DNA of 64,000 bases, taken from the NCBI GenBank assembly GCA_022360095.1, contig JAKSDK010000356.1, positions 1 to 64,000 on the forward strand, in the 5' to 3' direction. The translations under genes and the position numbers were made by a program. Origin of the DNA: Phycisphaerales bacterium (GTDB lineage Bacteria; Planctomycetota; Phycisphaerae; UBA1845; UTPLA1). The notes below the pieces were generated by a model that saw only the letters and a program-made list of their open reading frames with translations, made no database searches and was not told the origin of the DNA. Below are positions 1-64,000 of the stretch, one piece after another; position 1 is the stretch's first letter, and every line of letters begins with the position of its first letter.

Positions 1-633
1 CTGTTCTTCGACCGCTTCGACGGCGGCATCCACGACCCGGTGCTGGCGCCCGGCGCGGCGGGTCTGTACTACAACCGCAACCGCATGTACAGCCCGAGCA
101 TGGGACGGTTTATCCAGCGCGATCCGAACGAAACGGCCATGCCAGCGCTGACGGCCCTCGCCTCCAACGGCGACGCGATGTTTATTTTACTCGAAGGGTT
201 CAACAGTGCAGGTCTCTACGGCGACGGGATGAACTTGTATGAGTATGTTGGGAGCAACCCGCTCAATCGTCGTGACCCGCTCGGTCTGTACGACGACTTT
301 GACGAAGCGATGGATGAAATCACGGGGCATCGCGTGGCATCTCTGGGCTACATTAACAGTGCATCGGGCTGGGCGCTGGTCGGCATGAATGCGACGGTGG
401 ATCTCATCGGCGGCATCCTCGGCATCAGTGATCTCTATGAGTTGGGCAAGAACGCCATGAACGGCGAGATGGATGTCTGGGATTTCGTCACGGCGGCGTC
501 GCTTGTAGCCGGTCCCGCCTCCAGGGCCGGGGTCGCGGTCTTCAAAGCCTTTAGATGGTGCTGGACCGAGATTCCTTTCTCGGTCCTATCTTCCATGGGA
601 ATCCATTCCCATGGAGTTCAGCGAGTCTCGTAG
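1..633 (+). CDS. RHS repeat-associated core protein, C-terminal part (5' end outside window)
   Basis: The frame is open from base 1, so the gene starts upstream. The first ~95 codons carry the RHS core signature (GLYYNRNRMYSPSMGRFIQRDP, shortened here, then NLYEYVGSNPLNRRDPLGL) with a ~30-residue loop between the two halves that I associate with planctomycete RHS proteins. RHS proteins form a secreted or surface shell that encloses a variable C-terminal toxin. After DPLGL there are only ~115 residues, with two hydrophobic stretches and no toxin family I recognise. The last ~24 codons run through three DNA hairpins, and the TAG stop lies inside a dispersed repeat, so the natural tip may have been lost. 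The DUF4279 and DUF2310 genes downstream fit an immunity or accessory role. Confidence 0.85.
   Translation: MFFDRFDGGIHDPVLAPGAAGLYYNRNRMYSPSMGRFIQRDPNETAMPALTALASNGDAMFILLEGFNSAGLYGDGMNLYEYVGSNPLNRRDPLGLYDDFDEAMDEITGHRVASLGYINSASGWALVGMNATVDLIGGILGISDLYELGKNAMNGEMDVWDFVTAASLVAGPASRAGVAVFKAFRWCWTEIPFSVLSSMGIHSHGVQRVS
563..586. repeat. Inverted repeat (hairpin) inside the RHS 3' end
   Basis: The arms GGACCGAGA (563-571) and TCTCGGTCC (578-586) are perfect complements around a 6-nt loop. This is the first of three hairpins in a row at the end of the RHS frame. Confidence 0.6.
593..614. repeat. Inverted repeat (hairpin) inside the RHS 3' end
   Basis: The arms CCATGGGAAT (593-602) and ATTCCCATGG (605-614) are perfect 10-bp complements with a 2-nt centre. 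It lies between the hairpin at 563-586 and the long repeat at 621-702. Confidence 0.6.
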
Positions 634-702
634 GGGCCGCACCGCGGACCATTTGAGAAGCGAGCGAATCCTCCCCAATCGGTCCGCGATGCGGACCCTA
701 CC
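621..702. repeat. Dispersed long-hairpin repeat, copy 1 (REPIN/MITE-like)
   Basis: About 81 bases match the copy at 1900-1981 almost exactly; the differences seen are G/T near base 636 and one missing T near 690. The element folds back on itself: outer arms GTAGGG(G/T)CCGC and GCGGACCCTAC, inner arms CGCGGACC and GGTCCGCG, around a ~30-nt centre. The RHS stop codon is supplied by this copy. The form resembles REP/REPIN elements mobilised by RAYT transposases; no transposase is seen in the window. Confidence 0.75.
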
Positions 703-727
703 AGGTTTGATTTGGAGTAATTGTCGT

Positions 728-1123
728 ATGAGGAAAATTAGCGTTACTCTAAGAGTTAGCGGTGATAAACTCGATCCTGATAGCATTACGCAGATTACTG
801 GCTTGTCACCCACTAAAAAATTCAAAGCCGGTGACCAATCTGCGCAACATGGCAGAGCTGCGAGCCTGGTTAAAAAATACGGTTATTGGGGATTCACGGT
901 TGAATCCGAGGATGTTTCGCAGCTTTCTCACGTTATACGAGATATTTTAAGTCGAACACCTGCAGATCTCACAGATCTATCGAAAGCTCAGGATGGATTA
1001 GTAGATCTTTTTGTAGGAATGTTCGATATTCGCGATCAAAGTACTTGTGAGCTTGAAGCTGATGTAATGCGTGAATTGGGTTCGCGTCAATGGCCGATTG
1101 TTTTTGACATGTACATTGAGTAG
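728..1123 (+). CDS. DUF4279 domain protein, likely immunity/accessory protein of the RHS locus
   Basis: 131 residues from ATG 728; the frame opens further upstream, but that part is the repeat. The N-terminus (VTLRVSGDKLDPDSITQITG) and a following PTKKFKAGD segment match my memory of DUF4279, a small family often found downstream of RHS or other polymorphic toxins. No signal peptide, so probably cytoplasmic. Codon use is A/T-rich compared with the rest of the window, suggesting recent transfer. It lies 6 bp upstream of the DUF2310 gene, so the two are probably co-transcribed. The immunity role is inferred from position only. Confidence 0.65.
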   Translation: MRKISVTLRVSGDKLDPDSITQITGLSPTKKFKAGDQSAQHGRAASLVKKYGYWGFTVESEDVSQLSHVIRDILSRTPADLTDLSKAQDGLVDLFVGMFDIRDQSTCELEADVMRELGSRQWPIVFDMYIE

Positions 1124-1129
1124 ACATTC

Positions 1130-1870
1130 ATGCTTCGATATGGGATAGAACGATTTGAGATGTCTCACGGACCGTTTGGTGAATTTTCGACGATCGCGAC
1201 GAGCTACGTCACATCTCTCGTGAGCAACGGATTCCTTGCCAGGAACGGATGGAGCGTCAACCGTGATGACAAAGAATCCGCAATTTGGCTTAGCGGAACG
1301 CTTTGTCACGACACGGCGTTGCAGGATGCTCAGACAAATCCCAGATTGTTGGATCTTCGCCATTCGCTTGAGTCACATCTCATAGAAAAGTCAGATGTTC
1401 AATACTTTGAATCTACCAATTCGGAGGATGACCATTATTGCGCCCATAAGAAGTGGGAATCGTTGATGTTGGTGTGTGATACGATTTATGGCGTTTCTTC
1501 AGTCAAATGTACGGAGTGTGACGGCATCGTGGCGATTTATCGCCTAGAACCGTCCTCTGAGTTGGCCTCACGACTTTGGTCTTGGGATTCGCAATATGCA
1601 GCGATAGATGCTTGCTGGGTAGCAAGCGGAGAATATGAACTATGGGCTGGAAATGAACTGTTTGATATTAAGAGCAAATTAAACAAATGTGGATTGGAAA
1701 TTGCAGCAACGATGACTCATGAAATGGATTGTGAGGTTAGGTACTTTCTTCCTACGGATGAAGGAGTACGTCATATTTCCTGTCCTCAATGTGGCGGTCA
1801 TTTTCAAAAAATACACACGCCCCAGTACAATGCAATATGCGATAAATGCAAAATCGTGACCCAACACTAA
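1130..1870 (+). CDS. DUF2310-like zinc-ribbon protein
   Basis: 246 residues, about the usual length for DUF2310. A CTEC motif near residue 128 is followed by a YRLEP segment, and the C-terminus carries a CPQC...CDKC zinc ribbon. This layout (Cys pair, W-x-S-W segment, SGEYE segment, terminal ribbon) is what I recall for DUF2310, annotated as possibly nucleic-acid binding and often seen beside RHS toxins. The ATG at 1130 lies 6 bp after the DUF4279 stop. A/T-rich composition sets both genes apart from their neighbours. Function is not known; immunity is inferred from context. Confidence 0.7.
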   Translation: MLRYGIERFEMSHGPFGEFSTIATSYVTSLVSNGFLARNGWSVNRDDKESAIWLSGTLCHDTALQDAQTNPRLLDLRHSLESHLIEKSDVQYFESTNSEDDHYCAHKKWESLMLVCDTIYGVSSVKCTECDGIVAIYRLEPSSELASRLWSWDSQYAAIDACWVASGEYELWAGNELFDIKSKLNKCGLEIAATMTHEMDCEVRYFLPTDEGVRHISCPQCGGHFQKIHTPQYNAICDKCKIVTQH

Positions 1871-1899
1871 TTATGCTTCGGTTCTCTAGCGCGTGCTGG

Positions 1900-1981
1900 G
1901 CGAGTCTCGTAGGGTCCGCACCGCGGACCATTTGAGAAGCGAGCGAATCCTCCCCAATCGGTCCGCGATTGCGGACCCTAC
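1900..1981. repeat. Dispersed long-hairpin repeat, copy 2 (REPIN/MITE-like)
   Basis: Second copy of the element at 621-702, in the same orientation. Here the outer arms GTAGGGTCCGCA (1909-1920) and TGCGGACCCTAC (1970-1981) are perfect 12-bp complements. The two copies enclose exactly the DUF4279-DUF2310 pair. Confidence 0.75.
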
Positions 1982-2037
1982 TAAGCTTCCGAAACGACCT
2001 GATTTGTAACTTTTAATTTTGCCGGGGCTTGAAAAAC

Positions 2038-2108
2038 CTGGCCCCCTAGGATTCGAACCTAGACAAACAGATCCAGAGTCTGTCGTGCTACCATTACACT
2101 AGGGGCCA
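2038..2108 (-). tRNA. tRNA-Gln (anticodon CUG)
   Basis: Read on the minus strand: a 7-bp acceptor stem TGGCCCC/GGGGCCA, a D arm with AATGGTA, an anticodon stem ACAGA/TCTGT with loop CTCTGGA (anticodon CTG), and a T arm with GTTCGAATC. The discriminator base is G, and CCA is not encoded. It reads CAG codons. Confidence 0.93.
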
Positions 2109-2210
2109 TTGATACTTCGTGAGGAGTGTAATTCGCGTGGTTCCGGTGGTCAAGTCGCTCCGGCGCGCGATGCAATCGATGTGCGAGTCATCCAACCGGT
2201 TTGATGTCGA

Positions 2211-2717
2211 TCACCGTCCCCGTCGTCGCCGGTGGCTTAAGCCGATGAGACCGATGCCGATTGTCAACGGTCCGAACAGACCGACGCCGCACAGTAAGGG
2301 CGATGAGCCGGGCGAAGGATCGACGGACAGGCCGCCGGCCGTGCCCGACGCTGTGCCGCCTGCGAGAGTGACCCGGCCGAGTTGCACGCCTCTGGGGCAG
2401 TTTCGCGGCGGGGTCAAACGATAGGTAAAGCTCGTCGTGCCGTTAAAGTTGATGTCGGGAACGAAGACGAAATCCAGCGGCGTTGCGCCGGACTGTTCGA
2501 GAATGCCGCCGAGCGGAAATTGAAAAATACTGACGTCTCCATCACCGAGGTCGGCCACTCGAAGGCTGAACGCGGTGGGCTGGTTGCGGTCGATCACGAC
2601 AAGCTGGTCTTCAACGATTGGGCAGTTTCGTCCTTGAAACTGCGCCGTCGCGACGTCAGGCGCCGCGAAAGCGACTGCGCAAAAAACCAACGCGATCACG
2701 ATGGTCGTGTGATTCAT
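2211..2717 (-). CDS. Exported Ig/cadherin-like protein with a C-terminal membrane anchor
   Basis: 168 residues. Residues 1-25 are a signal peptide ending in ATA-QF. The middle part, with a PLDFVFVPDINFNGTTSFTYR-type segment, resembles the bacterial cadherin-like / Ig-like (Big_9-type) strand motif. The C-terminus has Cys-Gly, one hydrophobic span (FGPLTIGIGLIGL) and a basic tail SHRRRRGR, the three-part form of a sorting signal such as PEP-CTERM, but with Cys-Gly in place of PEP. Probably surface-anchored. Function unknown. The minus-strand upstream side is a gene-free stretch. Confidence 0.6.
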   Translation of the reverse strand: MNHTTIVIALVFCAVAFAAPDVATAQFQGRNCPIVEDQLVVIDRNQPTAFSLRVADLGDGDVSIFQFPLGGILEQSGATPLDFVFVPDINFNGTTSFTYRLTPPRNCPRGVQLGRVTLAGGTASGTAGGLSVDPSPGSSPLLCGVGLFGPLTIGIGLIGLSHRRRRGR

Positions 2718-3178
2718 TTCCCTGCTCCTAACGACTTGTGGTGATGCTTCTTTTCTCTTGCCGCGACGCGCGAAGGCACGCGTATGGGGCCGACGTCAAG
2801 ATATTCCCTATGCACAACTATAGGCGGGCGAAACCGACATGTCCGTTCCCCGCCGTGTCAAGAGAAGCCGTGTCGGGTTTTTTCGGACGCGTCGAGGCCG
2901 AGTGGGGCGTCGTGTTTCGTTGAGAACGAGCAACCTTCAGGAATTTGCGCCGAACAACGTCGTTAATTCGAACACGAGTCCCGAGTGTTCGGACTCAATG
3001 ACCTCGGGAAAAAGGGGAGGTTCCGTTCTTATCGGGAAGTGTTTGCGGCGCCGGCTCAAAACCCAAGTTGCCAAATGCCGAAACCGATGAAGGCGCCGGT
3101 TGGCAAAGGGCCGATCCCGATACTAAAATGCGGACTCCGGCGAACAGCGATATCGCCGTTTTTTGACGGAGGGAACTC
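2718..3178. other. Gene-free stretch between divergent genes
   Basis: About 460 bases between the starts of two divergent genes. Short overlapping frames on both strands have no ribosome binding sites and biased arginine-rich translations, so I call none. It presumably holds both promoters, but I see no convincing -35/-10 pair. Confidence 0.5.
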
Positions 3179-4081
3179 GTGGGGTTTGTGCAGCCTCGGT
3201 TGATCGCTTTTTTGGCCTGTATCGTTCTGCTGTCGTCAGCGTCCGATGTCTGGGCATGGGGGCCGACGACCCATATCAAGCTCGCATCTGATTTGCTTTC
3301 CCATCTGAGTCTGCTGCCCGCGGCCATTGCCGCGTTGATCACAACGCACCGTCGCCATTTCTTATACGGTAACGTCGCCACCGACACGGTTCTCGCCAAG
3401 AAGATGAGCAAGGTCAAGCAGGTCTGCCATCGCTGGGCGACGGGTTTCAGCTTGCTGGACTCGGCCCGGACAAACAAAGGACGGGCGTTTGCGTACGGCT
3501 ACCTGGCCCATCTTGCAGCAGACACGGTGGCTCACAACAAGTTTCTGCCGCGTCAGATGGCCGTGAGCCGTTCGACGATTTCATTCGGACACTTCTATTG
3601 GGAAGTCCGTTCCGATGCCAGGATTGACCAGCAGCATTGGCGATCTCTTCGTAAGCTGGTTCGGGGAAGTTATCCCGAACCGGAAAAACTTCTCGAAAGC
3701 CATCTTCGAGCGACGTTGCTGTCGTTCAAGACCAATCGGGTGATTTTCAAGCAGATGAATCTGCTCGCATCGGAGAAAGCGTGGCGGCGCTCCGTCGAAT
3801 TTTGGGCGAGGATCAGTCGATATGAACTCGACGATCAGGTCTTGAGAGATTACCACGAAGAATCGCTTGGACGAATCTTGGATGTGCTTACCAATGAGCG
3901 AGCCTCCGGCGTTTTGCACGAAGACCCCAACGGCAATGCGGCGCTGGGATATGCCAAGGCCCAGCGAAAACAACTTCGCCAGCTCAAACGGGCTCGAATC
4001 CCGGACGCCCAGGTGATCCGTGAGGCTGCCGCGGGACATGCGCCGATGCCGTCTCGGGCCCTGACCTTGACGATTGATTAA
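3179..4081 (+). CDS. Exported zinc-dependent phospholipase C-like protein
   Basis: 300 residues from GTG 3179, with GGAGG 8 bp upstream. Residues 1-23 are a signal peptide ending ...DVWAWG. Cleavage before Trp would give a mature N-terminus beginning WGPTTH, as in zinc-dependent phospholipase C enzymes, where the first Trp and nearby His ligate zinc. A second signature, YGYLAHLAADTVAHN, supplies the HxxxD and H ligands. These enzymes cleave phosphodiester head groups of lipids; many bacterial homologs are uncharacterised. The C-terminal ~130 residues are basic and helical. It converges on purF with 21 bp between the stops. Confidence 0.75.
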   Translation: MGFVQPRLIAFLACIVLLSSASDVWAWGPTTHIKLASDLLSHLSLLPAAIAALITTHRRHFLYGNVATDTVLAKKMSKVKQVCHRWATGFSLLDSARTNKGRAFAYGYLAHLAADTVAHNKFLPRQMAVSRSTISFGHFYWEVRSDARIDQQHWRSLRKLVRGSYPEPEKLLESHLRATLLSFKTNRVIFKQMNLLASEKAWRRSVEFWARISRYELDDQVLRDYHEESLGRILDVLTNERASGVLHEDPNGNAALGYAKAQRKQLRQLKRARIPDAQVIREAAAGHAPMPSRALTLTID

Positions 4082-4102
4082 AGCATCAATTTGCGTTGCG
4101 GT

Positions 4103-5554
4103 TCAACCGTTGTCCAATCCGGTCGTGAGCGGCACTTTTTCGAAGCCCGCCTTGTCTTGGGGGCTGTCGACGACCATCGGATAGTTTCCGGAAAAACACG
4201 CCGTACAGTAATTGGTCGCGTGCTGTTTTGCGCAGCTCAACATGCCGTCCAAGGTCAGGTAAGCAAGTGAATCCACTTCGAGGTAATCCCGAATCGCCTC
4301 AATCTTACGATCCGTGGCGATCAACTCCTGCTGACTTGGAAAGTCAAGCCCGAAGTAGCAGGGGTGGCGAATCGGGGGGCTGGCCACGCGCAAGTGGATT
4401 TCCTTGGCCCCGGCCTTACGCAGGGCACCCATCTTGCCCCTCGTGGTCGTACCGCGCACGACCGAATCCTCCACGACGACCAGGCGTCTTCCACGGACCA
4501 CATCTCGAATCACATTAAGCTTCATGCGGACGACCAGATCGCGCTGGCGCTGAGTCGGCATGATAAAGCTGCGGCCTACATAATGGCTTGTGGTAAAACC
4601 GCGTCCTCGCGGGAGACCGCTCTCCTCACTGAAACCGATGGCGGCGCAACGGGCTGCGTTCGGCACGGGGATCACATAGTCGGCCTCAGCCGGAGCTTCA
4701 CGGGCCAATTGACGACCACACGCGACGCGAAAGGTGTGGGCGTTCTGGCCGAACACGTTGCTCGACGGATCGGCGAAATAAACCTGTTCGAAGATACAAT
4801 GCGACGGCTGTATTTCAGCAGCCTCGACAAACATTCGGCTTGACAGGCCCCGTTCCGAAAGCGTCACAATTTCGCCCGGCGCCACATCGCGAACATAGTC
4901 GGCATCCACAATATCGAATGCGCAAGTCTCGCTGGCCACCACGTGCGTTCCGTCGGCGAGGCGACCAAGACATAACGGACGTAAGCCGTAAGGGTCGCGC
5001 ACCGCCTCGATCCTGTCGGGGAAGATGAAGAGCAAACAATAAGCCCCACGGAGTTGACGAAGAACGCCCGCGAGTGGATCGGGGCTGTCGGCGAAACCGG
5101 GGCTCGCCAGCAGATGGAGAATGACCTCGGTGTCCCCCGACGTCTGAAAGATTGCGCCCTGGGCTTCGTGACGTGCTCTCAGTTGTGCCGCGTTGGTGAG
5201 ATTGCCGTTGTGCGCGACCGCGACCTGGCCGTGTGCACAATTGACAAGAAGCGGTTGGCTGTTGATCTGGTGACAGGAGCCGGTGGTCGAATAGCGAACA
5301 TGGCCGATCGCCGCGGTGCCCCGGATCTTGCTGAGGGACGTTTCGTCAAAAACCTGAGTGACCAATCCCAGATCGGCGTGACGCTGAAGATGGCCGTCCT
5401 GAACGGAGCAGATACCGGCGGACTCCTGCCCACGATGCTGCTGGGCATAGATGCCCAGATAGGCAAGTTCCGCTGCTTCGGGATGACCATAGATCCCGAA
5501 GAGTCCGCAATACTCTTTAATCCGATCGGCGACCGGCAAACGAACGACGGGCAC
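4103..5554 (-). CDS. purF: Amidophosphoribosyltransferase
   Basis: 483 residues. First committed step of purine synthesis: PRPP plus glutamine gives phosphoribosylamine. A ~15-residue propeptide precedes the catalytic Cys16 of CGLFGIYGH. The N-terminal glutaminase half carries QQHRGQESAGI. The C-terminal half has the PRPP-binding loop VVVEDSVVRGTTT. Later cysteines, including YCTACFSG near residue 447, point to the [4Fe-4S] Bacillus-type enzyme with a cleaved propeptide. Full length for the family. It stands alone, convergent with the upstream phospholipase-like gene, and not in a purine operon here. Confidence 0.97.
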   Translation of the reverse strand: MPVVRLPVADRIKEYCGLFGIYGHPEAAELAYLGIYAQQHRGQESAGICSVQDGHLQRHADLGLVTQVFDETSLSKIRGTAAIGHVRYSTTGSCHQINSQPLLVNCAHGQVAVAHNGNLTNAAQLRARHEAQGAIFQTSGDTEVILHLLASPGFADSPDPLAGVLRQLRGAYCLLFIFPDRIEAVRDPYGLRPLCLGRLADGTHVVASETCAFDIVDADYVRDVAPGEIVTLSERGLSSRMFVEAAEIQPSHCIFEQVYFADPSSNVFGQNAHTFRVACGRQLAREAPAEADYVIPVPNAARCAAIGFSEESGLPRGRGFTTSHYVGRSFIMPTQRQRDLVVRMKLNVIRDVVRGRRLVVVEDSVVRGTTTRGKMGALRKAGAKEIHLRVASPPIRHPCYFGLDFPSQQELIATDRKIEAIRDYLEVDSLAYLTLDGMLSCAKQHATNYCTACFSGNYPMVVDSPQDKAGFEKVPLTTGLDNG

Positions 5555-5708
5555 GGATAAGCTCCCACGTCCAGTGGTTCTTCACAACGTCAAGTGGAAG
5601 ATAGAACGTATCGGCATTTTCCGCAAGGCGACTTTCCACCGGAGAATCGCACGCCGCAATCGGGCTTGGCGGCGGCGAGATGATTTTCCTGAATCTTACT
5701 TGATGACA

Positions 5709-5975
5709 TCAAAAGAAATCATCGTCGTCGTCGTCGAATAAACCGTCATCGTCGTCAAAGAAACCGTCATCATCGTCAAAGTCTAAATCGTGGAAGAAAT
5801 CATCATCGTCATCATCCACACGATCCAGGAATCGAAGGGTGCCGGGGTCCACGTCGACCCCGATAAGGACGTCCGAAAAACCATCACCGGTGACACGAAC
5901 ATCGCAGCCGGCGGACGGAATCAAAAGCGCGCAAATGGTCAGACTCAACAAGATCGCAGTCAGTTTCCGATTCAT
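5709..5975 (-). CDS. Small Asp/Phe-rich lipoprotein
   Basis: 88 residues from ATG 5975, with GGGAGAAA just upstream; a longer frame exists but lacks a site. Residues 1-24 form a lipoprotein signal with lipobox IPSAGC. After a short domain (VRVTGDGFSDVLIGVDVD), the last ~35 residues are almost only Asp with Phe/Leu pairs (for example DDDDGFFDDDDGLF). The tail is highly acidic and could bind divalent cations, but I know no family for it. Located after the purF start region on the same strand; probably its own transcription unit. Confidence 0.6.
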   Translation of the reverse strand: MNRKLTAILLSLTICALLIPSAGCDVRVTGDGFSDVLIGVDVDPGTLRFLDRVDDDDDDFFHDLDFDDDDGFFDDDDGLFDDDDDDFF

Positions 5976-6326
5976 CGATTTCTCCCTTCGCCGGGCGAGG
6001 AAAAAGCAGTACGTCGCGGCGAAACCTCGTTTCTTGTTTTCGCCGACAGCCATCATATCCGCAAATGGCGTCCGGCGACAATTTTTTATCTGTCCCGTTG
6101 ATTGCATTGGACAGCCTTCGGAATGGGGTGGTTAGCGAGAAAGCGACGAAAAAAGTCCGTCTGGCGGCTTGATTTGGGGAATATTCCCGGTGGCGTCGCC
6201 AATACCTTTCCGGATTTCAGCGAGACGATCCACCCGGCGCTGAAGTGTCGGAACGTGGTATCATGAAGGAACTTAGGATGATTCGGCTGCCAGGGGCAGT
6301 AAGTTCCCTGGACTTGGAGTGGATGC
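5976..6326. other. Intergenic region upstream of the FHA-kinase cluster
   Basis: About 350 bases between divergent genes. It contains a perfect 12-bp palindrome GGGAATATTCCC at 6177-6188, about 140 bp before the FHA gene start, a possible regulator site. No convincing promoter pair or small gene seen. Confidence 0.4.
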
Positions 6327-7919
6327 ATGTTCGGTCGACTGGCAACGGTTCGAATCAAGACGGCGGAGGATGCCTTCGCGGCGGGACGGCTTGATGACGC
6401 TTTTGAGTTTGCAGTTGCAAAAGACCTGGCCCATCACCGTCGGATTCAAAAGCTTCGAGACAACCTCGCCAAGGCCCTCTTCAAACGAGGCCAGGACCAT
6501 TTGCTTGCCAAAAGGTTTGCGGAGGCCATGACGGATTTCGATCGGGCCGACCAGTGCGGTGACATGCAGAAAAAGATTCGGGAGTGGCGTCGACGAGCTC
6601 GTGAAGCGATGGAGGCTGATCAGCAAGCGAAGGCCGATCGAGCGGCGGCACTTGGACAGGCGCGAGAGCGCTTCGACGCAGGAAGCCTGGTTGGCGCGGC
6701 GAATGCGCTGGCCAAGGCTCCCGCCGACGATTCCGAGCGGGCCGCCTTGTCCGAAGCCATCGACCTCCAGGCCCAGCGGGCGGCGCAGGCGTTGTCCGAT
6801 GCCAAAGATGCCCTGAAGGCCGGTCACGTGCGCCTGGCCGTGGATCACTTTCGAACGGCGCGAACCTTGCACAACAAGCTCGACGGAGTCGCCGAAATGG
6901 AAACGGAACTGGTCGAACATGTGGTGAGAAGTGCGACGGAAGGCTTCAAGAATGGTCGCCTGGATCGGGCCGTGCAGGATCTGGCGAGCTTGGGTGACGT
7001 CGGCCGCCGTCATGCCGGGCGAAATGAAATCGAGGACGTGGTCAATCTGGCAAGAGATGCCGCGCTAGCTTTATCTGAGGATCGTTACGCTCGGGCCAAC
7101 GTGCTGCTCGGACGGCTGGCCCAGGTGAGTCCGAAAGCAGGTTGGGTTTCCGAGGTGCGGAAACACTTGAGCGTTTTGGAAACCCATCGCCGTGCATTGC
7201 TCGAGGGCCCGCTCGGGATGCTTTCGGGCGAAAATGTGCCCAGCACGGTACAGGATAGAACACGAACCGTTGCGGAGGACACGCTCGTCCCGCCACCGGT
7301 TCAATCGAAACAGCTCCAGGCACGAGACGTTCGGTTTCCTGCGCCCGGATTGCCGCGGCGACTGTTTCTCCGCATCGACGGAGTCGGCAGTTTTCTCTTG
7401 TTGCGCGGTGATCGTCTTAGCATCGGTCGTGCAGGGCCCGGGGCGTCGGCGGACTTGCAGCTTATCAGTGATCTGTCCGAGCGACAGGCCGAGATCGTTC
7501 GAGCCGGCGAGGATTACTTTCTGGTCGCGCAGTCAGGTGTCGAGCTTGCGGGGCTACCTGTTGACCACGCATTGCTTCAAGACGGCGATCGCATTCGGCT
7601 TAGCAAACGGATTCGAGTGAAGTTTCATCGTCCCAGTTTGAAGAGCAGCGCGGCGGCTCTGGATCTGGGCGACGGTGTGCGGACCACGACGGATTGCCGG
7701 CGCGTCATTCTCTGGAGCGGGCCGGTGCTGATGGGAAGACGTCGAGAATGCCATATTCGGCTTGATCATCGCTTCGGCGACTTTGTGCTGATGGAGCGAG
7801 GCGGTCGTCTGTACGTCAAGCCGATGGGACCTTCCGGGGAGGCGACGCCGGTCGTGTTGGGGGATCAGGTCGAGGTTGGCGAGTTGCGGTTCAGTGTGGT
7901 GGATTGGGCAAGCGCGTGA
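6327..7919 (+). CDS. FHA-domain protein with helical repeat N-terminus
   Basis: 530 residues from ATG 6327, with GGAG 7 bp upstream. Residues 1-310 are Ala/Arg-rich helices with TPR-like repetition (FKRGQDHLLAKRFAEAMTDF-type units). Residues ~346-430 form an FHA fold: LSIGRAGPGASADLQL, then SDLSERQAEIVR, matching the GR and S-x-x-H/Q positions that contact phosphothreonine; the usual His is Gln. Residues ~451-525 look like a second, weaker FHA-like module (MGRRREC...). FHA domains bind phosphothreonine peptides, so the two kinases just downstream are natural partners. No membrane segment. First gene of the signalling cluster; the next frame overlaps its end. Confidence 0.8.
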   Translation: MFGRLATVRIKTAEDAFAAGRLDDAFEFAVAKDLAHHRRIQKLRDNLAKALFKRGQDHLLAKRFAEAMTDFDRADQCGDMQKKIREWRRRAREAMEADQQAKADRAAALGQARERFDAGSLVGAANALAKAPADDSERAALSEAIDLQAQRAAQALSDAKDALKAGHVRLAVDHFRTARTLHNKLDGVAEMETELVEHVVRSATEGFKNGRLDRAVQDLASLGDVGRRHAGRNEIEDVVNLARDAALALSEDRYARANVLLGRLAQVSPKAGWVSEVRKHLSVLETHRRALLEGPLGMLSGENVPSTVQDRTRTVAEDTLVPPPVQSKQLQARDVRFPAPGLPRRLFLRIDGVGSFLLLRGDRLSIGRAGPGASADLQLISDLSERQAEIVRAGEDYFLVAQSGVELAGLPVDHALLQDGDRIRLSKRIRVKFHRPSLKSSAAALDLGDGVRTTTDCRRVILWSGPVLMGRRRECHIRLDHRFGDFVLMERGGRLYVKPMGPSGEATPVVLGDQVEVGELRFSVVDWASA

Positions 7920-7966
7920 GGGTGACCTCTCCAAACCGTATGCCCCAAGTAGAGAGGCTCGAAGTG

Positions 7967-10072
7967 ATGTCGTTTCATTTCAATCAGGGCGATCGGCCGC
8001 TGCCGGGCTATACGATTCAGCGCGGCGTCGGCCGAGGCGGCTTCGGCGAAGTCTATTACGCAACCAGCGACGGCGGCAAGGAAGTCGCGCTGAAGTACCT
8101 TCGCGAGAACCCTCAAGTGGAGCTGCGCGGCGCAACGCACTGTCTAAACCTTAAGAGCCCGTATCTCGTGGCGTTGCATGATGTCAAGCAGAGCGCCAAG
8201 GGCGAGTTCTTTGTGATCATGGAATACGTCGGCGGTCCGTCGCTTCGCGACTTGATGAACGAGGAGTCGGGCGGATTAGGTGCGCAGAAAGCGGCCTACT
8301 TTCTTCGTGAAATCGCGAAGGGTCTCGCGTATTTGCATGACCGCGGGATTGTCCACCGTGATCTCAAACCCGGCAACATTTTTTATGAGGACGGCTACGT
8401 CAAGATCGGCGACTACGGTCTGGCGAAGATCATGGCCGCAAGCCAGCATTCGGGTCAGACGATTTCAGTCGGCACGGTGCATTACATGGCGCCCGAGATC
8501 GGCAGTGGAAACTACGACCGGACGATCGACGTTTACGCGCTGGGCGTGATCCTTTACGAGATGTTGCTGGGCCGCGTTCCGTATTCGGGCTCATCCATGG
8601 GCGAGGTGTTGATGAAGCACCTGACGGCCCAGCCTGAAGTCGACGACTTGCCGGCACCGTTTCCGCAGGTCATCCGCAAGGCCCTGGCCAAGGACCCGAA
8701 GGATCGATATCAGAGCGTGAATGAGATGATGGCCGAAGTGTTCGCCGTCGAGAACATCAGCCAATCGGTCGCGTCCGTGGATTCATTGAATTTGACACGA
8801 ATGGCGGCAGCGGTCGCCAAAAAAGTGAAAGTCGGCATCGGCGGGGGAGCTGAACACTTCGGAACCGGGAGCAGCAATGTGCCGACCTTGGATGCGCAGG
8901 CGCGGAAACCGCCGCCGATCGTAAATCGTGATCGAGATACGACGTCGTCTAAAAACCATCGAGGATCGTATCCACTCTGGGATGATTTCAAACGAAGGCC
9001 CTTTGGCATCGGACCGGCGGCCAGCTTTCCCCAACGGACCCGTACGGCCACCGGACTGCTCGGATTGTTCCTGGGGCCTTGGGGCATTCACCGTTTTTAT
9101 ACCGGCCATAACAGCATCGGTGTCTATCAGATCCTGGCAACCTGCTTCACAGGAATCGGCGGGCTCTGGGGGATCATCGAGGGTATCCAAATTCTTATGA
9201 ACGGGGACTACCGGGATTCGCTGGGGCGACCTTTGTTGAACAAATCGCAAGTGGATCCCTTTGGTCGAAGTGTGGTGGCTCGTGTGTTTTGGGCGGTGCT
9301 CGGTGTTTTCGGAATATTCGCATCGCTTGGCCTGGTTCTCGCCTCATGGATCGCGCCACCGGACTTCAGTTACTTTGACTGGATGGGATGGAAGACCATC
9401 TTCTTTGACACCTTCAATTGGATGCTGGTCGGTGCTTGCGGAGCGTTGTCGCTGGGCGTCTTCGCATTATGGAAAGCTTCTCATCGCGGGGGCCTCTCGT
9501 TTTGGCGGCGCACGGTAAGGCCGGCGGCGATGTGTTTTACAGCGGCGTTGGCTGGCGCGGCGTTTGTGATTCAATGGCTCATCGCGCCGGCGGAGGCGCA
9601 GTCGCCTCTCATCATGTTGTTCGCAGTGTTCGGACTGGCGTTCTTCGGATTTTGGTATCTTCAAGGCAACGATCTGCCGGTCAGGCGATCGGATATTTAC
9701 TGGTCACGGGCATGGATGCGGATCTTCGTTCTGGTCGCCGTCGCAGCCGCTGTACTGGCGGGCTGGTTTGGAGACAACTGGGCTGAGGCGAACTACGCCA
9801 TGCGCGAAGACGGTGACAGGACCTACGACGTCATCCCAGTGTCACGATCCGACTTGCCGTGGACGTTGAGAGCGTCGTACGGCGATGCTGATAGGGTGAT
9901 TCGCATTCGGCGCGCCATGTTCCGACAGGAGCCGTTGATCGCATTGGCGATGATCATGCTCATGGTCTCGGCTGCCTGGGAAGCCTGGTGTCGGCGCTCG
10001 ATGGCCGCCAAGGCGTCGTCGCAATTGGAAAACGACTCGAAAGGAGAAGGCGCTAATGTCCTTTCGGTTTAA
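7967..10072 (+). CDS. Membrane Ser/Thr protein kinase with TM2 domain
   Basis: 701 residues. I start at ATG 7967 because the paralog downstream begins with the same residues (MSF.FNQGDRPL); the open frame extends to 7904. Kinase domain 15-275: Gly loop GVGRGGFGEV (20-29), VALK Lys43, catalytic HRDLKPGN (His130, Asp132), metal-binding DYG (149-151) in place of DFG, and MAPE. Residues ~358-411 are a TM2 domain (LGLFLGPWGIHRFYTG), followed by further membrane spans to ~670. A membrane-tethered Hanks-type kinase facing the cytoplasm. Its first ~800 bp are a close copy of the next gene, evidence of tandem duplication. The stop overlaps the start of that gene. Confidence 0.9.
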   Translation: MSFHFNQGDRPLPGYTIQRGVGRGGFGEVYYATSDGGKEVALKYLRENPQVELRGATHCLNLKSPYLVALHDVKQSAKGEFFVIMEYVGGPSLRDLMNEESGGLGAQKAAYFLREIAKGLAYLHDRGIVHRDLKPGNIFYEDGYVKIGDYGLAKIMAASQHSGQTISVGTVHYMAPEIGSGNYDRTIDVYALGVILYEMLLGRVPYSGSSMGEVLMKHLTAQPEVDDLPAPFPQVIRKALAKDPKDRYQSVNEMMAEVFAVENISQSVASVDSLNLTRMAAAVAKKVKVGIGGGAEHFGTGSSNVPTLDAQARKPPPIVNRDRDTTSSKNHRGSYPLWDDFKRRPFGIGPAASFPQRTRTATGLLGLFLGPWGIHRFYTGHNSIGVYQILATCFTGIGGLWGIIEGIQILMNGDYRDSLGRPLLNKSQVDPFGRSVVARVFWAVLGVFGIFASLGLVLASWIAPPDFSYFDWMGWKTIFFDTFNWMLVGACGALSLGVFALWKASHRGGLSFWRRTVRPAAMCFTAALAGAAFVIQWLIAPAEAQSPLIMLFAVFGLAFFGFWYLQGNDLPVRRSDIYWSRAWMRIFVLVAVAAAVLAGWFGDNWAEANYAMREDGDRTYDVIPVSRSDLPWTLRASYGDADRVIRIRRAMFRQEPLIALAMIMLMVSAAWEAWCRRSMAAKASSQLENDSKGEGANVLSV

Positions 10073-12884
10073 CCAGGGGGATCGACCGTTATCGGGTTAT
10101 ACGGTCCAGCGCGGTGTCGGCCGTGGAGGTTTTGGCGAGGTCTACTACGCGACCAGCGACGGCGGAAAAGAGATCGCGCTGAAATACCTGCGGGAGAACC
10201 CGCAAGTCGAGCTTCGTGGCGTGACGCATTGCTTGAATCTGAAAAGCCCCTATCTGGTGGCGAATCACGATATCAAGCAAAGTGCCGAAGGCGAGCACTT
10301 CGTGATCATGGAGTACGTCAACGGGCCGTCGTTGCGCGAGTTGATGAACTCCGAGCCAAGTGGTCTGGGACCGCAGAAAGCTGCGTATTTTCTTCGGGAG
10401 ATTGGCAAAGGATTGGCGTATCTGCACGATCGTGGAATCGTGCATCGCGATCTCAAACCCGGCAACATCTTCTACGAAGACGGTTACGTCAAGATCGGTG
10501 ACTACGGTCTGGCGAAGATCATGGCGGCGAGCCAGCATTCCGGGCAAACGATGTCGGTCGGAACGGTGCACTACATGGCGCCCGAGATCGGCAGCGGAAA
10601 CTACGACCGGACCATCGATATCTATGCGTTGGGCGTCATCCTGTACGAGATGCTGCTCGGGCGCGTTCCGTTTTCGGGGGCGTCGATGGGTGAAGTGCTG
10701 ATGAAGCACCTCACGGCCCAGCCGGAAGTGGATGAATTGCCGGCGCCGTTTCCCAAGGTGATTCGAAAGGCTTTGGCCAAAGATCCGAACGATCGTTACC
10801 AAACCGTTCAAGAGATGGTCAGTGAGTTGTTTGCCGTTGAAGACTTGAACAAGTCGGTCGCCGCATTCGAACCGGCCAGCCTGTCCACCATGGCCGCTTA
10901 TGCCGCTGCGGACGTCGACCGCAAGGTGTTCGCGGGCAGTTCTCCAACGATGGCGGCGGAAGGCGCCGGCGGCGTCGCAATCGGCACGGGCAGCAGCAAT
11001 GTCGGTCAAGCGCTCCCGCCGCCGGTGATTACGCCGGATATCGACCCGTCCCGCGAGCAAGGTCGTTTCGGCCGGATCGGGCGCCCTATGGACCGTATGC
11101 GCGAGCGGCTGGATCAGACGGCCATCGGTCGTCGGGTCGCAGGCGCGGCCGCCGCCCAGGAGCCGAGAAATTTGTTTCGGAGGATTCTGAAGGCGCTCGT
11201 GGTCTGCGTAGGCATCTCCATCGGTGTGATGATTCTGAAGGAAGAGAGGCCTGAATTCGCGGTCGGCTTTTTTGTGCATTGCATTGCCATCATCCTGCCC
11301 ATCAATCTATGGACGTTGCCGGCCGTTCAGGCGCATGTTCGATCGGAGGGGGATTGGACAAAATCGTTCGCGTTCGCGATGTTGGTCGCGGTCGTTTTCG
11401 TGCCGGTCAATTTGTTTGCCGAGGAGCAAGGGTTTATTCCGCCCGGGGCCACAAACTGGATCGTCCCGGTGTTGCTCGCCGCATTCCTGTGCGATTGGGG
11501 ACGACGGCTCGAGGAAGGTCGGCGCGGAATCGTTTCGATGGGTTCCGCCTTTTCGGTCGGATTGTTCGGCTTCGCGGCTGCGTTGATCTTAACGAACAAC
11601 GACGATTGGGTGCCGGTTGCGGGGATGTTGGCCGCTGCATCGCTGGGCGTGCAGGCGATCGGAGGGTTCCGGTCTCCCCTGTTGCGCACCGCTCCGGCGT
11701 CGGGGTCAGCGGCGAGGGAGTATTCCGTGGACACGCCCTCGCCGATCATGGGCGCGCCGACCGCAGAAACCGACGGTCCGGGCCGAGTTGCCATCTCAAG
11801 GGACGGTCAGTCGAACGTCGAGTCGGGTGGTCCACCTGCGGCGCGAATCGCCAGAGTCGAAAGAAGCACGGCAGCACGAGTTGCATGGACGATCACCGCG
11901 GGTGTGCTGATGTGCGCTTCGTCGTTGACGTACATCGCGACAGGTTTTCTGAGATTGGATAAGTTCGAATTCGGATGGTTCATCATCGGTGGCATGGTTC
12001 TGTCGGTCGGCATTGTGTTCGCGGTGACCTGTGCGGCACATAAGCACAAACGCGGTCTCTGGCGGGGCATTTTCCGACAGGCGATCTTTTTCGGCGGTAC
12101 CGCACTGTCCGGATGCGCCGGGGCGTCCATCGGTCTCTTCTCGCTCCGTGACGAGGAGATCTTCTTCGCGCTTTGCGCTGTTTTGTTCGGCGCGGCCATG
12201 ATGGTCTTTGTCTGGTTCATCCCGGTTCCGGCCTACGTTCCCCGGCAGGTCGCGACGCTGGACCCCGAAGCCGAGTCTCGGCGTCGAAGAATACTCGGTC
12301 TGAGGATCGGGGGGTTGCTATGCCTGGGGATTGGGATCGTGTTGACCCCAATTCTTCTGATCAGTGTGTCGGAAAACGACTGGGACGACGTCTTGCCCGC
12401 GGTGCTGATTCCTCTGGGGGTTCTCGGCATTGTCCTGACTTCCACCGGCTTCTCGATGCCGATGGACCTACGAAAGAAAGAAAAGAAGGAAGAAGAGTCC
12501 AAGAAGCTCGAACTGCCCATGCGGCGATATTTTCTGCTGGATTCCATTGATGAACTCGGCTCATTGTTGCAACGTTATACGTCGTTGTTTGACTATGAGC
12601 TTGAGAAGGAAGGCGATTTGTTTTGGTCTTACGAGAGGGGCGATTGGTGGTCGCAATGCTGGTATTCCTCCGATATTCGGCGCTGGAGAACCACGCTCAA
12701 CATTGCCGCGCACCGACGGCCCGAGGGGGATTACCGCGTCACGTGCTACCTGGACATCGAAACCGGTTGGAACGGCACACCTGAACGAAGCATGCGCAAG
12801 AAGCTTGATACGGAAATGAGCGAACTGCAGGAATTGATCGGCGGACGGCCGTTGCCTGAGAATGCCTCGGAGGCCGTCGTATGA
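10056..12884 (+). CDS. Membrane Ser/Thr protein kinase, paralog of the preceding gene
   Basis: 942 residues from ATG 10056, preceded by AGGAGA; overlaps the upstream kinase by 17 bp. Kinase domain 15-275 with GVGRGGFGEV, Lys43, HRDLKPGN and DYG, nearly identical to its neighbour. The C-terminal part differs: no TM2 domain, two blocks of membrane spans (~380-550 and ~615-800), then a soluble tail of ~130 residues (YFLLDSIDELGSLLQRYTSL...) of unknown family that might sense or bind a partner. Duplicated kinase heads with different membrane tails suggest two inputs feeding one output, perhaps the FHA protein or the sigma factor; that is inference. Confidence 0.9.
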   Translation: MSFRFNQGDRPLSGYTVQRGVGRGGFGEVYYATSDGGKEIALKYLRENPQVELRGVTHCLNLKSPYLVANHDIKQSAEGEHFVIMEYVNGPSLRELMNSEPSGLGPQKAAYFLREIGKGLAYLHDRGIVHRDLKPGNIFYEDGYVKIGDYGLAKIMAASQHSGQTMSVGTVHYMAPEIGSGNYDRTIDIYALGVILYEMLLGRVPFSGASMGEVLMKHLTAQPEVDELPAPFPKVIRKALAKDPNDRYQTVQEMVSELFAVEDLNKSVAAFEPASLSTMAAYAAADVDRKVFAGSSPTMAAEGAGGVAIGTGSSNVGQALPPPVITPDIDPSREQGRFGRIGRPMDRMRERLDQTAIGRRVAGAAAAQEPRNLFRRILKALVVCVGISIGVMILKEERPEFAVGFFVHCIAIILPINLWTLPAVQAHVRSEGDWTKSFAFAMLVAVVFVPVNLFAEEQGFIPPGATNWIVPVLLAAFLCDWGRRLEEGRRGIVSMGSAFSVGLFGFAAALILTNNDDWVPVAGMLAAASLGVQAIGGFRSPLLRTAPASGSAAREYSVDTPSPIMGAPTAETDGPGRVAISRDGQSNVESGGPPAARIARVERSTAARVAWTITAGVLMCASSLTYIATGFLRLDKFEFGWFIIGGMVLSVGIVFAVTCAAHKHKRGLWRGIFRQAIFFGGTALSGCAGASIGLFSLRDEEIFFALCAVLFGAAMMVFVWFIPVPAYVPRQVATLDPEAESRRRRILGLRIGGLLCLGIGIVLTPILLISVSENDWDDVLPAVLIPLGVLGIVLTSTGFSMPMDLRKKEKKEEESKKLELPMRRYFLLDSIDELGSLLQRYTSLFDYELEKEGDLFWSYERGDWWSQCWYSSDIRRWRTTLNIAAHRRPEGDYRVTCYLDIETGWNGTPERSMRKKLDTEMSELQELIGGRPLPENASEAVV

Positions 12885-13333
12885 CCCTGAATTTTCTTGG
12901 CATCCTCGTGATCGTCGGGCTCGGGGTCGTCAGCATCATCGTCATGGCGGTTTATCTTGGGCTCAAAAAACGGACCGGCGCGCCCAGGCTCACGGGAGCG
13001 ATCCTGGGAGGCCTCTTTGCATTCGTGCTTGCGCTTTTTCTTCTGGCTCCAGCCCGTATGGTGCACACCACCGCAACCTCGACGCAATCGGCAACCACGA
13101 ATTCCGTCACGTTGGAGTCCACACTTACCACGGATCAACGCCGGTCTCCCGCGTTGGGGTGGTCAGGCCACCTCATGTCGGGCGCCGCACTCGCCATGTT
13201 TCTCGTGTTCGCCTACATGTTTCTCGACGCCGGCGCGCACGGGCGGTACACTTGGCCGTTGCGAATCGGGGCAATTGCGATGTTTTTCGGGCTTTGTTTT
13301 GTATTGTCGAGGTACGGCGTTGACTGGATGTAG
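12881..13333 (+). CDS. Small membrane protein of the kinase cluster
   Basis: 150 residues; its ATG overlaps the kinase stop by 4 bp (ATGA), indicating translational coupling. About four membrane spans: ~5-25, ~41-60, ~95-113 and ~123-142, with a Thr/Ser-rich outer loop between spans 2 and 3. No family recognised. The coupling suggests that it works with the upstream kinase. Confidence 0.7.
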   Translation: MTLNFLGILVIVGLGVVSIIVMAVYLGLKKRTGAPRLTGAILGGLFAFVLALFLLAPARMVHTTATSTQSATTNSVTLESTLTTDQRRSPALGWSGHLMSGAALAMFLVFAYMFLDAGAHGRYTWPLRIGAIAMFFGLCFVLSRYGVDWM

Positions 13334-13371
13334 CGCCCGGGAGACGGTCCCGTGGAGTTGGGCAGGGCGTT

Positions 13372-14274
13372 TTGATACCAACTGATGATGCCGACAAATT
13401 TCTGATCACGGCCATTCGCAAGGGAGATCAACGTGCCTGGCATCAGTTGATCGAACGATATCAGGGCCGGTTGGTGGCGTTTGCCCGGGGCCGGCTGCGC
13501 GGTGTGGGCGAAGCGGAAGATGCGGTCCAGGAAACATTTCTCGGCTTCGTCACCAGCCTGAAACATTTTGACGAAAGTCGCTCGCTTGAGACTTACCTCT
13601 TCGCCATCTTGCGATACAAGATCGGCGAGTCCTTGACGAAGAAGCAACGCCACGCCGAATACACGGCCGGCTTCGACATCGACGATGATTCTCCCGGCCT
13701 GGCGGACCCGGCCGATTCCGAAACCCCGAGTCAGGTCGCGGTTCAGCATGAGCGTACGGATCAGCAGGCGGACGTGCTGGCCAGGATTCTCCGCAGTCTT
13801 ATCGAGGAACTCCGCGACCGTGGCAAACTGGAAGATTTGCAGGTTGTGGAACTTTTGTTCTACGTCGGTTTGCGCAACAAAGAGGCCGGCGAACGTCTTG
13901 GACGAGATGAGAAGGCTGTCGCAGGCGTCAAGTTTCGGGCTTTGAACCGGCTTCGTGAGTTTCTCGACGACCTGGACCCGAAGGAGCGCGAACTGCTCAG
14001 CGGAGCGGCCTTGTCGAGCGAGGCAACGATCGCGAAAGTCTGGCGGCATCGACGACTGAGTTGTCTGAAACGAAGTACCATCGGCTCTTATTTGCTGGGC
14101 GTTCTCGAGGAGCCTTGGCAGTCCTATACGGCGTTTCACCTCGAGACCGTTCAATGCCTGATGTGTCGGGCCAATCTGGAGGACCTGTCCGCCGAGAGTG
14201 AACAGCTTCCGGAGCAGGACCTGAGCGATCGGGTCTTTCAATCCAGTGTCGGGTTTTTGTCGCATCATGACTGA
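13372..14274 (+). CDS. ECF-type RNA polymerase sigma factor with C-terminal Cys/His finger
   Basis: 300 residues from TTG 13372; no in-frame ATG or GTG fits better, so the start is uncertain. Region 2 (GDQRAWHQLIERYQGRLVAF ... GEAEDAVQETFLGF) and region 4 (ELLFYVGLRNKEAGERLGRD) are clear. The extra ~80 residues after region 4 contain Cys231, His256, Cys262 and Cys265 (FHLETVQCLMCRANLEDL), resembling the zinc finger of anti-sigma factors (zf-HC2) fused to the sigma itself. Together with the kinases and FHA protein upstream, this fits planctomycete ECF groups controlled by Ser/Thr phosphorylation rather than by a separate anti-sigma factor. Confidence 0.85.
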   Translation: MIPTDDADKFLITAIRKGDQRAWHQLIERYQGRLVAFARGRLRGVGEAEDAVQETFLGFVTSLKHFDESRSLETYLFAILRYKIGESLTKKQRHAEYTAGFDIDDDSPGLADPADSETPSQVAVQHERTDQQADVLARILRSLIEELRDRGKLEDLQVVELLFYVGLRNKEAGERLGRDEKAVAGVKFRALNRLREFLDDLDPKERELLSGAALSSEATIAKVWRHRRLSCLKRSTIGSYLLGVLEEPWQSYTAFHLETVQCLMCRANLEDLSAESEQLPEQDLSDRVFQSSVGFLSHHD

Positions 14275-14428
14275 ATCGTGACGCACGCCATCCGAGATGC
14301 CCCCTGGAATCAGACCCGTGAGGAATGTCGGTGAAGTCCGTTTTTACCGGTTGTGGATCATTCTCGGGGACATTGGACTTTCAGAATCCGCGCCAAGATG
14401 GCGAAATACATGCCGGAGAACAAGCGAT

Positions 14429-14461
14429 TTTGACACATAGCGAGCGATTTTGGCATACTGA
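14429..14461 (+). promoter_or_regulatory. Possible promoter of the 14516 gene
   Basis: TTGACA near 14430 is followed after 17-18 bp by CATACT, a partial -10 match; a TATAAA lies at 14465-14470. The octamer GCGATTTT occurs twice here, 23 bp apart. Weak evidence. Confidence 0.3.
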
Positions 14462-14515
14462 ACCTATAAATTACGTGTTGGGTTGAACACCTGTCGGCGA
14501 ACGGAGGCTTGGAAC

Positions 14516-16762
14516 GTGTTGTTTTACGACAGACGGGTCGTTTTTTTCATGGTTATCCTGGTGGGATTCGTTGTGGCTGTAGCGACGCCGCAGCGCCCTG
14601 TCTTGGCCGACACACCGCTGATGTCCGATGTTCTCCTCACGGAGCCGCCGGAGGACGAAGGCGAGGAGGAGACGAAGCCGTCACTGGGAGACCTCTTCAA
14701 ACGAAAGAAAAAGGATGCGGAGGAACCGCCCGATAAGGACGAGCCCGCCGAAGACGTGGAAAAGGAAGCGCTTTCGAGTGATGAAGGCGAATCCAAGCGT
14801 GATAAGGCGAACGACGCTGAAGACGACGAGGAAGAGGAGAAATCCAGCACGCCGCAGGTCGAGGTCTTTGTCCCTTCGGTCCTGGCCCTGTCGGATGCGT
14901 TCAAGGCATCCAAGACCGCGGCGTTGTATGGCGCCGTTTCGCAGATCATCCCGAAGCCTCGTCAGGAGTCCGATGAGGATTTCGACATCGGGGCGGCGCT
15001 CAAGTTGATCGAAAAAATCAGCACCTGGCCGAACACGTCGCTCGCGTTGACGACCTACACGCAGGATCGTGAAGGGCGTCCAAGGTGGGCGCTGCGCGTA
15101 GACTGGCCTTTGAAGGACCTCGCCGACAATCTCCGAGAACTCCTGGAGGACGAGATTGCCGCCAAGATCCTGGAGAACGTCGAACTGATCGATAATGAGG
15201 ACGGCACCTATCAGTTGGAATTGCCGGACGTTGTGCTTGCGGTCCTCTCCAAAGCAGGCGGCGGCGCTCTGATCGCCTCGGCCGCGGATTTTCAGCCCCC
15301 CGATACGGTTTACGGGCAAGCGTCGGACGGTGGTTCTAAGAAGAAGTCCCTCATTTATTGTCGTTTGAATCTCAACGCCGGGGATGAAGACGAGAAGGGC
15401 TCCTCTCTTTTCTCCAGCATTTCCGGCATTAGCGACATCCGGTATCGCGTCACTTTGAAGAAAAGCGGCCGCTGGAGCGAGCGGTGGGGGGTCGTCTGGA
15501 ATCCGCTCGTTGGCGGCATGATCAAGACCGTCTTCAAGAAGGCGAAACAGTCCTTCAAATGCCCGAAGGACGCCTATGCGTTGGCCGTCATGAATCTCGG
15601 TCTCGGTGGCGGGGCCGCGGACGGCATCGCCGGTCTACCGCCCAGGACGATCGGGTCCCGCGTTGGAAGTGAGATGGCCTATGCGGCCGTTCCAGGCACG
15701 GGCTTTCTGCCGTTCCCTGATCTCTTTTACCAGTTCAAAGCCAAAAAGAAAAAGGACGTCATCGAAGACATTCGCAAGTTCATCGAGAAGGACAACAAGA
15801 AGCGGAGCGACGATGATCGGCCGCCGGCCTGGTACGAAGAGGAGATCGACGACCGGGTCGTTTTCTGGAAGGACCCGTCCGCCGGCGGCTCGTATGGACT
15901 GATGTCGTTGGATTACCGAACCGTGCTGTTTTTCGAAGAGACCGGTGAGGACGAATCCAAGAAGACCTATCTGATCGTCGCCCAGACTTCCACCTGGGCC
16001 GACGACGCGGTCCAGCGTTGGAAAGACCTGACCAAGGACACGGTCAAAATGCCCTCCTCGAAAAAGGCCCACTGGCAGGCCCGTATTCGTTGGAGGCACA
16101 TCTACGAACTCGCTCAGCCTTACCTCGGCCTTTTGTCGAGCTTGTCCGAGGATTCAAGCATCCCGCCGGAGGCCGATGAACTCGATGACGCGCTGGTGGA
16201 CAGCAGGATTGACTTCAGAATCTCCGCGGGCGGCCTGCGCGTGTCGCATCAGGGGCCGGTTCCGGTCGGAGCCATTTATGTTCCGACCGTGGTTTCCGTC
16301 TCGCTCGGCTCGACGGCTGCGCCGACCTCGGAGTTGGCTCGTGAACGCACCGCTTGTCGTCATCTTCGCGTGCTGTATCACCATGCCAAGCTGTTCAAGG
16401 AGGATTTCGAGCGATGGCCCGCCACGGTGGCGGAACTTGACGGGTACGTCGACTTCACGACATACGCGTACTTGTTGAACCTTCGGCCCAAGGAGAAGAC
16501 CTTCGCCGAAGGGTTGGTCTCCATGTTTGTCCGGAAGGACGACGACGAAACCGAGGAAGAGGAGGCCATCGACGATTCACTTTACGTGATTGACTGGTCA
16601 GAGGAAGAGTCGGAATGGAAGCTCAAGCTCCGGGACGGCGAGTTCGTCAACTATCAGACGATCTACATCGACGCCGAGGGCAAGATCCATCGCGTCGAGA
16701 AGACGTCGGAAGATGACAAGAAGGAAAAATCATCCAAAAAGAAACGACAGGTCACGTTGTAA
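14516..16762 (+). CDS. Large exported protein with acidic N-terminal region, unknown function
   Basis: 748 residues. I choose GTG 14516 because CGGAGG stands 8 bp before it; the frame runs up to TTG 14483 without a site. Residues 1-32 are a signal peptide (VVFFMVILVGFVVAVA ... LADTP). Residues ~45-115 are a low-complexity Asp/Glu/Lys linker. The rest is a folded, mixed alpha/beta part with several Trp-rich strands and no family I recognise; a late segment (ACRHLRVLYHHAKLFKEDFE) is helical. Probably periplasmic. The sppA gene follows 76 bp downstream on the same strand and shares the acidic-linker style, so the two may be one transcript. Confidence 0.75.
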   Translation: MLFYDRRVVFFMVILVGFVVAVATPQRPVLADTPLMSDVLLTEPPEDEGEEETKPSLGDLFKRKKKDAEEPPDKDEPAEDVEKEALSSDEGESKRDKANDAEDDEEEEKSSTPQVEVFVPSVLALSDAFKASKTAALYGAVSQIIPKPRQESDEDFDIGAALKLIEKISTWPNTSLALTTYTQDREGRPRWALRVDWPLKDLADNLRELLEDEIAAKILENVELIDNEDGTYQLELPDVVLAVLSKAGGGALIASAADFQPPDTVYGQASDGGSKKKSLIYCRLNLNAGDEDEKGSSLFSSISGISDIRYRVTLKKSGRWSERWGVVWNPLVGGMIKTVFKKAKQSFKCPKDAYALAVMNLGLGGGAADGIAGLPPRTIGSRVGSEMAYAAVPGTGFLPFPDLFYQFKAKKKKDVIEDIRKFIEKDNKKRSDDDRPPAWYEEEIDDRVVFWKDPSAGGSYGLMSLDYRTVLFFEETGEDESKKTYLIVAQTSTWADDAVQRWKDLTKDTVKMPSSKKAHWQARIRWRHIYELAQPYLGLLSSLSEDSSIPPEADELDDALVDSRIDFRISAGGLRVSHQGPVPVGAIYVPTVVSVSLGSTAAPTSELARERTACRHLRVLYHHAKLFKEDFERWPATVAELDGYVDFTTYAYLLNLRPKEKTFAEGLVSMFVRKDDDETEEEEAIDDSLYVIDWSEEESEWKLKLRDGEFVNYQTIYIDAEGKIHRVEKTSEDDKKEKSSKKKRQVTL

Positions 16763-16838
16763 TAAGATACGGGAGAGGGCCGGACCACGGTGTCCTCTCT
16801 GCAGACAATGAGATGCCTGATAACCATCGAGGGAGTTC

Positions 16839-18737
16839 ATGATGCGCCAGAGAAAGCTACCGTTTTTCCTAACCGTGTTGATCGCCTTTTCGGCCGTTCC
16901 GTTCGCGCAAGCGTTCGACAAGGACGACGACGCGAAGAAGCTCGTCGAAGAGAAAGTCGAAAAGAAAGACGAGAAGAAGGTCGATCCGATCAAGAAGCTG
17001 GTCGAGGTCAGAATCGATCCGTTCCTCGTCGCGGCCAGATCGCTCAACATTCCGTTGCCCGGTCGGATCAACACGATCAGCGAGTTGCTGGAGCGATTCA
17101 AGAAATACGGCGAAGACGACGAGGTCGGAGCGGTCCTGCTGAACATGGACGGTCTGAACCTTGGCCTGCCCGATGTTGAAGAGTTGCGAGCCGGCATCGC
17201 CGAGCTTCGCAAGGCCGACAAAAAAGTGCTCGCCTTTCTCAACTCCGGTGACCCGATGGGGTATCTGCTGGCATGCCAGGCCGATGAGGTGGCCATTGCG
17301 CCGTCAGGCTCGCTCGCCATTCCCGGCATCGGTCGGGTGTTCCCGTTCCTGCGCGGCATGTACCAGATGCAGGGCATCGAGTTCGACGTCATCACCGCCG
17401 GCCGCTTCAAGTACCCCGGCTTCGTCAACAGCCGTGGACCGAACAAGTATTTCAGAGAGGAGTTCGAAGGCATCCTCGACGACTGGTATGAGGATTACGT
17501 CAAGTTCATCGCCGAAGGCCGTGGCCTGTCGGAAGAGAAGGTGAAGGAGATCATCGACATCGCCATCTTCGACGCCGAAAGGGCGAAGAACCGAAACCTT
17601 GTCGATGTTATCACCTATTACGAAGAATATCGCGATCGCATCCTCCGCCGCCACAAGTACAAGAAGGCGCGCGACTTCGGCTCTGATTTCTCGAAGATCG
17701 TCTCCCTGAACGATCTGCTCAACGCATGGCAGAAGCAGGTCAAGCAGGCCCAGAAGCGCTACACCGAGGTCGGCCCCAAGATTGCCGTCCTTCATGCCCG
17801 TGGGCCGATTGTCGACATGAGTCTCGGCGCCAGCTTCTCCACCATGATGGTGATGCGTGACGATTTCGTGAAAACGATCGAGCGGATTCGCAAGAACAAG
17901 ACCATCCGAGCCGTCGTGTTGCACATCGACAGCCCGGGCGGCTCCGGCCATGCGTCGGACGTGATCTGGCAGAAGCTCCGCGAGCTGGACGAAGAGAAGC
18001 CGCTGATCGTCAGCATGGGTTCCGTCGCAGGCTCCGGCGGCTATTACATCGCCTGTCCCGGACGGCTTATCTTTGCCCAGCCGACGACCATCACCGGCTC
18101 CATCGGCGTCCTGACCATTCTCGCGAATCAGGCGTCGGCCATTAATCGGGCAGACGTGAACGTCGCCGAGATGAAACGCGGCGCGCGATCGTTGCTCGGC
18201 ACCGGCCATTGCGACATGCTGCCGAAGGATCGCGATTTCATTCAGAAGCTCATCCTGGACTTTTACGAGATCTTCCTCGATCGCGTGGCGATGACGCGCA
18301 AGATGCCCAAGGAAGAAGTCCGCAAGGTCGCCGGAGGCCGAATTTACACCGGCCGACAGGCGCTTGAGATCGGCCTGGTCGATCGACTCGGTGGTCTGGA
18401 AGATGCAGTCGCGGCCGCGCGCGATATGGCCGACATCCCGCCCAGCGCCGAGATCAAGCTGGTTCACTATCCGCGACCGGCCTCGATCGGCGACCTGCTC
18501 TTCGGCGGCGGCCTTCCGATGATGTCGATGGAGGCGATGCAGCGTGCCCAGACCCCGGCGCCGCGCATCTCGTTCGACCGCCAGCTTCGCTTCTTCTCGC
18601 AGGTCGCCCGGCCTCTGTGCTGGATGGCGATGCCCGAGACGAGTTTGCTGCCCGCGCCCGCGCGGCCGTTGCAGTCGGCCCAGGAATTGTTGGGGCTGCC
18701 GACGGGTGTTGAGCCGGCGGCGCTCCCGTTGCCTTGA
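16839..18737 (+). CDS. sppA: Signal peptide peptidase SppA (long, two-domain type)
   Basis: 632 residues; GAGGGAG precedes ATG 16839. Residues 1-25 are a signal sequence, then a short Lys/Glu linker. SppA cuts leftover signal peptides in the membrane. The long form uses a Lys in the first repeat and a Ser in the second: here Lys191 in GRFKYPG and Ser399 in VAGSGGYY, followed by TGSIGV, spaced as in the enterobacterial protein. The HIDSPGG motif in the second half supports the fold. The last ~110 residues are a Pro/Ala-rich extension. A hairpin terminator lies ~180 bp downstream. Confidence 0.92.
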   Translation: MMRQRKLPFFLTVLIAFSAVPFAQAFDKDDDAKKLVEEKVEKKDEKKVDPIKKLVEVRIDPFLVAARSLNIPLPGRINTISELLERFKKYGEDDEVGAVLLNMDGLNLGLPDVEELRAGIAELRKADKKVLAFLNSGDPMGYLLACQADEVAIAPSGSLAIPGIGRVFPFLRGMYQMQGIEFDVITAGRFKYPGFVNSRGPNKYFREEFEGILDDWYEDYVKFIAEGRGLSEEKVKEIIDIAIFDAERAKNRNLVDVITYYEEYRDRILRRHKYKKARDFGSDFSKIVSLNDLLNAWQKQVKQAQKRYTEVGPKIAVLHARGPIVDMSLGASFSTMMVMRDDFVKTIERIRKNKTIRAVVLHIDSPGGSGHASDVIWQKLRELDEEKPLIVSMGSVAGSGGYYIACPGRLIFAQPTTITGSIGVLTILANQASAINRADVNVAEMKRGARSLLGTGHCDMLPKDRDFIQKLILDFYEIFLDRVAMTRKMPKEEVRKVAGGRIYTGRQALEIGLVDRLGGLEDAVAAARDMADIPPSAEIKLVHYPRPASIGDLLFGGGLPMMSMEAMQRAQTPAPRISFDRQLRFFSQVARPLCWMAMPETSLLPAPARPLQSAQELLGLPTGVEPAALPLP

Positions 18738-18918
18738 GGCGAGGGGCCAAGGGGTCGAGGGATCAAGGGACCAGGGGATTGGCGTTGCCTTCCTTGCTCC
18801 CGTGTGAGCTTGAGAAGTTACGCAAAAACCCGGACGGCGGCCTAGTCCGAATCTTCCCCCCCCTTGTAGGGGGGGACTGAGGGGGGGGTAGAGGGGCGAG
18901 CAAATCGACCAAAAATTA
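18738..18918. repeat. G-run and C/G-run tract after sppA
   Basis: 18738-18780 has five runs of 3-4 G separated by short spacers. 18856-18888 holds C8, TTGTA, G7, ACTGA, G8, which can fold as a C:G hairpin or a G-quadruplex. It looks like a dispersed genomic repeat, not a gene. Confidence 0.5.
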
Positions 18919-18962
18919 GACGGCGGCCCGTCAAAGTTGACGCGGCCGCCGTCCTTCTTTTA
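18919..18962 (+). terminator. Rho-independent terminator after sppA
   Basis: The arms GACGGCGGC (18919-18927) and GCCGCCGTC (18945-18953) are perfect complements and are followed by CTTCTTTTAG. Confidence 0.65.
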
Positions 18963-19049
18963 GCTTATCCGATGATCTTTACAAGGCGGCCCGCATGACC
19001 GCATCACGCGCGGTCATCGCGGACCCGCTTAGCGGGCGACACACCTGTC

Positions 19050-19400
19050 CTACTCTTGCGACGCCTCCACCGTCTGAGTTTCTTTGTCCTCCGGCTCCGT
19101 CGCACCGCCCTCCGACGCTCTTGCTTCGTCCTCGACCATAACCTCGTCGAACGATTCTTCCTCGTCCGGTTTCACTCTCAGATACTGAAAGTGTGGTCCT
19201 TCGTAAGTGACTTCGATCATATAAGTCTTGTCCTCGTCGGTTGGGACGCAACTGTTGATGATGTTCGAGGCCACGGTCAGCGCGTAGTTCAGCGCCGCCG
19301 TCAGTCGGCTGCTCAATCGGTGGTATGGCCGGTGCAGGTCCAACTGCAACGGCTCGTCGGACATCTGCTCGTGCTTGAACATGATCTCGCGCCGAAACAT
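19050..19400 (-). CDS. Small acidic protein of unknown function, next to the KAP-LRR gene
   Basis: 116 residues; ATGs at 19400, 19382 and 19364 are possible starts, and none has a strong site. The N-terminal ~75 residues look folded (RPYHRLSSRLTAALNYALTV, then YMIEVTYEGPHFQYLRV), and the C-terminal ~40 are Glu/Asp-rich and probably disordered. No family recognised. It lies 96 bp downstream of the KAP-LRR gene on the same strand and may be its partner. A competing frame on the same strand (18979-19500) is Arg/Pro-rich and looks like a shadow. Confidence 0.55.
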   Translation of the reverse strand: MFRREIMFKHEQMSDEPLQLDLHRPYHRLSSRLTAALNYALTVASNIINSCVPTDEDKTYMIEVTYEGPHFQYLRVKPDEEESFDEVMVEDEARASEGGATEPEDKETQTVEASQE

Positions 19401-19496
19401 CAGATGCGACAGACAACCCCCGGCGACGGCGAGGAGATCGCTGTCCGCCCAGCAGTCGTCCTCTCTCGGGCGCGGCTCTGATCAAGGCAGATCGCC

Positions 19497-21902
19497 TCAA
19501 TCAGAAGCGCGCCGACGGCGCTCGATCGCCTCGAAGAGCCGCTTTTCGCCTGCTTGCGTAACTTTGGTCCCGACCACGTACAGGCCTTTGAGCTCCGTGC
19601 AGGCCTCAAGATGGGCCAGCCCCGCGTCGGTGATCTGCGTATTCCTCAGATCGAGCGTTTGCAGCGCGGTGAGCTTTTCGAGGTGGATCAGTCCCCGGTC
19701 GGTGATCTGCGTATTTCTCAGGGAGAGCGATTGCAGTGCGGTGAGTTTTTGGAGATAGGCCAGCCCCGCGCCGGTGATCCGTGTCCTCCTCAGGTCGAGC
19801 TTTTGCAGTGCGGTGAGTTTTTGGAGATGGGCCAGCCCCGCGTCTGTGATCTGCGTGCCTTCCAGGTATAGTTTTTGCAGTGCGGTGAGTTTTTGGAGGT
19901 GGGCCAGCCCCGCGTCTGTGATCCGCGTGTCGTCCAGGTAGAGCCTTTTCAGTACGGTGAGTTTTTGGAGATGGGCCAACCCTGCGTCGGTGATCTGCGT
20001 GCCTTCCAAGTCCAGCATTTGCAGTGTGGTGAGTTTTTCCAGGTGGGCCAACTCGGCGTTTTTGATCTGAGCCCCATTCAGGTTGAGTGCTTGCAGCGCG
20101 GTGAGGGCCGACAGCGGCTTCAGGTTGCGTAAGTCGGTGAAAGCTAAACCCAACTCGCGAACCTGTGGCAGGTCCTCAGGTTGAAGCGAGGCGACAGGTT
20201 TGTCCAGTTGACGTGCGATTGCGCTGAGCAGGGTCGGCGTCATATCCGCCATGGGGTGCGCCGCTTCCCGCACGGCTTCACGGGCATCGCCTTCAGATTG
20301 GGGGCGGGATACGGCTTTTGCCGCTTGCGGACGGCGTTCCTCCTTACCAGAACTGTCGATGACCGCGGCAGCGGCGACGTCCGGAGAGAATGGAATCGCT
20401 AACAGATCCCACAAGTGCGGCTGGTCGAACAGCGGAATCGGTTCCCCGCTGTCGCGGTAACGCGGAAGTGACACCTTGAGCATTTCGTAGTCCTGGTCGT
20501 CTGACGACGACTGCTCCCGCTTATCGGAAGTGTGTTCCGCGGTTTCGTCTTCCGCCCGACGACCGGGCCTTCGGAAATCCGGATGCGCCGCAATGAACTG
20601 TGACCAACGTTCGAAGAAGGCCAATGCCTCGCCCTCGCGGAGCAACGTGGCCGACTTGGGCACGTACTTTCGCAGCACGCGCTGCATCAGGTACACCTGA
20701 CAGCCCTGTGTGAAACGCAGAGCCTCATTGCCGCCCAGTTCGTCATGGCGGGCCGCCGCCGTTGCGCGCAAGAGTGTGCTGTTTAGCAGCCGCTTGACCT
20801 CGCGGGGATTGTCTTCGGCCAGCCTGCCAATCTTCTCCTCAATAACCTCCTTGTAACGCTTATTCGAGCCGGTGAGATTGTCCGACCAATATTCGTCGGC
20901 AACTTTGTTCATGATGGCGATCTGGTGTTCGAGGTAGCCTTCCATCTGCTTCTGACTGGGCGGGATGTCGACTTCAACCTGGAACATTTTGTCCAGGTAG
21001 TGCTCCGGTTTGGCTTCGCCCAGTCCTTTGTCGTCGTAGTGATGCCTGACGACCGCGTCTACGACTTCGCGATCCAGCCCAACGACGAAGATCAATTGTG
21101 GGATGTTTAGATAAAGCTTGAGGGCTTCGAGCACTTCCAGTACGACTTCCGGCAGACAACGATCGAGGTCATCAATGAAAATGACCATACGCTCGTCATT
21201 GGCGAGCGAGGCCCTGACCCACTCTCGCAGCGCGGTCTCGAACTCGTTGAGAAAGGCCTTTTCAGGGTGAGACGTCTGGCGGTAGTCCTCGGCGATCTTC
21301 GACAATGCGTCGAGATCGACTTTTGCTTCACCACTGATTTTCTGGCCGGTGGCACCAGCCTCAGCCCCGACCTTCAATTCGGTGCTGGCAAGAATGTTGA
21401 GAAACGACCGTCCGAGGAAGAGGCCGAACTTCCGGGCCGCGCTGACCACGGTGTGCAGCGAGGCCCCGCGTACGTCGATGGCTTTGAGGATGACCTCGGC
21501 GATGAGCCCGCGCCAGACGTCTTCGCGCTTGGTGTACTTCCACGGGTCGAACCAGACCGTCCGCGTGCGGCAATGGTCCTTGCGCCTGGTCTTGCTGAGC
21601 TGGCTCCATTCACCCAGACGATCGCTCAGCCAGCGCATAGCGGAGCTTTTGCCCGTGCCCCAGTCGCCGTAGACGGCCACCGCCAACGGGGGCCGGGTGT
21701 TTTTGTGGCGGATGATGTCGTACACCGCGCCGAGACGGGAATTCAGCATAAAGGAGTCCGTCTCGCGCATTTCGATTTTTTCATCTTCGCGCAGGATCGG
21801 GTGATCCGACAGAATCGTCATGCGCGGCGGCTTGAGCGTTGGGTTTTCGTTGGGCTCGGCCATGCCTCTCTCGCTCCGGACCTGCATGACAGAATAAGGC
21901 AT
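19497..21902 (-). CDS. KAP family P-loop NTPase fused to leucine-rich repeats
   Basis: 801 residues from the longest frame; an ATG at 21863 (MAEPNENP) is an equally good start. The KAP core has Walker A GDWGTGKSS (79-87), the FDPWKY motif (118-123) and Walker B VIFIDDLDRC (240-249). Most KAP proteins carry membrane helices inserted between the Walker motifs; I see none here, so this one may be soluble. A ~100-residue polar linker leads to about eight 24-residue LRRs (LDLEGTQITDAGLAHLQKLT type, residues ~600-790). KAP NTPases include the phage-exclusion protein PifA. A P-loop NTPase with C-terminal LRRs has the form of an NLR-like sensor. The defence role is inference. Confidence 0.85.
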   Translation of the reverse strand: MPYSVMQVRSERGMAEPNENPTLKPPRMTILSDHPILREDEKIEMRETDSFMLNSRLGAVYDIIRHKNTRPPLAVAVYGDWGTGKSSAMRWLSDRLGEWSQLSKTRRKDHCRTRTVWFDPWKYTKREDVWRGLIAEVILKAIDVRGASLHTVVSAARKFGLFLGRSFLNILASTELKVGAEAGATGQKISGEAKVDLDALSKIAEDYRQTSHPEKAFLNEFETALREWVRASLANDERMVIFIDDLDRCLPEVVLEVLEALKLYLNIPQLIFVVGLDREVVDAVVRHHYDDKGLGEAKPEHYLDKMFQVEVDIPPSQKQMEGYLEHQIAIMNKVADEYWSDNLTGSNKRYKEVIEEKIGRLAEDNPREVKRLLNSTLLRATAAARHDELGGNEALRFTQGCQVYLMQRVLRKYVPKSATLLREGEALAFFERWSQFIAAHPDFRRPGRRAEDETAEHTSDKREQSSSDDQDYEMLKVSLPRYRDSGEPIPLFDQPHLWDLLAIPFSPDVAAAAVIDSSGKEERRPQAAKAVSRPQSEGDAREAVREAAHPMADMTPTLLSAIARQLDKPVASLQPEDLPQVRELGLAFTDLRNLKPLSALTALQALNLNGAQIKNAELAHLEKLTTLQMLDLEGTQITDAGLAHLQKLTVLKRLYLDDTRITDAGLAHLQKLTALQKLYLEGTQITDAGLAHLQKLTALQKLDLRRTRITGAGLAYLQKLTALQSLSLRNTQITDRGLIHLEKLTALQTLDLRNTQITDAGLAHLEACTELKGLYVVGTKVTQAGEKRLFEAIERRRRASD

Positions 21903-21959
21903 TCCGGGTCGTTTGTCATTCGGGCCGAATCAGACCACAACATGCTCGATCCTGACTGC

Positions 21960-22013
21960 CCTGAAAGGGCTATGCCCTCCAGCCCAGGGTTGCGCCGAAG
22001 GCGCTACCCTGGG
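21960..22013. repeat. Dispersed REP-like double hairpin
   Basis: GCCCTGAAAGGGC forms a small hairpin, followed by a longer one with arms CCCAGGGT(T)GCGCC (21983-21996) and GGCGC(T)ACCCTGGG (22000-22013). I recall similar CCTGAAAGGG ... AGCCCAGGG elements scattered through planctomycete genomes. Confidence 0.5.
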
Positions 22014-22028
22014 TTCGCTTTTTGCTTC

Positions 22029-22059
22029 AAAGCCCCGGGCACGTGTGCCCGGGGCTTTT
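22029..22059. terminator. Strong hairpin, probable terminator of the kelch gene
   Basis: The arms AAAGCCCCGGGCAC (22029-22042) and GTGCCCGGGGCTTT (22045-22058) are perfect 14-bp complements. It sits just downstream of the minus-strand gene ending at 22109. Close relatives of this hairpin occur at 26797 and 48712. Confidence 0.6.
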
Positions 22060-22108
22060 GCCGTTGGCGCGCAAGAGCGTTCGGACACCAACCGCTTTCT
22101 AAAGGAGA

Positions 22109-23497
22109 TCAAGGCAGGCCGGAGATCAGGGCGTTGACAAACATCTGAATGTCACGGGCGTCTAACGAGTGATCCCCATTCGTGTCGGCGGCGCAGCGTT
22201 CCAAGGAGGAGGCCGTGTCGGGATCGATGAGGACGCCGACAAACGGCAGGACGTCCAGCTCGTTCAGAATGGTGTCGTTGTTCATGTCGCCGAGTTTGAT
22301 CAGCGTCGGCGTGAAGATCTCGACGGCATTCGAGGGGAACGCCATGTTCAAAAAGGGAACGCCGCCATCGATGAGCAGAATACGGTCATCGGGCAAAAGC
22401 ACCGCGGCGAAGTCGTCGTGGGGGTGGTTCATCGTAGTGACGAAGGGCCAATCCCCGGTCGCTCCATCGTAAACAGCGGCGTAGTCCAGCTCGGTATCGA
22501 CGCCGGAGACCTGCTGTTCGCCGCCGAAGATGATGGCGAAACGGTCGAGCGCGACGATCTGGTGGTCGGAGATGCCGTTGGCAAGGCCCGGTGGGGGGGC
22601 CGTCGGTGTGATGATGTCGGTCACCGGATCATAGCGGTAGGACAGATCGACGGTGTCGCCGTTGGTAATGTGTTGACCGGCGACAATCAGGACCGTGCCG
22701 TCGTTTAACAACGTCGCCGCCAAATCGTCCACGCCGATGGTCAGCGTGGCGGACAGAAGTGTACTCATGGTGGCGTCGGGGTTAAGCAATTCGAGTGTCG
22801 TCGACCCGTTTCCGTTTCCGGCGATGAGAAGGACGCGATGCAGGCCGGGACCGTCATGGTCCGGCAGCGCGACCGCGGCATGGGCCGCACGTGTCCGTTG
22901 CAGCGCGAAGCTCACGGACCAGGTGTCCGTCGTGGGGTCGAAGATTTGCCACGTGCCGCCCCCCGCGACGACGACGCGGCCGTCCGGAAGAAGCGAGGCC
23001 GTGTGGTCGGTTCTCTGCGTAGACATGGCCGGGCCGGCCTGGATCGTCCCTGTGAGCGGATCGAAGATTTCCACCGAGTTGATCGGCGTCCCGGGGTTGG
23101 TTCCCGTGGCGTTGGTTCGGCCGCCCGTGATCAGGACGCGGCCGTCTTGCAGGGTGGTTTGGGTATGGCTGCTGCGTGCGACGGACAGAGAAGGCGTCAC
23201 CATCGGTCCGCCGCCGGTGGGTTGGAAAGAGGCCGAAAACGAATTCGCGACGGGATCGAAAAAAGACAAATCGCTCAGCGAAACCAAGGTGGCCGGGATG
23301 AGGTTGATTCGCATGCCGCCCGACACCATGACCTGACCGTTTTGCAGCAGGCTGGCACGGTGAAAAAAACGGTTGGCCGTGTCGTTGCCGGTGTCCGAAA
23401 ATGTTCCGCCGATGACGTCACCGCCGACGAGTCCGCAGCCGACGGTCATCACGGTGATGCAGGTCAGGCAGGTTGAAAGGATCACGCGCGGCTTCAA
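22109..23497 (-). CDS. Kelch / beta-propeller lipoprotein with dockerin-like C-terminus
   Basis: 462 residues. I start at TTG 23497, where ACGGAGGG stands 5-6 bp upstream and the product begins with a clean lipoprotein signal (MKPRVILSTC ... VMTVGC); the frame runs on to 23548 without a site. Residues ~45-400 are kelch-type blades, with repeated units such as QTTLQDGRVLITGG, TASLLPDGRVVVAGG and DDRILLIDGG, implying a six- or seven-bladed propeller. The last ~60 residues hold two EF-hand-like loops (GDMNNDTILNELDV and DTNGDHSLDARDI), a dockerin type I pattern. Probably a surface-exposed binding protein. Ligand unknown. Confidence 0.75.
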   Translation of the reverse strand: MKPRVILSTCLTCITVMTVGCGLVGGDVIGGTFSDTGNDTANRFFHRASLLQNGQVMVSGGMRINLIPATLVSLSDLSFFDPVANSFSASFQPTGGGPMVTPSLSVARSSHTQTTLQDGRVLITGGRTNATGTNPGTPINSVEIFDPLTGTIQAGPAMSTQRTDHTASLLPDGRVVVAGGGTWQIFDPTTDTWSVSFALQRTRAAHAAVALPDHDGPGLHRVLLIAGNGNGSTTLELLNPDATMSTLLSATLTIGVDDLAATLLNDGTVLIVAGQHITNGDTVDLSYRYDPVTDIITPTAPPPGLANGISDHQIVALDRFAIIFGGEQQVSGVDTELDYAAVYDGATGDWPFVTTMNHPHDDFAAVLLPDDRILLIDGGVPFLNMAFPSNAVEIFTPTLIKLGDMNNDTILNELDVLPFVGVLIDPDTASSLERCAADTNGDHSLDARDIQMFVNALISGLP

Positions 23498-23634
23498 GTT
23501 CGCCCTCCGTCTTCCATTTATCTTATCAACGAACTTCGTGATCGACAATTTGGCCTGTCCGGTCCTGTTACTTTCTTGTGGTGAATGACCTCATGTCCTA
23601 ACATGGAAACGGTCGAGCGAACAGGAGGTCGTTG

Positions 23635-26600
23635 GTGGGAAAAGGACCGTGGTGTTTTCCGGTGCTGTTGTTTTTGACCGCCGGTCTTTCCCTTGCCCAA
23701 TCGACACGCCCACCCGTCACGGCGGCGTCGGCGACCGGCGCCAAGCAAGTTGAAGACCTCCTGGAAAAGGCTGATCCGGAGGCGGATGACTGGACGACGG
23801 AGGTTCAAGCGCATCGAGCGGACGTTCAGCTGAAGGCGTTGTCCAAGGTGCTGGTCCAGCAGCGCGAGGCGTTGACCGATCGGCTCAGCTCCTTCTTTAC
23901 CGATGACTGCCGGATGACGCATCTGCGGCCCGAAAAAATGACGACTCGGACCGTCGGCCGGGTTCGCGTTCGAAGGGTTGAAGAGGACGGTTTTTCCAGC
24001 CTTTCGAAAACGGATGCCACGTCGGCGTTTTCGAGTTTGCTGGCACCGCATCACAAGACCGCCGCGATGCGAGTCAAGTTCAAGACCGTCAGTGTCGAGC
24101 CATCCAGTGCATCCGAATTCAATACGATCGTCTTCTTTCAGGCCTTTTCGGAGGGAGCCGGTACGCGGGTGCAACAGAATGCAACCTGGTCGATCGAGTG
24201 GGTCAAAAAGCCCGAGACCGAGCGTCCCCTGATCAAGGCCCTGACTCCACTCCGATTCGACGAGACCGAGTGTTCCAAGCCGATGTTCGACGACTGCACC
24301 CGATCCGTCATTACGAATCAGGAGACGTGGTTTCCCCAACTCGCCCTTGGCAGTGAATATTGGTACGGCCGGATCGACGCGGTGGGGGAGATCAATTTCA
24401 TGGGACAGAACGGGATCGCCGTCGGGGACGTCAACGGTGACGGGTTGGACGACCTCTACGTGGGGCTGGGAACCGGGCTGCCGAACAAACTTTTCATTCA
24501 GAACCCGGACGGGTCCGTGCGGGATACCGCCCATGACGCCGGTGTCGCGTGGCTGGACGATACCAAAGGCGTCCTGCTCGTCGACATGAATAACGACGGT
24601 GATCAAGACCTTGTCTGTGCGATGGGGCATACGATCGTCTATTGCGAGAACGACGGGACCGGACGATTCAGACCGCGTCATGGGCTGAAGGCGGGTACGC
24701 CTGCGTCGTTTTACTCGCTGGCGGCTGCGGATTACGACGCGGACGGGGACCTTGACCTCTATGCATGCCGTTACGTCAAGGTGCGCTACGGCATCAGTGT
24801 GCCGATCCCTTTTTATGATGCAAACAACGGCCCCACGAACGTGCTGATCCGAAACGAAGGCAATCGCGGACTCAAAGATGCGACGCGCGACGCCGGGTTG
24901 CACGTGAACAACGCGCGATTCAGCCTTGCGGCGACGTGGCTCGATTATGACAACGACGGCGATCCGGACTTGTATGTGGCCAACGACTTCGGACGAAACA
25001 ATCTGTATCGCAACGACGGCGGTAAGTTTAAGGATGTCGCGGCCGAGACCGGGAGCGAGGATCAGGCGGCAGGCATGGGAATCAGTTGGGCCGATTACGA
25101 CCTCGACGGCGATTTCGATCTTTACGTCACCAACATGTTTTCCTCGGCGGGACGGCGCATCGCTTACCAATCACGGTTCATGCCCGAAGCGACGTTGAAG
25201 GACCGAGGCGGCGCGCAGCGGCACAGCCTGGGCAACACCCTGCTGGCCAACCAGGGTGACGGAACGTTTCGTGACGAGTCAGAGGCGGCCGGCGTGCGGA
25301 TGGGGCGCTGGGCCTGGGGCGCGATGTTCGTCGATTTCAACAACGACGGTTATGACGACCTGATGGTCCCGAACGGCTTCATCACCAATGAACACAAGGA
25401 TGATTTGTGAAGTTTCTTCTGGCGTCGCGTTGCGTCGCAATCACCGGTGGCCGATACCCGAGAAACGGCGAAGCAGCAGACCAGAGACTACGTAAAAGGC
25501 TGGGCGGCGATGACGGCGCTCATGCATCAAGGCAAGTCCTGGAGTGGGAACGAACGGAACTGCAGCTACCTCAATCTGGCCGATGGGAGTTTCGTCGATG
25601 TTTCCTCCTTGGGTGGATTGGATTTTCCGGACGACGGCCGCTCACTCGCCGTGAGTGATTGGGATGGTGACGGTGACCTCGATGTCTGGCTAAAAAACCG
25701 AACGGGGCCTCAGCTCCGATTTTTGCGCAATAATCAACAGACGGATCATCGCTTCATCGCGCTAAAGCTGAAAGGCAAGACATGCAATCGGGACGCCGTC
25801 GGCGCCAAGGTCACGGTAGAGGCCGGGGGGCGTACGATGACGCGTACACTCCTCGCCGGTGAAGGATATCTGGCGCAATCAAGCAAATGGCTGCATTTCG
25901 GCCTCGGCGAGGCCGACGCTGTGAGTCGAGTTGAGATTACCTGGCCTGACGGGGCGCGGCAGGAACTCGGGGCGCTGGTAGTCAATCGGCGTTATCACGT
26001 GGAACAGTATGGCCGGGCTGTCTCGGTCCCGAACAATCGTTCAATGGCTTCGCCCATTAAACCGGCCGATGTGCCGGATCACGACGGCGCGGCGCGCATT
26101 GTCTTGAAAGTGCCTCTGCCCATGCCTCCTGACATTCGGAGGGTCCTTGGCGATCGGAACGACGGTTCGGTCAAGCTTCTAAACCTTTGGGCCCACTGGT
26201 GCCGTCCTTGTCGTGAAGAATTGAGTTTGTTGATGGAGCGCCAAGCGGAGCTTACCAAGGCAGGGCTCGAAGTCATCGCCCTGAACCTGGACAAACCGGA
26301 GGATCAAAAGAACGCAAAGACATGGTTTCAGAAAACATTGGGCTCACCGTCGGCGACGACACGATTCACGTTGGCGGTTCCGGAAGCCGGTTTTGTGGAA
26401 TCGCTCGATTCCATTTTCCACCACGTCCGCGACAAAGAGGGCAACTGGTCACTGCCGACGAGTTTCTTGATTGATCCTCAAGGGGGCCTGCAGATTATCT
26501 ATCTTGGACCCGTTTCCGTCGATCGACTTTTGACGGATGCCCAAAGCTACGGCCGCAATGCGATTCGCGCGCATCTTCGGGGACCGTACCCGGGCCGCTG

Positions 26601-26730
26601 GTATTTTCGCATGCTTCGTAATTTGCCCGATCTGGCGTCGGATCTGGCGGCAAGGGGACGTAAGCAGGACGCCGCATTTTATGAGCGTCTAAGTCCTCCG
26701 GCCGCAAACGACACGAACCGACGACGGTAG
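23635..26730 (+). CDS. FG-GAP / ASPIC-UnbV / thioredoxin-like exported protein with in-frame UGA (candidate selenoprotein)
   Basis: 1031 codons from GTG 23635, with AGGAGG 6 bp upstream. Residues 1-22 are a signal peptide. Residues ~250-590 hold FG-GAP/VCBS repeats with Asp-rich calcium loops (DVNGDGLDD, DMNNDGDQD, DYDADGDLD, DYDNDGDPD, DYDLDGDFD, DFNNDGYDD). Codon 592 is TGA (25408-25410). The frame continues at once with SFFWRRVASQSP, more family sequence, an ASPIC/UnbV domain (~700-780) and a TlpA-like redoxin domain with WCRPC (Cys856, Cys859). TGA is used as a normal stop elsewhere in the window. Either UGA is read as selenocysteine or the gene carries a recent nonsense mutation; a frameshift is ruled out because both halves share one frame. 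Confidence 0.8.
25422..25438 (+). promoter_or_regulatory. bSECIS-like hairpin after the in-frame UGA
   Basis: GCG-U-CGC, loop GUU, GCG-U-CGC: two 3-bp stems separated by a U-U mismatch. The stem starts 12 nt after the UGA and the loop 19 nt after it, the same offsets as in E. coli fdhF as I recall that element, which also has an unpaired U in this place and a G-starting loop. An alternative 5-bp stem with loop GUC overlaps it. Confidence 0.4.
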
Positions 26731-26796
26731 CATGGCTTCCGTTCGAGAAGCAACCATCGCGGGACTTTGCCGGACCAGCGGCGGCGAGCGCACAAA

Positions 26797-26827
26797 AAAG
26801 CCCCGGGCAGGAATGCCCGGGGCTTTG
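26797..26827. terminator. Bidirectional terminator between convergent genes
   Basis: The arms AAAGCCCCGGGCA (26797-26809) and TGCCCGGGGCTTT (26814-26826) enclose GGAA. A run of A precedes and T follows, so it can act in both directions for the genes ending at 26730 and 26851. Confidence 0.75.
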
Positions 26828-26850
26828 TAATACTCAGTCATGCGATCTGT

Positions 26851-27828
26851 TTAACGTTCAGGCGAAAGAACATCAAAGTTGGCCACGTCATCCAGATTGC
26901 CGTAGATGCCGTCCTTACCGGCGCTCAGGATGATAAACCGATCGGACTTGACGGGGCGTGCTCTTTGAATGTTCAGTGAGCCCGTGGTGTAGGTCGTGGC
27001 TCGGAAGGAGCGAATGAACTCGGCGAAGTCGTTGGGGAGCACCGAGATGCCCATGCCGGCAGCGTCCATCATTCCATCGGGCGCGTCCGCGATTTTATGC
27101 GGTGAGTTTGTATAACTCGTGAAGAGCTGATTGTCCTGGCCGTCGAAGACACCGTCGCCGAATGCCGTCCCGGCCTGGGTTTGGATGATCGGAGTGTTCT
27201 GGTTGGCGGTCAGCGAGGCGCGATAGTAGAGAATGGGCCAGCCGAACTCGTCACGGAAGACGCGGCACAGCAAACCGTCAATCGTGGGTTGCACAATCGC
27301 GGGGTCTGGATATTGGCCGTCTCCATCTTCGGGCGGATCGTTTTCCGAGGTGACGCCGATGCCGTCCGGCGGGATGTAGGGCTGTCGTCGTTCGTTTGCC
27401 GAATCCCAGCGGTTGTATGGCGTGGGGTTGTTTGCCTGGGGTCCGACCAGAGGAGCCCGTGGGTCGTAGCCCAGGAAATCTCGGCCGACCAGGGCGTCAA
27501 GCAAAATGTGTGCACCTTGCAGCAAATCTGAACCACCGAGAGTCCCGACTTCCCAGGCCGTCATTTGATCCGTGCGAAGGCCTAATGCGTCCGTAAAGTC
27601 ATCGGCCCACAGGACGGCGTTGGAGGCAGGATAGTCTGTCTCATCGACGATGAAGTTCTCCAAGCCGACTTCCATGGCGTTGATTTGAGCCCGGACGGCT
27701 GTTTTCTTGGCCTGGTTTCGGGCGCTCGACAGCGCAGGCGTGAGGATGCCGATCAGCAACACGATGATCGCCATGACGGTCAGCAGTTCGATGAGGGTGA
27801 ATCCATTTCGTTTCTTCGAGATAGACAT
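26851..27828 (-). CDS. Type II secretion pseudopilin, GspG-like
   Basis: 325 residues from ATG 27828 (GGAG 7 bp upstream); the longer frame is non-coding leader. The N-terminus MSISKKRNGFTLIELLTVMA is a prepilin leader with G/F cleavage and Glu+5, followed by a ~20-residue hydrophobic helix. The early core (NQAKKTAVRAQINAMEVGLENF) matches GspG-type major pseudopilins, which form the short periplasmic pseudopilus. The remaining ~230 residues are much longer than classic GspG (~140) and hold date- or table-like loops of no known fold. It lies 263 bp downstream of the giant K-like gene, at the end of the secretion cluster. Confidence 0.85.
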   Translation of the reverse strand: MSISKKRNGFTLIELLTVMAIIVLLIGILTPALSSARNQAKKTAVRAQINAMEVGLENFIVDETDYPASNAVLWADDFTDALGLRTDQMTAWEVGTLGGSDLLQGAHILLDALVGRDFLGYDPRAPLVGPQANNPTPYNRWDSANERRQPYIPPDGIGVTSENDPPEDGDGQYPDPAIVQPTIDGLLCRVFRDEFGWPILYYRASLTANQNTPIIQTQAGTAFGDGVFDGQDNQLFTSYTNSPHKIADAPDGMMDAAGMGISVLPNDFAEFIRSFRATTYTTGSLNIQRARPVKSDRFIILSAGKDGIYGNLDDVANFDVLSPER

Positions 27829-28091
27829 AACAATTCTCCAGGTAGGTCGTTTGTATTTCCAAAGATGGAAATACGGGGGGTTATTCAATTTCCGTATCAG
27901 CAACCTCCCCCGTCCTTTGTTTGCTGGCAAGAGGGCATCTGCCTTCCGGTCGGCTCTCACTTCATCATAGCCCTAACCAGGTGTCCAGTAAAGCCTTGTC
28001 GACGCTAGGGCAGGGGGCGGCATGGTCCGTATTTCCCTCGAATCGGCCCGTTCGGCCTCATTCTCGTCGCGTGATTGAGAGATACAGGGGG

Positions 28092-31000
28092 TTATTTTGT
28101 GTCGTCCAGATAACTGCCGTCCGAGCGAGCCAGGATTCGAGGGAGGATCTTCACACGAAAACCCCCCGGACCGGCGGGGGCTTCCTGGAAACAAACGCTC
28201 CGGTCCAAGGTTACCTGGCTACGCTGAACGTAGTTACCGTCCTCGTCAATCAAGGCGATGTAAGCGGTGAAGCAATCGGAACGCGTCGTGTAAATATTCG
28301 TCCAGCGAGAGAGATACGTGTCACGGCCGCGGATGCCGCCGGCTTCAAGCGGATCCCCCACGGAGTCGGGAGGCGACAGAATCGGCACATAATCGGCGGT
28401 CTCGCTGTCGCGGCGATACCGGAAGTCCGGCGAGAAGAAATCGCCGCCGTCGTCACCGGGTGAGAATTCGGGCCCAAGCGCAGGTTCGTCGGCTCTGAAT
28501 TTGTGATAGGGCAAACGCAGCGTATTCTCCGCCCAGAAACGATCGACCTGAAACAGATGGTTTCTCGGCGCAAACGGATCCAGGTTGTCAATAATGGCTC
28601 TGTCGGCTCGCAGACCGGCCAATTCGATGACCTGGGCAAATGCGCCGCGCTGCATGACTGACGGACCTTGGCCAAGCCCGCGTTCGGCCAGGGCGACGAT
28701 CTGCGGAACACCGTCCGCATCGGGCAATCGCAACGGGACGGAACGGTTCTCACGAGCGGCGACGATGGCTGTCGGGAAATCCCAATAAAGCGGATTGTTC
28801 TCGTTATTGAACGTCTGCGCGGGGTTTTGGAGTATGCTCGGATCGGCGAGGACCTGCTCCGGCGACGTCGGGAGGTAAGACATGAACGGCCCGCTTCGAA
28901 GAACGGAGGCCGGCGCGGTGTTCAAGTTGACCCGGCCGGCGAGGCGGAACAGAACATCGTAGGCCTCGGTGGGATCGCTGAGGTCGGTGTTGCCGTCACC
29001 GTCATTGTCCACACTGTCGAACAGGTGCCCTTGGGTCGTGAGATAATCAAAGAGACGCCACGTCCAAGGCGGTTCCGAGGTTTTGTGCTCGAAATCCAGG
29101 CGGCCCGCGGCGACGCGCTCGATTTTGCGCTGGGGCAGGAGACCATTCGGAATGGTCGTCTCTTCGATTGTCCTGGCGAGCAGGTACGTCACAGGCAAAA
29201 CACGGTTCGGATCTTCTGCAGCGTCAAAAAGTGAGAGTGAGAACTGATTGAGCCTGGGGCCGAGCATGTACAAGCGACTGAGATCGGCGACGGAGTCAAA
29301 AGCTTCGAAAGGCTGGCCCGATTCGAAACCGTTCACCAGATCCACACCGCCGTTGCCGTCCGGCCGGACGAACCGCGGTTCGCCGCCGGGTTCGGTCAGC
29401 GACGTGAGGGTGGGCCAGATCGACTCCGGAATATTGTCATTCAGGTTGCTGAGAACGTCATTGGGTTTTCCGAGAGATTCATCATAGTTTCCGAATTCGG
29501 CGTTGTTGGGGGAGGGCACTTCGGTTTGGCCGTACGTGTGCCAACCGGTTGTGAAACGCCACCCCTTGGTGCTTCGTCGCAAAGAGAAAAAGTGCCTGTT
29601 CTGCTCGGCCAATTGATTGATACCTTGTCCGCGCGTGGCCCAAACGTTCCGGCCCGTGTCCGCGCCGGTGATCACGTCACCGGAGTGCTCAGGGCCGATG
29701 ACATCGAGCACATGATTGCGAGGATCAACCAGGTCGCCCGTGGGTGAATAGACAAGCTCCAGGCGGCCGTTGCCGTCGGTGGCGATTCTCAGAGGAGTCG
29801 CCGTGCTTCCATTCGTGTATGCACGTGCCTCGAATTGCGCCAGGTCATTGAGCGTGGGTTCGTGGATGCGCGACCCGCAGAAGACGAAATAATTTCCATG
29901 CCGGTCAGGTGTGATGTCATTGACCGCACCACCGTCGAGCATTTGTGTCTGCTGGATGGATGGGGCGGAGCCGACCGGGACAAAGTCGTTGAGCGGAATC
30001 CAAAGCGGGCCGCCGCTTGCATCGGCGCCGGGCGCGTGGAAATAAAGATTGTCGGTGGAGACCGACCAACCGGGTGGCACAAAAAGCTCGAATGCGAAAT
30101 ACCATTTGTCGCTCTGATTGTTGTTAGGGGCCGGAACCTCGTTTTCCTTCAGGAAGGCAAAAGCCTCGGTGAAGAACGGCTGTTTCTCGATGCCGTAAAC
30201 ATACTGGCCGGGCAGCCCGGGAACCTCGAGAATCGTGGGGACGCCGTCGGAGTCGCGATAATCCACGAGATTGACGGCGAACTGCCAGGCGAGATAAAGA
30301 CGATTGAGCGAAGCGTTCGAAGCCAACGAATCGGACAACGGCATGATCTGATAGCGATCGACGCCATCGAGTGCCAGATACATGGCCGCGGCCATGTAAC
30401 GGAGAAAGTCGCCCTTGGCATCGAGAGGATCATCGACCGAGCCCATGTTGATGTCGATCGGGTGGACGCGGGCCCAGTCCGGCGGGAGACGGCCGTCCGG
30501 AACCGTGAGCTGATCCACCAGCGAGCAAGATGTACAAACACCGACGAGATCCTGTGGGCGATTCGGATCGGTGAGCAGCGGCGACGACGCGGGAATGAGG
30601 ACCGGCCAGTTCATGCCCAGGTTCCAGAGTTGGAGCAGGCGGTCGTCGACCGTGGCGGCGGGCGCGGGCGACGCGACCGAAGCGATATCCGGGGGAGGCG
30701 CGACGTCGACATTGACGGTGGTCAACATCGGACGCTTCACGGCCAGCGACTGGTCTTCATCCAGAAGTTGACGCCAACCCGCATTGCTGCCGACGGAGTA
30801 GCCTTCGTACGTCGTCACAGAACCCGTCGGCTGATAATTTGCATTCAAACGGTTCCAACGAGCATCGCGATTGACCGGGATGTTATAGTGAAACGCATTG
30901 GTGTCCGTGTCGAATAAAACGTTGCGGGACCAGAGCATCGTGCCGGGCAGGGCGACGTCAATGGTGCGGTAGTCGTTGGCTGCCCGGTTGTCGGCTCTGC

Positions 31001-32402
31001 GGTCGTATCTTACGAGCATGTTTCGGTGGCGAAGAGAAGCCTCTTCCGTCAGACCGTAAAGATTGTATCGCTGCGAAAAATCAGGCAAGCCCCCAAGCAA
31101 AACCCGTCGGACGACGTCAAAGTCGTGGCGGACCGGATCAGGATTCGGGATGACGTTGTTCGAGCGGTAGTCCGCGAGGTTGGCGGTTCGAGCGGTGCTG
31201 AACCAGTCTTGACGGTGAACAACGTTTTCCAGAAGAAACTCCGTTGTGCTGCGCCCACGACGCTGAAGACCCGGCGTTGCCTCATCAAATGTGAGATCAC
31301 CGCCCGGCAAGGTAAAGGCCGATGCCGTGTTGACATTCAACATCCCGGCATGGTCCACGATCCGAATGGCGGCGTAGAGACGGCGGGGACGATTGGGATC
31401 GGGGCTGTCAAGTTCAATGGGAAAACTGATCGGCGAATCCGGACAACCGTCGCCGTCAGCATCGTAGAGATCCACCTCGCCATCGAGGTTGGTGTCGAAG
31501 TAGGGAAACTGCGGGATAAGACCGACCAGCGTGGGGTCCGAGGAGAGTTGAATGCCCAATTGCGCTTGATGGCCGGGGCCGTTCCAAAGCTCACGGGCCG
31601 CCCGGATGGTGACGTTTGTCGTCGAGCCTGGGATCAGTTCGCCGGAAAAGAGAGGCGGCGGCGTCTGTAGAATTTTAATGTCGGTCAGCTTGGAGGGTCC
31701 GTAACGCACCAGGGTGTTGATCGCCGGCGTGAAGTCCCGTGAATTCCCGGCCCACATGAAGGGATTCACCGCTTGTGTGACGCCGGCGGTCGGAGTGAAC
31801 GACAGGGGCTTGCTGATATCCGTGCCAAGGTAAGACACATATTGCCAGGCGAGGACGTTGTCCTCGACGGTCGGTGTGGGGCTCAGAGGATCAATGACCG
31901 TCGGCACCTGGTCCGAACAGACCACGATATTAATCCCGTCCGTTTCGCAAAAGAAATGGGGCATGCTCGAAGCCAGCCAGCGATCAACGTTCGGGTGGTC
32001 GAACGGTTCATTGTTTTCGCGAAGATCGAGCGGGTTGAGCAAATTGCCGAAAAAGTCACGAGATTCGCTCGAAAGCGCACCGGATAACGGCCTGCTCGAA
32101 TCGACACTCGGATCGCTTGGCGAGGCGGCCCAGATGTCGTCGTACAGAACATCAAGAACGATTCGAATGGCGCCGTCCATAACCACCTGATTGGAGGTCG
32201 AGGCGGATTGGAGGTTCACCCGCTTGAACTCGCCGTGCGTCTTGGCGATCAACGCCAAACCGACCAAACCGATCAGTGCAAGAACGCCCAGGACGAAGAC
32301 CATGACCGTGCCTCGACGGCGGCGGTCGTGGCGAACTTGCATGCCCGTGATGCGCCGGGGCAGGCCGTCCATCGAAGAAGTATCTTGTTGGCTGCGTTGC
32401 AT
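28092..32402 (-). CDS. Giant GspK/PilX-like secretion protein
   Basis: 1436 residues, against ~320 for ordinary GspK. Residues ~30-52 (RRRGTVMVFVLGVLALIGLV) form the N-terminal membrane helix after a basic leader, with no clean prepilin cleavage site. Two NTA-type helix-hairpin-helix motifs typical of GspK are present (LNVNTASAF and GRVNLNTAPASVL). Between them are long insertions rich in Pro, Asn and Asp, including DNDGDGNTDLSDP-type loops. GspK caps the pseudopilus tip with H, I and J, all encoded just upstream. The start is uncertain; ATG at 32372 or 32342 would also fit. Confidence 0.75.
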   Translation of the reverse strand: MQRSQQDTSSMDGLPRRITGMQVRHDRRRRGTVMVFVLGVLALIGLVGLALIAKTHGEFKRVNLQSASTSNQVVMDGAIRIVLDVLYDDIWAASPSDPSVDSSRPLSGALSSESRDFFGNLLNPLDLRENNEPFDHPNVDRWLASSMPHFFCETDGINIVVCSDQVPTVIDPLSPTPTVEDNVLAWQYVSYLGTDISKPLSFTPTAGVTQAVNPFMWAGNSRDFTPAINTLVRYGPSKLTDIKILQTPPPLFSGELIPGSTTNVTIRAARELWNGPGHQAQLGIQLSSDPTLVGLIPQFPYFDTNLDGEVDLYDADGDGCPDSPISFPIELDSPDPNRPRRLYAAIRIVDHAGMLNVNTASAFTLPGGDLTFDEATPGLQRRGRSTTEFLLENVVHRQDWFSTARTANLADYRSNNVIPNPDPVRHDFDVVRRVLLGGLPDFSQRYNLYGLTEEASLRHRNMLVRYDRRADNRAANDYRTIDVALPGTMLWSRNVLFDTDTNAFHYNIPVNRDARWNRLNANYQPTGSVTTYEGYSVGSNAGWRQLLDEDQSLAVKRPMLTTVNVDVAPPPDIASVASPAPAATVDDRLLQLWNLGMNWPVLIPASSPLLTDPNRPQDLVGVCTSCSLVDQLTVPDGRLPPDWARVHPIDINMGSVDDPLDAKGDFLRYMAAAMYLALDGVDRYQIMPLSDSLASNASLNRLYLAWQFAVNLVDYRDSDGVPTILEVPGLPGQYVYGIEKQPFFTEAFAFLKENEVPAPNNNQSDKWYFAFELFVPPGWSVSTDNLYFHAPGADASGGPLWIPLNDFVPVGSAPSIQQTQMLDGGAVNDITPDRHGNYFVFCGSRIHEPTLNDLAQFEARAYTNGSTATPLRIATDGNGRLELVYSPTGDLVDPRNHVLDVIGPEHSGDVITGADTGRNVWATRGQGINQLAEQNRHFFSLRRSTKGWRFTTGWHTYGQTEVPSPNNAEFGNYDESLGKPNDVLSNLNDNIPESIWPTLTSLTEPGGEPRFVRPDGNGGVDLVNGFESGQPFEAFDSVADLSRLYMLGPRLNQFSLSLFDAAEDPNRVLPVTYLLARTIEETTIPNGLLPQRKIERVAAGRLDFEHKTSEPPWTWRLFDYLTTQGHLFDSVDNDGDGNTDLSDPTEAYDVLFRLAGRVNLNTAPASVLRSGPFMSYLPTSPEQVLADPSILQNPAQTFNNENNPLYWDFPTAIVAARENRSVPLRLPDADGVPQIVALAERGLGQGPSVMQRGAFAQVIELAGLRADRAIIDNLDPFAPRNHLFQVDRFWAENTLRLPYHKFRADEPALGPEFSPGDDGGDFFSPDFRYRRDSETADYVPILSPPDSVGDPLEAGGIRGRDTYLSRWTNIYTTRSDCFTAYIALIDEDGNYVQRSQVTLDRSVCFQEAPAGPGGFRVKILPRILARSDGSYLDDTK

Positions 32403-32465
32403 CGAGCGTTATCTCCAGGTGTCATGGTAGGGTGACACCAAAAGTCCGGCACAAGGCCGTGGGAT

Positions 32466-33917
32466 CTAGGGCACGGCCACGACAATCGAGAACTGCCGGC
32501 CAAACTGAGTGACCAGCACCGGGTCGTCGTTCCCGTCCGGGTCCACGTCAGCGTCTTCATCCAGGTCGATCTCCGCGGAGTTTTTGAGGCGATTGCCTGA
32601 ATCGTAAATCCGATAGGTGAATCGCAACGCCTTGGGGCGATGCTGCCATGTATCAGCTCGCCAGATTGCGCGGTAATGCGTGCTTGCATCAGGGCCGACC
32701 ACGTTGGACCATTCGATCTTGTCACGAAACGTGTCAATTTCGGCCTGCGTGCTGTCCGCGAAAGAACCGTTGCCATAGTCGATTACGTCCTGACGCCGAC
32801 GGGCAATGTAGGGAAGTTGACTGCTGTTGTTGCCGACGTTGTGGACGTCGTCGAGGAAGTTTCCGTCAACGTCGAAAGCGGGGTCCGGCCGCAGGCCGAA
32901 CCAACGCGTGCGAATATCTCCGTCGGGAGTCGTCGGATCGAGGTCGGGGCCGAGCGGATCGATACGGCGGCCGTCGGTCCATTCGATTTGAAAGTCGGCC
33001 AGATGCGGAATGAAATTCGAACCGCTTCGATTGTAGAAATCAGCATTGTTCGCGTTCAACGAGGCCGTGCGCGGGGCGATGCTCGGCTGCCAGAGCGAAG
33101 CGATGGACGGGTTCGCCGGATCGTCCGTGAGAGACTGTTCAAGAATGATCTGGCCGATGGTCTGGGCGTTGGCGAGACGAACGCTGCCGGGCGGCGAATA
33201 AATGACATCCATCTTGCCTTCGAAAAAGTTGGTGTCCAACGTACCGCTTGTGTCGTTGAGCATTCTGCCGGGGTTCGTCAATTCATCCACGGTGGGCGGA
33301 AGCCAGCTGGCATCCGGAGGAGAAGCCAGGTCCAACGTCAGCAGGATCGAGCGATGGACGAAAACCCATTCCGAGGCGGTCAACGAAACGCTCAACGGGT
33401 CCATATCGTCGTTCAAAACCTGCGCACGTGGAGGTGAGGATTTTTTGGAAAGCGGTATTCCGGGACCGAAATAGACCAGCGCCTCAGAACTACTCGTCGG
33501 GCCACGGGTGAACTGCACCGGATCGCCTCGAACGGGATCGGTGAACGACTGGTATTCATCGACGTCACCCTGAGTCAAAAAAACGAGACGATCATGACGG
33601 AGCCGCTTGAATCTCGGCCCGCCGGGGGCTTCCTGTCGCGCCCTGGTCGGGGCGGGAGAATCAATGACTAACAGGTAGGGCGCGATTTTCTGCATTTGGT
33701 CGGACAGGGTTGCGCCCAGGGCCCCGGACGAGGCGATGACATCGGCATTGGCGGCGGCACGGGCCGCGGCATCCGATGAGATCCTGAAAATCTGAGAAAT
33801 CGTCACGATCACCACCACCAACAAACCGACTGAAACAAGAAGCTCGACCAGCGTGAAGGCGTTGTGACGCAGGTCTCCGATCCGAGATCGTCTCTTTTTT
33901 TGCGGCCACCGCCTCAT
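32466..33917 (-). CDS. Pseudopilin, GspJ/PilW-like
   Basis: 483 residues. The ATG at 33917 overlaps the upstream stop as ATGA. The leader MRRWPQKKRRSRIGDLRHNA is followed by FTLVELLVSVGLLVVVIV, a type IV prepilin helix with Glu+5. The next segment (SQIFRISSDAAARAAANAD) resembles the GspJ/PilW minor pseudopilins. The body is long for the family, with aromatic and Pro-rich loops. Minor pseudopilin J joins I and K at the pseudopilus tip. Part of the minus-strand operon. Confidence 0.8.
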   Translation of the reverse strand: MRRWPQKKRRSRIGDLRHNAFTLVELLVSVGLLVVVIVTISQIFRISSDAAARAAANADVIASSGALGATLSDQMQKIAPYLLVIDSPAPTRARQEAPGGPRFKRLRHDRLVFLTQGDVDEYQSFTDPVRGDPVQFTRGPTSSSEALVYFGPGIPLSKKSSPPRAQVLNDDMDPLSVSLTASEWVFVHRSILLTLDLASPPDASWLPPTVDELTNPGRMLNDTSGTLDTNFFEGKMDVIYSPPGSVRLANAQTIGQIILEQSLTDDPANPSIASLWQPSIAPRTASLNANNADFYNRSGSNFIPHLADFQIEWTDGRRIDPLGPDLDPTTPDGDIRTRWFGLRPDPAFDVDGNFLDDVHNVGNNSSQLPYIARRRQDVIDYGNGSFADSTQAEIDTFRDKIEWSNVVGPDASTHYRAIWRADTWQHRPKALRFTYRIYDSGNRLKNSAEIDLDEDADVDPDGNDDPVLVTQFGRQFSIVVAVP

Positions 33918-34951
33918 AGGGACACCTTCCATTCGAGCAGGGGCGAATCCGTCGAGTTCCTGGGAGGTGGGAACAGCCAGACATCAAAGCCGAAATTGTT
34001 GTCGCCCGTATCGGCGGGATCATTCGTCCCAATCTCGAAGAGGTCTTCCAGAACCTGGACGCCGACGACGCCGTTGTTGTCTTCGATCGGATAAGCCACG
34101 GTCAGAATGCGCCCGGCCGGCACGGTCGGAAGCGGAGCGGCGTCGGCACATGTGTGCCCGTGGATCATGATTTTCGAACCGGGCGGCGCCAACCGGGGAA
34201 GCATCGAACTGAGGCCCGGAATGTAAAGGGCGTTCGCATATGGCGCGGCGCTGAATCGGGCGACGGTGACACGCCAGGGAATCGGAAAACGCTGCGGTTC
34301 GGAAATCAATGGTGTCGGATTAAGCGTCGGAAACTGGACGGTGAGATCCTGCTTGAAGTAACTTTGATTGCGTCGCTGTTTGCAGACCGCCGCCGTAAAG
34401 CTTTTGGAACCGTTGGCCAACTGGCGATAGAAACCATACCAGATCAACCGGTTTGGAGCCTCTTGAGCACGTCTGTCGTTGAAGGGCGCGATCCGATCGC
34501 TGAGGACGTCGGTGCCGAAAAGTTGAAGTTCAGAGAAGGAACCGATCGGTAACGAAGCTGCGGGACGGCCGTTGACCAGCGCGACGTAACGCGTCAGATC
34601 GACCCAAGTGCCTCCGACTTCAAGGTTGGCAAAGGGCATCAGATGCCAGTGCGAATCATTGCCGGAGACCAGAAAACTCTGGTCAAACCAGAGTCGGTTC
34701 GTATCGAGCCGATTGTGAAGCATGGCCTTGGACCGGGAGACCATGTCCAGAGCCTGTGCCCGATCGGCGCTCTCTCGATGTTGTGCCAGCGCGACGGGGA
34801 AGATCGCCGCGATCATGATCAGACCGATTCCAAGAATGCTGACGGCGATTCCCGTTTCCAGCAACGAGACGGCACGTCGGAGATGACCGATTTGCGCGCG
34901 CGCCTTCCGGGGAAGCGAAAGCGGGGTGAACTGGAATCGTACGCGTGTCAC
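33914..34951 (-). CDS. Pseudopilin, GspI/PilV-like
   Basis: 345 residues. I choose GTG 34951, one base after the upstream stop, with GGGAG about 9 bp before it; a longer frame would overlap that gene by 90 bp. The prepilin segment RRAVSLLETGIAVSILGIGL has Glu at the +5-type position, then IMIAAIFPVALAQHRESADR, as in GspI/PilV. Minor pseudopilin I starts tip assembly. Between the H-like and J-like genes, the usual order of H-I-J-K operons. Confidence 0.75.
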   Translation of the reverse strand: MTRVRFQFTPLSLPRKARAQIGHLRRAVSLLETGIAVSILGIGLIMIAAIFPVALAQHRESADRAQALDMVSRSKAMLHNRLDTNRLWFDQSFLVSGNDSHWHLMPFANLEVGGTWVDLTRYVALVNGRPAASLPIGSFSELQLFGTDVLSDRIAPFNDRRAQEAPNRLIWYGFYRQLANGSKSFTAAVCKQRRNQSYFKQDLTVQFPTLNPTPLISEPQRFPIPWRVTVARFSAAPYANALYIPGLSSMLPRLAPPGSKIMIHGHTCADAAPLPTVPAGRILTVAYPIEDNNGVVGVQVLEDLFEIGTNDPADTGDNNFGFDVWLFPPPRNSTDSPLLEWKVSL

Positions 34952-34952
34952 G

Positions 34953-35870
34953 TCAAGGAGCTCCCGCAAGTTTTTGGCCGGAGAAGCGGTCCAGGACCAC
35001 CGTGTCGGCGAATTGAACAAATCGACCACTGGGGCGCGTTTCAAACAGCCAGTTGTTCACCAGGTTGGCTGCCGTCGGCACGGAACCGACCGCGGCATCC
35101 ATTTTCGTCTTGTCGGAGATGATAAATCCACGCGTTGAGGTAATGGCGGTGTCGCTACTCGTCACCAGCGCTCCGCTTTTGAGCAGCGCCATGTCCGGGG
35201 ACTCATCATCCAGACGGTTACGCTCGTTGACCGGTCGAAGCAGGCCATTGCGAAAGCGGTAGGATCGAGTGGCGATGCGACGTGTACGTGTGACCAGTTT
35301 GCCGTTTTCATCGAAGCAAAACGCCGCCCAGATCAGATTGTCGAGATTGGAATCGCCGGGACTCGTGGACCGGACCGGCGTGTTGTCGCTATCGACATCC
35401 GCATAATCAATCGGATGCACGGCAACGATCGGATCACCATCGTTGTCGATCGGAAGCGCCGCCGAACCGTCCAGCACCGGCGCGTGGACATAACCGTCGG
35501 ACAGATCCGGATTCGAGCCGTCGTTGTCGGAGTAGGGGTCCCAAAGGCCGCCGTGTTTGGGAGGATTCAGGTGCCAGATTTCGAACCTGCCGTTATAGGG
35601 ATTGACGACGAGCATGGTTTCGATGTGGTTGGCAACGGCATAGTTTCGGGCAATGTTGGAATACGTGACCACGGCGTTCTTTGCTTGCGCCAGAACACTG
35701 CTTTGTTGAAAGCCGCGAAAGGCGACCGTGCCGGCGGCGAGCAGGACCGCAGTGATCGATATGACCACCGCCCATTCGACAAGCGTGAAACCGCGAGTGC
35801 GACATCGGCCGGTCAAGGTTGTCCGCCGTCGCGGCGGGGCCTCATTGGGTTGTCCACGATATCGGGGCAT
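34953..35870 (-). CDS. Pseudopilin, GspH-like
   Basis: 305 residues from ATG 35870, with AGGAG 8 bp upstream. After a basic leader comes RGFTLVEWAVVISITAVLLA, a prepilin helix with G/F cleavage and Glu+5. The following FRGFQQSSVLAQAKNAVVTY fits GspH/FimT-type minor pseudopilins. The first of the H-I-J-K run, 11 bp after the gene before it. Confidence 0.8.
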   Translation of the reverse strand: MPRYRGQPNEAPPRRRTTLTGRCRTRGFTLVEWAVVISITAVLLAAGTVAFRGFQQSSVLAQAKNAVVTYSNIARNYAVANHIETMLVVNPYNGRFEIWHLNPPKHGGLWDPYSDNDGSNPDLSDGYVHAPVLDGSAALPIDNDGDPIVAVHPIDYADVDSDNTPVRSTSPGDSNLDNLIWAAFCFDENGKLVTRTRRIATRSYRFRNGLLRPVNERNRLDDESPDMALLKSGALVTSSDTAITSTRGFIISDKTKMDAAVGSVPTAANLVNNWLFETRPSGRFVQFADTVVLDRFSGQKLAGAP

Positions 35871-35881
35871 CCCTTTCACTC

Positions 35882-36799
35882 CTAGGGCAGCCTAATGATG
35901 TTGTCAGCCGCCGCCTCAATCTCCTGGGCAGACGGATTGACTCTCCAAACGTTGCCGAACCGTTTGTCAGGTCCGGCCGACTCCAGAACATAACCGACCG
36001 CTTTCTTGAAAGTGTCAGGGTCGGCGTCATCTTGAAACATGGCGGAGTTTTGAACGCCTCCCGCTCCCGAGCCGGGGAGAAACGCGCCATAATCCACCGG
36101 TAAATAGCCTTTGTAAGCTCGCTGGCTAAGATTGGTTTCGGCATCCCGGAAAACCCAAAAATAGCGATAGGGCGTTCCCCACGCATCGACCAGAACCAAC
36201 GCACGCTGCGCCCGGTTTGCAGAAAGACCGCCAAGTGGGGCCGGCAGAAGCGGATCAGCCACCGACGTGACCTCGGTAATCTCCTTCAAATACAGGCTGT
36301 CGTCGTCAATCGTGATAAACGGCCCTTTTCCCGATGACGAGGTGAGCGCATAGGCCAGACAGATATTGGCGCTGAGCACGTCACCAACCCTGATTTCGTC
36401 CTCGCCATTCTGCATGGTGAAAATACCGTTATTGGCGAAGAACAGGAAGTCGTCGTTGAAGGTCGCGATGGATTGGTAAGCATTGTCGTCAAACAGGCGT
36501 CCGGCAATATGGTCCGGCCAGCCGCGATCGGAAAGCGTCACGGCCACGGGGATCACACTGGAAGTGTCGACGACCTTCCACTGAGGCCAGAAGTCGGCGT
36601 AACGGTCGATGGCGGAGGCAATGGCAGCGATTTGCTGACGCGTAATGGACCTCGCCTGAGACGCTCTCAGTGCATTGATGCCGACAAGAACAAGACCCGC
36701 AACCACCGCCAGAATGACGATCGACACAAGCATCTCCACCAGCGTCAAGCCGCGGCGGTGGGAGAAAAAACTTCGAATTGGTTGAGACTCTCGCTGCAC
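35882..36799 (-). CDS. Prepilin-type pseudopilin, second G/H-like protein
   Basis: 305 residues from GTG 36799 (GAGG 6 bp upstream); a GTG at 36847 overlapping gspF is the alternative. The sequence HRRGLTLVEMLVSIVILAVV is a prepilin leader and helix with Glu+5. The next part (QITRQQIAAIASAIDRYADF-like) resembles the early helix of GspG. An extra pseudopilin directly behind gspF and ahead of H-I-J-K; which role it takes cannot be told from sequence alone. Confidence 0.75.
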   Translation of the reverse strand: MQRESQPIRSFFSHRRGLTLVEMLVSIVILAVVAGLVLVGINALRASQARSITRQQIAAIASAIDRYADFWPQWKVVDTSSVIPVAVTLSDRGWPDHIAGRLFDDNAYQSIATFNDDFLFFANNGIFTMQNGEDEIRVGDVLSANICLAYALTSSSGKGPFITIDDDSLYLKEITEVTSVADPLLPAPLGGLSANRAQRALVLVDAWGTPYRYFWVFRDAETNLSQRAYKGYLPVDYGAFLPGSGAGGVQNSAMFQDDADPDTFKKAVGYVLESAGPDKRFGNVWRVNPSAQEIEAAADNIIRLP

Positions 36800-36839
36800 T
36801 TCAAACCTCAATAACCGATGTCCCTGGTCGGACGGCCGA

Positions 36840-38129
36840 TTAAACACCGCCTCCGGACAAACTGTTGATCAGGCTGACCATCGGCAGGAACAACGCGATG
36901 ACGATGAAACCTACGATCACACCCAGGATGATGACCAGGACCGGCTCCAGCATGGCGACGAGACCGGCCACGAGCGTCTCGACCTCATCGTCATAATTGT
37001 CCGCGACTTTGGTTAACATCTTGTCGAGATCACCGGTTTCCTCGCCGACATCCACCATGTTCACAACAAGGTTGTCGACAACCTTGGTGGCTTTGAGCGG
37101 TGCAGCAAAGGATTCCCCTTCTCGAATGGAATCATGCACGCGACCCAGGGCACGGACATACACTTCGTTGCCCGATGTGTCCTTGGTGATCGTGATCGCC
37201 TCGAGGATCGGGACACCTGCCGAAATCAAGGTGCCGAGCGTCCGTGTGAAACGAGCGACAGCCGTCTTCATCAGAATGTTCCCCAGAATCGGAACTTTCA
37301 GCTTCACGGTGTCCAGGAAGAATCGGCCACCGTGAAACTGGCGAATCAGCTTCCAAATGACGAAAAAGAAAATCGGCGACCCCAAAAGGTAGATCCAGCC
37401 GGGAATCGCCATCGGGACTATGTTACCGGCGGCGTCACGCGACTGACCGATGACAAAATTGGAAAGGCTCAAAAGAAACATGGTCAGGCCGGGCAATTCC
37501 GTATCGAAGTCCTTAAAGATGGTTTCGAATTTAGGAACGACAAAGTACATGATGCCCGTGACAATCAACATGGCGAAAGTAATGACGGCAACCGGATAAA
37601 TCATGGCTCCGATGACCCGACGCTTGAGCTTTTGCGCCTTCTCCATGAAGTCGGCCAGTCGTTGGAGGATAACGTCCAACACACCGCCCGCTTCGCCGGC
37701 GGCAATCATGTTGCAGTAAAGTCGATTGAAAACCTTGGGATGATGGGTCATCGCTTCGGACAACGTGGCGCCGCCCTCGACATCTTCGGCCACGTTGCGC
37801 AAGGCAACACGGAGCGGGCCCGGCTTCTGCTGTTGTTCGAGAATTCGGAGCGACCGAAGAATGGGTAGCCCGGCATCCATGAGGGTCGAAAGTTGGCGGG
37901 TGAATTGAGTCAGTTGCTTGGTGGAAACACCACCGATCGAGCCGCCCTTTTTCTTTCCCGGTGCGCCGGGGGCAGCCGCCTTCTTGGCGCCGCCTTTCTG
38001 ACGGACCTTCGTGGGGAAATAGCCGAGGCTGCGAATCTTGGCAATCGCCTCTTCTGAGTTGGGGGCCTCAACCTCGTCTTTGACCTCTTGCCCGGAGGCA
38101 TCCATGGCTTCGTATTGAAACTTGGCCAT
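36840..38129 (-). CDS. gspF: Type II secretion inner-membrane protein GspF
   Basis: 429 residues from ATG 38129, with GGGAG upstream. N-terminal segment AKFQYEAMDASGQEVKDEVE, a ~20-residue Lys/Ala/Gly-rich linker (residues ~45-65, unusual), then two T2SSF domains (FTRQLSTLMDAGLPILRSLR and FTRTLGTLISAGVPILEAI) and three membrane spans. GspF is the polytopic platform protein that couples the GspE ATPase to pseudopilus growth. It heads the minus-strand cluster; no gspD, E, C, L or M is in the window. Confidence 0.93.
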   Translation of the reverse strand: MAKFQYEAMDASGQEVKDEVEAPNSEEAIAKIRSLGYFPTKVRQKGGAKKAAAPGAPGKKKGGSIGGVSTKQLTQFTRQLSTLMDAGLPILRSLRILEQQQKPGPLRVALRNVAEDVEGGATLSEAMTHHPKVFNRLYCNMIAAGEAGGVLDVILQRLADFMEKAQKLKRRVIGAMIYPVAVITFAMLIVTGIMYFVVPKFETIFKDFDTELPGLTMFLLSLSNFVIGQSRDAAGNIVPMAIPGWIYLLGSPIFFFVIWKLIRQFHGGRFFLDTVKLKVPILGNILMKTAVARFTRTLGTLISAGVPILEAITITKDTSGNEVYVRALGRVHDSIREGESFAAPLKATKVVDNLVVNMVDVGEETGDLDKMLTKVADNYDDEVETLVAGLVAMLEPVLVIILGVIVGFIVIALFLPMVSLINSLSGGGV

Positions 38130-38537
38130 CACAATTCTCCCATCAGAGTTAACTTAGGCGGATTGGGTACACCACGAAGAGTCGAGGCGACACCCTGTCC
38201 GCCGGCGGTACGTCTCAATTATTCGCATTGCCAACGTGTCTGCACAGCCCCGAATGCAAACCGGACAAGCAATCGGTATTTTGTTGTAAAATCTTTTTTT
38301 TAAATATGTTATGAGATTGCCGGGGACATGAGGGCCAACGAGATCATTCGGGAGGGGTCCGAGTAGCAAATCGCACGGATTTGACCCATCAAGGGCCTTG
38401 GGAGGGTGCGGCGACGGTCATTCGATTCTTCAGCTCAGGATTCCTTATTTTGGGCGTCAGTGGAGATGGCCGTTGGGACGTAACCGGTATAATGAGGCCC
38501 GCTTGAGAATACGCAATAGGGAAATCAGATAACCGCT
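38130..38537. other. Intergenic region between gspF and nadK
   Basis: About 400 bases between divergent genes. A TATAAT hexamer at 38488-38493, 44 bp before the nadK start, may be its -10 box, but I see no good -35. The A/T-rich run near 38285-38310 (TTTTTTTTAAATATG) could serve the gspF promoter. No gene seen. Confidence 0.4.
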
Positions 38538-39374
38538 GTGACACCCCGCATTTTCATCATCGGCAATGCCAGCAAACCCCGTGTCGTGGAGGTTTTTCAT
38601 CGCCTCTCAGAATGGTTGGAAACCAAAGGCATGCTGGTCGGAAACGACCTCAACGGCCGGCCTGAAACGCTCAATGCGGCCCGACCTGATTATGTCATCG
38701 CACTTGGCGGGGACGGAACGATTCTCCATGCGGGCCAGGCCATGCAACACCGGCAAGTTCCAATTATCGGCGTGAACATGGGGAAACTGGGTTATCTTGC
38801 AGACTTTGACGAGGCCGAGCTTCAACAGCATCTGGAACAGGTCCTGGCAAACCCCAACTTGGTCAGCCGGCGAATGATGTTTGACGTCCGTATCGTCTCT
38901 TCCGAGGGAGAAGCCTGGGAAGGCGTCGCTTTGAATGATTGCGTGATTCGAGTCGGCGCTCCGTTTCGAACAGTCGGGCTGGAGCTTCAGATTGATGATC
39001 GACCGTTGTGCACGCTGGCCGGTGACGGCGTCATTCTGGCGACGCCCACGGGCTCAACCGCCCATAACATGTCTTGCGGCGGTCCCATCGTGGAACCGGG
39101 GGTCGAGGCCATCATCGTAACGCCCATGGGGCCGCATTCCTTCACACATCGGCCGGTGGTCGTGTCTCGTTCGTCGCGTATGTGTATTCGAACGCTTTCC
39201 CAAAGCGACGGCGTGGTGACGGTACTGGATGGACAACGTGTTTTGCAGGTTTACCCCGACACCCGCATTTACGTTTCAAAGTCGAAGTCATTCTTCCAAC
39301 TCGTGCGGAACCCGGCGCGAAGGTCCTGGGACACCCTGATCACCAAGTTGAAATGGGGACAAAACGTCACATAA
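38538..39374 (+). CDS. nadK: NAD kinase
   Basis: 278 residues from GTG 38538; the ribosome site is weak. The enzyme phosphorylates NAD to NADP. Diagnostic motifs are GGDGT (57-61) and the conserved TPTGSTAHNMSCGGPIV loop, where most homologs have AYSLSAGGP, so the GSTA-Y position is His here. Typical length. Cytosolic and alone on its strand, with a folded region of possible RNA downstream. Confidence 0.93.
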   Translation: MTPRIFIIGNASKPRVVEVFHRLSEWLETKGMLVGNDLNGRPETLNAARPDYVIALGGDGTILHAGQAMQHRQVPIIGVNMGKLGYLADFDEAELQQHLEQVLANPNLVSRRMMFDVRIVSSEGEAWEGVALNDCVIRVGAPFRTVGLELQIDDRPLCTLAGDGVILATPTGSTAHNMSCGGPIVEPGVEAIIVTPMGPHSFTHRPVVVSRSSRMCIRTLSQSDGVVTVLDGQRVLQVYPDTRIYVSKSKSFFQLVRNPARRSWDTLITKLKWGQNVT

Positions 39375-39479
39375 ATAAGCCCGATCGCCTGCTTAAAGAG
39401 AAATTGGGGTAAATACCCTAATGCCATTTCTTGGCTCATCGCAAATAATACAAGAGCGATTTGTCTTTATATGGAATAA

Positions 39480-39640
39480 CAACCGGGGAGAGGAGACACA
39501 CAACCCGTGTCTCACCAGGGGGGGCGCCTGAAAAAGGCAAAAAGAAAACCCGCAGCAAAGTGCGGGTTTCTAGTTCCCAACTCTCGGGCCGGAGAGTAGA
39601 GAAAGGAAAGGAAGTCTCTAAAATTGGGAACCACCTGTAG
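39480..39640 (+). ncRNA. Structured intergenic region, candidate small RNA (strand inferred)
   Basis: Four hairpin elements in 160 bases. GAGACAC/GTGTCTC (39493-39513). AAACCCGCA/TGCGGGTTT (39546-39569). Then a three-way junction closed by GTTCCCAA (39573-39580) with TTGGGAAC (39624-39631), holding CTCTC/GAGAG (39581-39596) and TAGAGA/TCTCTA (39597-39620). The last hairpin has a 12-nt loop AAGGAAAGGAAG. The loop holds two GGA motifs, as in CsrA-binding RNAs, and also looks like a Shine-Dalgarno mimic. No known RNA family recognised. The + strand is preferred only because of the purine loop. Confidence 0.4.
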
Positions 39641-39696
39641 TATAACGCACTCTTCTCATTTGCAAAGCAAAATCTTGAAAAAAACTCGCCCTCACA

Positions 39697-39713
39697 TTAG
39701 GGGTTTTCCCTAA
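39697..39713. terminator. Small hairpin downstream of the EVE gene
   Basis: TTAGGG and CCCTAA pair around GTTTT. It lies ~130 bp downstream of the minus-strand gene ending at 39844 and may mark the end of either transcript. Weak. Confidence 0.3.
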
Positions 39714-39843
39714 TTTGATGCCGGTTGACCGGAGCGGCATGGGCCGATGCTACTTCCGATAAAATCCATCTCTGCCTTAATTTTGCCATCCTATCGCGCC
39801 CGCGGTCGCCAGGGTGAAACTGAGTCTCAGTCTCTTTTTTTGC

Positions 39844-40308
39844 TCATTTCGCCATCTTTCGAATCACTTGAAAATGCGCCGCTTCGACCGGTTGGACGGA
39901 AAGGCGCTGACCACGTTGCACGACCCGCATTTTCTCCAGACCCTTGGTTTGCTTAAGCGTGTCCAGGGAAATCACTTGGGGGAATCGCTCAACGAACTCG
40001 ATATCCACCATCATCCAAATGGGTTTGTCCTTGGTGGCTCGTGGATCATAGTATTTGCTCTTTTTGTCGAGCGCCGTATGGTCTGGGTAGGCAGTTCGGG
40101 ACACTCGAGCCAGGCCGACCACACCGGGCGGTTTCGCGTTGGAATGGTAGTAGAGGACCAAATCGCCGACTTTCATTTCGTCGCGCATGAAGTTTCGAGC
40201 CTGATAGTTTCGCACACCATCCCAACACGTTTTCTTGTCGCGTTTGAGATCGTCGATGGAGTATGCATCAGGTTCACTTTTTATGAGCCAGTATTTCTTG
40301 TTCGCCAT
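39844..40308 (-). CDS. EVE domain protein
   Basis: 154 residues from ATG 40308, with AGGAAG upstream. The whole protein is an EVE domain: KKYWLIKSEPDAYSIDDL at the start, then WDGVRNYQARNFMRDEMKVGD and LYYHSNAKPPGVVGLARV, all diagnostic. EVE domains belong to the PUA superfamily and bind modified bases or RNA; stand-alone bacterial copies lack a firmly known task. Cytosolic. No operon partner on this strand. Confidence 0.92.
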   Translation of the reverse strand: MANKKYWLIKSEPDAYSIDDLKRDKKTCWDGVRNYQARNFMRDEMKVGDLVLYYHSNAKPPGVVGLARVSRTAYPDHTALDKKSKYYDPRATKDKPIWMMVDIEFVERFPQVISLDTLKQTKGLEKMRVVQRGQRLSVQPVEAAHFQVIRKMAK

Positions 40309-40666
40309 GGTCTTCCTTTTTTTCATCGAATCTTTCAGAAATCCCAGTCGTCCCGCTTTTTTCGGCGACGACCTAACCTTCTTATTATCAGCATGTTGAG
40401 CTTGTCGGCCTAAGCCGAGTAAAACTTGGTCCCCGATGAATCTTGGTAAGGCACTTCAATTCCTGAAAAAGCAGCTTTTGCGTCATAAATCTCGCAGGTA
40501 TGATTTTGCGGCGTGGGTGCGAGCGCGGCGCACCCGGGCAAGTGAGACCGTAGATTTCCTGGAAACGGATGTTGTATTCCCTCGACAACGGATGAAACAG
40601 AACCCAGCCGCAACATCGACCGTGCGTGCGAAACCTTGCGGTTCATTATTTGAGACAGGAGACTAA
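40309..40666. other. Gene-free stretch
   Basis: About 350 bases between divergent genes. A 76-codon frame at 40436-40666 has no ribosome site and no recognisable features. No promoter pair or repeat stands out. Confidence 0.4.
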
Positions 40667-41329
40667 GTGACGCGCAATACCTCAAACGCCAGCCTGGTTG
40701 AACCGCCGTTGGTCGAATCGACACTTGATTCACGAAGATCGCGAGCATCTGATTTTGGGCTTTTCTTTCGGAAATTCTTGAGCAAGGGTCGCACAATCTC
40801 GTCAGCCGTGCCAAGCAGCCGTGCCATGGCGACCGGTACGCTGGAATCGGTGGATTTCAATCGGCCCGGCACGATCGTCGAACTTGGGGCCGGCACGGGT
40901 CCTGTGACCGAGGAAATCATCCAACGACTTCGACATCATCATCGCTTCGTGGCCGTGGAAAACGATCCTGACTTTTGTAAGGTGCTGCGCCGCCGCTTTC
41001 CGGAGACCCCTCTGATTCAGGCTGATGCGACGCAGGTCATGAAGCCCTTGACGCAGATGGGAATCCACAAAGTTGATTATGTCATCAGTGGGCTGCCCAC
41101 GCCGAATTTACCGGCACGTTCCATGATTCTTCTTTGGAAGTGGCTGCGCGAGGCCTTAACTCCCGATGGCCTCTTTATTCAGATTACCGTGGCCCCGATT
41201 CTGTATCGAAGTTTCTACTTCCGCCTGTTCGAGTCCGTCGATTACCGCATGGTTTGGATGAACGTGCCGCCCGGCGGCATCTATCGCTGCTCCAGACCCC
41301 GTCGACATCTGTATAAAGCCGAAAAATAA
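40667..41329 (+). CDS. SAM-dependent methyltransferase, phospholipid N-methyltransferase-like
   Basis: 220 residues from GTG 40667, with AGGAGA 6 bp upstream. Residues ~30-55 (FFRKFLSKGRTISSAVPSSR) match the segment before motif I of PmtA-type phosphatidylethanolamine N-methyltransferases and their rRNA-dimethylase-like relatives. Motif I is VELGAGTGPVTEEI; the acidic residue of motif II is in VAVEND; motif IV-like SGLPTPNLP. Probably peripheral to the membrane. The substrate is inferred from similarity only; a small-molecule or rRNA target cannot be excluded. Confidence 0.7.
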   Translation: MTRNTSNASLVEPPLVESTLDSRRSRASDFGLFFRKFLSKGRTISSAVPSSRAMATGTLESVDFNRPGTIVELGAGTGPVTEEIIQRLRHHHRFVAVENDPDFCKVLRRRFPETPLIQADATQVMKPLTQMGIHKVDYVISGLPTPNLPARSMILLWKWLREALTPDGLFIQITVAPILYRSFYFRLFESVDYRMVWMNVPPGGIYRCSRPRRHLYKAEK

Positions 41330-41444
41330 TCTTGAAGTGAGACCGGCGAGTGTCGACTGAGCCGATCACATACCAAGAATGTACCTCAAGCGCCCGATGC
41401 GCCGAGGACGTTGGTGAACAAGGCGGTAGAAGAAAGAAAAAGAG

Positions 41445-41645
41445 TTACTGACCGGGGCCGTACAACTGTGTTTTCTGCAATCGGCGTTTGGCTTTGCGCA
41501 TATTTCGGCGGTTTCGATCGGACGGCTTTTCGTAATAGGCGGTTCGCTTCATTTCCCGCAAAACACCCTCACGCTCACACATCTTTTTTAACCTTCGCAT
41601 GAGTTGCTGGACCGGTTCGCCGGGACGTGGTTTCACTTTGATCAT
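41445..41645 (-). CDS. rpsU: 30S ribosomal protein S21
   Basis: 66 residues, full length. MIKVKPRPGEPVQQLMRRLK, then REMKRTAYYEKPSDRNRRN and a basic tail identify bS21. It sits near the 3' end of 16S rRNA in the small subunit and helps initiation. An AGGAG-type site precedes the ATG (GGAGAATTGACACG on the minus strand). Monocistronic here. Confidence 0.95.
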   Translation of the reverse strand: MIKVKPRPGEPVQQLMRRLKKMCEREGVLREMKRTAYYEKPSDRNRRNMRKAKRRLQKTQLYGPGQ

Positions 41646-41973
41646 GCCGTGTCAATTCTCCTTTGTTCAAGCAGCCGTGATTTCGATAGCGCCGAATCAT
41701 GATATGTTACATTTCTATCGGTAAGGAGGCAATGCGACTTTTTTCCCAGATCGACCGGTCGCTCTTTAACTCTTTTTATCATGACAAGTTACGATCAAGC
41801 AATACAAGTCCGTCCGGGCAATGGGCGAACGACACCCATGGAAGCTCGATTCAATCGGTCTGAATGGAAATCAACCAACCAAGCTTTCATCGGGCATGCT
41901 ACAATTCCGGCTTTTGAGGATCCGTTTAGACCCGTCGCCCTTCATGGATGCTCGACGGCAGGCTTGACCGTTC
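41646..41973. other. Gene-free stretch
   Basis: About 330 bases between divergent genes. A 43-codon frame begins at ATG 41732 after AAGGAGG, but only 2 bp separate the site from the ATG, and the peptide is featureless. No terminator or repeat seen. Confidence 0.35.
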
Positions 41974-44346
41974 ATGTCTGAACAACGCAGCAACACCGCT
42001 TCCGAACGTTTGGATGAGCATCTGACGCTTCATCCCCATTTGGCCGATCGGATCTTCAGACAACTGCTGGTTGCATTACACGAGCGAGGTATCGTCACGA
42101 TTGACCAAGTTTACGCCGAGGCTCGTGAGGTCAGCGAGTTTGATGGATTCACCGGGACGAACCCGGGCAGCCACAACATTCCGGGCGCTCCCAGGGGGGA
42201 TCAAAGTGAAAGGGAGCGTGTTCATGAGATTACACGCAAGTACGCCCTTGATCATCTGCGTCTTCAAGAGATCGACGAGATGGTGAACATCACGCTGAAA
42301 CGTGAGGAGGCCGACAAGCTGCGTGCGATCGTTTCGTTGGGCTCGGTATCGTTTCGACTGCTCGCGGATACGATCAAACGATTCTGCGCCTTGCCGGTGG
42401 GCGAAATGCAGCTCACCAAGGACGAGGCCACCGGAATCCGTGTCGGACTTATTCGTCATCTAATCAGCGATCAACTCGAATTCATCGCGATTGCGAAGAA
42501 ATACTTGAGAATTCGCGATTTTGAAGGGATCATCGATCGCACGATCGGCCCGGAAGCCGGTATGGGCCGGGTGGGCGGCAAAGCCGCGGGGATGTATCTG
42601 GCCGCCACGATTCTCGGGGCCGAACGGCACCACGCCTTGGTGCCGCCGCTTGAAGACGATGGCGAGGCCGAATATCAGCCTTCTGCTCCGCCTGCCGGGG
42701 CAGACCCAGTCGCCATTCCCGAGTCCTATTATCTTCGTTCGGATGTCATCGAAGACTTTCTCGCATTCAACGGGTTCGGGGAGTATCAGAATCAGAAATA
42801 CAAGACCCCGGACGAAATCCACAAGGAATATCCACTGATCAAGTCCGTGTTCAGGAATGCGGATTTTCCCGCCGGGATTGTTGATCAACTTCGGTCGATG
42901 TTGGAGAAAATCGGACATCACCCCGTGATCGTTCGTTCAAGCAGCCTCCTGGAAGATCGATTCGGCACGGCGTTTAGCGGAAAGTATGCCAGCATTTTCG
43001 TTGCGAACCAGGGCACGCTGGATCAGCGCATCCGCGCACTTTTGGGGGCCATCGCCGAAGTCTATGCCAGCGCCTTAGGGCCCGATCCGTTGCTTTATCG
43101 ACGCGCACATGACCTTCAGGATTACGAAGAAGACATGGCGGTCTTGATTCAGAAGGTCGTGGGGCAACGGTTCGGGCCTTACTTTGCTCCTGCCTTTGCC
43201 GGGGTGGCATTCAGTCGAAACGACTACCGCTGGAGCCCACGAATACGGCGCGAGGACGGTCTCCTTCGTCTGGTGATGGGATTAGGGACCAGGGCCGTGG
43301 ACCGTGTCGCAGGGGAGTCTCCGCGCCTGGTCGCATTGGGCATCCCCACGCTTCGGTACGAGTCGTCCAATACGGAGATCATGTGTAATTCGCAGCGAAG
43401 TATCGACGTCATCAACTTAGAGAAGAATCGTCTCGAATCGATTCCGCTGGAGCAACTCCTCGCGCATGCCCGCGATTTCCCGCGACTGGACCGTTGTATT
43501 TCGATCCGACAGGAGCGCATGTTGAGGCCGCCGACAGGGACCTTTATCAATGCCGATCCTGCAGATTTGTTCATCACCTTTGACAAACTTATGAGCGAGG
43601 GCGTCTTTACGGAACAACTGCGTCGAATCCTGGGAAGATTGCAGGAAGCCTACGGCGTCCCTGTGGACGTCGAGTTCGCTCACGACGGTGAAAAGCTCTA
43701 TATCCTCCAATGCCGAACTTTGAGCCAATCCGAGGAGCCTGAAGAGGTCAAGATTCCCGCCGACATTCCGGAAGAACGGATCATTTTCAGCGCGAACAAA
43801 TTCGTTCGCTCCGGCCTGGTTCAGGGCATCGAATACGTGATCTATGTCGATCCGCGAGATTACGACGCCGTGCCGACACGCGACAAGCGGATTGAGATCG
43901 CGCGCGTGATCGGGCGGCTCAACCAAAGATTGAGCGGACGGAATTTCATTTTGATCGGACCGGGGCGGTGGGGCAGCAACGATATTCGGCTCGGGGTGCC
44001 GGTGACCTACGCGGACATCAATCAATCGAGAATCCTGATCGAGGTTGCTCGGGAGAAGGACGGTTATGTGCCGGAGGTTTCTTATGGGACGCACTTTTTC
44101 CAAGATTTGGTGGAAGCCGACATTCTCTACCTGCCTTTATATCCTGATGATCGCAGAAACCGCTTCAATGAGACGTTCCTCAACGGGTCTCCGAGTTGTC
44201 TGACTCAGCTTCTGCCGGATCATGACAGCGAGTCCATCAGTCAAGTGCGCGTAATTCATGTTCCCACAATTGGTTGCGGGCGATTGTTGAACGTGATTAT
44301 GAATGGGAAGGAAGACAAGGCCTTGGCCTATTTGGCGGATCGCTGA
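41974..44346 (+). CDS. PEP/pyruvate-binding domain protein (PPDK-N type)
   Basis: 790 residues. The centre (~318-470) is the ATP-grasp-like N-terminal domain of PEP synthase / pyruvate phosphate dikinase: VIVRSSSLLEDRFGTAFSGKY, the Arg-rich nucleotide loop, then VLIQKVVGQRFGPYFAPAFAG and later VEFAHDGEKLYILQCRTL. The phosphohistidine swivel and PEP-binding barrel domains of the full enzymes are missing. The N-terminal ~300 residues and the C-terminal ~170 (LIGPGRWGSNDIRLGVPVTY) are special to a group of planctomycete and deltaproteobacterial proteins whose reaction I do not know. Cytosolic, alone on its strand. Confidence 0.8.
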   Translation: MSEQRSNTASERLDEHLTLHPHLADRIFRQLLVALHERGIVTIDQVYAEAREVSEFDGFTGTNPGSHNIPGAPRGDQSERERVHEITRKYALDHLRLQEIDEMVNITLKREEADKLRAIVSLGSVSFRLLADTIKRFCALPVGEMQLTKDEATGIRVGLIRHLISDQLEFIAIAKKYLRIRDFEGIIDRTIGPEAGMGRVGGKAAGMYLAATILGAERHHALVPPLEDDGEAEYQPSAPPAGADPVAIPESYYLRSDVIEDFLAFNGFGEYQNQKYKTPDEIHKEYPLIKSVFRNADFPAGIVDQLRSMLEKIGHHPVIVRSSSLLEDRFGTAFSGKYASIFVANQGTLDQRIRALLGAIAEVYASALGPDPLLYRRAHDLQDYEEDMAVLIQKVVGQRFGPYFAPAFAGVAFSRNDYRWSPRIRREDGLLRLVMGLGTRAVDRVAGESPRLVALGIPTLRYESSNTEIMCNSQRSIDVINLEKNRLESIPLEQLLAHARDFPRLDRCISIRQERMLRPPTGTFINADPADLFITFDKLMSEGVFTEQLRRILGRLQEAYGVPVDVEFAHDGEKLYILQCRTLSQSEEPEEVKIPADIPEERIIFSANKFVRSGLVQGIEYVIYVDPRDYDAVPTRDKRIEIARVIGRLNQRLSGRNFILIGPGRWGSNDIRLGVPVTYADINQSRILIEVAREKDGYVPEVSYGTHFFQDLVEADILYLPLYPDDRRNRFNETFLNGSPSCLTQLLPDHDSESISQVRVIHVPTIGCGRLLNVIMNGKEDKALAYLADR

Positions 44347-44488
44347 AATTTGGGCATTCGCGGCACGGTTTCCTGGGCGGGAAAAATAAATAACTGCTTC
44401 TACTCCAACTGACTAATGAGCTTACAACGCAAATCCGCGATTGTGCAGGCTTGGCCATGGTTTTTTTTGGACTTATGGTAATCGGGCC

Positions 44489-44518
44489 TTGACTTCCGTC
44501 CGAGAATTCTGGTATATT
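44489..44518 (+). promoter_or_regulatory. Sigma-70-like promoter of the PEP-CTERM genes
   Basis: TTGACT (44489-44494), an 18-bp spacer and TATATT (44513-44518), 95 bp before the first PEP-CTERM gene. Confidence 0.55.
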
Positions 44519-44612
44519 CACACCCAAAGTCCTTGTTCGGGAGCATTGACTCTTGAGCAGGGGAGAGAAGGTAACAAGGTAGAGGAGCGGGAATAAAGCG
44601 GAAGGAAGCACC

Positions 44613-45320
44613 ATGTCCAATAGGCAATTTTTCTTGGGTTGCGTCGCTGCTGCATTTGCCAGTGTCGTCTTAACTTCGACTGCCACCGCCGGTGTTTGGG
44701 GCGGTGTCGCGGGTTCCTATCCCAATCAGGGCCAGCATTCCAAGTGGGCTTGGTCGGGTGGAAAAAACTCGAGTGTCGAACACTTCCACGGCGACCCGGT
44801 CATTAGCGAGGACGGCGTTCTCTTTAATGCCACGCAGAATTTCCGAGCGGAGAAAGACGGCAATCTGTCCGTCACGGATACCGCGGAACTCGCAATCAAC
44901 ACGTTCGCCGTCGCCGCTCCTCCGCTTCAGGAGTTTCGAATGGTGGAGTGGGGAACATGGCACATTCCTGAAGGCTCCGGTATGACGCCTCAAGATCTCT
45001 TTACGATCCAGGCGGACCTTTTCGTGCTGCGGCTCACCGACAGCAACATTTCCTCTTTGGATATCTCGCCAACGATCGTTTTCAACCCGGATGGCACTTG
45101 GTACAACGAAGGTACACTTCAGGCTCCGGCGGGAGGTTGGCCGCTCGCGCTCTTCAAGATGACGAATACGCTGTTTGTCGATGGCAGTGCCCCGTCCGGC
45201 ACTTTCTTCCAGAAAGGCGGAATGGGAATGCTCGGTGCGGTTCCTGAGCCGACGACCCTGCTGCTGCTCGTCGCCGGTTCAAGCGCGCTTCTTCTGCGTC
45301 GCCGAAATAGCCGTCGCTAA
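44613..45320 (+). CDS. PEP-CTERM sorting-domain protein 1
   Basis: 235 residues with GGAAGG before the ATG. Residues 1-26 are a signal peptide. The C-terminus is a full PEP-CTERM: VPEPTTLLLLVAGSSALLL then RRRNSRR. Such proteins are exported, processed by an exosortase and attached to the surface or released. The body shares WGTWHIPEGSGMTPQDLF and FNPDGTWY with the next gene, so they are paralogs. First of three tandem members; an exosortase gene is not in the window. Confidence 0.88.
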   Translation: MSNRQFFLGCVAAAFASVVLTSTATAGVWGGVAGSYPNQGQHSKWAWSGGKNSSVEHFHGDPVISEDGVLFNATQNFRAEKDGNLSVTDTAELAINTFAVAAPPLQEFRMVEWGTWHIPEGSGMTPQDLFTIQADLFVLRLTDSNISSLDISPTIVFNPDGTWYNEGTLQAPAGGWPLALFKMTNTLFVDGSAPSGTFFQKGGMGMLGAVPEPTTLLLLVAGSSALLLRRRNSRR

Positions 45321-45401
45321 TTTGTTCATCAATCGACTTTTCAAGAACAATGGGGGGGTGTTGGTAAGCTAGGATTGTCTTTGAGAGGGGGAGGGAGCAT
45401 C

Positions 45402-46091
45402 ATGAAAAACAAGCTTGGATCGCTTTATACATGTTGCGCTGTTTTCTTTGCACTTACCTCCTACGTAAGTGCGTCACCCTGGTCGAATCCTACTGGTACT
45501 AACGAACGGTTTGCCTGGTACGATGGGCAAAACCAAAGTGGACGCTTTGGAGACCCCGTCAATATCAATGCGGGCCTGTTTTTCACGAATACCGTGGATT
45601 TCCGAGCGAGCGTAAGCGGCAATCCTGATGATCTGGGTGTCCACGATATTGCGCAGGCCCTGGTCAATACCGATGATGTCGGCGCCGTCCCCCTGAATCA
45701 CTACAATGTTCGAGAATGGGGCAGGTGGCATATTCCAGAGGGTTCGGGTCTGACGCCGCATGATGCATTCACCGTTCAGGCCGACATTTCCGTCTTGCGA
45801 ACCGTACCAAGCCCACTTTTTACACAATTGGACATTACAGGGGTCGTAATGGTTTTCAATCCTGATGGAACTTGGTACACTAAAGGGAGTATTCTCTCAC
45901 CTCCTCCTCCAGGGGAGTGGACTGAGGGCTTGTTTAAGGCATCCAGCACACTTCAGGTCGATGGGAGCGCCCCATCGGGTACTTGGATTCAACTGGATGG
46001 AATGCAAATGACGTTACCTGAGCCTGGCTCCATGGCGTTACTTCTTGCAGGTTGCAGCTTTATGCTGCTGCGTCGCCGCCATAGAGCTTGA
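45402..46091 (+). CDS. PEP-CTERM sorting-domain protein 2
   Basis: 229 residues from ATG 45402, after a purine-rich GAGGGGGAGGGAG site; the open frame begins earlier. Signal peptide 1-23, then SPWSNPTGTNERFAWYDGQ. Shares WGRWHIPEGSGLTPHDAF, the FNPDGTWY block and the VDGSAPSGT block with PEP-CTERM protein 1. C-terminal signal LPEPGSMALLLAGCSFMLL with RRRHRA. Lies 81 bp after protein 1, probably in the same transcript. Confidence 0.88.
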   Translation: MKNKLGSLYTCCAVFFALTSYVSASPWSNPTGTNERFAWYDGQNQSGRFGDPVNINAGLFFTNTVDFRASVSGNPDDLGVHDIAQALVNTDDVGAVPLNHYNVREWGRWHIPEGSGLTPHDAFTVQADISVLRTVPSPLFTQLDITGVVMVFNPDGTWYTKGSILSPPPPGEWTEGLFKASSTLQVDGSAPSGTWIQLDGMQMTLPEPGSMALLLAGCSFMLLRRRHRA

Positions 46092-46164
46092 GCTGCGGGG
46101 GGAAAATCTTACCGAGAAAGAAAAGAAGAAAGAAGCAAAAAGGAAGAGGAAGAAGGAGGGAAAG

Positions 46165-46836
46165 ATGGTACGGAAGGCAACTTGGGGGATCGCTTTAATA
46201 CTAGCATTTGGAGTCACGCCGGCTTTGGCCGGTCCTTGGAGTGCCCCTTCGGGAACGGCCGGGGACTTTACGTATTCCAACGGCGGTGACAACAACGGCT
46301 TGTTTGGCGACCCTTTCATTTTTGGCAATCAGTTCGTCTTTTCGACGGCCTTTTCAGTGCTCGCTTCGGGCGGTGCGACGGATGATAAATCTGACGTCGT
46401 TTCGTTTGACGCAGTTGCAGACGCCGGTTTGTTCTTCTCGGGCGTCACCGTCTCGGCCATTGGCAGCTATGCCATTAGTGGCGACGGTTCGGTCGATGTG
46501 GATGCCGAAATCTCCATGCAGGAAAACGGTGGTCTTGGCCGCACTTTTTCCGACAGTCTGCTCACGAGCCCGGCGTTTCCACGCACTGCAGGTCAAGGAA
46601 CCTGGAATGGAAATGCTGCCGTTTCCGTGACCACTGTGTTTCCGACACCGCACAATGACATTCATTTTGAATTGTCAACGGACATGATGGCGATTTCCGG
46701 ACCGGGCGGCAGCGCTCAGCTGAATGTGCAGTTTGAGAGCTTGCAGATCGATTTTATTGTCATTCCGGAGCCGGCTTCGCTTTCGATGGTGGCCGTGGCC
46801 GGATTACTGATGATTCGCCGTCGTCGCCGCCGCTAA
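46165..46836 (+). CDS. PEP-CTERM sorting-domain protein 3
   Basis: 223 residues from ATG 46165, after GGAGGGAAAG; the upstream extension is a Lys/Glu low-complexity shadow. Signal peptide 1-22, then GPWSAPSGTAGDFTYSNGG and GLFGDPFIFG, the same opening as protein 2. The middle is Ser/Asp/Gly-rich beta structure and has diverged from the other two. C-terminal signal IPEPASLSMVAVAGLLMI with a tail of six Arg. Third tandem paralog; a strong terminator follows 130 bp downstream. Confidence 0.88.
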   Translation: MVRKATWGIALILAFGVTPALAGPWSAPSGTAGDFTYSNGGDNNGLFGDPFIFGNQFVFSTAFSVLASGGATDDKSDVVSFDAVADAGLFFSGVTVSAIGSYAISGDGSVDVDAEISMQENGGLGRTFSDSLLTSPAFPRTAGQGTWNGNAAVSVTTVFPTPHNDIHFELSTDMMAISGPGGSAQLNVQFESLQIDFIVIPEPASLSMVAVAGLLMIRRRRRR

Positions 46837-46964
46837 CGGAGGGAGGGGCTCAGCACACCAATTTGTGTGCGGTTCGTGGGAGAGAATGCAGAAGACAATA
46901 TTCAAGTCTCTCTCAATAGACGGCCAAGTCCTTCGAATACTGTGAAAACCAAGAATCGTAAGTT

Positions 46965-46999
46965 GGGGTGTCGACAGGTCGGCTCCCCATCTTTTTTTG
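46965..46999 (+). terminator. Rho-independent terminator after the PEP-CTERM genes
   Basis: GGGG and CCCC (46965-46968, 46985-46988) plus five inner pairs around CAGG form a hairpin with one T-T mismatch, followed by ATC and seven T. Confidence 0.7.
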
Positions 47000-47135
47000 T
47001 AGTGACGCAATCGCCAGCTCCCCGCTGAGGGGGGGGAACCGGCGAACGCCAAGACGCTACGGAGCTTGCGACCTCCAAAGTTCCGCGCTGGCTTGCCGGG
47101 CGTGTATATCCGTCGATGTGACAGGAGTGGCAAGA

Positions 47136-48680
47136 ATGGAGGGGAAGGGCCGTCTACAAACGGCGACATACGCCTTGCTGGCGATGATCGCCCTTGTACC
47201 TTCCGCGTGGGCTGGAACTGATCGCACGGCCGACATGCCCGACAGTTGGCTTGTTTTGTACAACACCAACAATCCCGAGAGTGTCACGTGGGCCAACTGG
47301 TATCAAGAGCAATGGAATATCCCGCCCGATCGCCTTTTCGGAATTGACGCCCCTTCCGAGGAAGGCCTTGCGAATCTTCAAGTTGTTCAGTCCAGGATTA
47401 TCACGCCGGTCCGTGACCTGCTGAACATTGTCCCGGAACTTGAGCAAACGACCATGGGTATCCTTCTGGGGTATGGGATGCCCGGCCATTACGGCAATCC
47501 GCCGCAAGATCCATCGACCGGCGGTTTCTCGATCGCCAATGCGCTGCAGGACATTCATGATGATTCGCTGGCTGCCGCATTGCAAAGGGACGACAATCTG
47601 GACAATCCTCATTTTCTCGGAAGAATTCTACCCACGGAGAGGCTTACCAAGGCGACCATGACCTCCGGAAGATACATGGCGGCTCGTATCGACGCGCCGA
47701 CGTTAGCTGAAGCCATGGCTTTGACGATTCGCGCGAAAGCGCTGTCTGATCCCTCCAATTCCTTGTTCGGCGAAAGTGTTTATTTTGATTATTTCGACGC
47801 GGATTTTCCGGATCCGTCCAATGAGTGGTTCTGGCTGAAAAGCGCCACCCAATCGGCGGAATTGGCGACGTTACCCTGGGTGCAGTTTGATGTGGACAGT
47901 AATATTCAACTTCCTTCTGACGCCTTCCGTTTCGCGATCTACAAGCTGTTGGGCTGGTCCGCGACGGACTTTGAATGTCCGGACCCGGGTAGTCGGGTCT
48001 TGGCGTATCATCTGAATAGCCTGGGTGCGTTGACGGTACGTAGCACCACCGGAGAAGGCGGAGCTTACGTTCCTAACGCACTGGCGGCCGGATACGCAGC
48101 GGCCATTGGGGCAACCGGTGAGCCGGGCTGCTGCATCGGCCCGTTTCCCGATACCTTGCTGGCAGGCCTTCGCGAGGGTTGGACCTTGGGCGAATCATTC
48201 TATTTGGCCAATCCGTTCGACGACTGGATGTGGACGCTCGTCGGCGATCCGTTTCTTACCTTGCCGAACTGGTTTGATCCGCCTCCGATCGGCCCGGGCG
48301 ACGGGGACATGAACAACGATGGGACAGTGGACGGACTGGACATCCCCATGTTCGTTCAGGCGTTCACCGGTGAATTGACGGAAATCGAGGTCACAAGCAC
48401 GGCGGACATGGACGGTGATGCCGACCTTGATGATGACGATCTATTTCTCTTCATGGCCCCGATTCTATTTGAGTCTTACGACTTCGACCTGCTGCGGGGC
48501 AGCGGCGACGCGAACGGCGACGGTCACGTTGACGGTCGCGACATATCCGCCTTTGTTGACAAATTAATCAACGGTTTTGACGGCGACGAGTCGCTGCGCG
48601 AGCGATTCGGCCCTGACACGAATAAGGATGGAGAAATCACGGTCGACGACGTGCCGACGTTCGTCGATCGGCTTCTTTGA
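47136..48680 (+). CDS. TIGR03790-like exported protein with dockerin repeats
   Basis: 514 residues from ATG 47136, with AGGAG 8 bp upstream; the open frame begins earlier without a site. Signal peptide 1-26 (ATYALLAMIALVPSAWAG). Residues ~30-380 match my memory of TIGR03790 (SWLVLYNTNNPESVTWANWY, then ILLGYGMPGHYG), a family of unknown function seen in planctomycetes. The last ~130 residues hold three EF-hand-like loops, DMNNDGTVDGLD, DANGDGHVDGRD and DTNKDGEITVDD, a dockerin type I layout used for calcium-dependent docking. Probably extracellular. Confidence 0.7.
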   Translation: MEGKGRLQTATYALLAMIALVPSAWAGTDRTADMPDSWLVLYNTNNPESVTWANWYQEQWNIPPDRLFGIDAPSEEGLANLQVVQSRIITPVRDLLNIVPELEQTTMGILLGYGMPGHYGNPPQDPSTGGFSIANALQDIHDDSLAAALQRDDNLDNPHFLGRILPTERLTKATMTSGRYMAARIDAPTLAEAMALTIRAKALSDPSNSLFGESVYFDYFDADFPDPSNEWFWLKSATQSAELATLPWVQFDVDSNIQLPSDAFRFAIYKLLGWSATDFECPDPGSRVLAYHLNSLGALTVRSTTGEGGAYVPNALAAGYAAAIGATGEPGCCIGPFPDTLLAGLREGWTLGESFYLANPFDDWMWTLVGDPFLTLPNWFDPPPIGPGDGDMNNDGTVDGLDIPMFVQAFTGELTEIEVTSTADMDGDADLDDDDLFLFMAPILFESYDFDLLRGSGDANGDGHVDGRDISAFVDKLINGFDGDESLRERFGPDTNKDGEITVDDVPTFVDRLL

Positions 48681-48711
48681 GTCGGACCGATCCGACGGAC
48701 GCTGTGGAAAG

Positions 48712-48750
48712 AAAAGCCCCGGTCAGGCATGCCTGACCGGGGCTTTTTTA
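48712..48750. terminator. Bidirectional terminator between convergent genes
   Basis: The 17-bp arms AAAAGCCCCGGTCAGGC (48712-48728) and GCCTGACCGGGGCTTTT (48731-48747) end in a T run. Serves the genes ending at 48680 (+) and 48772 (-). Confidence 0.85.
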
Positions 48751-48771
48751 AACGGCGTTTACGTCGTCATC

Positions 48772-50226
48772 TTAATAGCGGTAGTGGTGCGGCTTATACG
48801 GCCCATCCACCGGAACGCCGAGATATTCCGCCTGCCCGGATGTCAGTTTCGTCAGCTTCACGCCAAGATGATCCAGGTGCAATCGTGCCACTCTTTCATC
48901 GAGGTGTTTCGGAAGCGTGTAGACTTTCTTGTCATAGTTTTCGAGATTCTGGTGCAATTCCATCTGAGCGATCACCTGATTCGTAAAGCTGTTGCTCATC
49001 ACGAAGCTCGGATGGCCTGTCGCGCAGCCGAGATTCAGCAGACGGCCCTCCGCCAGGATGATGATGGAATGCCCGTCGGAAAACGTCCATTCATCCACTT
49101 GAGGTTTGATGTTCGTCTTCTTGACTCCGGAGATCTTTTCGAGGCCGGCCATGTCGATTTCATTGTCGAAGTGTCCGATGTTGCCGACGATGGCTCCATG
49201 CTTCATTTGCTTCATGTGTTCGGCCGTGATGATGTCGCGATTGCCGGTGGTCGTCACAAAAATGTCTGCCGAGTCAACGACGTCCTCGATGGTTTTGACT
49301 TCATAACCTTCCATCGCCGCCTGCAAAGCACAGATGGGATCAATCTCAGTCACAACCACGCGACAACCCTGGCCTCGCAACGATTGGGCACATCCCTTGC
49401 CGACGTCGCCGTAGCCGCAAACCACCGCGACCTTGCCGCCGAGCATGACATCCGTCGCCCGGTTGATTCCGTCAACGAGAGAATGCCGGCAGCCGTAAAC
49501 GTTGTCGAACTTACTCTTGGTGACCGCGTCATTCACATTGATCGCCGGAAACAGGAGGTTTCCGCTTTCCTGCATCTGATAGAGCCGATGTACACCGGTC
49601 GTGGTTTCTTCGGTGACGCCCTGGACACAGGCTGCCAGTTTCGTCCATTTGCCCGGATGCTGCTCCAGTTCGGTTCGAATCGTGTCGAGGATCACACCCC
49701 ACTCAGCAGGATCGTTCTTCGCGTTGAACGCGGGCACTGAGCCGGCCTGTTCAAACTCGGCAGCTTTGTGGACGAGCAAGGTCGCGTCGCCGCCATCGTC
49801 CAGAATCAGAGTCGGGCCGTCGGCGTCCGGCCAGGTCAGGGCGCGAACCGTACAATCCCAATACTCTTCCAACGTCTCGCCTTTCCAGGCAAAGACCGGA
49901 ATGCCTTGCGGGTTTTCAGGCGTGCCGTTCGGTCCGACGGCGACGGCCGCGGCGGCGTGATCCTGCGTTGAGAAGATATTGCAACTTGCCCAACGCACCT
50001 CTGCACCGAGTTCCACAAGTGTTTCGATCAGAACCGCCGTCTGGATCGTCATGTGAAGCGATCCGGTAATTCTCGCTCCAGCCAAGGGCTTCTGCCCGGC
50101 ATACTCTTTACGAACGGACATCAGACCTGGCATTTCATGTTCAGCGAGGTGAATCTCCTTGCGGCCGAAGTCGGCCAAGCTCAAATCCTTCACCTTGAAA
50201 TCGTGTGTCATCACCGCAGTTGTCAT
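48772..50226 (-). CDS. ahcY: Adenosylhomocysteinase
   Basis: 484 residues from ATG 50226, with AGGAG upstream. It splits S-adenosylhomocysteine into adenosine and homocysteine, clearing the product of methylation. NAD site [17 protein letters not shown] near residue 265; substrate segments [16 protein letters not shown] and [14 protein letters not shown]-terminal [10 protein letters not shown] as in tetrameric enzymes. The length fits the bacterial form with the extra insertion. It lies 90 bp downstream of an ArsR-methyltransferase gene on the same strand, so that regulator probably controls it. Confidence 0.97.
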
Positions 50227-50316
50227 GGTCGTTACTCCTGTTTTTTGCTCGGCCTGCCTCGGCCGGTCCAACTCAAGATTTCACAAGTTCCGTTAATTCT
50301 CTCCGGCCACTATCCA

Positions 50317-51330
50317 TTATCGATCGGGCCGTTCTCCCGTCAGCACAAAAAGATTGGGCGATTCGACGGCCTCAGGCGACTCCACTTTTTTCATCAACGG
50401 CTGATGCCGTACGTTTTTGAACCCTGCCGAAACCAATTGCCGACTCAACTCCGTCGGCGCGAATCCCCACCAAAGGTCCCGCATTCTTTCGTAAAATGCC
50501 TGATTCTCGTGCGCCTCCTGCTCGACGATCAGAACGCGGCCGCCCGGTCGGACGATTCGAAGCATCTCTTCCAAGGCTTTCGCCGGGTCCGCCACATGAT
50601 GTATCACCAGGATCGCGATCGCGAGGTCACAGCTCTCAGTGTCGATCGGCAGGTTAAAAAGATCGCCCTGGCGAAACTTGACATTGGATGCTCCATCGTC
50701 CTCGATCCGCTGTCTGGCGCAGGCCAGCATGGTCTCCGCAGGTTCGACGGCCAAAACGGTTTCGAAATTCTCAGCGAGGATGGGAAGAAGGTAGCCCGTG
50801 CCGGTTCCGATATCCGCGACCGTCCAATGATGGGGCAATAGCGACAAGAACGCTTCGGATGCGAATGCCTGTCCAAAAGCCGCTGTTCGAAGTTCGTCCC
50901 ATCTTTTGCCAAGTCGGTTGAAAAAGCTCGCGCCTGAAGAAGCGTCACGATGCTGGAGGACACGTTGAAGTCGCTCTCTGGTGACGGACGGCAACGGTTG
51001 TCGCTTCAACCAGGTCAGCATCAACGCGGAGAGATTGTCTTCGGAAAGGCTCCTGTCCTCCGCGCCCATGGGGACGGGCGCGGAGGCCGAATATAGGGCC
51101 GCCGTGCCGTCTCGCCGATCGCGAACCAAACCGGCCTCCCGAAGGATCTTGAGATGCCTGGAAATCGTCGATTGCGGCTGTGCCATGATTTCGACAAGTT
51201 CCGAGACGTTTAGCTCTTCCAGCGTCAACAGATGCAGCAGCCGTTGGCGCGTCGTGTCTGCCATGGCGCGGAAGACGCCCTCGGTCTCTTCAGATGATGA
51301 TGTTGATGATTCGATGGCCATTTTATCCAT
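50317..51330 (-). CDS. ArsR-family regulator fused to a methyltransferase-like domain (SahR-like)
   Basis: 337 residues; ATG at 51330 or 51321, neither with a clear site. Residues ~18-90 are an ArsR winged helix (RAMADTTRQRLLHLLTLEEL, then SELVEIMAQPQSTISRHLKI). No metal-binding CxC is seen in the alpha-3 helix, so metal sensing is unlikely. Residues ~165-320 form a class I methyltransferase fold with motif I VADIGTGTGYLLPIL. Position before ahcY and this architecture recall SahR, the SAH-responsive repressor of the methyl cycle; the C-terminal domain would then sense SAH rather than catalyse. A palindrome covers the start. Confidence 0.75.
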   Translation of the reverse strand: MDKMAIESSTSSSEETEGVFRAMADTTRQRLLHLLTLEELNVSELVEIMAQPQSTISRHLKILREAGLVRDRRDGTAALYSASAPVPMGAEDRSLSEDNLSALMLTWLKRQPLPSVTRERLQRVLQHRDASSGASFFNRLGKRWDELRTAAFGQAFASEAFLSLLPHHWTVADIGTGTGYLLPILAENFETVLAVEPAETMLACARQRIEDDGASNVKFRQGDLFNLPIDTESCDLAIAILVIHHVADPAKALEEMLRIVRPGGRVLIVEQEAHENQAFYERMRDLWWGFAPTELSRQLVSAGFKNVRHQPLMKKVESPEAVESPNLFVLTGERPDR

Positions 51331-51342
51331 TTATTCGGATAA
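51323..51342. promoter_or_regulatory. Palindromic operator candidate at the regulator start
   Basis: TTATCC (51323-51328) and GGATAA (51337-51342) flank an 8-bp A/T-rich centre, overlapping the first ATG of the ArsR-type gene. Suits autoregulation by a dimeric winged-helix protein. Confidence 0.45.
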
Positions 51343-51456
51343 TAGAATGGAGCAAGCTAGCCTGTCAAGTCGAAAAAAAGTTTTCGGACGTTGATCAAGG
51401 CGAGCAGGGGATAACAGCGTGGTTCGAAAGGCGAAAAAGAGGGTGGATATCGTGGG

Positions 51457-53379
51457 TTAGTTAGCAGTTTGCTGGAGTTGAAGCAGTGTTTCCACGGCAG
51501 GACCAAGCAGGGGGCTTTGCTCGCGGCCCTGGGCAGCCTCCTTCAGCAGCTCATAGGCGGCCGCTTTTTCGGCATCCGCTTCAAGCGAGTCTGCGGCAAG
51601 GGCGGCCCCGACCAAATGGACAGCGGCCTGACCCACTCGAATCTGCCACAGGTAGTCCTTGCCCTGAACCGTTCCTCGGGGAGTCTTGGCCCTGGTCTTG
51701 CTAATGTTTGTATCTGCGGCCTTATAGGTTTCGCGTGCGACGTTCAGTTTTTCGCCGGCCTCCTCGATCAGTTCGTTCACACTCTCGTCGATCGAAGGGG
51801 GATTGCGGCCGATGCTTTCCGCGATGTACTTCTGGACCTTGTGTTTCGACCGAAGGGCCATGACCTGCAAGCAACGCGTCAAAGCCGCATGGTAGGCAAT
51901 CTCGGCCTTGAGGCAGTGCAATGAGCCCTCCATGTCGCCATCGCTGATGATCATGGCAAGCCGGTCCGATTCCAGCCCCGCAGATAAGCCGGCCTTCGCC
52001 TGTCTGGCATCACGCAATCGTCGCGAAGCCGCATTGATGGCCGGTCCGACAAAGCGTTCCGCTTTCTTAAATGAGGTCATCGCCGATTCGGAAGCTTTGT
52101 CAGCCGATTCAAGATGAAGGCCCGCCTGCTCGAACAGTTGAGTGATCTTCGACAGCTGCGCCTCAGCGTCGTCGGCGAAAACTCCAGCCCGGGTTTTCAG
52201 CTCCTGGCTTAACTTGAGCAATGCAGCTCGACGTTCCAACAGCGAATCGCGCTCTTTCTCCAATCCGGCGAGTGCTCGTCGTTTCTGTTCGAGGCGAAGT
52301 TTCTTATCGCGAACGCCGACTTTGGGCTCTCCGCCCTCGTAGCGAGCGGTCAACATTTCCTCAAACTTGTCGCCCACGAGAACGGCGCCCTCAAGCGTGC
52401 CGTTTCGCAGCGCGGCCGCTTTCGCTTCCGCTCGGCGAGCGGCCTCGGAAAGTTCCCGGTATCGACTGCTTTCCTGGTGAATCGCCGCTCCGGATGTGTC
52501 CAGTCGAGCAAGTTCATTTCTCGCGAACATCGCTTCATTATCGAGCGTGGCAATCCGTTCCTCGGTGGAGGAGATCTCCTGTTCCAACTGAGCGATTTCT
52601 CCGCGGTGTTTCTCGATCATGTCGCTTTGACCGGAGACTCTTTCTTCGATTTTCGACAGCGCCTCGGCAGGCAGCCGTGCAGTCGTCGCGGCTTGGCTTC
52701 GCTGCAACTCCGCCACGGCCTCGACCTGTTTTTCGGCGTGGCGCCATAGCCGTGCCGCAATCAATTGCTCAAACTCCGCACGGTTTCGTTCGATCCTGCC
52801 TTTCGCCAGGTAAATAATCGCACTGACCCGATTTGTGCCAAGATGCCTTTTGGCGTCTTCGGTCCCTGCGCTGACTGTTTGCAGTTTATTGATGGCGCTA
52901 TCCGCGGTCTGGAGAAGCTTCGCGTGGGCCTGGAGATACTTGCTCCGCATGGTCGATGGAGCGGTCCGAGGGTTCGGCCGTCCCGTTTTCACTCTGCCAT
53001 CTTCAATGCCGGTGCCGCGCTCCTGGTCCTTCGATTCGATCGATTGCAAATCACGGGCTGACCGCTCGAGTTTTTTCGCCCTGTCATTGGGGATGATGTT
53101 AGGTTCTTTTTCCAGAATGGCGCTGATTTCATCCGCTTCGAATTCAGCTTCAGAACCCCGGGAAACGTAGAGATCAGACAATGCACTTAGATTGTGATCG
53201 AGATTCAGAGCGATACGACGAATCTGCTGGATCTGCTCTTCGGTGGAATCGTCCAGTTGCCTCGCATCTACGCGGAAGAGATTGATATAAAGTGGGGTCG
53301 CGGCAAGACCACCAATGAGGGCCAGGCCCAGCACAAAGCCGATGATTCCACCTAGATTGTTCGCTGTGTTCTTCGGCAC
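51457..53379 (-). CDS. Membrane-anchored coiled-coil protein, unknown function
   Basis: 640 residues. I start at GTG 53379, with AGGAG 8 bp upstream; the frame opens at 53412 without a site. Residues ~8-32 (GGIIGFVLGLALIGGLAATP) are one membrane span, so the protein has a short inner N-terminus and a large outer body. The body is almost wholly helical coiled coil, Ala/Glu/Arg/Leu-rich with heptads (~90-340, ~370-430 and beyond), with no enzyme motifs. Possibly an envelope spacer or assembly scaffold. The next gene upstream on the same strand is 127 bp away. Confidence 0.7.
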   Translation of the reverse strand: MPKNTANNLGGIIGFVLGLALIGGLAATPLYINLFRVDARQLDDSTEEQIQQIRRIALNLDHNLSALSDLYVSRGSEAEFEADEISAILEKEPNIIPNDRAKKLERSARDLQSIESKDQERGTGIEDGRVKTGRPNPRTAPSTMRSKYLQAHAKLLQTADSAINKLQTVSAGTEDAKRHLGTNRVSAIIYLAKGRIERNRAEFEQLIAARLWRHAEKQVEAVAELQRSQAATTARLPAEALSKIEERVSGQSDMIEKHRGEIAQLEQEISSTEERIATLDNEAMFARNELARLDTSGAAIHQESSRYRELSEAARRAEAKAAALRNGTLEGAVLVGDKFEEMLTARYEGGEPKVGVRDKKLRLEQKRRALAGLEKERDSLLERRAALLKLSQELKTRAGVFADDAEAQLSKITQLFEQAGLHLESADKASESAMTSFKKAERFVGPAINAASRRLRDARQAKAGLSAGLESDRLAMIISDGDMEGSLHCLKAEIAYHAALTRCLQVMALRSKHKVQKYIAESIGRNPPSIDESVNELIEEAGEKLNVARETYKAADTNISKTRAKTPRGTVQGKDYLWQIRVGQAAVHLVGAALAADSLEADAEKAAAYELLKEAAQGREQSPLLGPAVETLLQLQQTAN

Positions 53380-53506
53380 GGCATGATCTCCTGAGGCGTT
53401 GGGCAGGATCAAGGCGTGATGGTGGTGAATGCCGAGCGGTTCCCCCCGGCGGACTTCTTCGCCAACACCTTGAAAACACTATATTTATCACACGAAATCA
53501 TCAATG

Positions 53507-55072
53507 TCAAGGGGGGTCGGAGGCCCGCTGCTGAGGTGAGCCCGCAGTGATCGCCTTTTTCGGTCCTTGACCTGCGTCCGGCTTTCCTGGCGGAACTTCT
53601 TCGATGGATTTGAGGGCTTCGCGGAGAGCTTGTGGAGACCAACTGATCACCACATAGCGATCCGTGACCTTCAGAGCGGGGCCGAGGATGCCAGCTTGAA
53701 GATACCAGATATCGTCCTCCGACTTTTTCACTTTTACGCGGACCAGGGTCGTGCCTTTTCGCTCGGCACGCTCGTCAAGATACTGGCCCCATGTGGTCAA
53801 GAGGGCGTCTGTGGCCATCTTCACGGCCTTCTTATCATTGATCTCGATCGCCACAGTGAGCGCGAACGGAATCTCCAATGGATGGGGGGGGTAGTCAAAA
53901 ATGACAATGTTGTTCCCGAGATGATTGATCAGATTGCCGCTGAGGTCGATTCCGATCTTATGCTCCAGGCTTCGCCAGATTCGAGTCCATTTTTCCACGT
54001 TGGGCTGCGACTGACTGGCCACCCATGCTCGAGGAAGGTTGTCCACCAACCATCGTGTCGGTGCATTGATAATGGCATATCGGCGCGCCTGGTCGGGGAC
54101 AATCATGCGATGATGCGCAGGGTAATTGGCCGGGTCGCTGTAACGATGGACCTGATCCTTTCCGTCGCGCCGATAGCAGCGATACCAGGAAAGCGCTCGG
54201 CCCTCCAAACCGACGCTCCAGAGGTCGTGCGTCATCTTGTCCGCATCCATGGCGGCGATCACTCGTTTGTGACGTCCCTGCGCCGCTTCACCCAGTCGCT
54301 TTTCCAGCCGCTCCAAACTAATGAACCAGCGTGCAAGTGCCTTACGTCCTTTGGTCTTTGTCGTGGCGGTCTGAAACCAGGTGTCGCTGGACAAGGAAGC
54401 CGTTTGTTTGGCGCAGGTCTTGGCGATTTTTTCGAATGCGCCAGCGCCGAAGCTCACAACAAAAAAGTCGTCCAGCCGTCCCCATTCCCAAACGGCCCAT
54501 CCCGGCAGCCGATCGTCGGCAAGTCGCTGAAATTCGTAGCCGACAACTTTCTCAGGCGTGAGCTGCGCCACTTCGCGATTCGTGTAACGACCCACGATTC
54601 GATTCAGCTGCTCGACGATCGGCGTATGGTTACCGTTCGTGCGAAACACGATCGCCGTTTGCAGATGTTTCAGTCGCAAACTGATTCGCACCGGATCGAG
54701 CGAGTCGTCGTCCGGCCTTCGTACAATGCGGCTGGAGGCATCAAGCAGGATCATGGCATGCTCGTATCGACCCAGCAACGGCAGGGCGGTGACGATATCG
54801 GCAAACACCTGCCCTTCATCGGGGATCAAGCCGTAGGCGTTCAAAATGGTCAGGATCGTCGCAATTGACGCGGCGGGACCGGGCTTTTTCTCGTCAGACT
54901 CGGTCGGCCCGACCTCAGCGGCCTGACCATAAGGTTTGGCCATATAGACAATCAAATTGTCGACGGGAACCAGGTCGGTGACCGGGCGATCCGCCGCCTG
55001 GCAGAATCCGGGATACGGTGCAAACAGCCCGGATCCCAAGGCGAAAATCGTCAACAGGTTGAGCCTACTCAT
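53507..55072 (-). CDS. Exported protein of unknown function
   Basis: 521 residues with a signal peptide (MSRLNLLTIFALGSGLFAPY, cleavage near FCQA-AD). The body is a mixed alpha/beta protein without catalytic motifs I can name; the pattern of paired domains and the terminal segment PALKVTDRYVVISWSPQALR faintly recall DUF3352-type periplasmic proteins, but I would not assign it. Low-complexity Pro/Lys tail. Possibly in one transcript with the coiled-coil gene downstream. Confidence 0.65.
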   Translation of the reverse strand: MSRLNLLTIFALGSGLFAPYPGFCQAADRPVTDLVPVDNLIVYMAKPYGQAAEVGPTESDEKKPGPAASIATILTILNAYGLIPDEGQVFADIVTALPLLGRYEHAMILLDASSRIVRRPDDDSLDPVRISLRLKHLQTAIVFRTNGNHTPIVEQLNRIVGRYTNREVAQLTPEKVVGYEFQRLADDRLPGWAVWEWGRLDDFFVVSFGAGAFEKIAKTCAKQTASLSSDTWFQTATTKTKGRKALARWFISLERLEKRLGEAAQGRHKRVIAAMDADKMTHDLWSVGLEGRALSWYRCYRRDGKDQVHRYSDPANYPAHHRMIVPDQARRYAIINAPTRWLVDNLPRAWVASQSQPNVEKWTRIWRSLEHKIGIDLSGNLINHLGNNIVIFDYPPHPLEIPFALTVAIEINDKKAVKMATDALLTTWGQYLDERAERKGTTLVRVKVKKSEDDIWYLQAGILGPALKVTDRYVVISWSPQALREALKSIEEVPPGKPDAGQGPKKAITAGSPQQRASDPP

Positions 55073-55211
55073 CAGCAGTTATTAACGTAGCCGAAACAAA
55101 AGATTAACCGGGAGTCATTACACGAGCGCATGCGTATCGTAAGCAAACCGCCGACCTAAGCCAACGGTGCCGAGCGGTGTCACTCATGAAAAAGCTGAAA
55201 AAGCGGGGGTG

Positions 55212-55445
55212 CTATCGTCCCCAAAGGCTCTTGCGGCGGGGGGCCGCGGCGGGAGCCTTGGAGGGATTCTCCTGCTTGGATCGCGCGGTCTGAGCCTTGT
55301 GTTGTTGCTGGGCTTCGGCGATGAGGCGCTCTACGCGCGTAAAGTCGCGGCGTTGCTCCGGCGTCATGTGCTTGGCAAGCTCGTGATGAAGCCGCTTGGT
55401 CATGTCGAGTGCGATGGTCAGTGGCATCGGCGATGAATGCATCAT
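55212..55445 (-). CDS. Small basic protein, unknown
   Basis: 77 residues from ATG 55445, with GGAG 10 bp upstream. Helical N-terminal half (LTIALDMTKRLHHELAKHMT, then RRDFTRVERLIAEAQQQHKA), basic Pro/Ala-rich tail ending RRKSLWGR. No family recognised. A frame in another phase (55180-55461) overlaps and looks like a shadow. Confidence 0.4.
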   Translation of the reverse strand: MMHSSPMPLTIALDMTKRLHHELAKHMTPEQRRDFTRVERLIAEAQQQHKAQTARSKQENPSKAPAAAPRRKSLWGR

Positions 55446-55918
55446 GTTCGTTTGTCTCCACGACTGGCTAGGAATGCTTGTGGACCAAGCCGCGTCTATT
55501 TCCAAGGTTCCCCTGATGAGGTTATTGTAGGCGGGTTATTCCGGTGGCGTGTCCAAATTCTCCCTGAAACTCCTTTGGCAAATACTTCCCTAACAATCCC
55601 ATTCTTGACACCGAAAAGAGGCGTGTCAATCCATCTTTCCGGTTAATAGTTCGTTAATGGTTTGGAAGGACCAAAATCATGGCACCCTAATATACGTACG
55701 GCAACCCGTTATCGGCGAAAATAATTTCGTTGAACCGGTCGCCATTCACAGGCTATGAAAGTATAAGTGAGGATTCCACCAATGGCGGGCCGAATTGAAG
55801 CCGTCGGCTTTTGGTCGGGCGTCCCGACTCGGACGCAGATGACTCGCACACGTTCTTGGACGTATTAGGGGGTATTACCGGGCCAGGCAGGCCACCCCCG
55901 AGGAGAGCGCTGAGAAAA
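55446..55918. other. Gene-free stretch
   Basis: About 470 bases of moderate A/T content between divergent genes. TTCGTTAATGG and TTATTGTAGG patches may be promoter parts, but no clear -35/-10 pair, hairpin or small gene is seen. Confidence 0.35.
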
Positions 55919-56464
55919 ATGTGGTCCCGTTCCTGGCGAAGGATTCGCCGCCTCATCATCGAAAGGATTCTTCACCTTAACGATACGCCGCATCGGATTG
56001 CTTTCGGCGTCTTTCTGGGTTTTTTTGTCGGCTGGACACCGACGCTGGGGGCCCAGATTCTAATCTATTGGCTGCTTGCCTATGTTTTGCGGGCCAACCG
56101 TGTTTCCGGGGTCTTGCCGGTTCTTCTGACCAATCCCATCACGGCCGTGCCGGTTTATGCATTCAATTGGAAGATCGGTCAATGGCTTTTGAAAGGGGGC
56201 GGGATCTTCGGTGAGTTGTCCGGTCAGGCGCCTCGCGCGGAGTTGGATCGATTCGTGGCGGAGTTCAGCATTGCCCACATCTTTCAAGCGCAGTTTTGGC
56301 GAGATTTCGGGCCGGCGATCAAAGGGCTCGGGACCGAGCTCATCGTCGGTTGCCTGGTTGTCGGGCTGATTTGCGGGATCCTCGGGTACGTGGCCACGTT
56401 CTATGGCGTTCTTGCATATCGAAAACGTCGTCAGACCAGAGCTCTGTCCCGCGCTGCAGCCTGA
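55919..56464 (+). CDS. DUF2062 membrane protein
   Basis: 181 residues from ATG 55919; the frame extends upstream to 55811, but that part is Pro/Arg-rich and lacks a site. The DUF2062 signature is present: TPHRIAFGVFLGFFVGWTPT, then a hydrophobic helix, then VLLTNPITAVPVYAFNWKIG, and a final membrane span (~145-170). Two to three spans. DUF2062 proteins are small inner-membrane proteins of unknown role, sometimes linked to glycosyltransferases. Confidence 0.85.
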   Translation: MWSRSWRRIRRLIIERILHLNDTPHRIAFGVFLGFFVGWTPTLGAQILIYWLLAYVLRANRVSGVLPVLLTNPITAVPVYAFNWKIGQWLLKGGGIFGELSGQAPRAELDRFVAEFSIAHIFQAQFWRDFGPAIKGLGTELIVGCLVVGLICGILGYVATFYGVLAYRKRRQTRALSRAAA

Positions 56465-56479
56465 TCCTCGAATCATCCG

Positions 56480-56514
56480 TTATAATATATTATAATTCCA
56501 ATATTTTGTAATAT
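56480..56514. promoter_or_regulatory. AT-rich double palindrome upstream of the winged-helix gene
   Basis: TTATAATATATTATAA (56480-56495) is a perfect 16-bp palindrome; ATATT-TTGT-AATAT (56501-56514) follows. An almost identical 18-mer lies at 59325-59342. Could be an operator, or a -10 region. Confidence 0.45.
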
Positions 56515-56533
56515 CCGGACGGAGAACCGGGAA

Positions 56534-57172
56534 ATGCGCTCGAAACGAAAACAAAAGACGAAAGCCCGACCGTCGTCGACCGAGGGAACGGCCAAGAAGA
56601 GGCGCGCCGCCAACCGAACGAGGACCAAGAGACGGTCCGGGCCGGCAACGCCTCGTTCTCACGTTGTGAATCCCCAATGGCTGTTTCCAAAGCTCGAATC
56701 CATCGCATCGGACAATGGACAGGGAGCCTTCATTGCCTTCACCACACGGGAAAAAACAGGGATTCAGATTCGTTATGCACGGTTTGAAGCGCCGAATCGA
56801 ACACGTCCGGCCAGGAAAAACAGTCATACGCCGACCACACGGGACCCCGCCGGGATGGCTCGATTGCTTCATGGACTGGCTCATGTGGACCGTATTCGTG
56901 TGGCAGACGCGCTTTATCGCGGGGCGCGAACGCACCAGAGCCTAAAGGAATCCGTCGGTCTCCAAGCCGGGCCCTTGTATCATCACCTCCGTGAACTGGA
57001 ACGCGGCGGCCTCGTCGAGTCCTTCAGTCGCAATGATTATCAGCTTACGGAAGCCGGCAGACTGGCTTTGCTGCTCACGTCAGGACTCCACGTATTGCTT
57101 TCGAACTCGCGGCGGACAGCACCCTGGCAAACGAGGCGGAAAGCTGCAAAGGCGGTCAAGGCGAGAGGTTAG
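56534..57172 (+). CDS. Winged-helix DNA-binding protein
   Basis: 212 residues; ATG 56534 follows GGACGGAGAACCGGG. Residues 1-45 are a Lys/Arg-rich, probably disordered arm. Residues ~110-185 form a winged helix of the ArsR/PadR type: MARLLHGLAHVDRIRVADAL, THQSLKESVGLQAGPLYHHL (recognition helix) and FSRNDYQLTEAGRLALLL (wing and helix). The central part (FIAFTTREKTGIQIRYARFE) could bind an effector. Likely a transcription factor; the palindromes just upstream suggest that it controls itself. Confidence 0.75.
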   Translation: MRSKRKQKTKARPSSTEGTAKKRRAANRTRTKRRSGPATPRSHVVNPQWLFPKLESIASDNGQGAFIAFTTREKTGIQIRYARFEAPNRTRPARKNSHTPTTRDPAGMARLLHGLAHVDRIRVADALYRGARTHQSLKESVGLQAGPLYHHLRELERGGLVESFSRNDYQLTEAGRLALLLTSGLHVLLSNSRRTAPWQTRRKAAKAVKARG

Positions 57173-57315
57173 ACGCGATCGCATCGCGACTGTGCATCCG
57201 CTTACGGTCGACGGATTTAAAAGGTCCGATAAGATATGTTATGTTGCATTCGTCGGCGGGGCGGCTGACGCGGGTACGATGACACCAAACCCCCTAATTT
57301 CAGGAGTGACTCCCC

Positions 57316-57741
57316 GTGAACAAACAAGAACTGATTGACAATCTGAACGAAGACCTTGCCGGAGAGCTTGGCGCCATCATTCAATACATCACCTATGCGG
57401 CCAAGGCCACCGGTCCGTATCGGCCGCAACTGGCACAGTTCTTCCTCGCCGAAGTCGCGGACGAGCAGCTTCATGCCCAGTATCTGGCCAACAAGATTGT
57501 CGCCATGGGCGGTGAGCCGACCACCAGACCTCGGCCTGTTCCCACGGCCAAAACCAATCGAGAAATGTTAGAGGCTGTTCTCGCGGCCGAGAAACAGGCC
57601 ACCGTCGACTATACGAAGCGAGCGGAACAGGCCGACGAACTCGGCGACAAGGGACTGGCGGTGCAGCTTGAAGACATGGTGCGTGACGAAAGCGGACACT
57701 CGGAAGAAACCGAGCGTATTCTTCGTGACTGGCCGTTGTAA
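57316..57741 (+). CDS. Ferritin-like protein (bacterioferritin type)
   Basis: 141 residues from GTG 57316, preceded by AGGAGTGACTCCCC. A four-helix bundle with di-iron ligands spaced as in bacterioferritin/ferritin-like proteins: LAGELGAIIQYITYAAKA (Glu), ADEQLHAQYLANKI (E-x-x-H), AAEKQATVDYTKRA (Glu) and DESGHSEETERIL (E-x-x-H). No heme-binding Met is evident. Probably stores iron or handles peroxide in the cytosol. The small membrane-protein genes converge on it with only 14 bp between the stops. Confidence 0.85.
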   Translation: MNKQELIDNLNEDLAGELGAIIQYITYAAKATGPYRPQLAQFFLAEVADEQLHAQYLANKIVAMGGEPTTRPRPVPTAKTNREMLEAVLAAEKQATVDYTKRAEQADELGDKGLAVQLEDMVRDESGHSEETERILRDWPL

Positions 57742-57755
57742 GCTTGATTGGGTCT

Positions 57756-58061
57756 CTATTTGTTCTTGCGCTTTACGCCGCTGAGTCTCGTCAAATCGAC
57801 GGTTTCCCACAAGATGAGGTCTCGCCTCGTTGGGACGTAGCTATAAACATTCATCCGTTTGGCCGCCGCATCCGTGATGTAGACGAGTTCCTGGTTTTCC
57901 GTGAATTGGCCTGTCATCATGATGTAGTCGCCGCCTCGGTCGATCTGTCCGAAAGCCCACGCCTGGTTACGGGGGCTGGAGGTCGTCAGGATCACCCCGA
58001 CCAGGAGGATGACGGCCGTGATCGTGAGCACGCCGATGGTCAGATTCTTTGTTGCCGACAT
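57756..58061 (-). CDS. Small single-span membrane protein
   Basis: 101 residues, with GGGAG before the ATG. One N-terminal membrane span (ITAVILLVGVILTTSSP), then an outer part with GGDYIMMTGQFTENQELVYI and RMNVYSY. A paralog of the next gene (YAMVAGEVRDGQDAVYLLD there). No known family. Last gene of a three-gene minus-strand unit. Confidence 0.6.
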   Translation of the reverse strand: MSATKNLTIGVLTITAVILLVGVILTTSSPRNQAWAFGQIDRGGDYIMMTGQFTENQELVYITDAAAKRMNVYSYVPTRRDLILWETVDLTRLSGVKRKNK

Positions 58062-58106
58062 GATTTTCTCCCATCAGGCCCCCGTCGGGGCATCCTCTAG
58101 ATTACG

Positions 58107-58397
58107 CTAGCGTCCCCCGCGAAAGTCTCTCTGCAAGTCTCGAGAGCCTTCGTAGAAAAGCCGCCGATTGTTGAAGTCACGGTTCGGCACAAAGACGTGC
58201 ATTCGTCGCCGGGGCAAGTCCAGCAAATAGACGGCATCCTGGCCGTCACGGACCTCCCCCGCGACCATGGCGTAGTTCTGCCCCAGAGGGGCCGCTTGGG
58301 CGTACGCTGCAGGCAGCGACCAGCTTGAGAGAATCAACGTCGCCAGCAAGAGCAGATTGACGCCGACGAGAAAAACGATCAGCGCATGCTTTGTCAT
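58107..58397 (-). CDS. Small single-span membrane or secreted protein, paralog of 57756 gene
   Basis: 96 residues from ATG 58397, with GGAG upstream. Hydrophobic N-terminus (HALIVFLVGVNLLLLATLIL), then an Ala-rich cleavage-like site and the domain shared with the downstream gene, ending in an Arg/Asp-rich tail. Function unknown. Confidence 0.6.
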   Translation of the reverse strand: MTKHALIVFLVGVNLLLLATLILSSWSLPAAYAQAAPLGQNYAMVAGEVRDGQDAVYLLDLPRRRMHVFVPNRDFNNRRLFYEGSRDLQRDFRGGR

Positions 58398-58466
58398 TGT
58401 ATGATCTCCGTTTTTGCTTCCCCCTGCGGGGTTTTGGCGTGGGCGATCGACCATTCCGATGCGATC

Positions 58467-58679
58467 CTAATCGTTGGTTCGCCGGCTTGGTTTGAAGCCG
58501 ATCGCCAAGGCGGCTAGAAGGAAACCGACCGCGCAGACATACTCCAGAATGGGCCGCTCAAACGGCAGAGCTTCCACATTGTCCATTCGGATGTTTTCGT
58601 CCAGGTTAATTTGGGCTCCGGCCGGCGATGCCAGCAGGAGGATTAGAACCGTCAACAAGAACAGGATTCTCAGAGTCAC
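58467..58679 (-). CDS. Small exported membrane protein
   Basis: 70 residues from GTG 58679 (TTGGAG 9 bp upstream); the frame could begin at 58694. A signal peptide or first span (LRILFLLTVLILLLASPAGA) is followed by an outer loop and a second span (YVCAVGFLLAALAIGF) with a basic end. First of three small membrane-protein genes in a row. Function unknown. Confidence 0.55.
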   Translation of the reverse strand: MTLRILFLLTVLILLLASPAGAQINLDENIRMDNVEALPFERPILEYVCAVGFLLAALAIGFKPSRRTND

Positions 58680-58761
58680 AGAGCCGATCTCCAACTTTAC
58701 ATGCCATTATACGCCGGGGGACGCCCTATGGCAAAACAACGCGCGGCCGATATGCCTTCGC

Positions 58762-59304
58762 TTAACACGGCGCGGCAGGCCACGACGATTCAAGCCTTCG
58801 GCTGATCGATCGGAAAACCTCTCTCGGAATCGAGACCGTGTCCCAGCTTTTCGACAGTCGTTTTTGGTGCATCGAGTATTCCGCGACAGGCACGAGCCAG
58901 AAGCTGTAATGGCGTCCGGCGTAGGCAAACGTCCGCGGCTCAGCCCCCCCGCCGGTTTCTTCAGACGATTGCGAATCTTCCGCCAGCCAGTAGGCGAAGA
59001 CGAACATCGCGAGATAGTCCCGGCCGAAGACACGTTGCCAAGCCTGCAGGCCTTCGACGTCGGCTCGCGTGACCCAGGTCTTTTGCCGACAATCGCTCTT
59101 TTCTGACTTACGGGTTGACTTCCGACCCTTGACGTCCACGATGCAGGCAGTCTCGCCTGGCGGATACACGATGTAGTCAAAGATTTTCGCTCCGGTTTTC
59201 GGCTTGGCCAGGTGCTTGACGTCCTCGACGACGACACAGGGAGTGCCCCGCCGGGAAAGATACGCCTCAAAAGCAAGCTCGTAATGGCTTTGTCGCATCG
59301 CCAT
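58762..59304 (-). CDS. HYExAFE family protein, nuclease-like
   Basis: 180 residues; GGGAG 10 bp before ATG 59304. The family motif is present as HYELAFEAYLSRRG (residues 7-20). Next comes FDYIVYPPGETACIVDVKGRK, a D-x(n)-D-x-K pattern like the PD-(D/E)xK nuclease core, and a later LAMFVFAYWL strand. The catalytic role is inference; the family has no firm function that I know. Its upstream region carries the 18-mer palindrome also found before the winged-helix gene 3 kb away. Confidence 0.75.
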   Translation of the reverse strand: MAMRQSHYELAFEAYLSRRGTPCVVVEDVKHLAKPKTGAKIFDYIVYPPGETACIVDVKGRKSTRKSEKSDCRQKTWVTRADVEGLQAWQRVFGRDYLAMFVFAYWLAEDSQSSEETGGGAEPRTFAYAGRHYSFWLVPVAEYSMHQKRLSKSWDTVSIPREVFRSISRRLESSWPAAPC

Positions 59305-59324
59305 GAAATGCCGACTCCCTGATT

Positions 59325-59342
59325 TTATAATATTCTATAATT
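59325..59342. promoter_or_regulatory. AT-rich palindrome upstream of the HYExAFE gene
   Basis: TTATAATATTCTATAATT matches 16 of 18 bases of the motif at 56480-56497. It lies ~20 bp before the start, so a -10 box or an overlapping operator is possible. Confidence 0.45.
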
Positions 59343-59352
59343 ACATTTTTAC

Positions 59353-60120
59353 TTATTGATAAGGCGCTCTTATCTCGCTCTTGAATGTCGTCGTTTCCGC
59401 CGCTTCATCGGCGACCACGAGTTCAACCTGGGTCGGCTGCGAGCGATGGATCTGTGAAATCTTCGGTTCGTAATGGACGCGGTATTGCCCGGCCGTGTCC
59501 GGACCCTCTACCGTGAAAAAACCATCACGCGCATCCTTGCGGTAACGAACCAGGGTTTTTCGGCCGTTTTCTCCAATCAGGGTAAGCTTGCTTAGTCGCC
59601 AAACCGGTTTTCCAAAAGGCAATGAGACGGTCATATCCACCGCGCTCTGGTACACGCGCACCAGGACCGAGGCCGTGGCCACGAGGCTATCCGGCGGGTC
59701 CCTCTCCGATTCCGCCTCCAACAACGCCCCGCGAAACGGCATGTAGTCACGAAACCCGTTCTGGCGGTAGCCTCTGACCGTCAATCTTGCCGGTTGGTCA
59801 CCCGGCGTACGGCGGTCAAACGTATAGGGCCAGGAAAAACCCGAAGCCAGAGCGGGGCCACAGTCGTCATACGCCTCCTTCAGTCCATCGTGAAGGTTGG
59901 CGTAACTGCAGGGCATAAATTTGGTGTGAAGCCGGAGTGTCGGTTGATCCCCGACATGCAGGACGTAGTAACGTGTTTCTCCGCTTTCAAGAAGCGGGCG
60001 ATCGTCGATGACCAATTCCGCGTTGTAGGCGGCACATCCCGATAGCGGCACCAGTGTCACCAGGAATCCGCCCCACCGAAGAGCGACCGAGTTTTGTCTT
60101 AGGACATTGGATGACGACAC
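59353..60120 (-). CDS. Lipoprotein of unknown function
   Basis: 255 residues; GTG 60120 with a weak site. Lipobox VPLSGC at ~24-29, so an exported lipid-anchored protein. The body is beta-rich, with segments like ETRYYVLHVGDQPTLRLHTK and DTAGQYRVHYEPKI suggesting two Ig-like sandwiches. No family recognised. 48 bp upstream of the HYExAFE gene on the same strand. Confidence 0.6.
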   Translation of the reverse strand: MSSSNVLRQNSVALRWGGFLVTLVPLSGCAAYNAELVIDDRPLLESGETRYYVLHVGDQPTLRLHTKFMPCSYANLHDGLKEAYDDCGPALASGFSWPYTFDRRTPGDQPARLTVRGYRQNGFRDYMPFRGALLEAESERDPPDSLVATASVLVRVYQSAVDMTVSLPFGKPVWRLSKLTLIGENGRKTLVRYRKDARDGFFTVEGPDTAGQYRVHYEPKISQIHRSQPTQVELVVADEAAETTTFKSEIRAPYQ

Positions 60121-60207
60121 GAGAGAATCCGATCCGTTAACCGCGGGCCGATTCTAGAAACTGAAATGCTCAACGTCAAACAAACGAATCCTGTTATACT
60201 TCCAACC

Positions 60208-60813
60208 ATGCGTGTTATCTCAGGTCGTTACAAGGGAACCCGACTCAGGACGCCCCCCGGACAAGGCACTCGCCCGATTCTGGATCGGGTCAAGGGATCG
60301 CTGTTTGACTGGCTCGGTTCCAAGCTGGCGCTGCCGGGCCAGCTTCCCCCCTTGAACGCCTGCGATCTGTTCTGTGGCGGAGGAAGTCAGGGGATCGAAG
60401 CCCTTTCGCGCGGAGCCGCCTTTTGCTGCTTTGTTGAAAACGATCGTTCGGCGCTGGCCTGCCTCCGCGCGAACCTGGACCAGCTTGGGATTATTGAGAC
60501 CGCAGTCGTGGTTGCGCGACCGGCCGAATCCGTGACGGTCAGCCCACCGACGGATCAAGGGTTCGGGCTGATTTTCCTCGATCCCCCTTACCGTCTGAGC
60601 GAAGACGTCTCCAAAGACTCGGTCATGGGACGCGTCTTGGCCAGGGTCGGCACACACGTGCCTGTGGAGCCGGACGCGCTGCTATTGTGGCGTCATGCCG
60701 ACAGTTGTATGCTTCCAAAATCCGTGCCCGGCGATTGGGAAACTGTCGATCGCAGATCCTGGGGGACGATGGCCATGACCATGTTCCAGAAATCAGGACC
60801 CGTTTCGAAATGA
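60208..60813 (+). CDS. rsmD: 16S rRNA (guanine-966-N2)-methyltransferase
   Basis: 201 residues from ATG 60208, the usual N-terminus MRVISGRYKGTRLRTPPGQG; an upstream ATG at 60166 is less likely. RPILDRVKGSLFDWL and motif I LFCGGGSQGIEALSRGA match RsmD, and the catalytic DPPY is at 125-128. It methylates G966 in the small ribosomal subunit. The end overlaps the next gene as ATGA. Confidence 0.92.
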   Translation: MRVISGRYKGTRLRTPPGQGTRPILDRVKGSLFDWLGSKLALPGQLPPLNACDLFCGGGSQGIEALSRGAAFCCFVENDRSALACLRANLDQLGIIETAVVVARPAESVTVSPPTDQGFGLIFLDPPYRLSEDVSKDSVMGRVLARVGTHVPVEPDALLLWRHADSCMLPKSVPGDWETVDRRSWGTMAMTMFQKSGPVSK

Positions 60814-62087
60814 GCAAAGCCCCAGGTGGCCAACGGCCGCGGCGTAAGCCAATCAGCATGCGAGACGCGGCACTTACCGTGGTCAAGAATCTTCAAGGTT
60901 CAGGTCACGTTGCCCTGTTTGCCGGCGGCTGCGTTCGTGACATGCTGATGGGCAACGACCCTCACGATTACGACATCGCCACGTCTGCCAAGCCTGACGA
61001 AGTTGTTCAAGCATTCCGTCGGACGCAGAGAGTCGGAGCGCAATTCGGTGTCGTGCTGGTGAGAATCGGTCAACATATGATCGAAGTCGCGACGTTTCGC
61101 ACGGATCTGGCCTACCACGACGGTCGCCGTCCGATCGGGGTTGAATTCAGCAATCCCAAGGAGGATGCCTGCCGTCGTGATTTCACGATCAACGGCATTT
61201 TTTTTGATCCGATCGCGGACGAGGTGGTTGACCATGTCGGGGGACAAAAAGACCTGAAGGCTCGAATGATCCGAGCGATCGGTGAGCCGGCGAAACGGTT
61301 TGCGGAGGACCACCTTCGCCTGTTGCGGGCCGTGCGGTTTGCCGCACGGTTCGACTTTGAAATAGAGCCCGAGACTTGGACTGCGATGTGCCGCTATGCC
61401 GAAGAGATCAGGCGGATCAGTCCCGAACGAATTCGGATCGAACTCGAAGCGATCCTGTCCAACGCGAACCGATCCATGGCCGTTCGGCATTTGCATCGGA
61501 TGGGCATCCTGAAGCACCTTTGGCCCGGGGCAGACGTGCTTTCTCCGCAAGTGGAGGGGATCTTTGACGTGCTGTCCGCCCTACCGGAGACGGCAAGGTT
61601 CGAGCTGAGCCTGGCCGCCATGCTATTGAGCCTGACCTCGAAACAGGTCGTTGGGGTTTGTGATGCGCTTCGTTGCAGCCACGCCACCCAGGGGACCGTG
61701 AAATGGCTGGTTGAGAAACAGGATACGCTCATGACTCCGTCGACCGTGAAGCTCGCGGACTTGAAACGGCTGATGGCTCACGCAGCTTTCGATGATTTGA
61801 TGTCGTTATTTTTAGCAAAATTGAAAACAACGAGCGGGGATACGGGGCCCTTTCAAGAAATCGAGGGCCGCGTTCAAGGGATCCTTCCGGACCAGGTCGC
61901 CCCCCCACCGCTGCTGACAGGAAACGATCTGAAAGCCCTGGGCGTCGTGCCCGGGCCAGATTACAAGGCGATTCTGGATCGCGTGTACGATGCTCAGTTG
62001 AACGACGAGATTCGTCAACGTGAAGAAGCCGTGGCATTGGCGCAGGACCTATTGAAAGAGCGAAGGCAAAGTCATGGAGCGGATTGA
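60810..62087 (+). CDS. tRNA nucleotidyltransferase / poly(A) polymerase family protein
   Basis: 425 residues; the ATG overlaps the rsmD stop (ATGA), so translation is coupled. Class II nucleotidyltransferase head: LFAGGCVRDMLMGNDPHDYD with the catalytic DYD, then FGVVLVRIGQHMIEVATFRTD and CRRDFTINGIFFDP. The PolyA_pol RNA-binding region follows (RLLRAVRFAARFDFEIEP), then a helical C-terminal half. It could add CCA to tRNA or be a poly(A) polymerase; the sequence alone does not settle which. Confidence 0.88.
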   Translation: MSKAPGGQRPRRKPISMRDAALTVVKNLQGSGHVALFAGGCVRDMLMGNDPHDYDIATSAKPDEVVQAFRRTQRVGAQFGVVLVRIGQHMIEVATFRTDLAYHDGRRPIGVEFSNPKEDACRRDFTINGIFFDPIADEVVDHVGGQKDLKARMIRAIGEPAKRFAEDHLRLLRAVRFAARFDFEIEPETWTAMCRYAEEIRRISPERIRIELEAILSNANRSMAVRHLHRMGILKHLWPGADVLSPQVEGIFDVLSALPETARFELSLAAMLLSLTSKQVVGVCDALRCSHATQGTVKWLVEKQDTLMTPSTVKLADLKRLMAHAAFDDLMSLFLAKLKTTSGDTGPFQEIEGRVQGILPDQVAPPPLLTGNDLKALGVVPGPDYKAILDRVYDAQLNDEIRQREEAVALAQDLLKERRQSHGAD

Positions 62088-63054
62088 GCGAGTCCAACGT
62101 GTCGTCCGTGGGCAAGCGGTGGACCGGGCGCCGGTCAGCTTCTGGTATCATTTCACGCCGGATCAAGTCTGTGGCCCGGCCGCGGTGAAGGCCCATCTGA
62201 GTCACGCGGAGACCTTCGACCTCGATTTCCTGAAAGTGATGAACGACAACGGCTATCCGCACGACGGGCTGCTGGGCGCGGTGGAGGACCTTGCCTCGCT
62301 GGAGCTGTTGCGCGGGGACGAGCCGACATTTGCAAGACAACTCGAGTTGATCGCGGAATTGAAGCGAAAGCTGGACGGGCGGATGCTCATGACCACGACG
62401 GTTTTCAATGCGTGGGCGACGCTTCGACGGCTCGTGAGAGGACCGGCGAAGAAACATCGGCCTCCGAATCTGGATGCTGCTGCCGACCAGGGGACGGCAA
62501 TTCTGATGGACTTCCTCGAACGAGATTATGCGGCCGTCAAGCAAGCGATTCGTGTTGTCGGCACGAGCTTGCGCAACTTTGCGAAACGTTGCCTCGAGGC
62601 GGGAGCCGACGGAATCTTTGTGTCCGTTCGAGACGATTGGCTGGACGGTGGCGGGTACGGCGGGCAACGGTACGACGAACTGGTTCGAGAAAGTGATCTG
62701 GAAATCCTGAGCGGAGCTTCCGAAGGCGAATTGAACACCCTGCACGTTTGCGGCAAGGCCGTGGACTTCCAGGCGTTTGCCGATTATCCCGTCCACGTCC
62801 TGAACTGGGCCGATCGAGCGGCAGGTCCATCGATTCGCGAAGTCAGCGGCGTGTTGAAGCCGGCGATCTGCGCGGGCGTGGATAATCTCTCCACGTTGCC
62901 CAACGGCACTGCGGCGGACTGTGAGCGCGAGGTCGCCGATGCACTGTCGCAGTCGGGTGAGCGGCCTATGATGATTGCACCGGGATGTACTTTCAATCCG
63001 GACGTTGTACCTCAGACAAACCTGGAAGCAATGTGTCGTGCGGCACGGGAATAG
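62074..63054 (+). CDS. Uroporphyrinogen decarboxylase family protein
   Basis: 326 residues; overlaps the previous gene by 14 bp. A URO-D barrel: N-terminal ERIERVQRVVRGQAVDRAPV, then FDLDFLKVMNDNGYP, and C-terminal HVCGKAVDFQAFADYPVHVL and PAICAGVDN. It lacks the N-terminal RQAGR motif of true HemE, so it is probably one of the URO-D-like methyltransferases or unknown relatives rather than the heme enzyme. Followed at once by a ubiD gene, which may share its pathway. Confidence 0.85.
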   Translation: MERIERVQRVVRGQAVDRAPVSFWYHFTPDQVCGPAAVKAHLSHAETFDLDFLKVMNDNGYPHDGLLGAVEDLASLELLRGDEPTFARQLELIAELKRKLDGRMLMTTTVFNAWATLRRLVRGPAKKHRPPNLDAAADQGTAILMDFLERDYAAVKQAIRVVGTSLRNFAKRCLEAGADGIFVSVRDDWLDGGGYGGQRYDELVRESDLEILSGASEGELNTLHVCGKAVDFQAFADYPVHVLNWADRAAGPSIREVSGVLKPAICAGVDNLSTLPNGTAADCEREVADALSQSGERPMMIAPGCTFNPDVVPQTNLEAMCRAARE

Positions 63055-63070
63055 CGATTAGGAGGCGGCG

Positions 63071-64000
63071 TTGGCTTATTCGGATTTGAGATCGTTCGTG
63101 AACGCGTTGGATGCCGGGGGACAGCTCAAACGCGTGGGGGTCGAGGTCGATCCAGAACTCGAAGTGACCGAGGTTGCGGACCGGATGTCAAAATCCTCCT
63201 GTCCGGAGGGCATCAGCGGCGCACCGCAGACCGATCCGGTTCACGGGAGTACGGGAGGTTACGCGCTTCTTTTTGAAAAGGTGCGCGGCAGTGACGTGCC
63301 ACTGGCGATCAATCTGTTCGGAAGCTATGCGCGCATGAAGTTGGCGTTGGCATGCGAGGACTTCGAGTCGCTGGCGGAGAAAGTGCAAAAGCTGATCAAG
63401 CCGGAGCCGCCGACGTCGTTGATGGAAAAGATGAAGATGTTGCCGGAATTGGCGAAGATTGCAGGCTATGCACCGAAGCAGGTGAAACGCGGTCTTTGTC
63501 AGGAGGTCGTCCATACCGACGATGCCGACCTGTTCTCCTTGCCGATCATCAAATGCTGGCCGTTTGACGCCGGCTCGGATTCGGAGGTGATCGTGGGGAG
63601 AAACGGAGGAAACGTCGAAAAGTCAAAACGTCAAAACGTCAAAACAGCGGAGAGGGGAAACGTCGAAAATTCAAAACGTCAAAACGTCAAAACGTCAAAA
63701 CTTCAAGAAGTCAAAACAGCGGAGGATCAGGGGCGATATATCACGCTGGCGGGAATCTATACGACAGCGCCGGACGGATCGGAGCCGAACGTGGGAATGT
63801 ACCGGATTCAGGTGACGGGTCCGAAGTCCGCGATTTTTCATTGCCACGTGCATCATGACGGCGCGCGACATCACCGGATGTGGGCGGCTGAAGGGAAAGA
63901 GATGCCTGTGGCCATTGTGCTGGGCGGTGAGAGCGTATTGCCTTATGCCGCGACCTGTCCCCTGCCGCCGACGGTCAGCGAGCTCTTGTTCGCCGGATTC
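63071..64000 (+). CDS. UbiD family decarboxylase (3' end outside window) with in-frame octamer repeat
   Basis: 310 codons from TTG 63071 (GGAGG upstream), open to the window end. UbiD enzymes decarboxylate aromatic acids using prenylated FMN. The family sequence is clear: YSDLRSFVNALDAGGQLKRV, LPIIKCWPFDAG, then YITLAGIYTTAPDGSEPNVG and MYRIQVTG. Between codons ~178 and ~218 there is an insertion made of GTCAAAAC octamers in two related copies (63608-63724), encoding a Lys/Asn/Gln-rich stretch (such as NVEKSKRQNVKTAE). It keeps the frame open. The protein would carry a ~40-residue disordered loop before the catalytic part. Confidence 0.85.
   Translation, partial: MAYSDLRSFVNALDAGGQLKRVGVEVDPELEVTEVADRMSKSSCPEGISGAPQTDPVHGSTGGYALLFEKVRGSDVPLAINLFGSYARMKLALACEDFESLAEKVQKLIKPEPPTSLMEKMKMLPELAKIAGYAPKQVKRGLCQEVVHTDDADLFSLPIIKCWPFDAGSDSEVIVGRNGGNVEKSKRQNVKTAERGNVENSKRQNVKTSKLQEVKTAEDQGRYITLAGIYTTAPDGSEPNVGMYRIQVTGPKSAIFHCHVHHDGARHHRMWAAEGKEMPVAIVLGGESVLPYAATCPLPPTVSELLFAGF
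63608..63724 (+). repeat. GTCAAAAC octamer repeat inside ubiD
   Basis: Two tandem blocks, each opening with GGAAACGTCGAAAA and closing with GTCAAAACAGCGGAG. In between are three or four copies of GTCAAAAC. The second block is longer by ~24 bp. Confidence 0.85.

Follow-up and report, generated by a model that had tools for sequence, protein, structure and literature searches.

A predicted selenoprotein family with a CRTAC1-like propeller and a TlpA/ResA-like redoxin domain

The TGA codon at positions 25408–25410 (+ strand) of the 64-kb window (the whole stretch of DNA analysed here, which is part of an 8.5 Mb draft genome of 1918 contigs and 94% completeness) very probably encodes selenocysteine (Sec) in an exported protein, and comparison across homologs shows the UGA to be read through as part of one protein. 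This reading, which the initial annotation had also proposed, is supported by the sel genes of the genome, by TGA at the same codon in 119 genes, by a clade with Cys at the site, and by a covarying hairpin restricted to the TGA genes. We regard as evenly balanced the wider proposal that the gene belongs to an uncatalogued, phylum-wide and much-duplicated family whose Sec is carried by an exported CRTAC1-like propeller, rather than by a thioredoxin fold, with a thioredoxin-like domain of the same polypeptide serving it; the protein would then be a self-contained extracytoplasmic selenoenzyme of new architecture.

The gene, its product and the Sec machinery

The predicted selenoprotein gene is located at 23635–26730 (+) and ends with a TAG stop codon at 26728–26730. 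We favour the GTG at 23635 as the probable start over the also possible TTG at 23632 because a Shine-Dalgarno-like AGGAGG (23622–23627, +) lies some six bases before it, and from this GTG the TGA is codon 592 of 1031 (residue 593 if counted from TTG). The TGA is in frame between either start and the TAG, and both the frame and the start site confirm the position given to it in the initial annotation.

The product looks, by eye, to have an N-terminal signal peptide, which is followed by an N-terminal region, an FG-GAP (CRTAC1-like) beta-propeller, an UnbV/ASPIC domain and a TlpA/ResA-like redoxin domain. Pfam places FG-GAP repeats 5' of the TGA and, 3' of it, FG-GAP again, UnbV_ASPIC and an AhpC-TSA/redoxin match that includes WCRPC (PF13517 and PF07593 score 129 bits and 71.5 bits, respectively, in the gene product), and homologs align end to end with residues 11–1032. 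The CRPC (CxxC) at 26203–26214 (+), within WAHWCRPCREEL, is the redox motif noticed earlier in the C-terminal domain and is the proposed electron donor to Sec.

The closest solved fold to the core formed by the FG-GAP propeller and UnbV/ASPIC (24412–26031, +) is that of CRTAC1 (PDB 9etn), which was matched with E 4e-27 by fold and a TM of 0.69–0.71 by a core model made from 22 sequences (pLDDT 82, pTM 0.87); a full-length model made from three sequences (pLDDT 40) was set aside. The Sec-site motif, PNGFITNEHKDDL-U-SFFWRRVA (25369–25434, +), is predicted to be an inserted helical segment on the propeller. Sec is placed there in the first turn of a short helix with low local model confidence (pLDDT ~47–60), and most distant CRTAC1-type relatives align with this segment as gaps. 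We treat this as a hint only that Sec heads a short helix inserted in the CRTAC1-like propeller, where, by analogy with thioredoxin-fold enzymes, the selenol would be acidified.

The Sec machinery of the window's genome is complete. A check for sel genes, which had been suggested in the initial annotation, recovered selA (C1146:28642–29739, 451.9 bits), selB adjoining it (C1146:30080–31978, 336 bits with its neighbours in frame against a cut-off of 242), selD (G000:C196:212251–213174 (−), L018, 375.6 bits) and a tRNA-Sec with anticodon TCA on C1414 (70.6 bits). The selD gene itself carries an in-frame TGA, at a position which we take to be the Cys-or-Sec site of selenophosphate synthetases.

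Residues at the Sec site and the C-terminal CxxC

Amongst the closest relatives, a family-level group of 17 genomes, TGA is found at the exact codon in 6/6 other close homologs, which have 48–55% identity and the motif DDL-U-SFFWRRVAS. We surveyed the site residue across 392 genomes of the phylum, paralogs included, and counted 119 genes with TGA at this codon, the window's gene being one of them. These genes come from 82 genomes that span 56 genera and 27 families, all of one phylum, and their protein identity to the query is as low as 27%. TAA or TAG was never found at the site column amongst the interrupted homologs of the survey. All of the TGA genomes tested have selA (42/42). Of the 38 genomes tested that have no TGA homolog, 16 have selA and 22 do not (Fisher p 8e-10). 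It should be noted that mostly the top ~two homologs per genome were examined, and the number of Sec paralogs is therefore a lower bound: four were confirmed in G336 and three in G322, among >100 FG-GAP/UnbV candidates, and the total per genome may be much larger than this. Further TGA matches in paralogs of G219, G336, G375, G061 and G322 were rejected as off-site and resembling terminal stops or other frames. Outside the phylum, a sparse sample included two homologs from Acidobacteria, in which the site residues are S and G; no relatives were found in viral contigs, and a plasmid search returned distant CRTAC1 proteins only.

Cys is found at the site in seven homologs which form one clade (support 100) and include L041, a paralog in the window's own genome. 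In G113 and G248, neither of which has a selA match, every homolog found has Cys (these genomes are 86% and 79% complete, respectively, which makes the absence of selA likely but not sure). The homolog alignment proposed in the initial annotation was in this respect in favour of Sec. The exact place of the Cys clade is unsure because it adjoins the most divergent Sec rows with long branches. The Asp two before Sec (Asp 591 in TTG numbering) is invariant in 117/117 TGA rows and in the Cys clade, and the three-state site label requires 9 changes on the tree compared to 24 when shuffled.

A further 18 homologs have neither Sec nor Cys at the site (A, E, S, N, D, G, Q or R) and, as their genomes mostly have selA, Sec would seem to be dispensable in some paralogs. 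The initial annotation had named a variable non-Cys residue as evidence that would count against Sec, and such residues do occur, but they fall on branches of their own, and among the 13 that retain a C-terminal domain 11 have no CxxC; for these reasons they look like paralogs that have lost a redox role, and not like evidence against Sec. We note that the paralogs with E, D, A, Q, N or R (L124, L130, L134–L136, L139, L140, L146, L147, L152, L169, L170 and L188) come from genomes mostly with selA and are nearly all without CxxC, and these have apparently lost the redox function and kept the fold.

Where a C-terminal domain is present, CxxC is found in 98/106 Sec proteins compared to 2/13 proteins with another residue at the site (p 5e-9), and in one of these two (L147) the CxxC is at a different place in the domain. 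When independent events are counted, the link is not significant, with 3–4 of 5 pairs in agreement and none in disagreement. This pattern suggests that Sec and CxxC work as one redox unit. Sec could act as a nucleophilic or redox group in an extracytoplasmic reaction, e.g. of the peroxidase, reductase or thiol-exchange type, and the fused TlpA-like CxxC domain would then re-reduce it, and we consider the chances of such a Sec–CxxC electron path to be about equal either way. No propeller Cys is conserved enough to be the Sec partner (C644 is found in 40%, and C379 is absent from the Cys clade).

Somewhat less probable, but still a serious contender, is a selenoprotein whose Sec is independent of the TlpA-like domain and either binds a metal or cofactor or is a nucleophile that relies on a separate reductase. 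Eleven complete Sec proteins, as well as all of the Cys proteins, have no C-terminal domain, and the chemistry cannot therefore depend on the fused donor; these eleven and the eight Sec proteins which have the domain without CxxC must be served by another reductant. In G001 and G002 the Sec gene also adjoins a di-haem oxidoreductase that is paired with, or fused to, an FG-GAP protein, which is again in favour of an independent Sec. However, the retention of CxxC in most Sec proteins and its loss in most cases together with Sec argue for a working link between the two, and the finding of no conserved gene neighbourhood around the Sec gene also counts against an independent Sec.

The hairpin after the UGA

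The bacterial SECIS hairpin (25422–25438, +; GCG-U-CGC-GUU-GCG-U-CGC) begins 12 nt after the UGA and occupies nt 15–31 when the U of UGA is numbered 1, with the stem formed by +15..+21 and +25..+31, the loop GUU at +22..+24, and a U-U mismatch at +18/+28. The hairpin with a G-first loop at SECIS spacing described in the initial annotation is thus present, with the loop G at +22 by this numbering. Folding of the query region gave a divided result, as the hairpin forms (−6.8 kcal/mol) but on its own is no better than shuffles (z −0.12), and a single sequence could not therefore have revealed a SECIS; the 116 homologs do.

The stem common to the family pairs +15..+20 with +26..+31, and the loop GU is retained at +22 in 115/116 and at +23 in 114/116 homologs. 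The TGA genes keep 5.23 of the 6 pairs compared to 3.36 ± 0.10 after synonymous recoding of the same proteins, whereas 20 non-TGA homologs have 2.85 pairs compared to 2.60 ± 0.21 when recoded, despite much the same SFFWR context. When 64 sites were aligned without gaps, 94% of the cells were paired and 42 were compensatory (13.4 ± 2.6 in shuffles, with 0/500 as high), and pairing falls to 19% when the partner is shifted by one base; RNAalifold recovers the same helix unaided. Pair 18–28 is seen as GU, AU, CG, GC and UA, and as U-U once in the 64 aligned sites, in the window's gene. This mismatch had been likened to the unpaired U of fdhF, but as it is private to the query there is no shared equivalent in the family. 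Pair 20–26 alternates between GC and AU in step with the encoded residues (RRVA to RQVV/RHVV), and the R to Q/H and A to V changes go together such that the pair is kept. Codon choice follows the same pattern, with the serine at +28..+30 encoded by TCG in 66/68 TCN-using genes compared to 79/183 TCN serines elsewhere. On these comparisons, the hairpin after the UGA is a real bacterial SECIS which is selected at the RNA level and is found only in the TGA genes, the non-TGA homologs being without it.

The published bSECIS model has a loop of 3–9 nt with G in the first two positions located 16–37 nt after the UGA, a stem of at least 4 bp, and an energy of −7.5 kcal/mol or lower (PMC13188914). The family hairpin agrees with the loop, spacing and stem of this model, and the energy is reached by 67% of the homologs and 35% of the non-TGA controls, while the query hairpin, which is weaker than most, falls short of it. 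A minority of members (e.g. L187, L192, L194 and L196) have their best hairpin 3 nt farther downstream, and the shifted hairpins of divergent members have a longer, nearly perfect stem with the loop GUG, GGUC or GUGC. A comparison of energies with synonymous recoding over wide windows gave a weak signal (median z −1.2 and −0.3) because alternative folds dilute it, and the fixed-pair test was used instead. From what is known of such systems, SelB bound to the hairpin would deliver Sec-tRNA (anticodon UCA) to the UGA.

Programmed termination, in which translation mostly stops at the UGA to give a short FG-GAP protein and near-cognate tRNAs provide a low level of regulated readthrough, is very improbable as an alternative to Sec. 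UGA is leaky in general and the shortened product would retain part of the propeller, but termination here would remove the last propeller repeat together with the UnbV domain. The interruption is always TGA, all of the tested TGA genomes have selA with Cys used instead in the two selA-less genomes, and the downstream hairpin fits the spacing and loop of a bacterial SECIS (PMC13188914). A changed code in which TGA specifies Trp or Gly in this lineage is more improbable again and nothing was found in its favour, as 47 of the homologs with the internal TGA also end in a TGA stop and the internal TGA occurs at one site per gene beside a conserved hairpin, in line with the earlier view that the genetic code is unchanged. 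The same terminal stops, together with the conservation of the site, rule out a frameshift, which had already been excluded in the initial annotation. The idea of a pseudogene or of a sequencing or assembly error, in which a sense codon has been mutated or misread to TGA, draws on this being a single draft genome in many contigs and is barely credible given the same-codon TGA in 119 genes from 82 separately assembled genomes and a frame which is kept 3' of the TGA with 48–55% identity within the family.

Relation to known systems and the surrounding genes

In its decoding the Sec gene resembles bacterial bSECIS selenoproteins of the E. coli fdhF type, with an in-frame UGA, an immediate hairpin at the usual distance having G in the first two loop positions, and SelA, SelB, SelD and tRNA-Sec present, though the family stem is short (6–7 bp) and lies inside the codons for WRRVAS/WRQVVS/WRHVVA. 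Unlike the known examples, the host protein is absent from the 2026 review of 119 prokaryotic selenoprotein families (PMC13188914), the table of which includes the families of Haft and colleagues and has no FG-GAP, UnbV/ASPIC, CRTAC1 or propeller entry. NCBIfam release 20 has no model for the family (seven diverse members were tested), which together with the catalogue bears out the earlier remark that no such selenoprotein family was known. Planctomycete selenoproteins have been reported (PMC4807772), and our literature text searches, which did not extend to the candidate table of that paper, found no report of an FG-GAP/UnbV selenoprotein family. Sec is inserted by an ordinary mechanism; what is new is the family, the Sec on a CRTAC1-like propeller and the abundance.

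CRTAC1 (cartilage acidic protein 1) is the best match to the protein by both sequence and fold and has the same propeller-then-ASPIC order, but the sequence match leaves out the Sec-site segment and the C-terminal redoxin matches TlpA/ResA chains instead. This domain resembles TlpA/ResA thiol-disulfide oxidoreductases and has WCxxC, with scores well below the curated NCBIfam TlpA/ResA cut-offs (55 compared to 230 bits, and 39 compared to 170) that indicate domain homology only; it differs from them in being fused behind a Sec propeller, and in having CxxC rather than the UxxC or UGC of known Sec-containing TlpA-like proteins. A weak match to the ResA-like WAxxUGC selenoprotein NF041054 (E 2e-4, 20.5 bits compared to a cut-off of 300) is similarly limited to the redoxin domain, and whereas NF041054 has Sec in the thioredoxin motif, here it is in the propeller some 265 residues upstream.

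The family is probably among the common selenoprotein families of its phylum, and the number of its Sec genes in a genome ranges from one to at least four. As ordinary gene calling splits the gene in two, it would be read as two broken proteins. For the large and functionally blank FG-GAP/UnbV (CRTAC1) group, the conserved Sec or Cys at one position provides a residue-level clue to chemistry, and since Sec, Cys and apparently inert paralogs (with both Sec and CxxC lost) already coexist, a direct test is possible.

In G001 and G002 (L226:10015–15490 and L225:3543–8522), an FG-GAP gene and a di-haem oxidoreductase (DHOR/MauG-like) gene adjoin the Sec gene, the two being separate in one genome and fused in the other. 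A functional link with the Sec gene is possible; the pair was not seen in the window. Here the Sec gene has directly upstream and divergent from it a Kelch-repeat protein with a C-terminal dockerin domain (22109–23548, −). The window also has a KAP-family P-loop NTPase fused to leucine-rich repeats (19497–21902, −). A run of large genes at 26851–38132 (−), one of which encodes a pseudopilin-like protein with a methylation motif at its N-terminus, may be a type II secretion cluster. Other in-frame TGA codons with a long open frame on both sides are found at 62085 (+), 4105 (−), 29745 (+), 13321 (+) and 17306 (−), of which that at 62085 is likely to be an ordinary stop because the downstream ORF overlaps. 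The sole Rfam match in the window is a tRNA gene at 2038–2108 (−).
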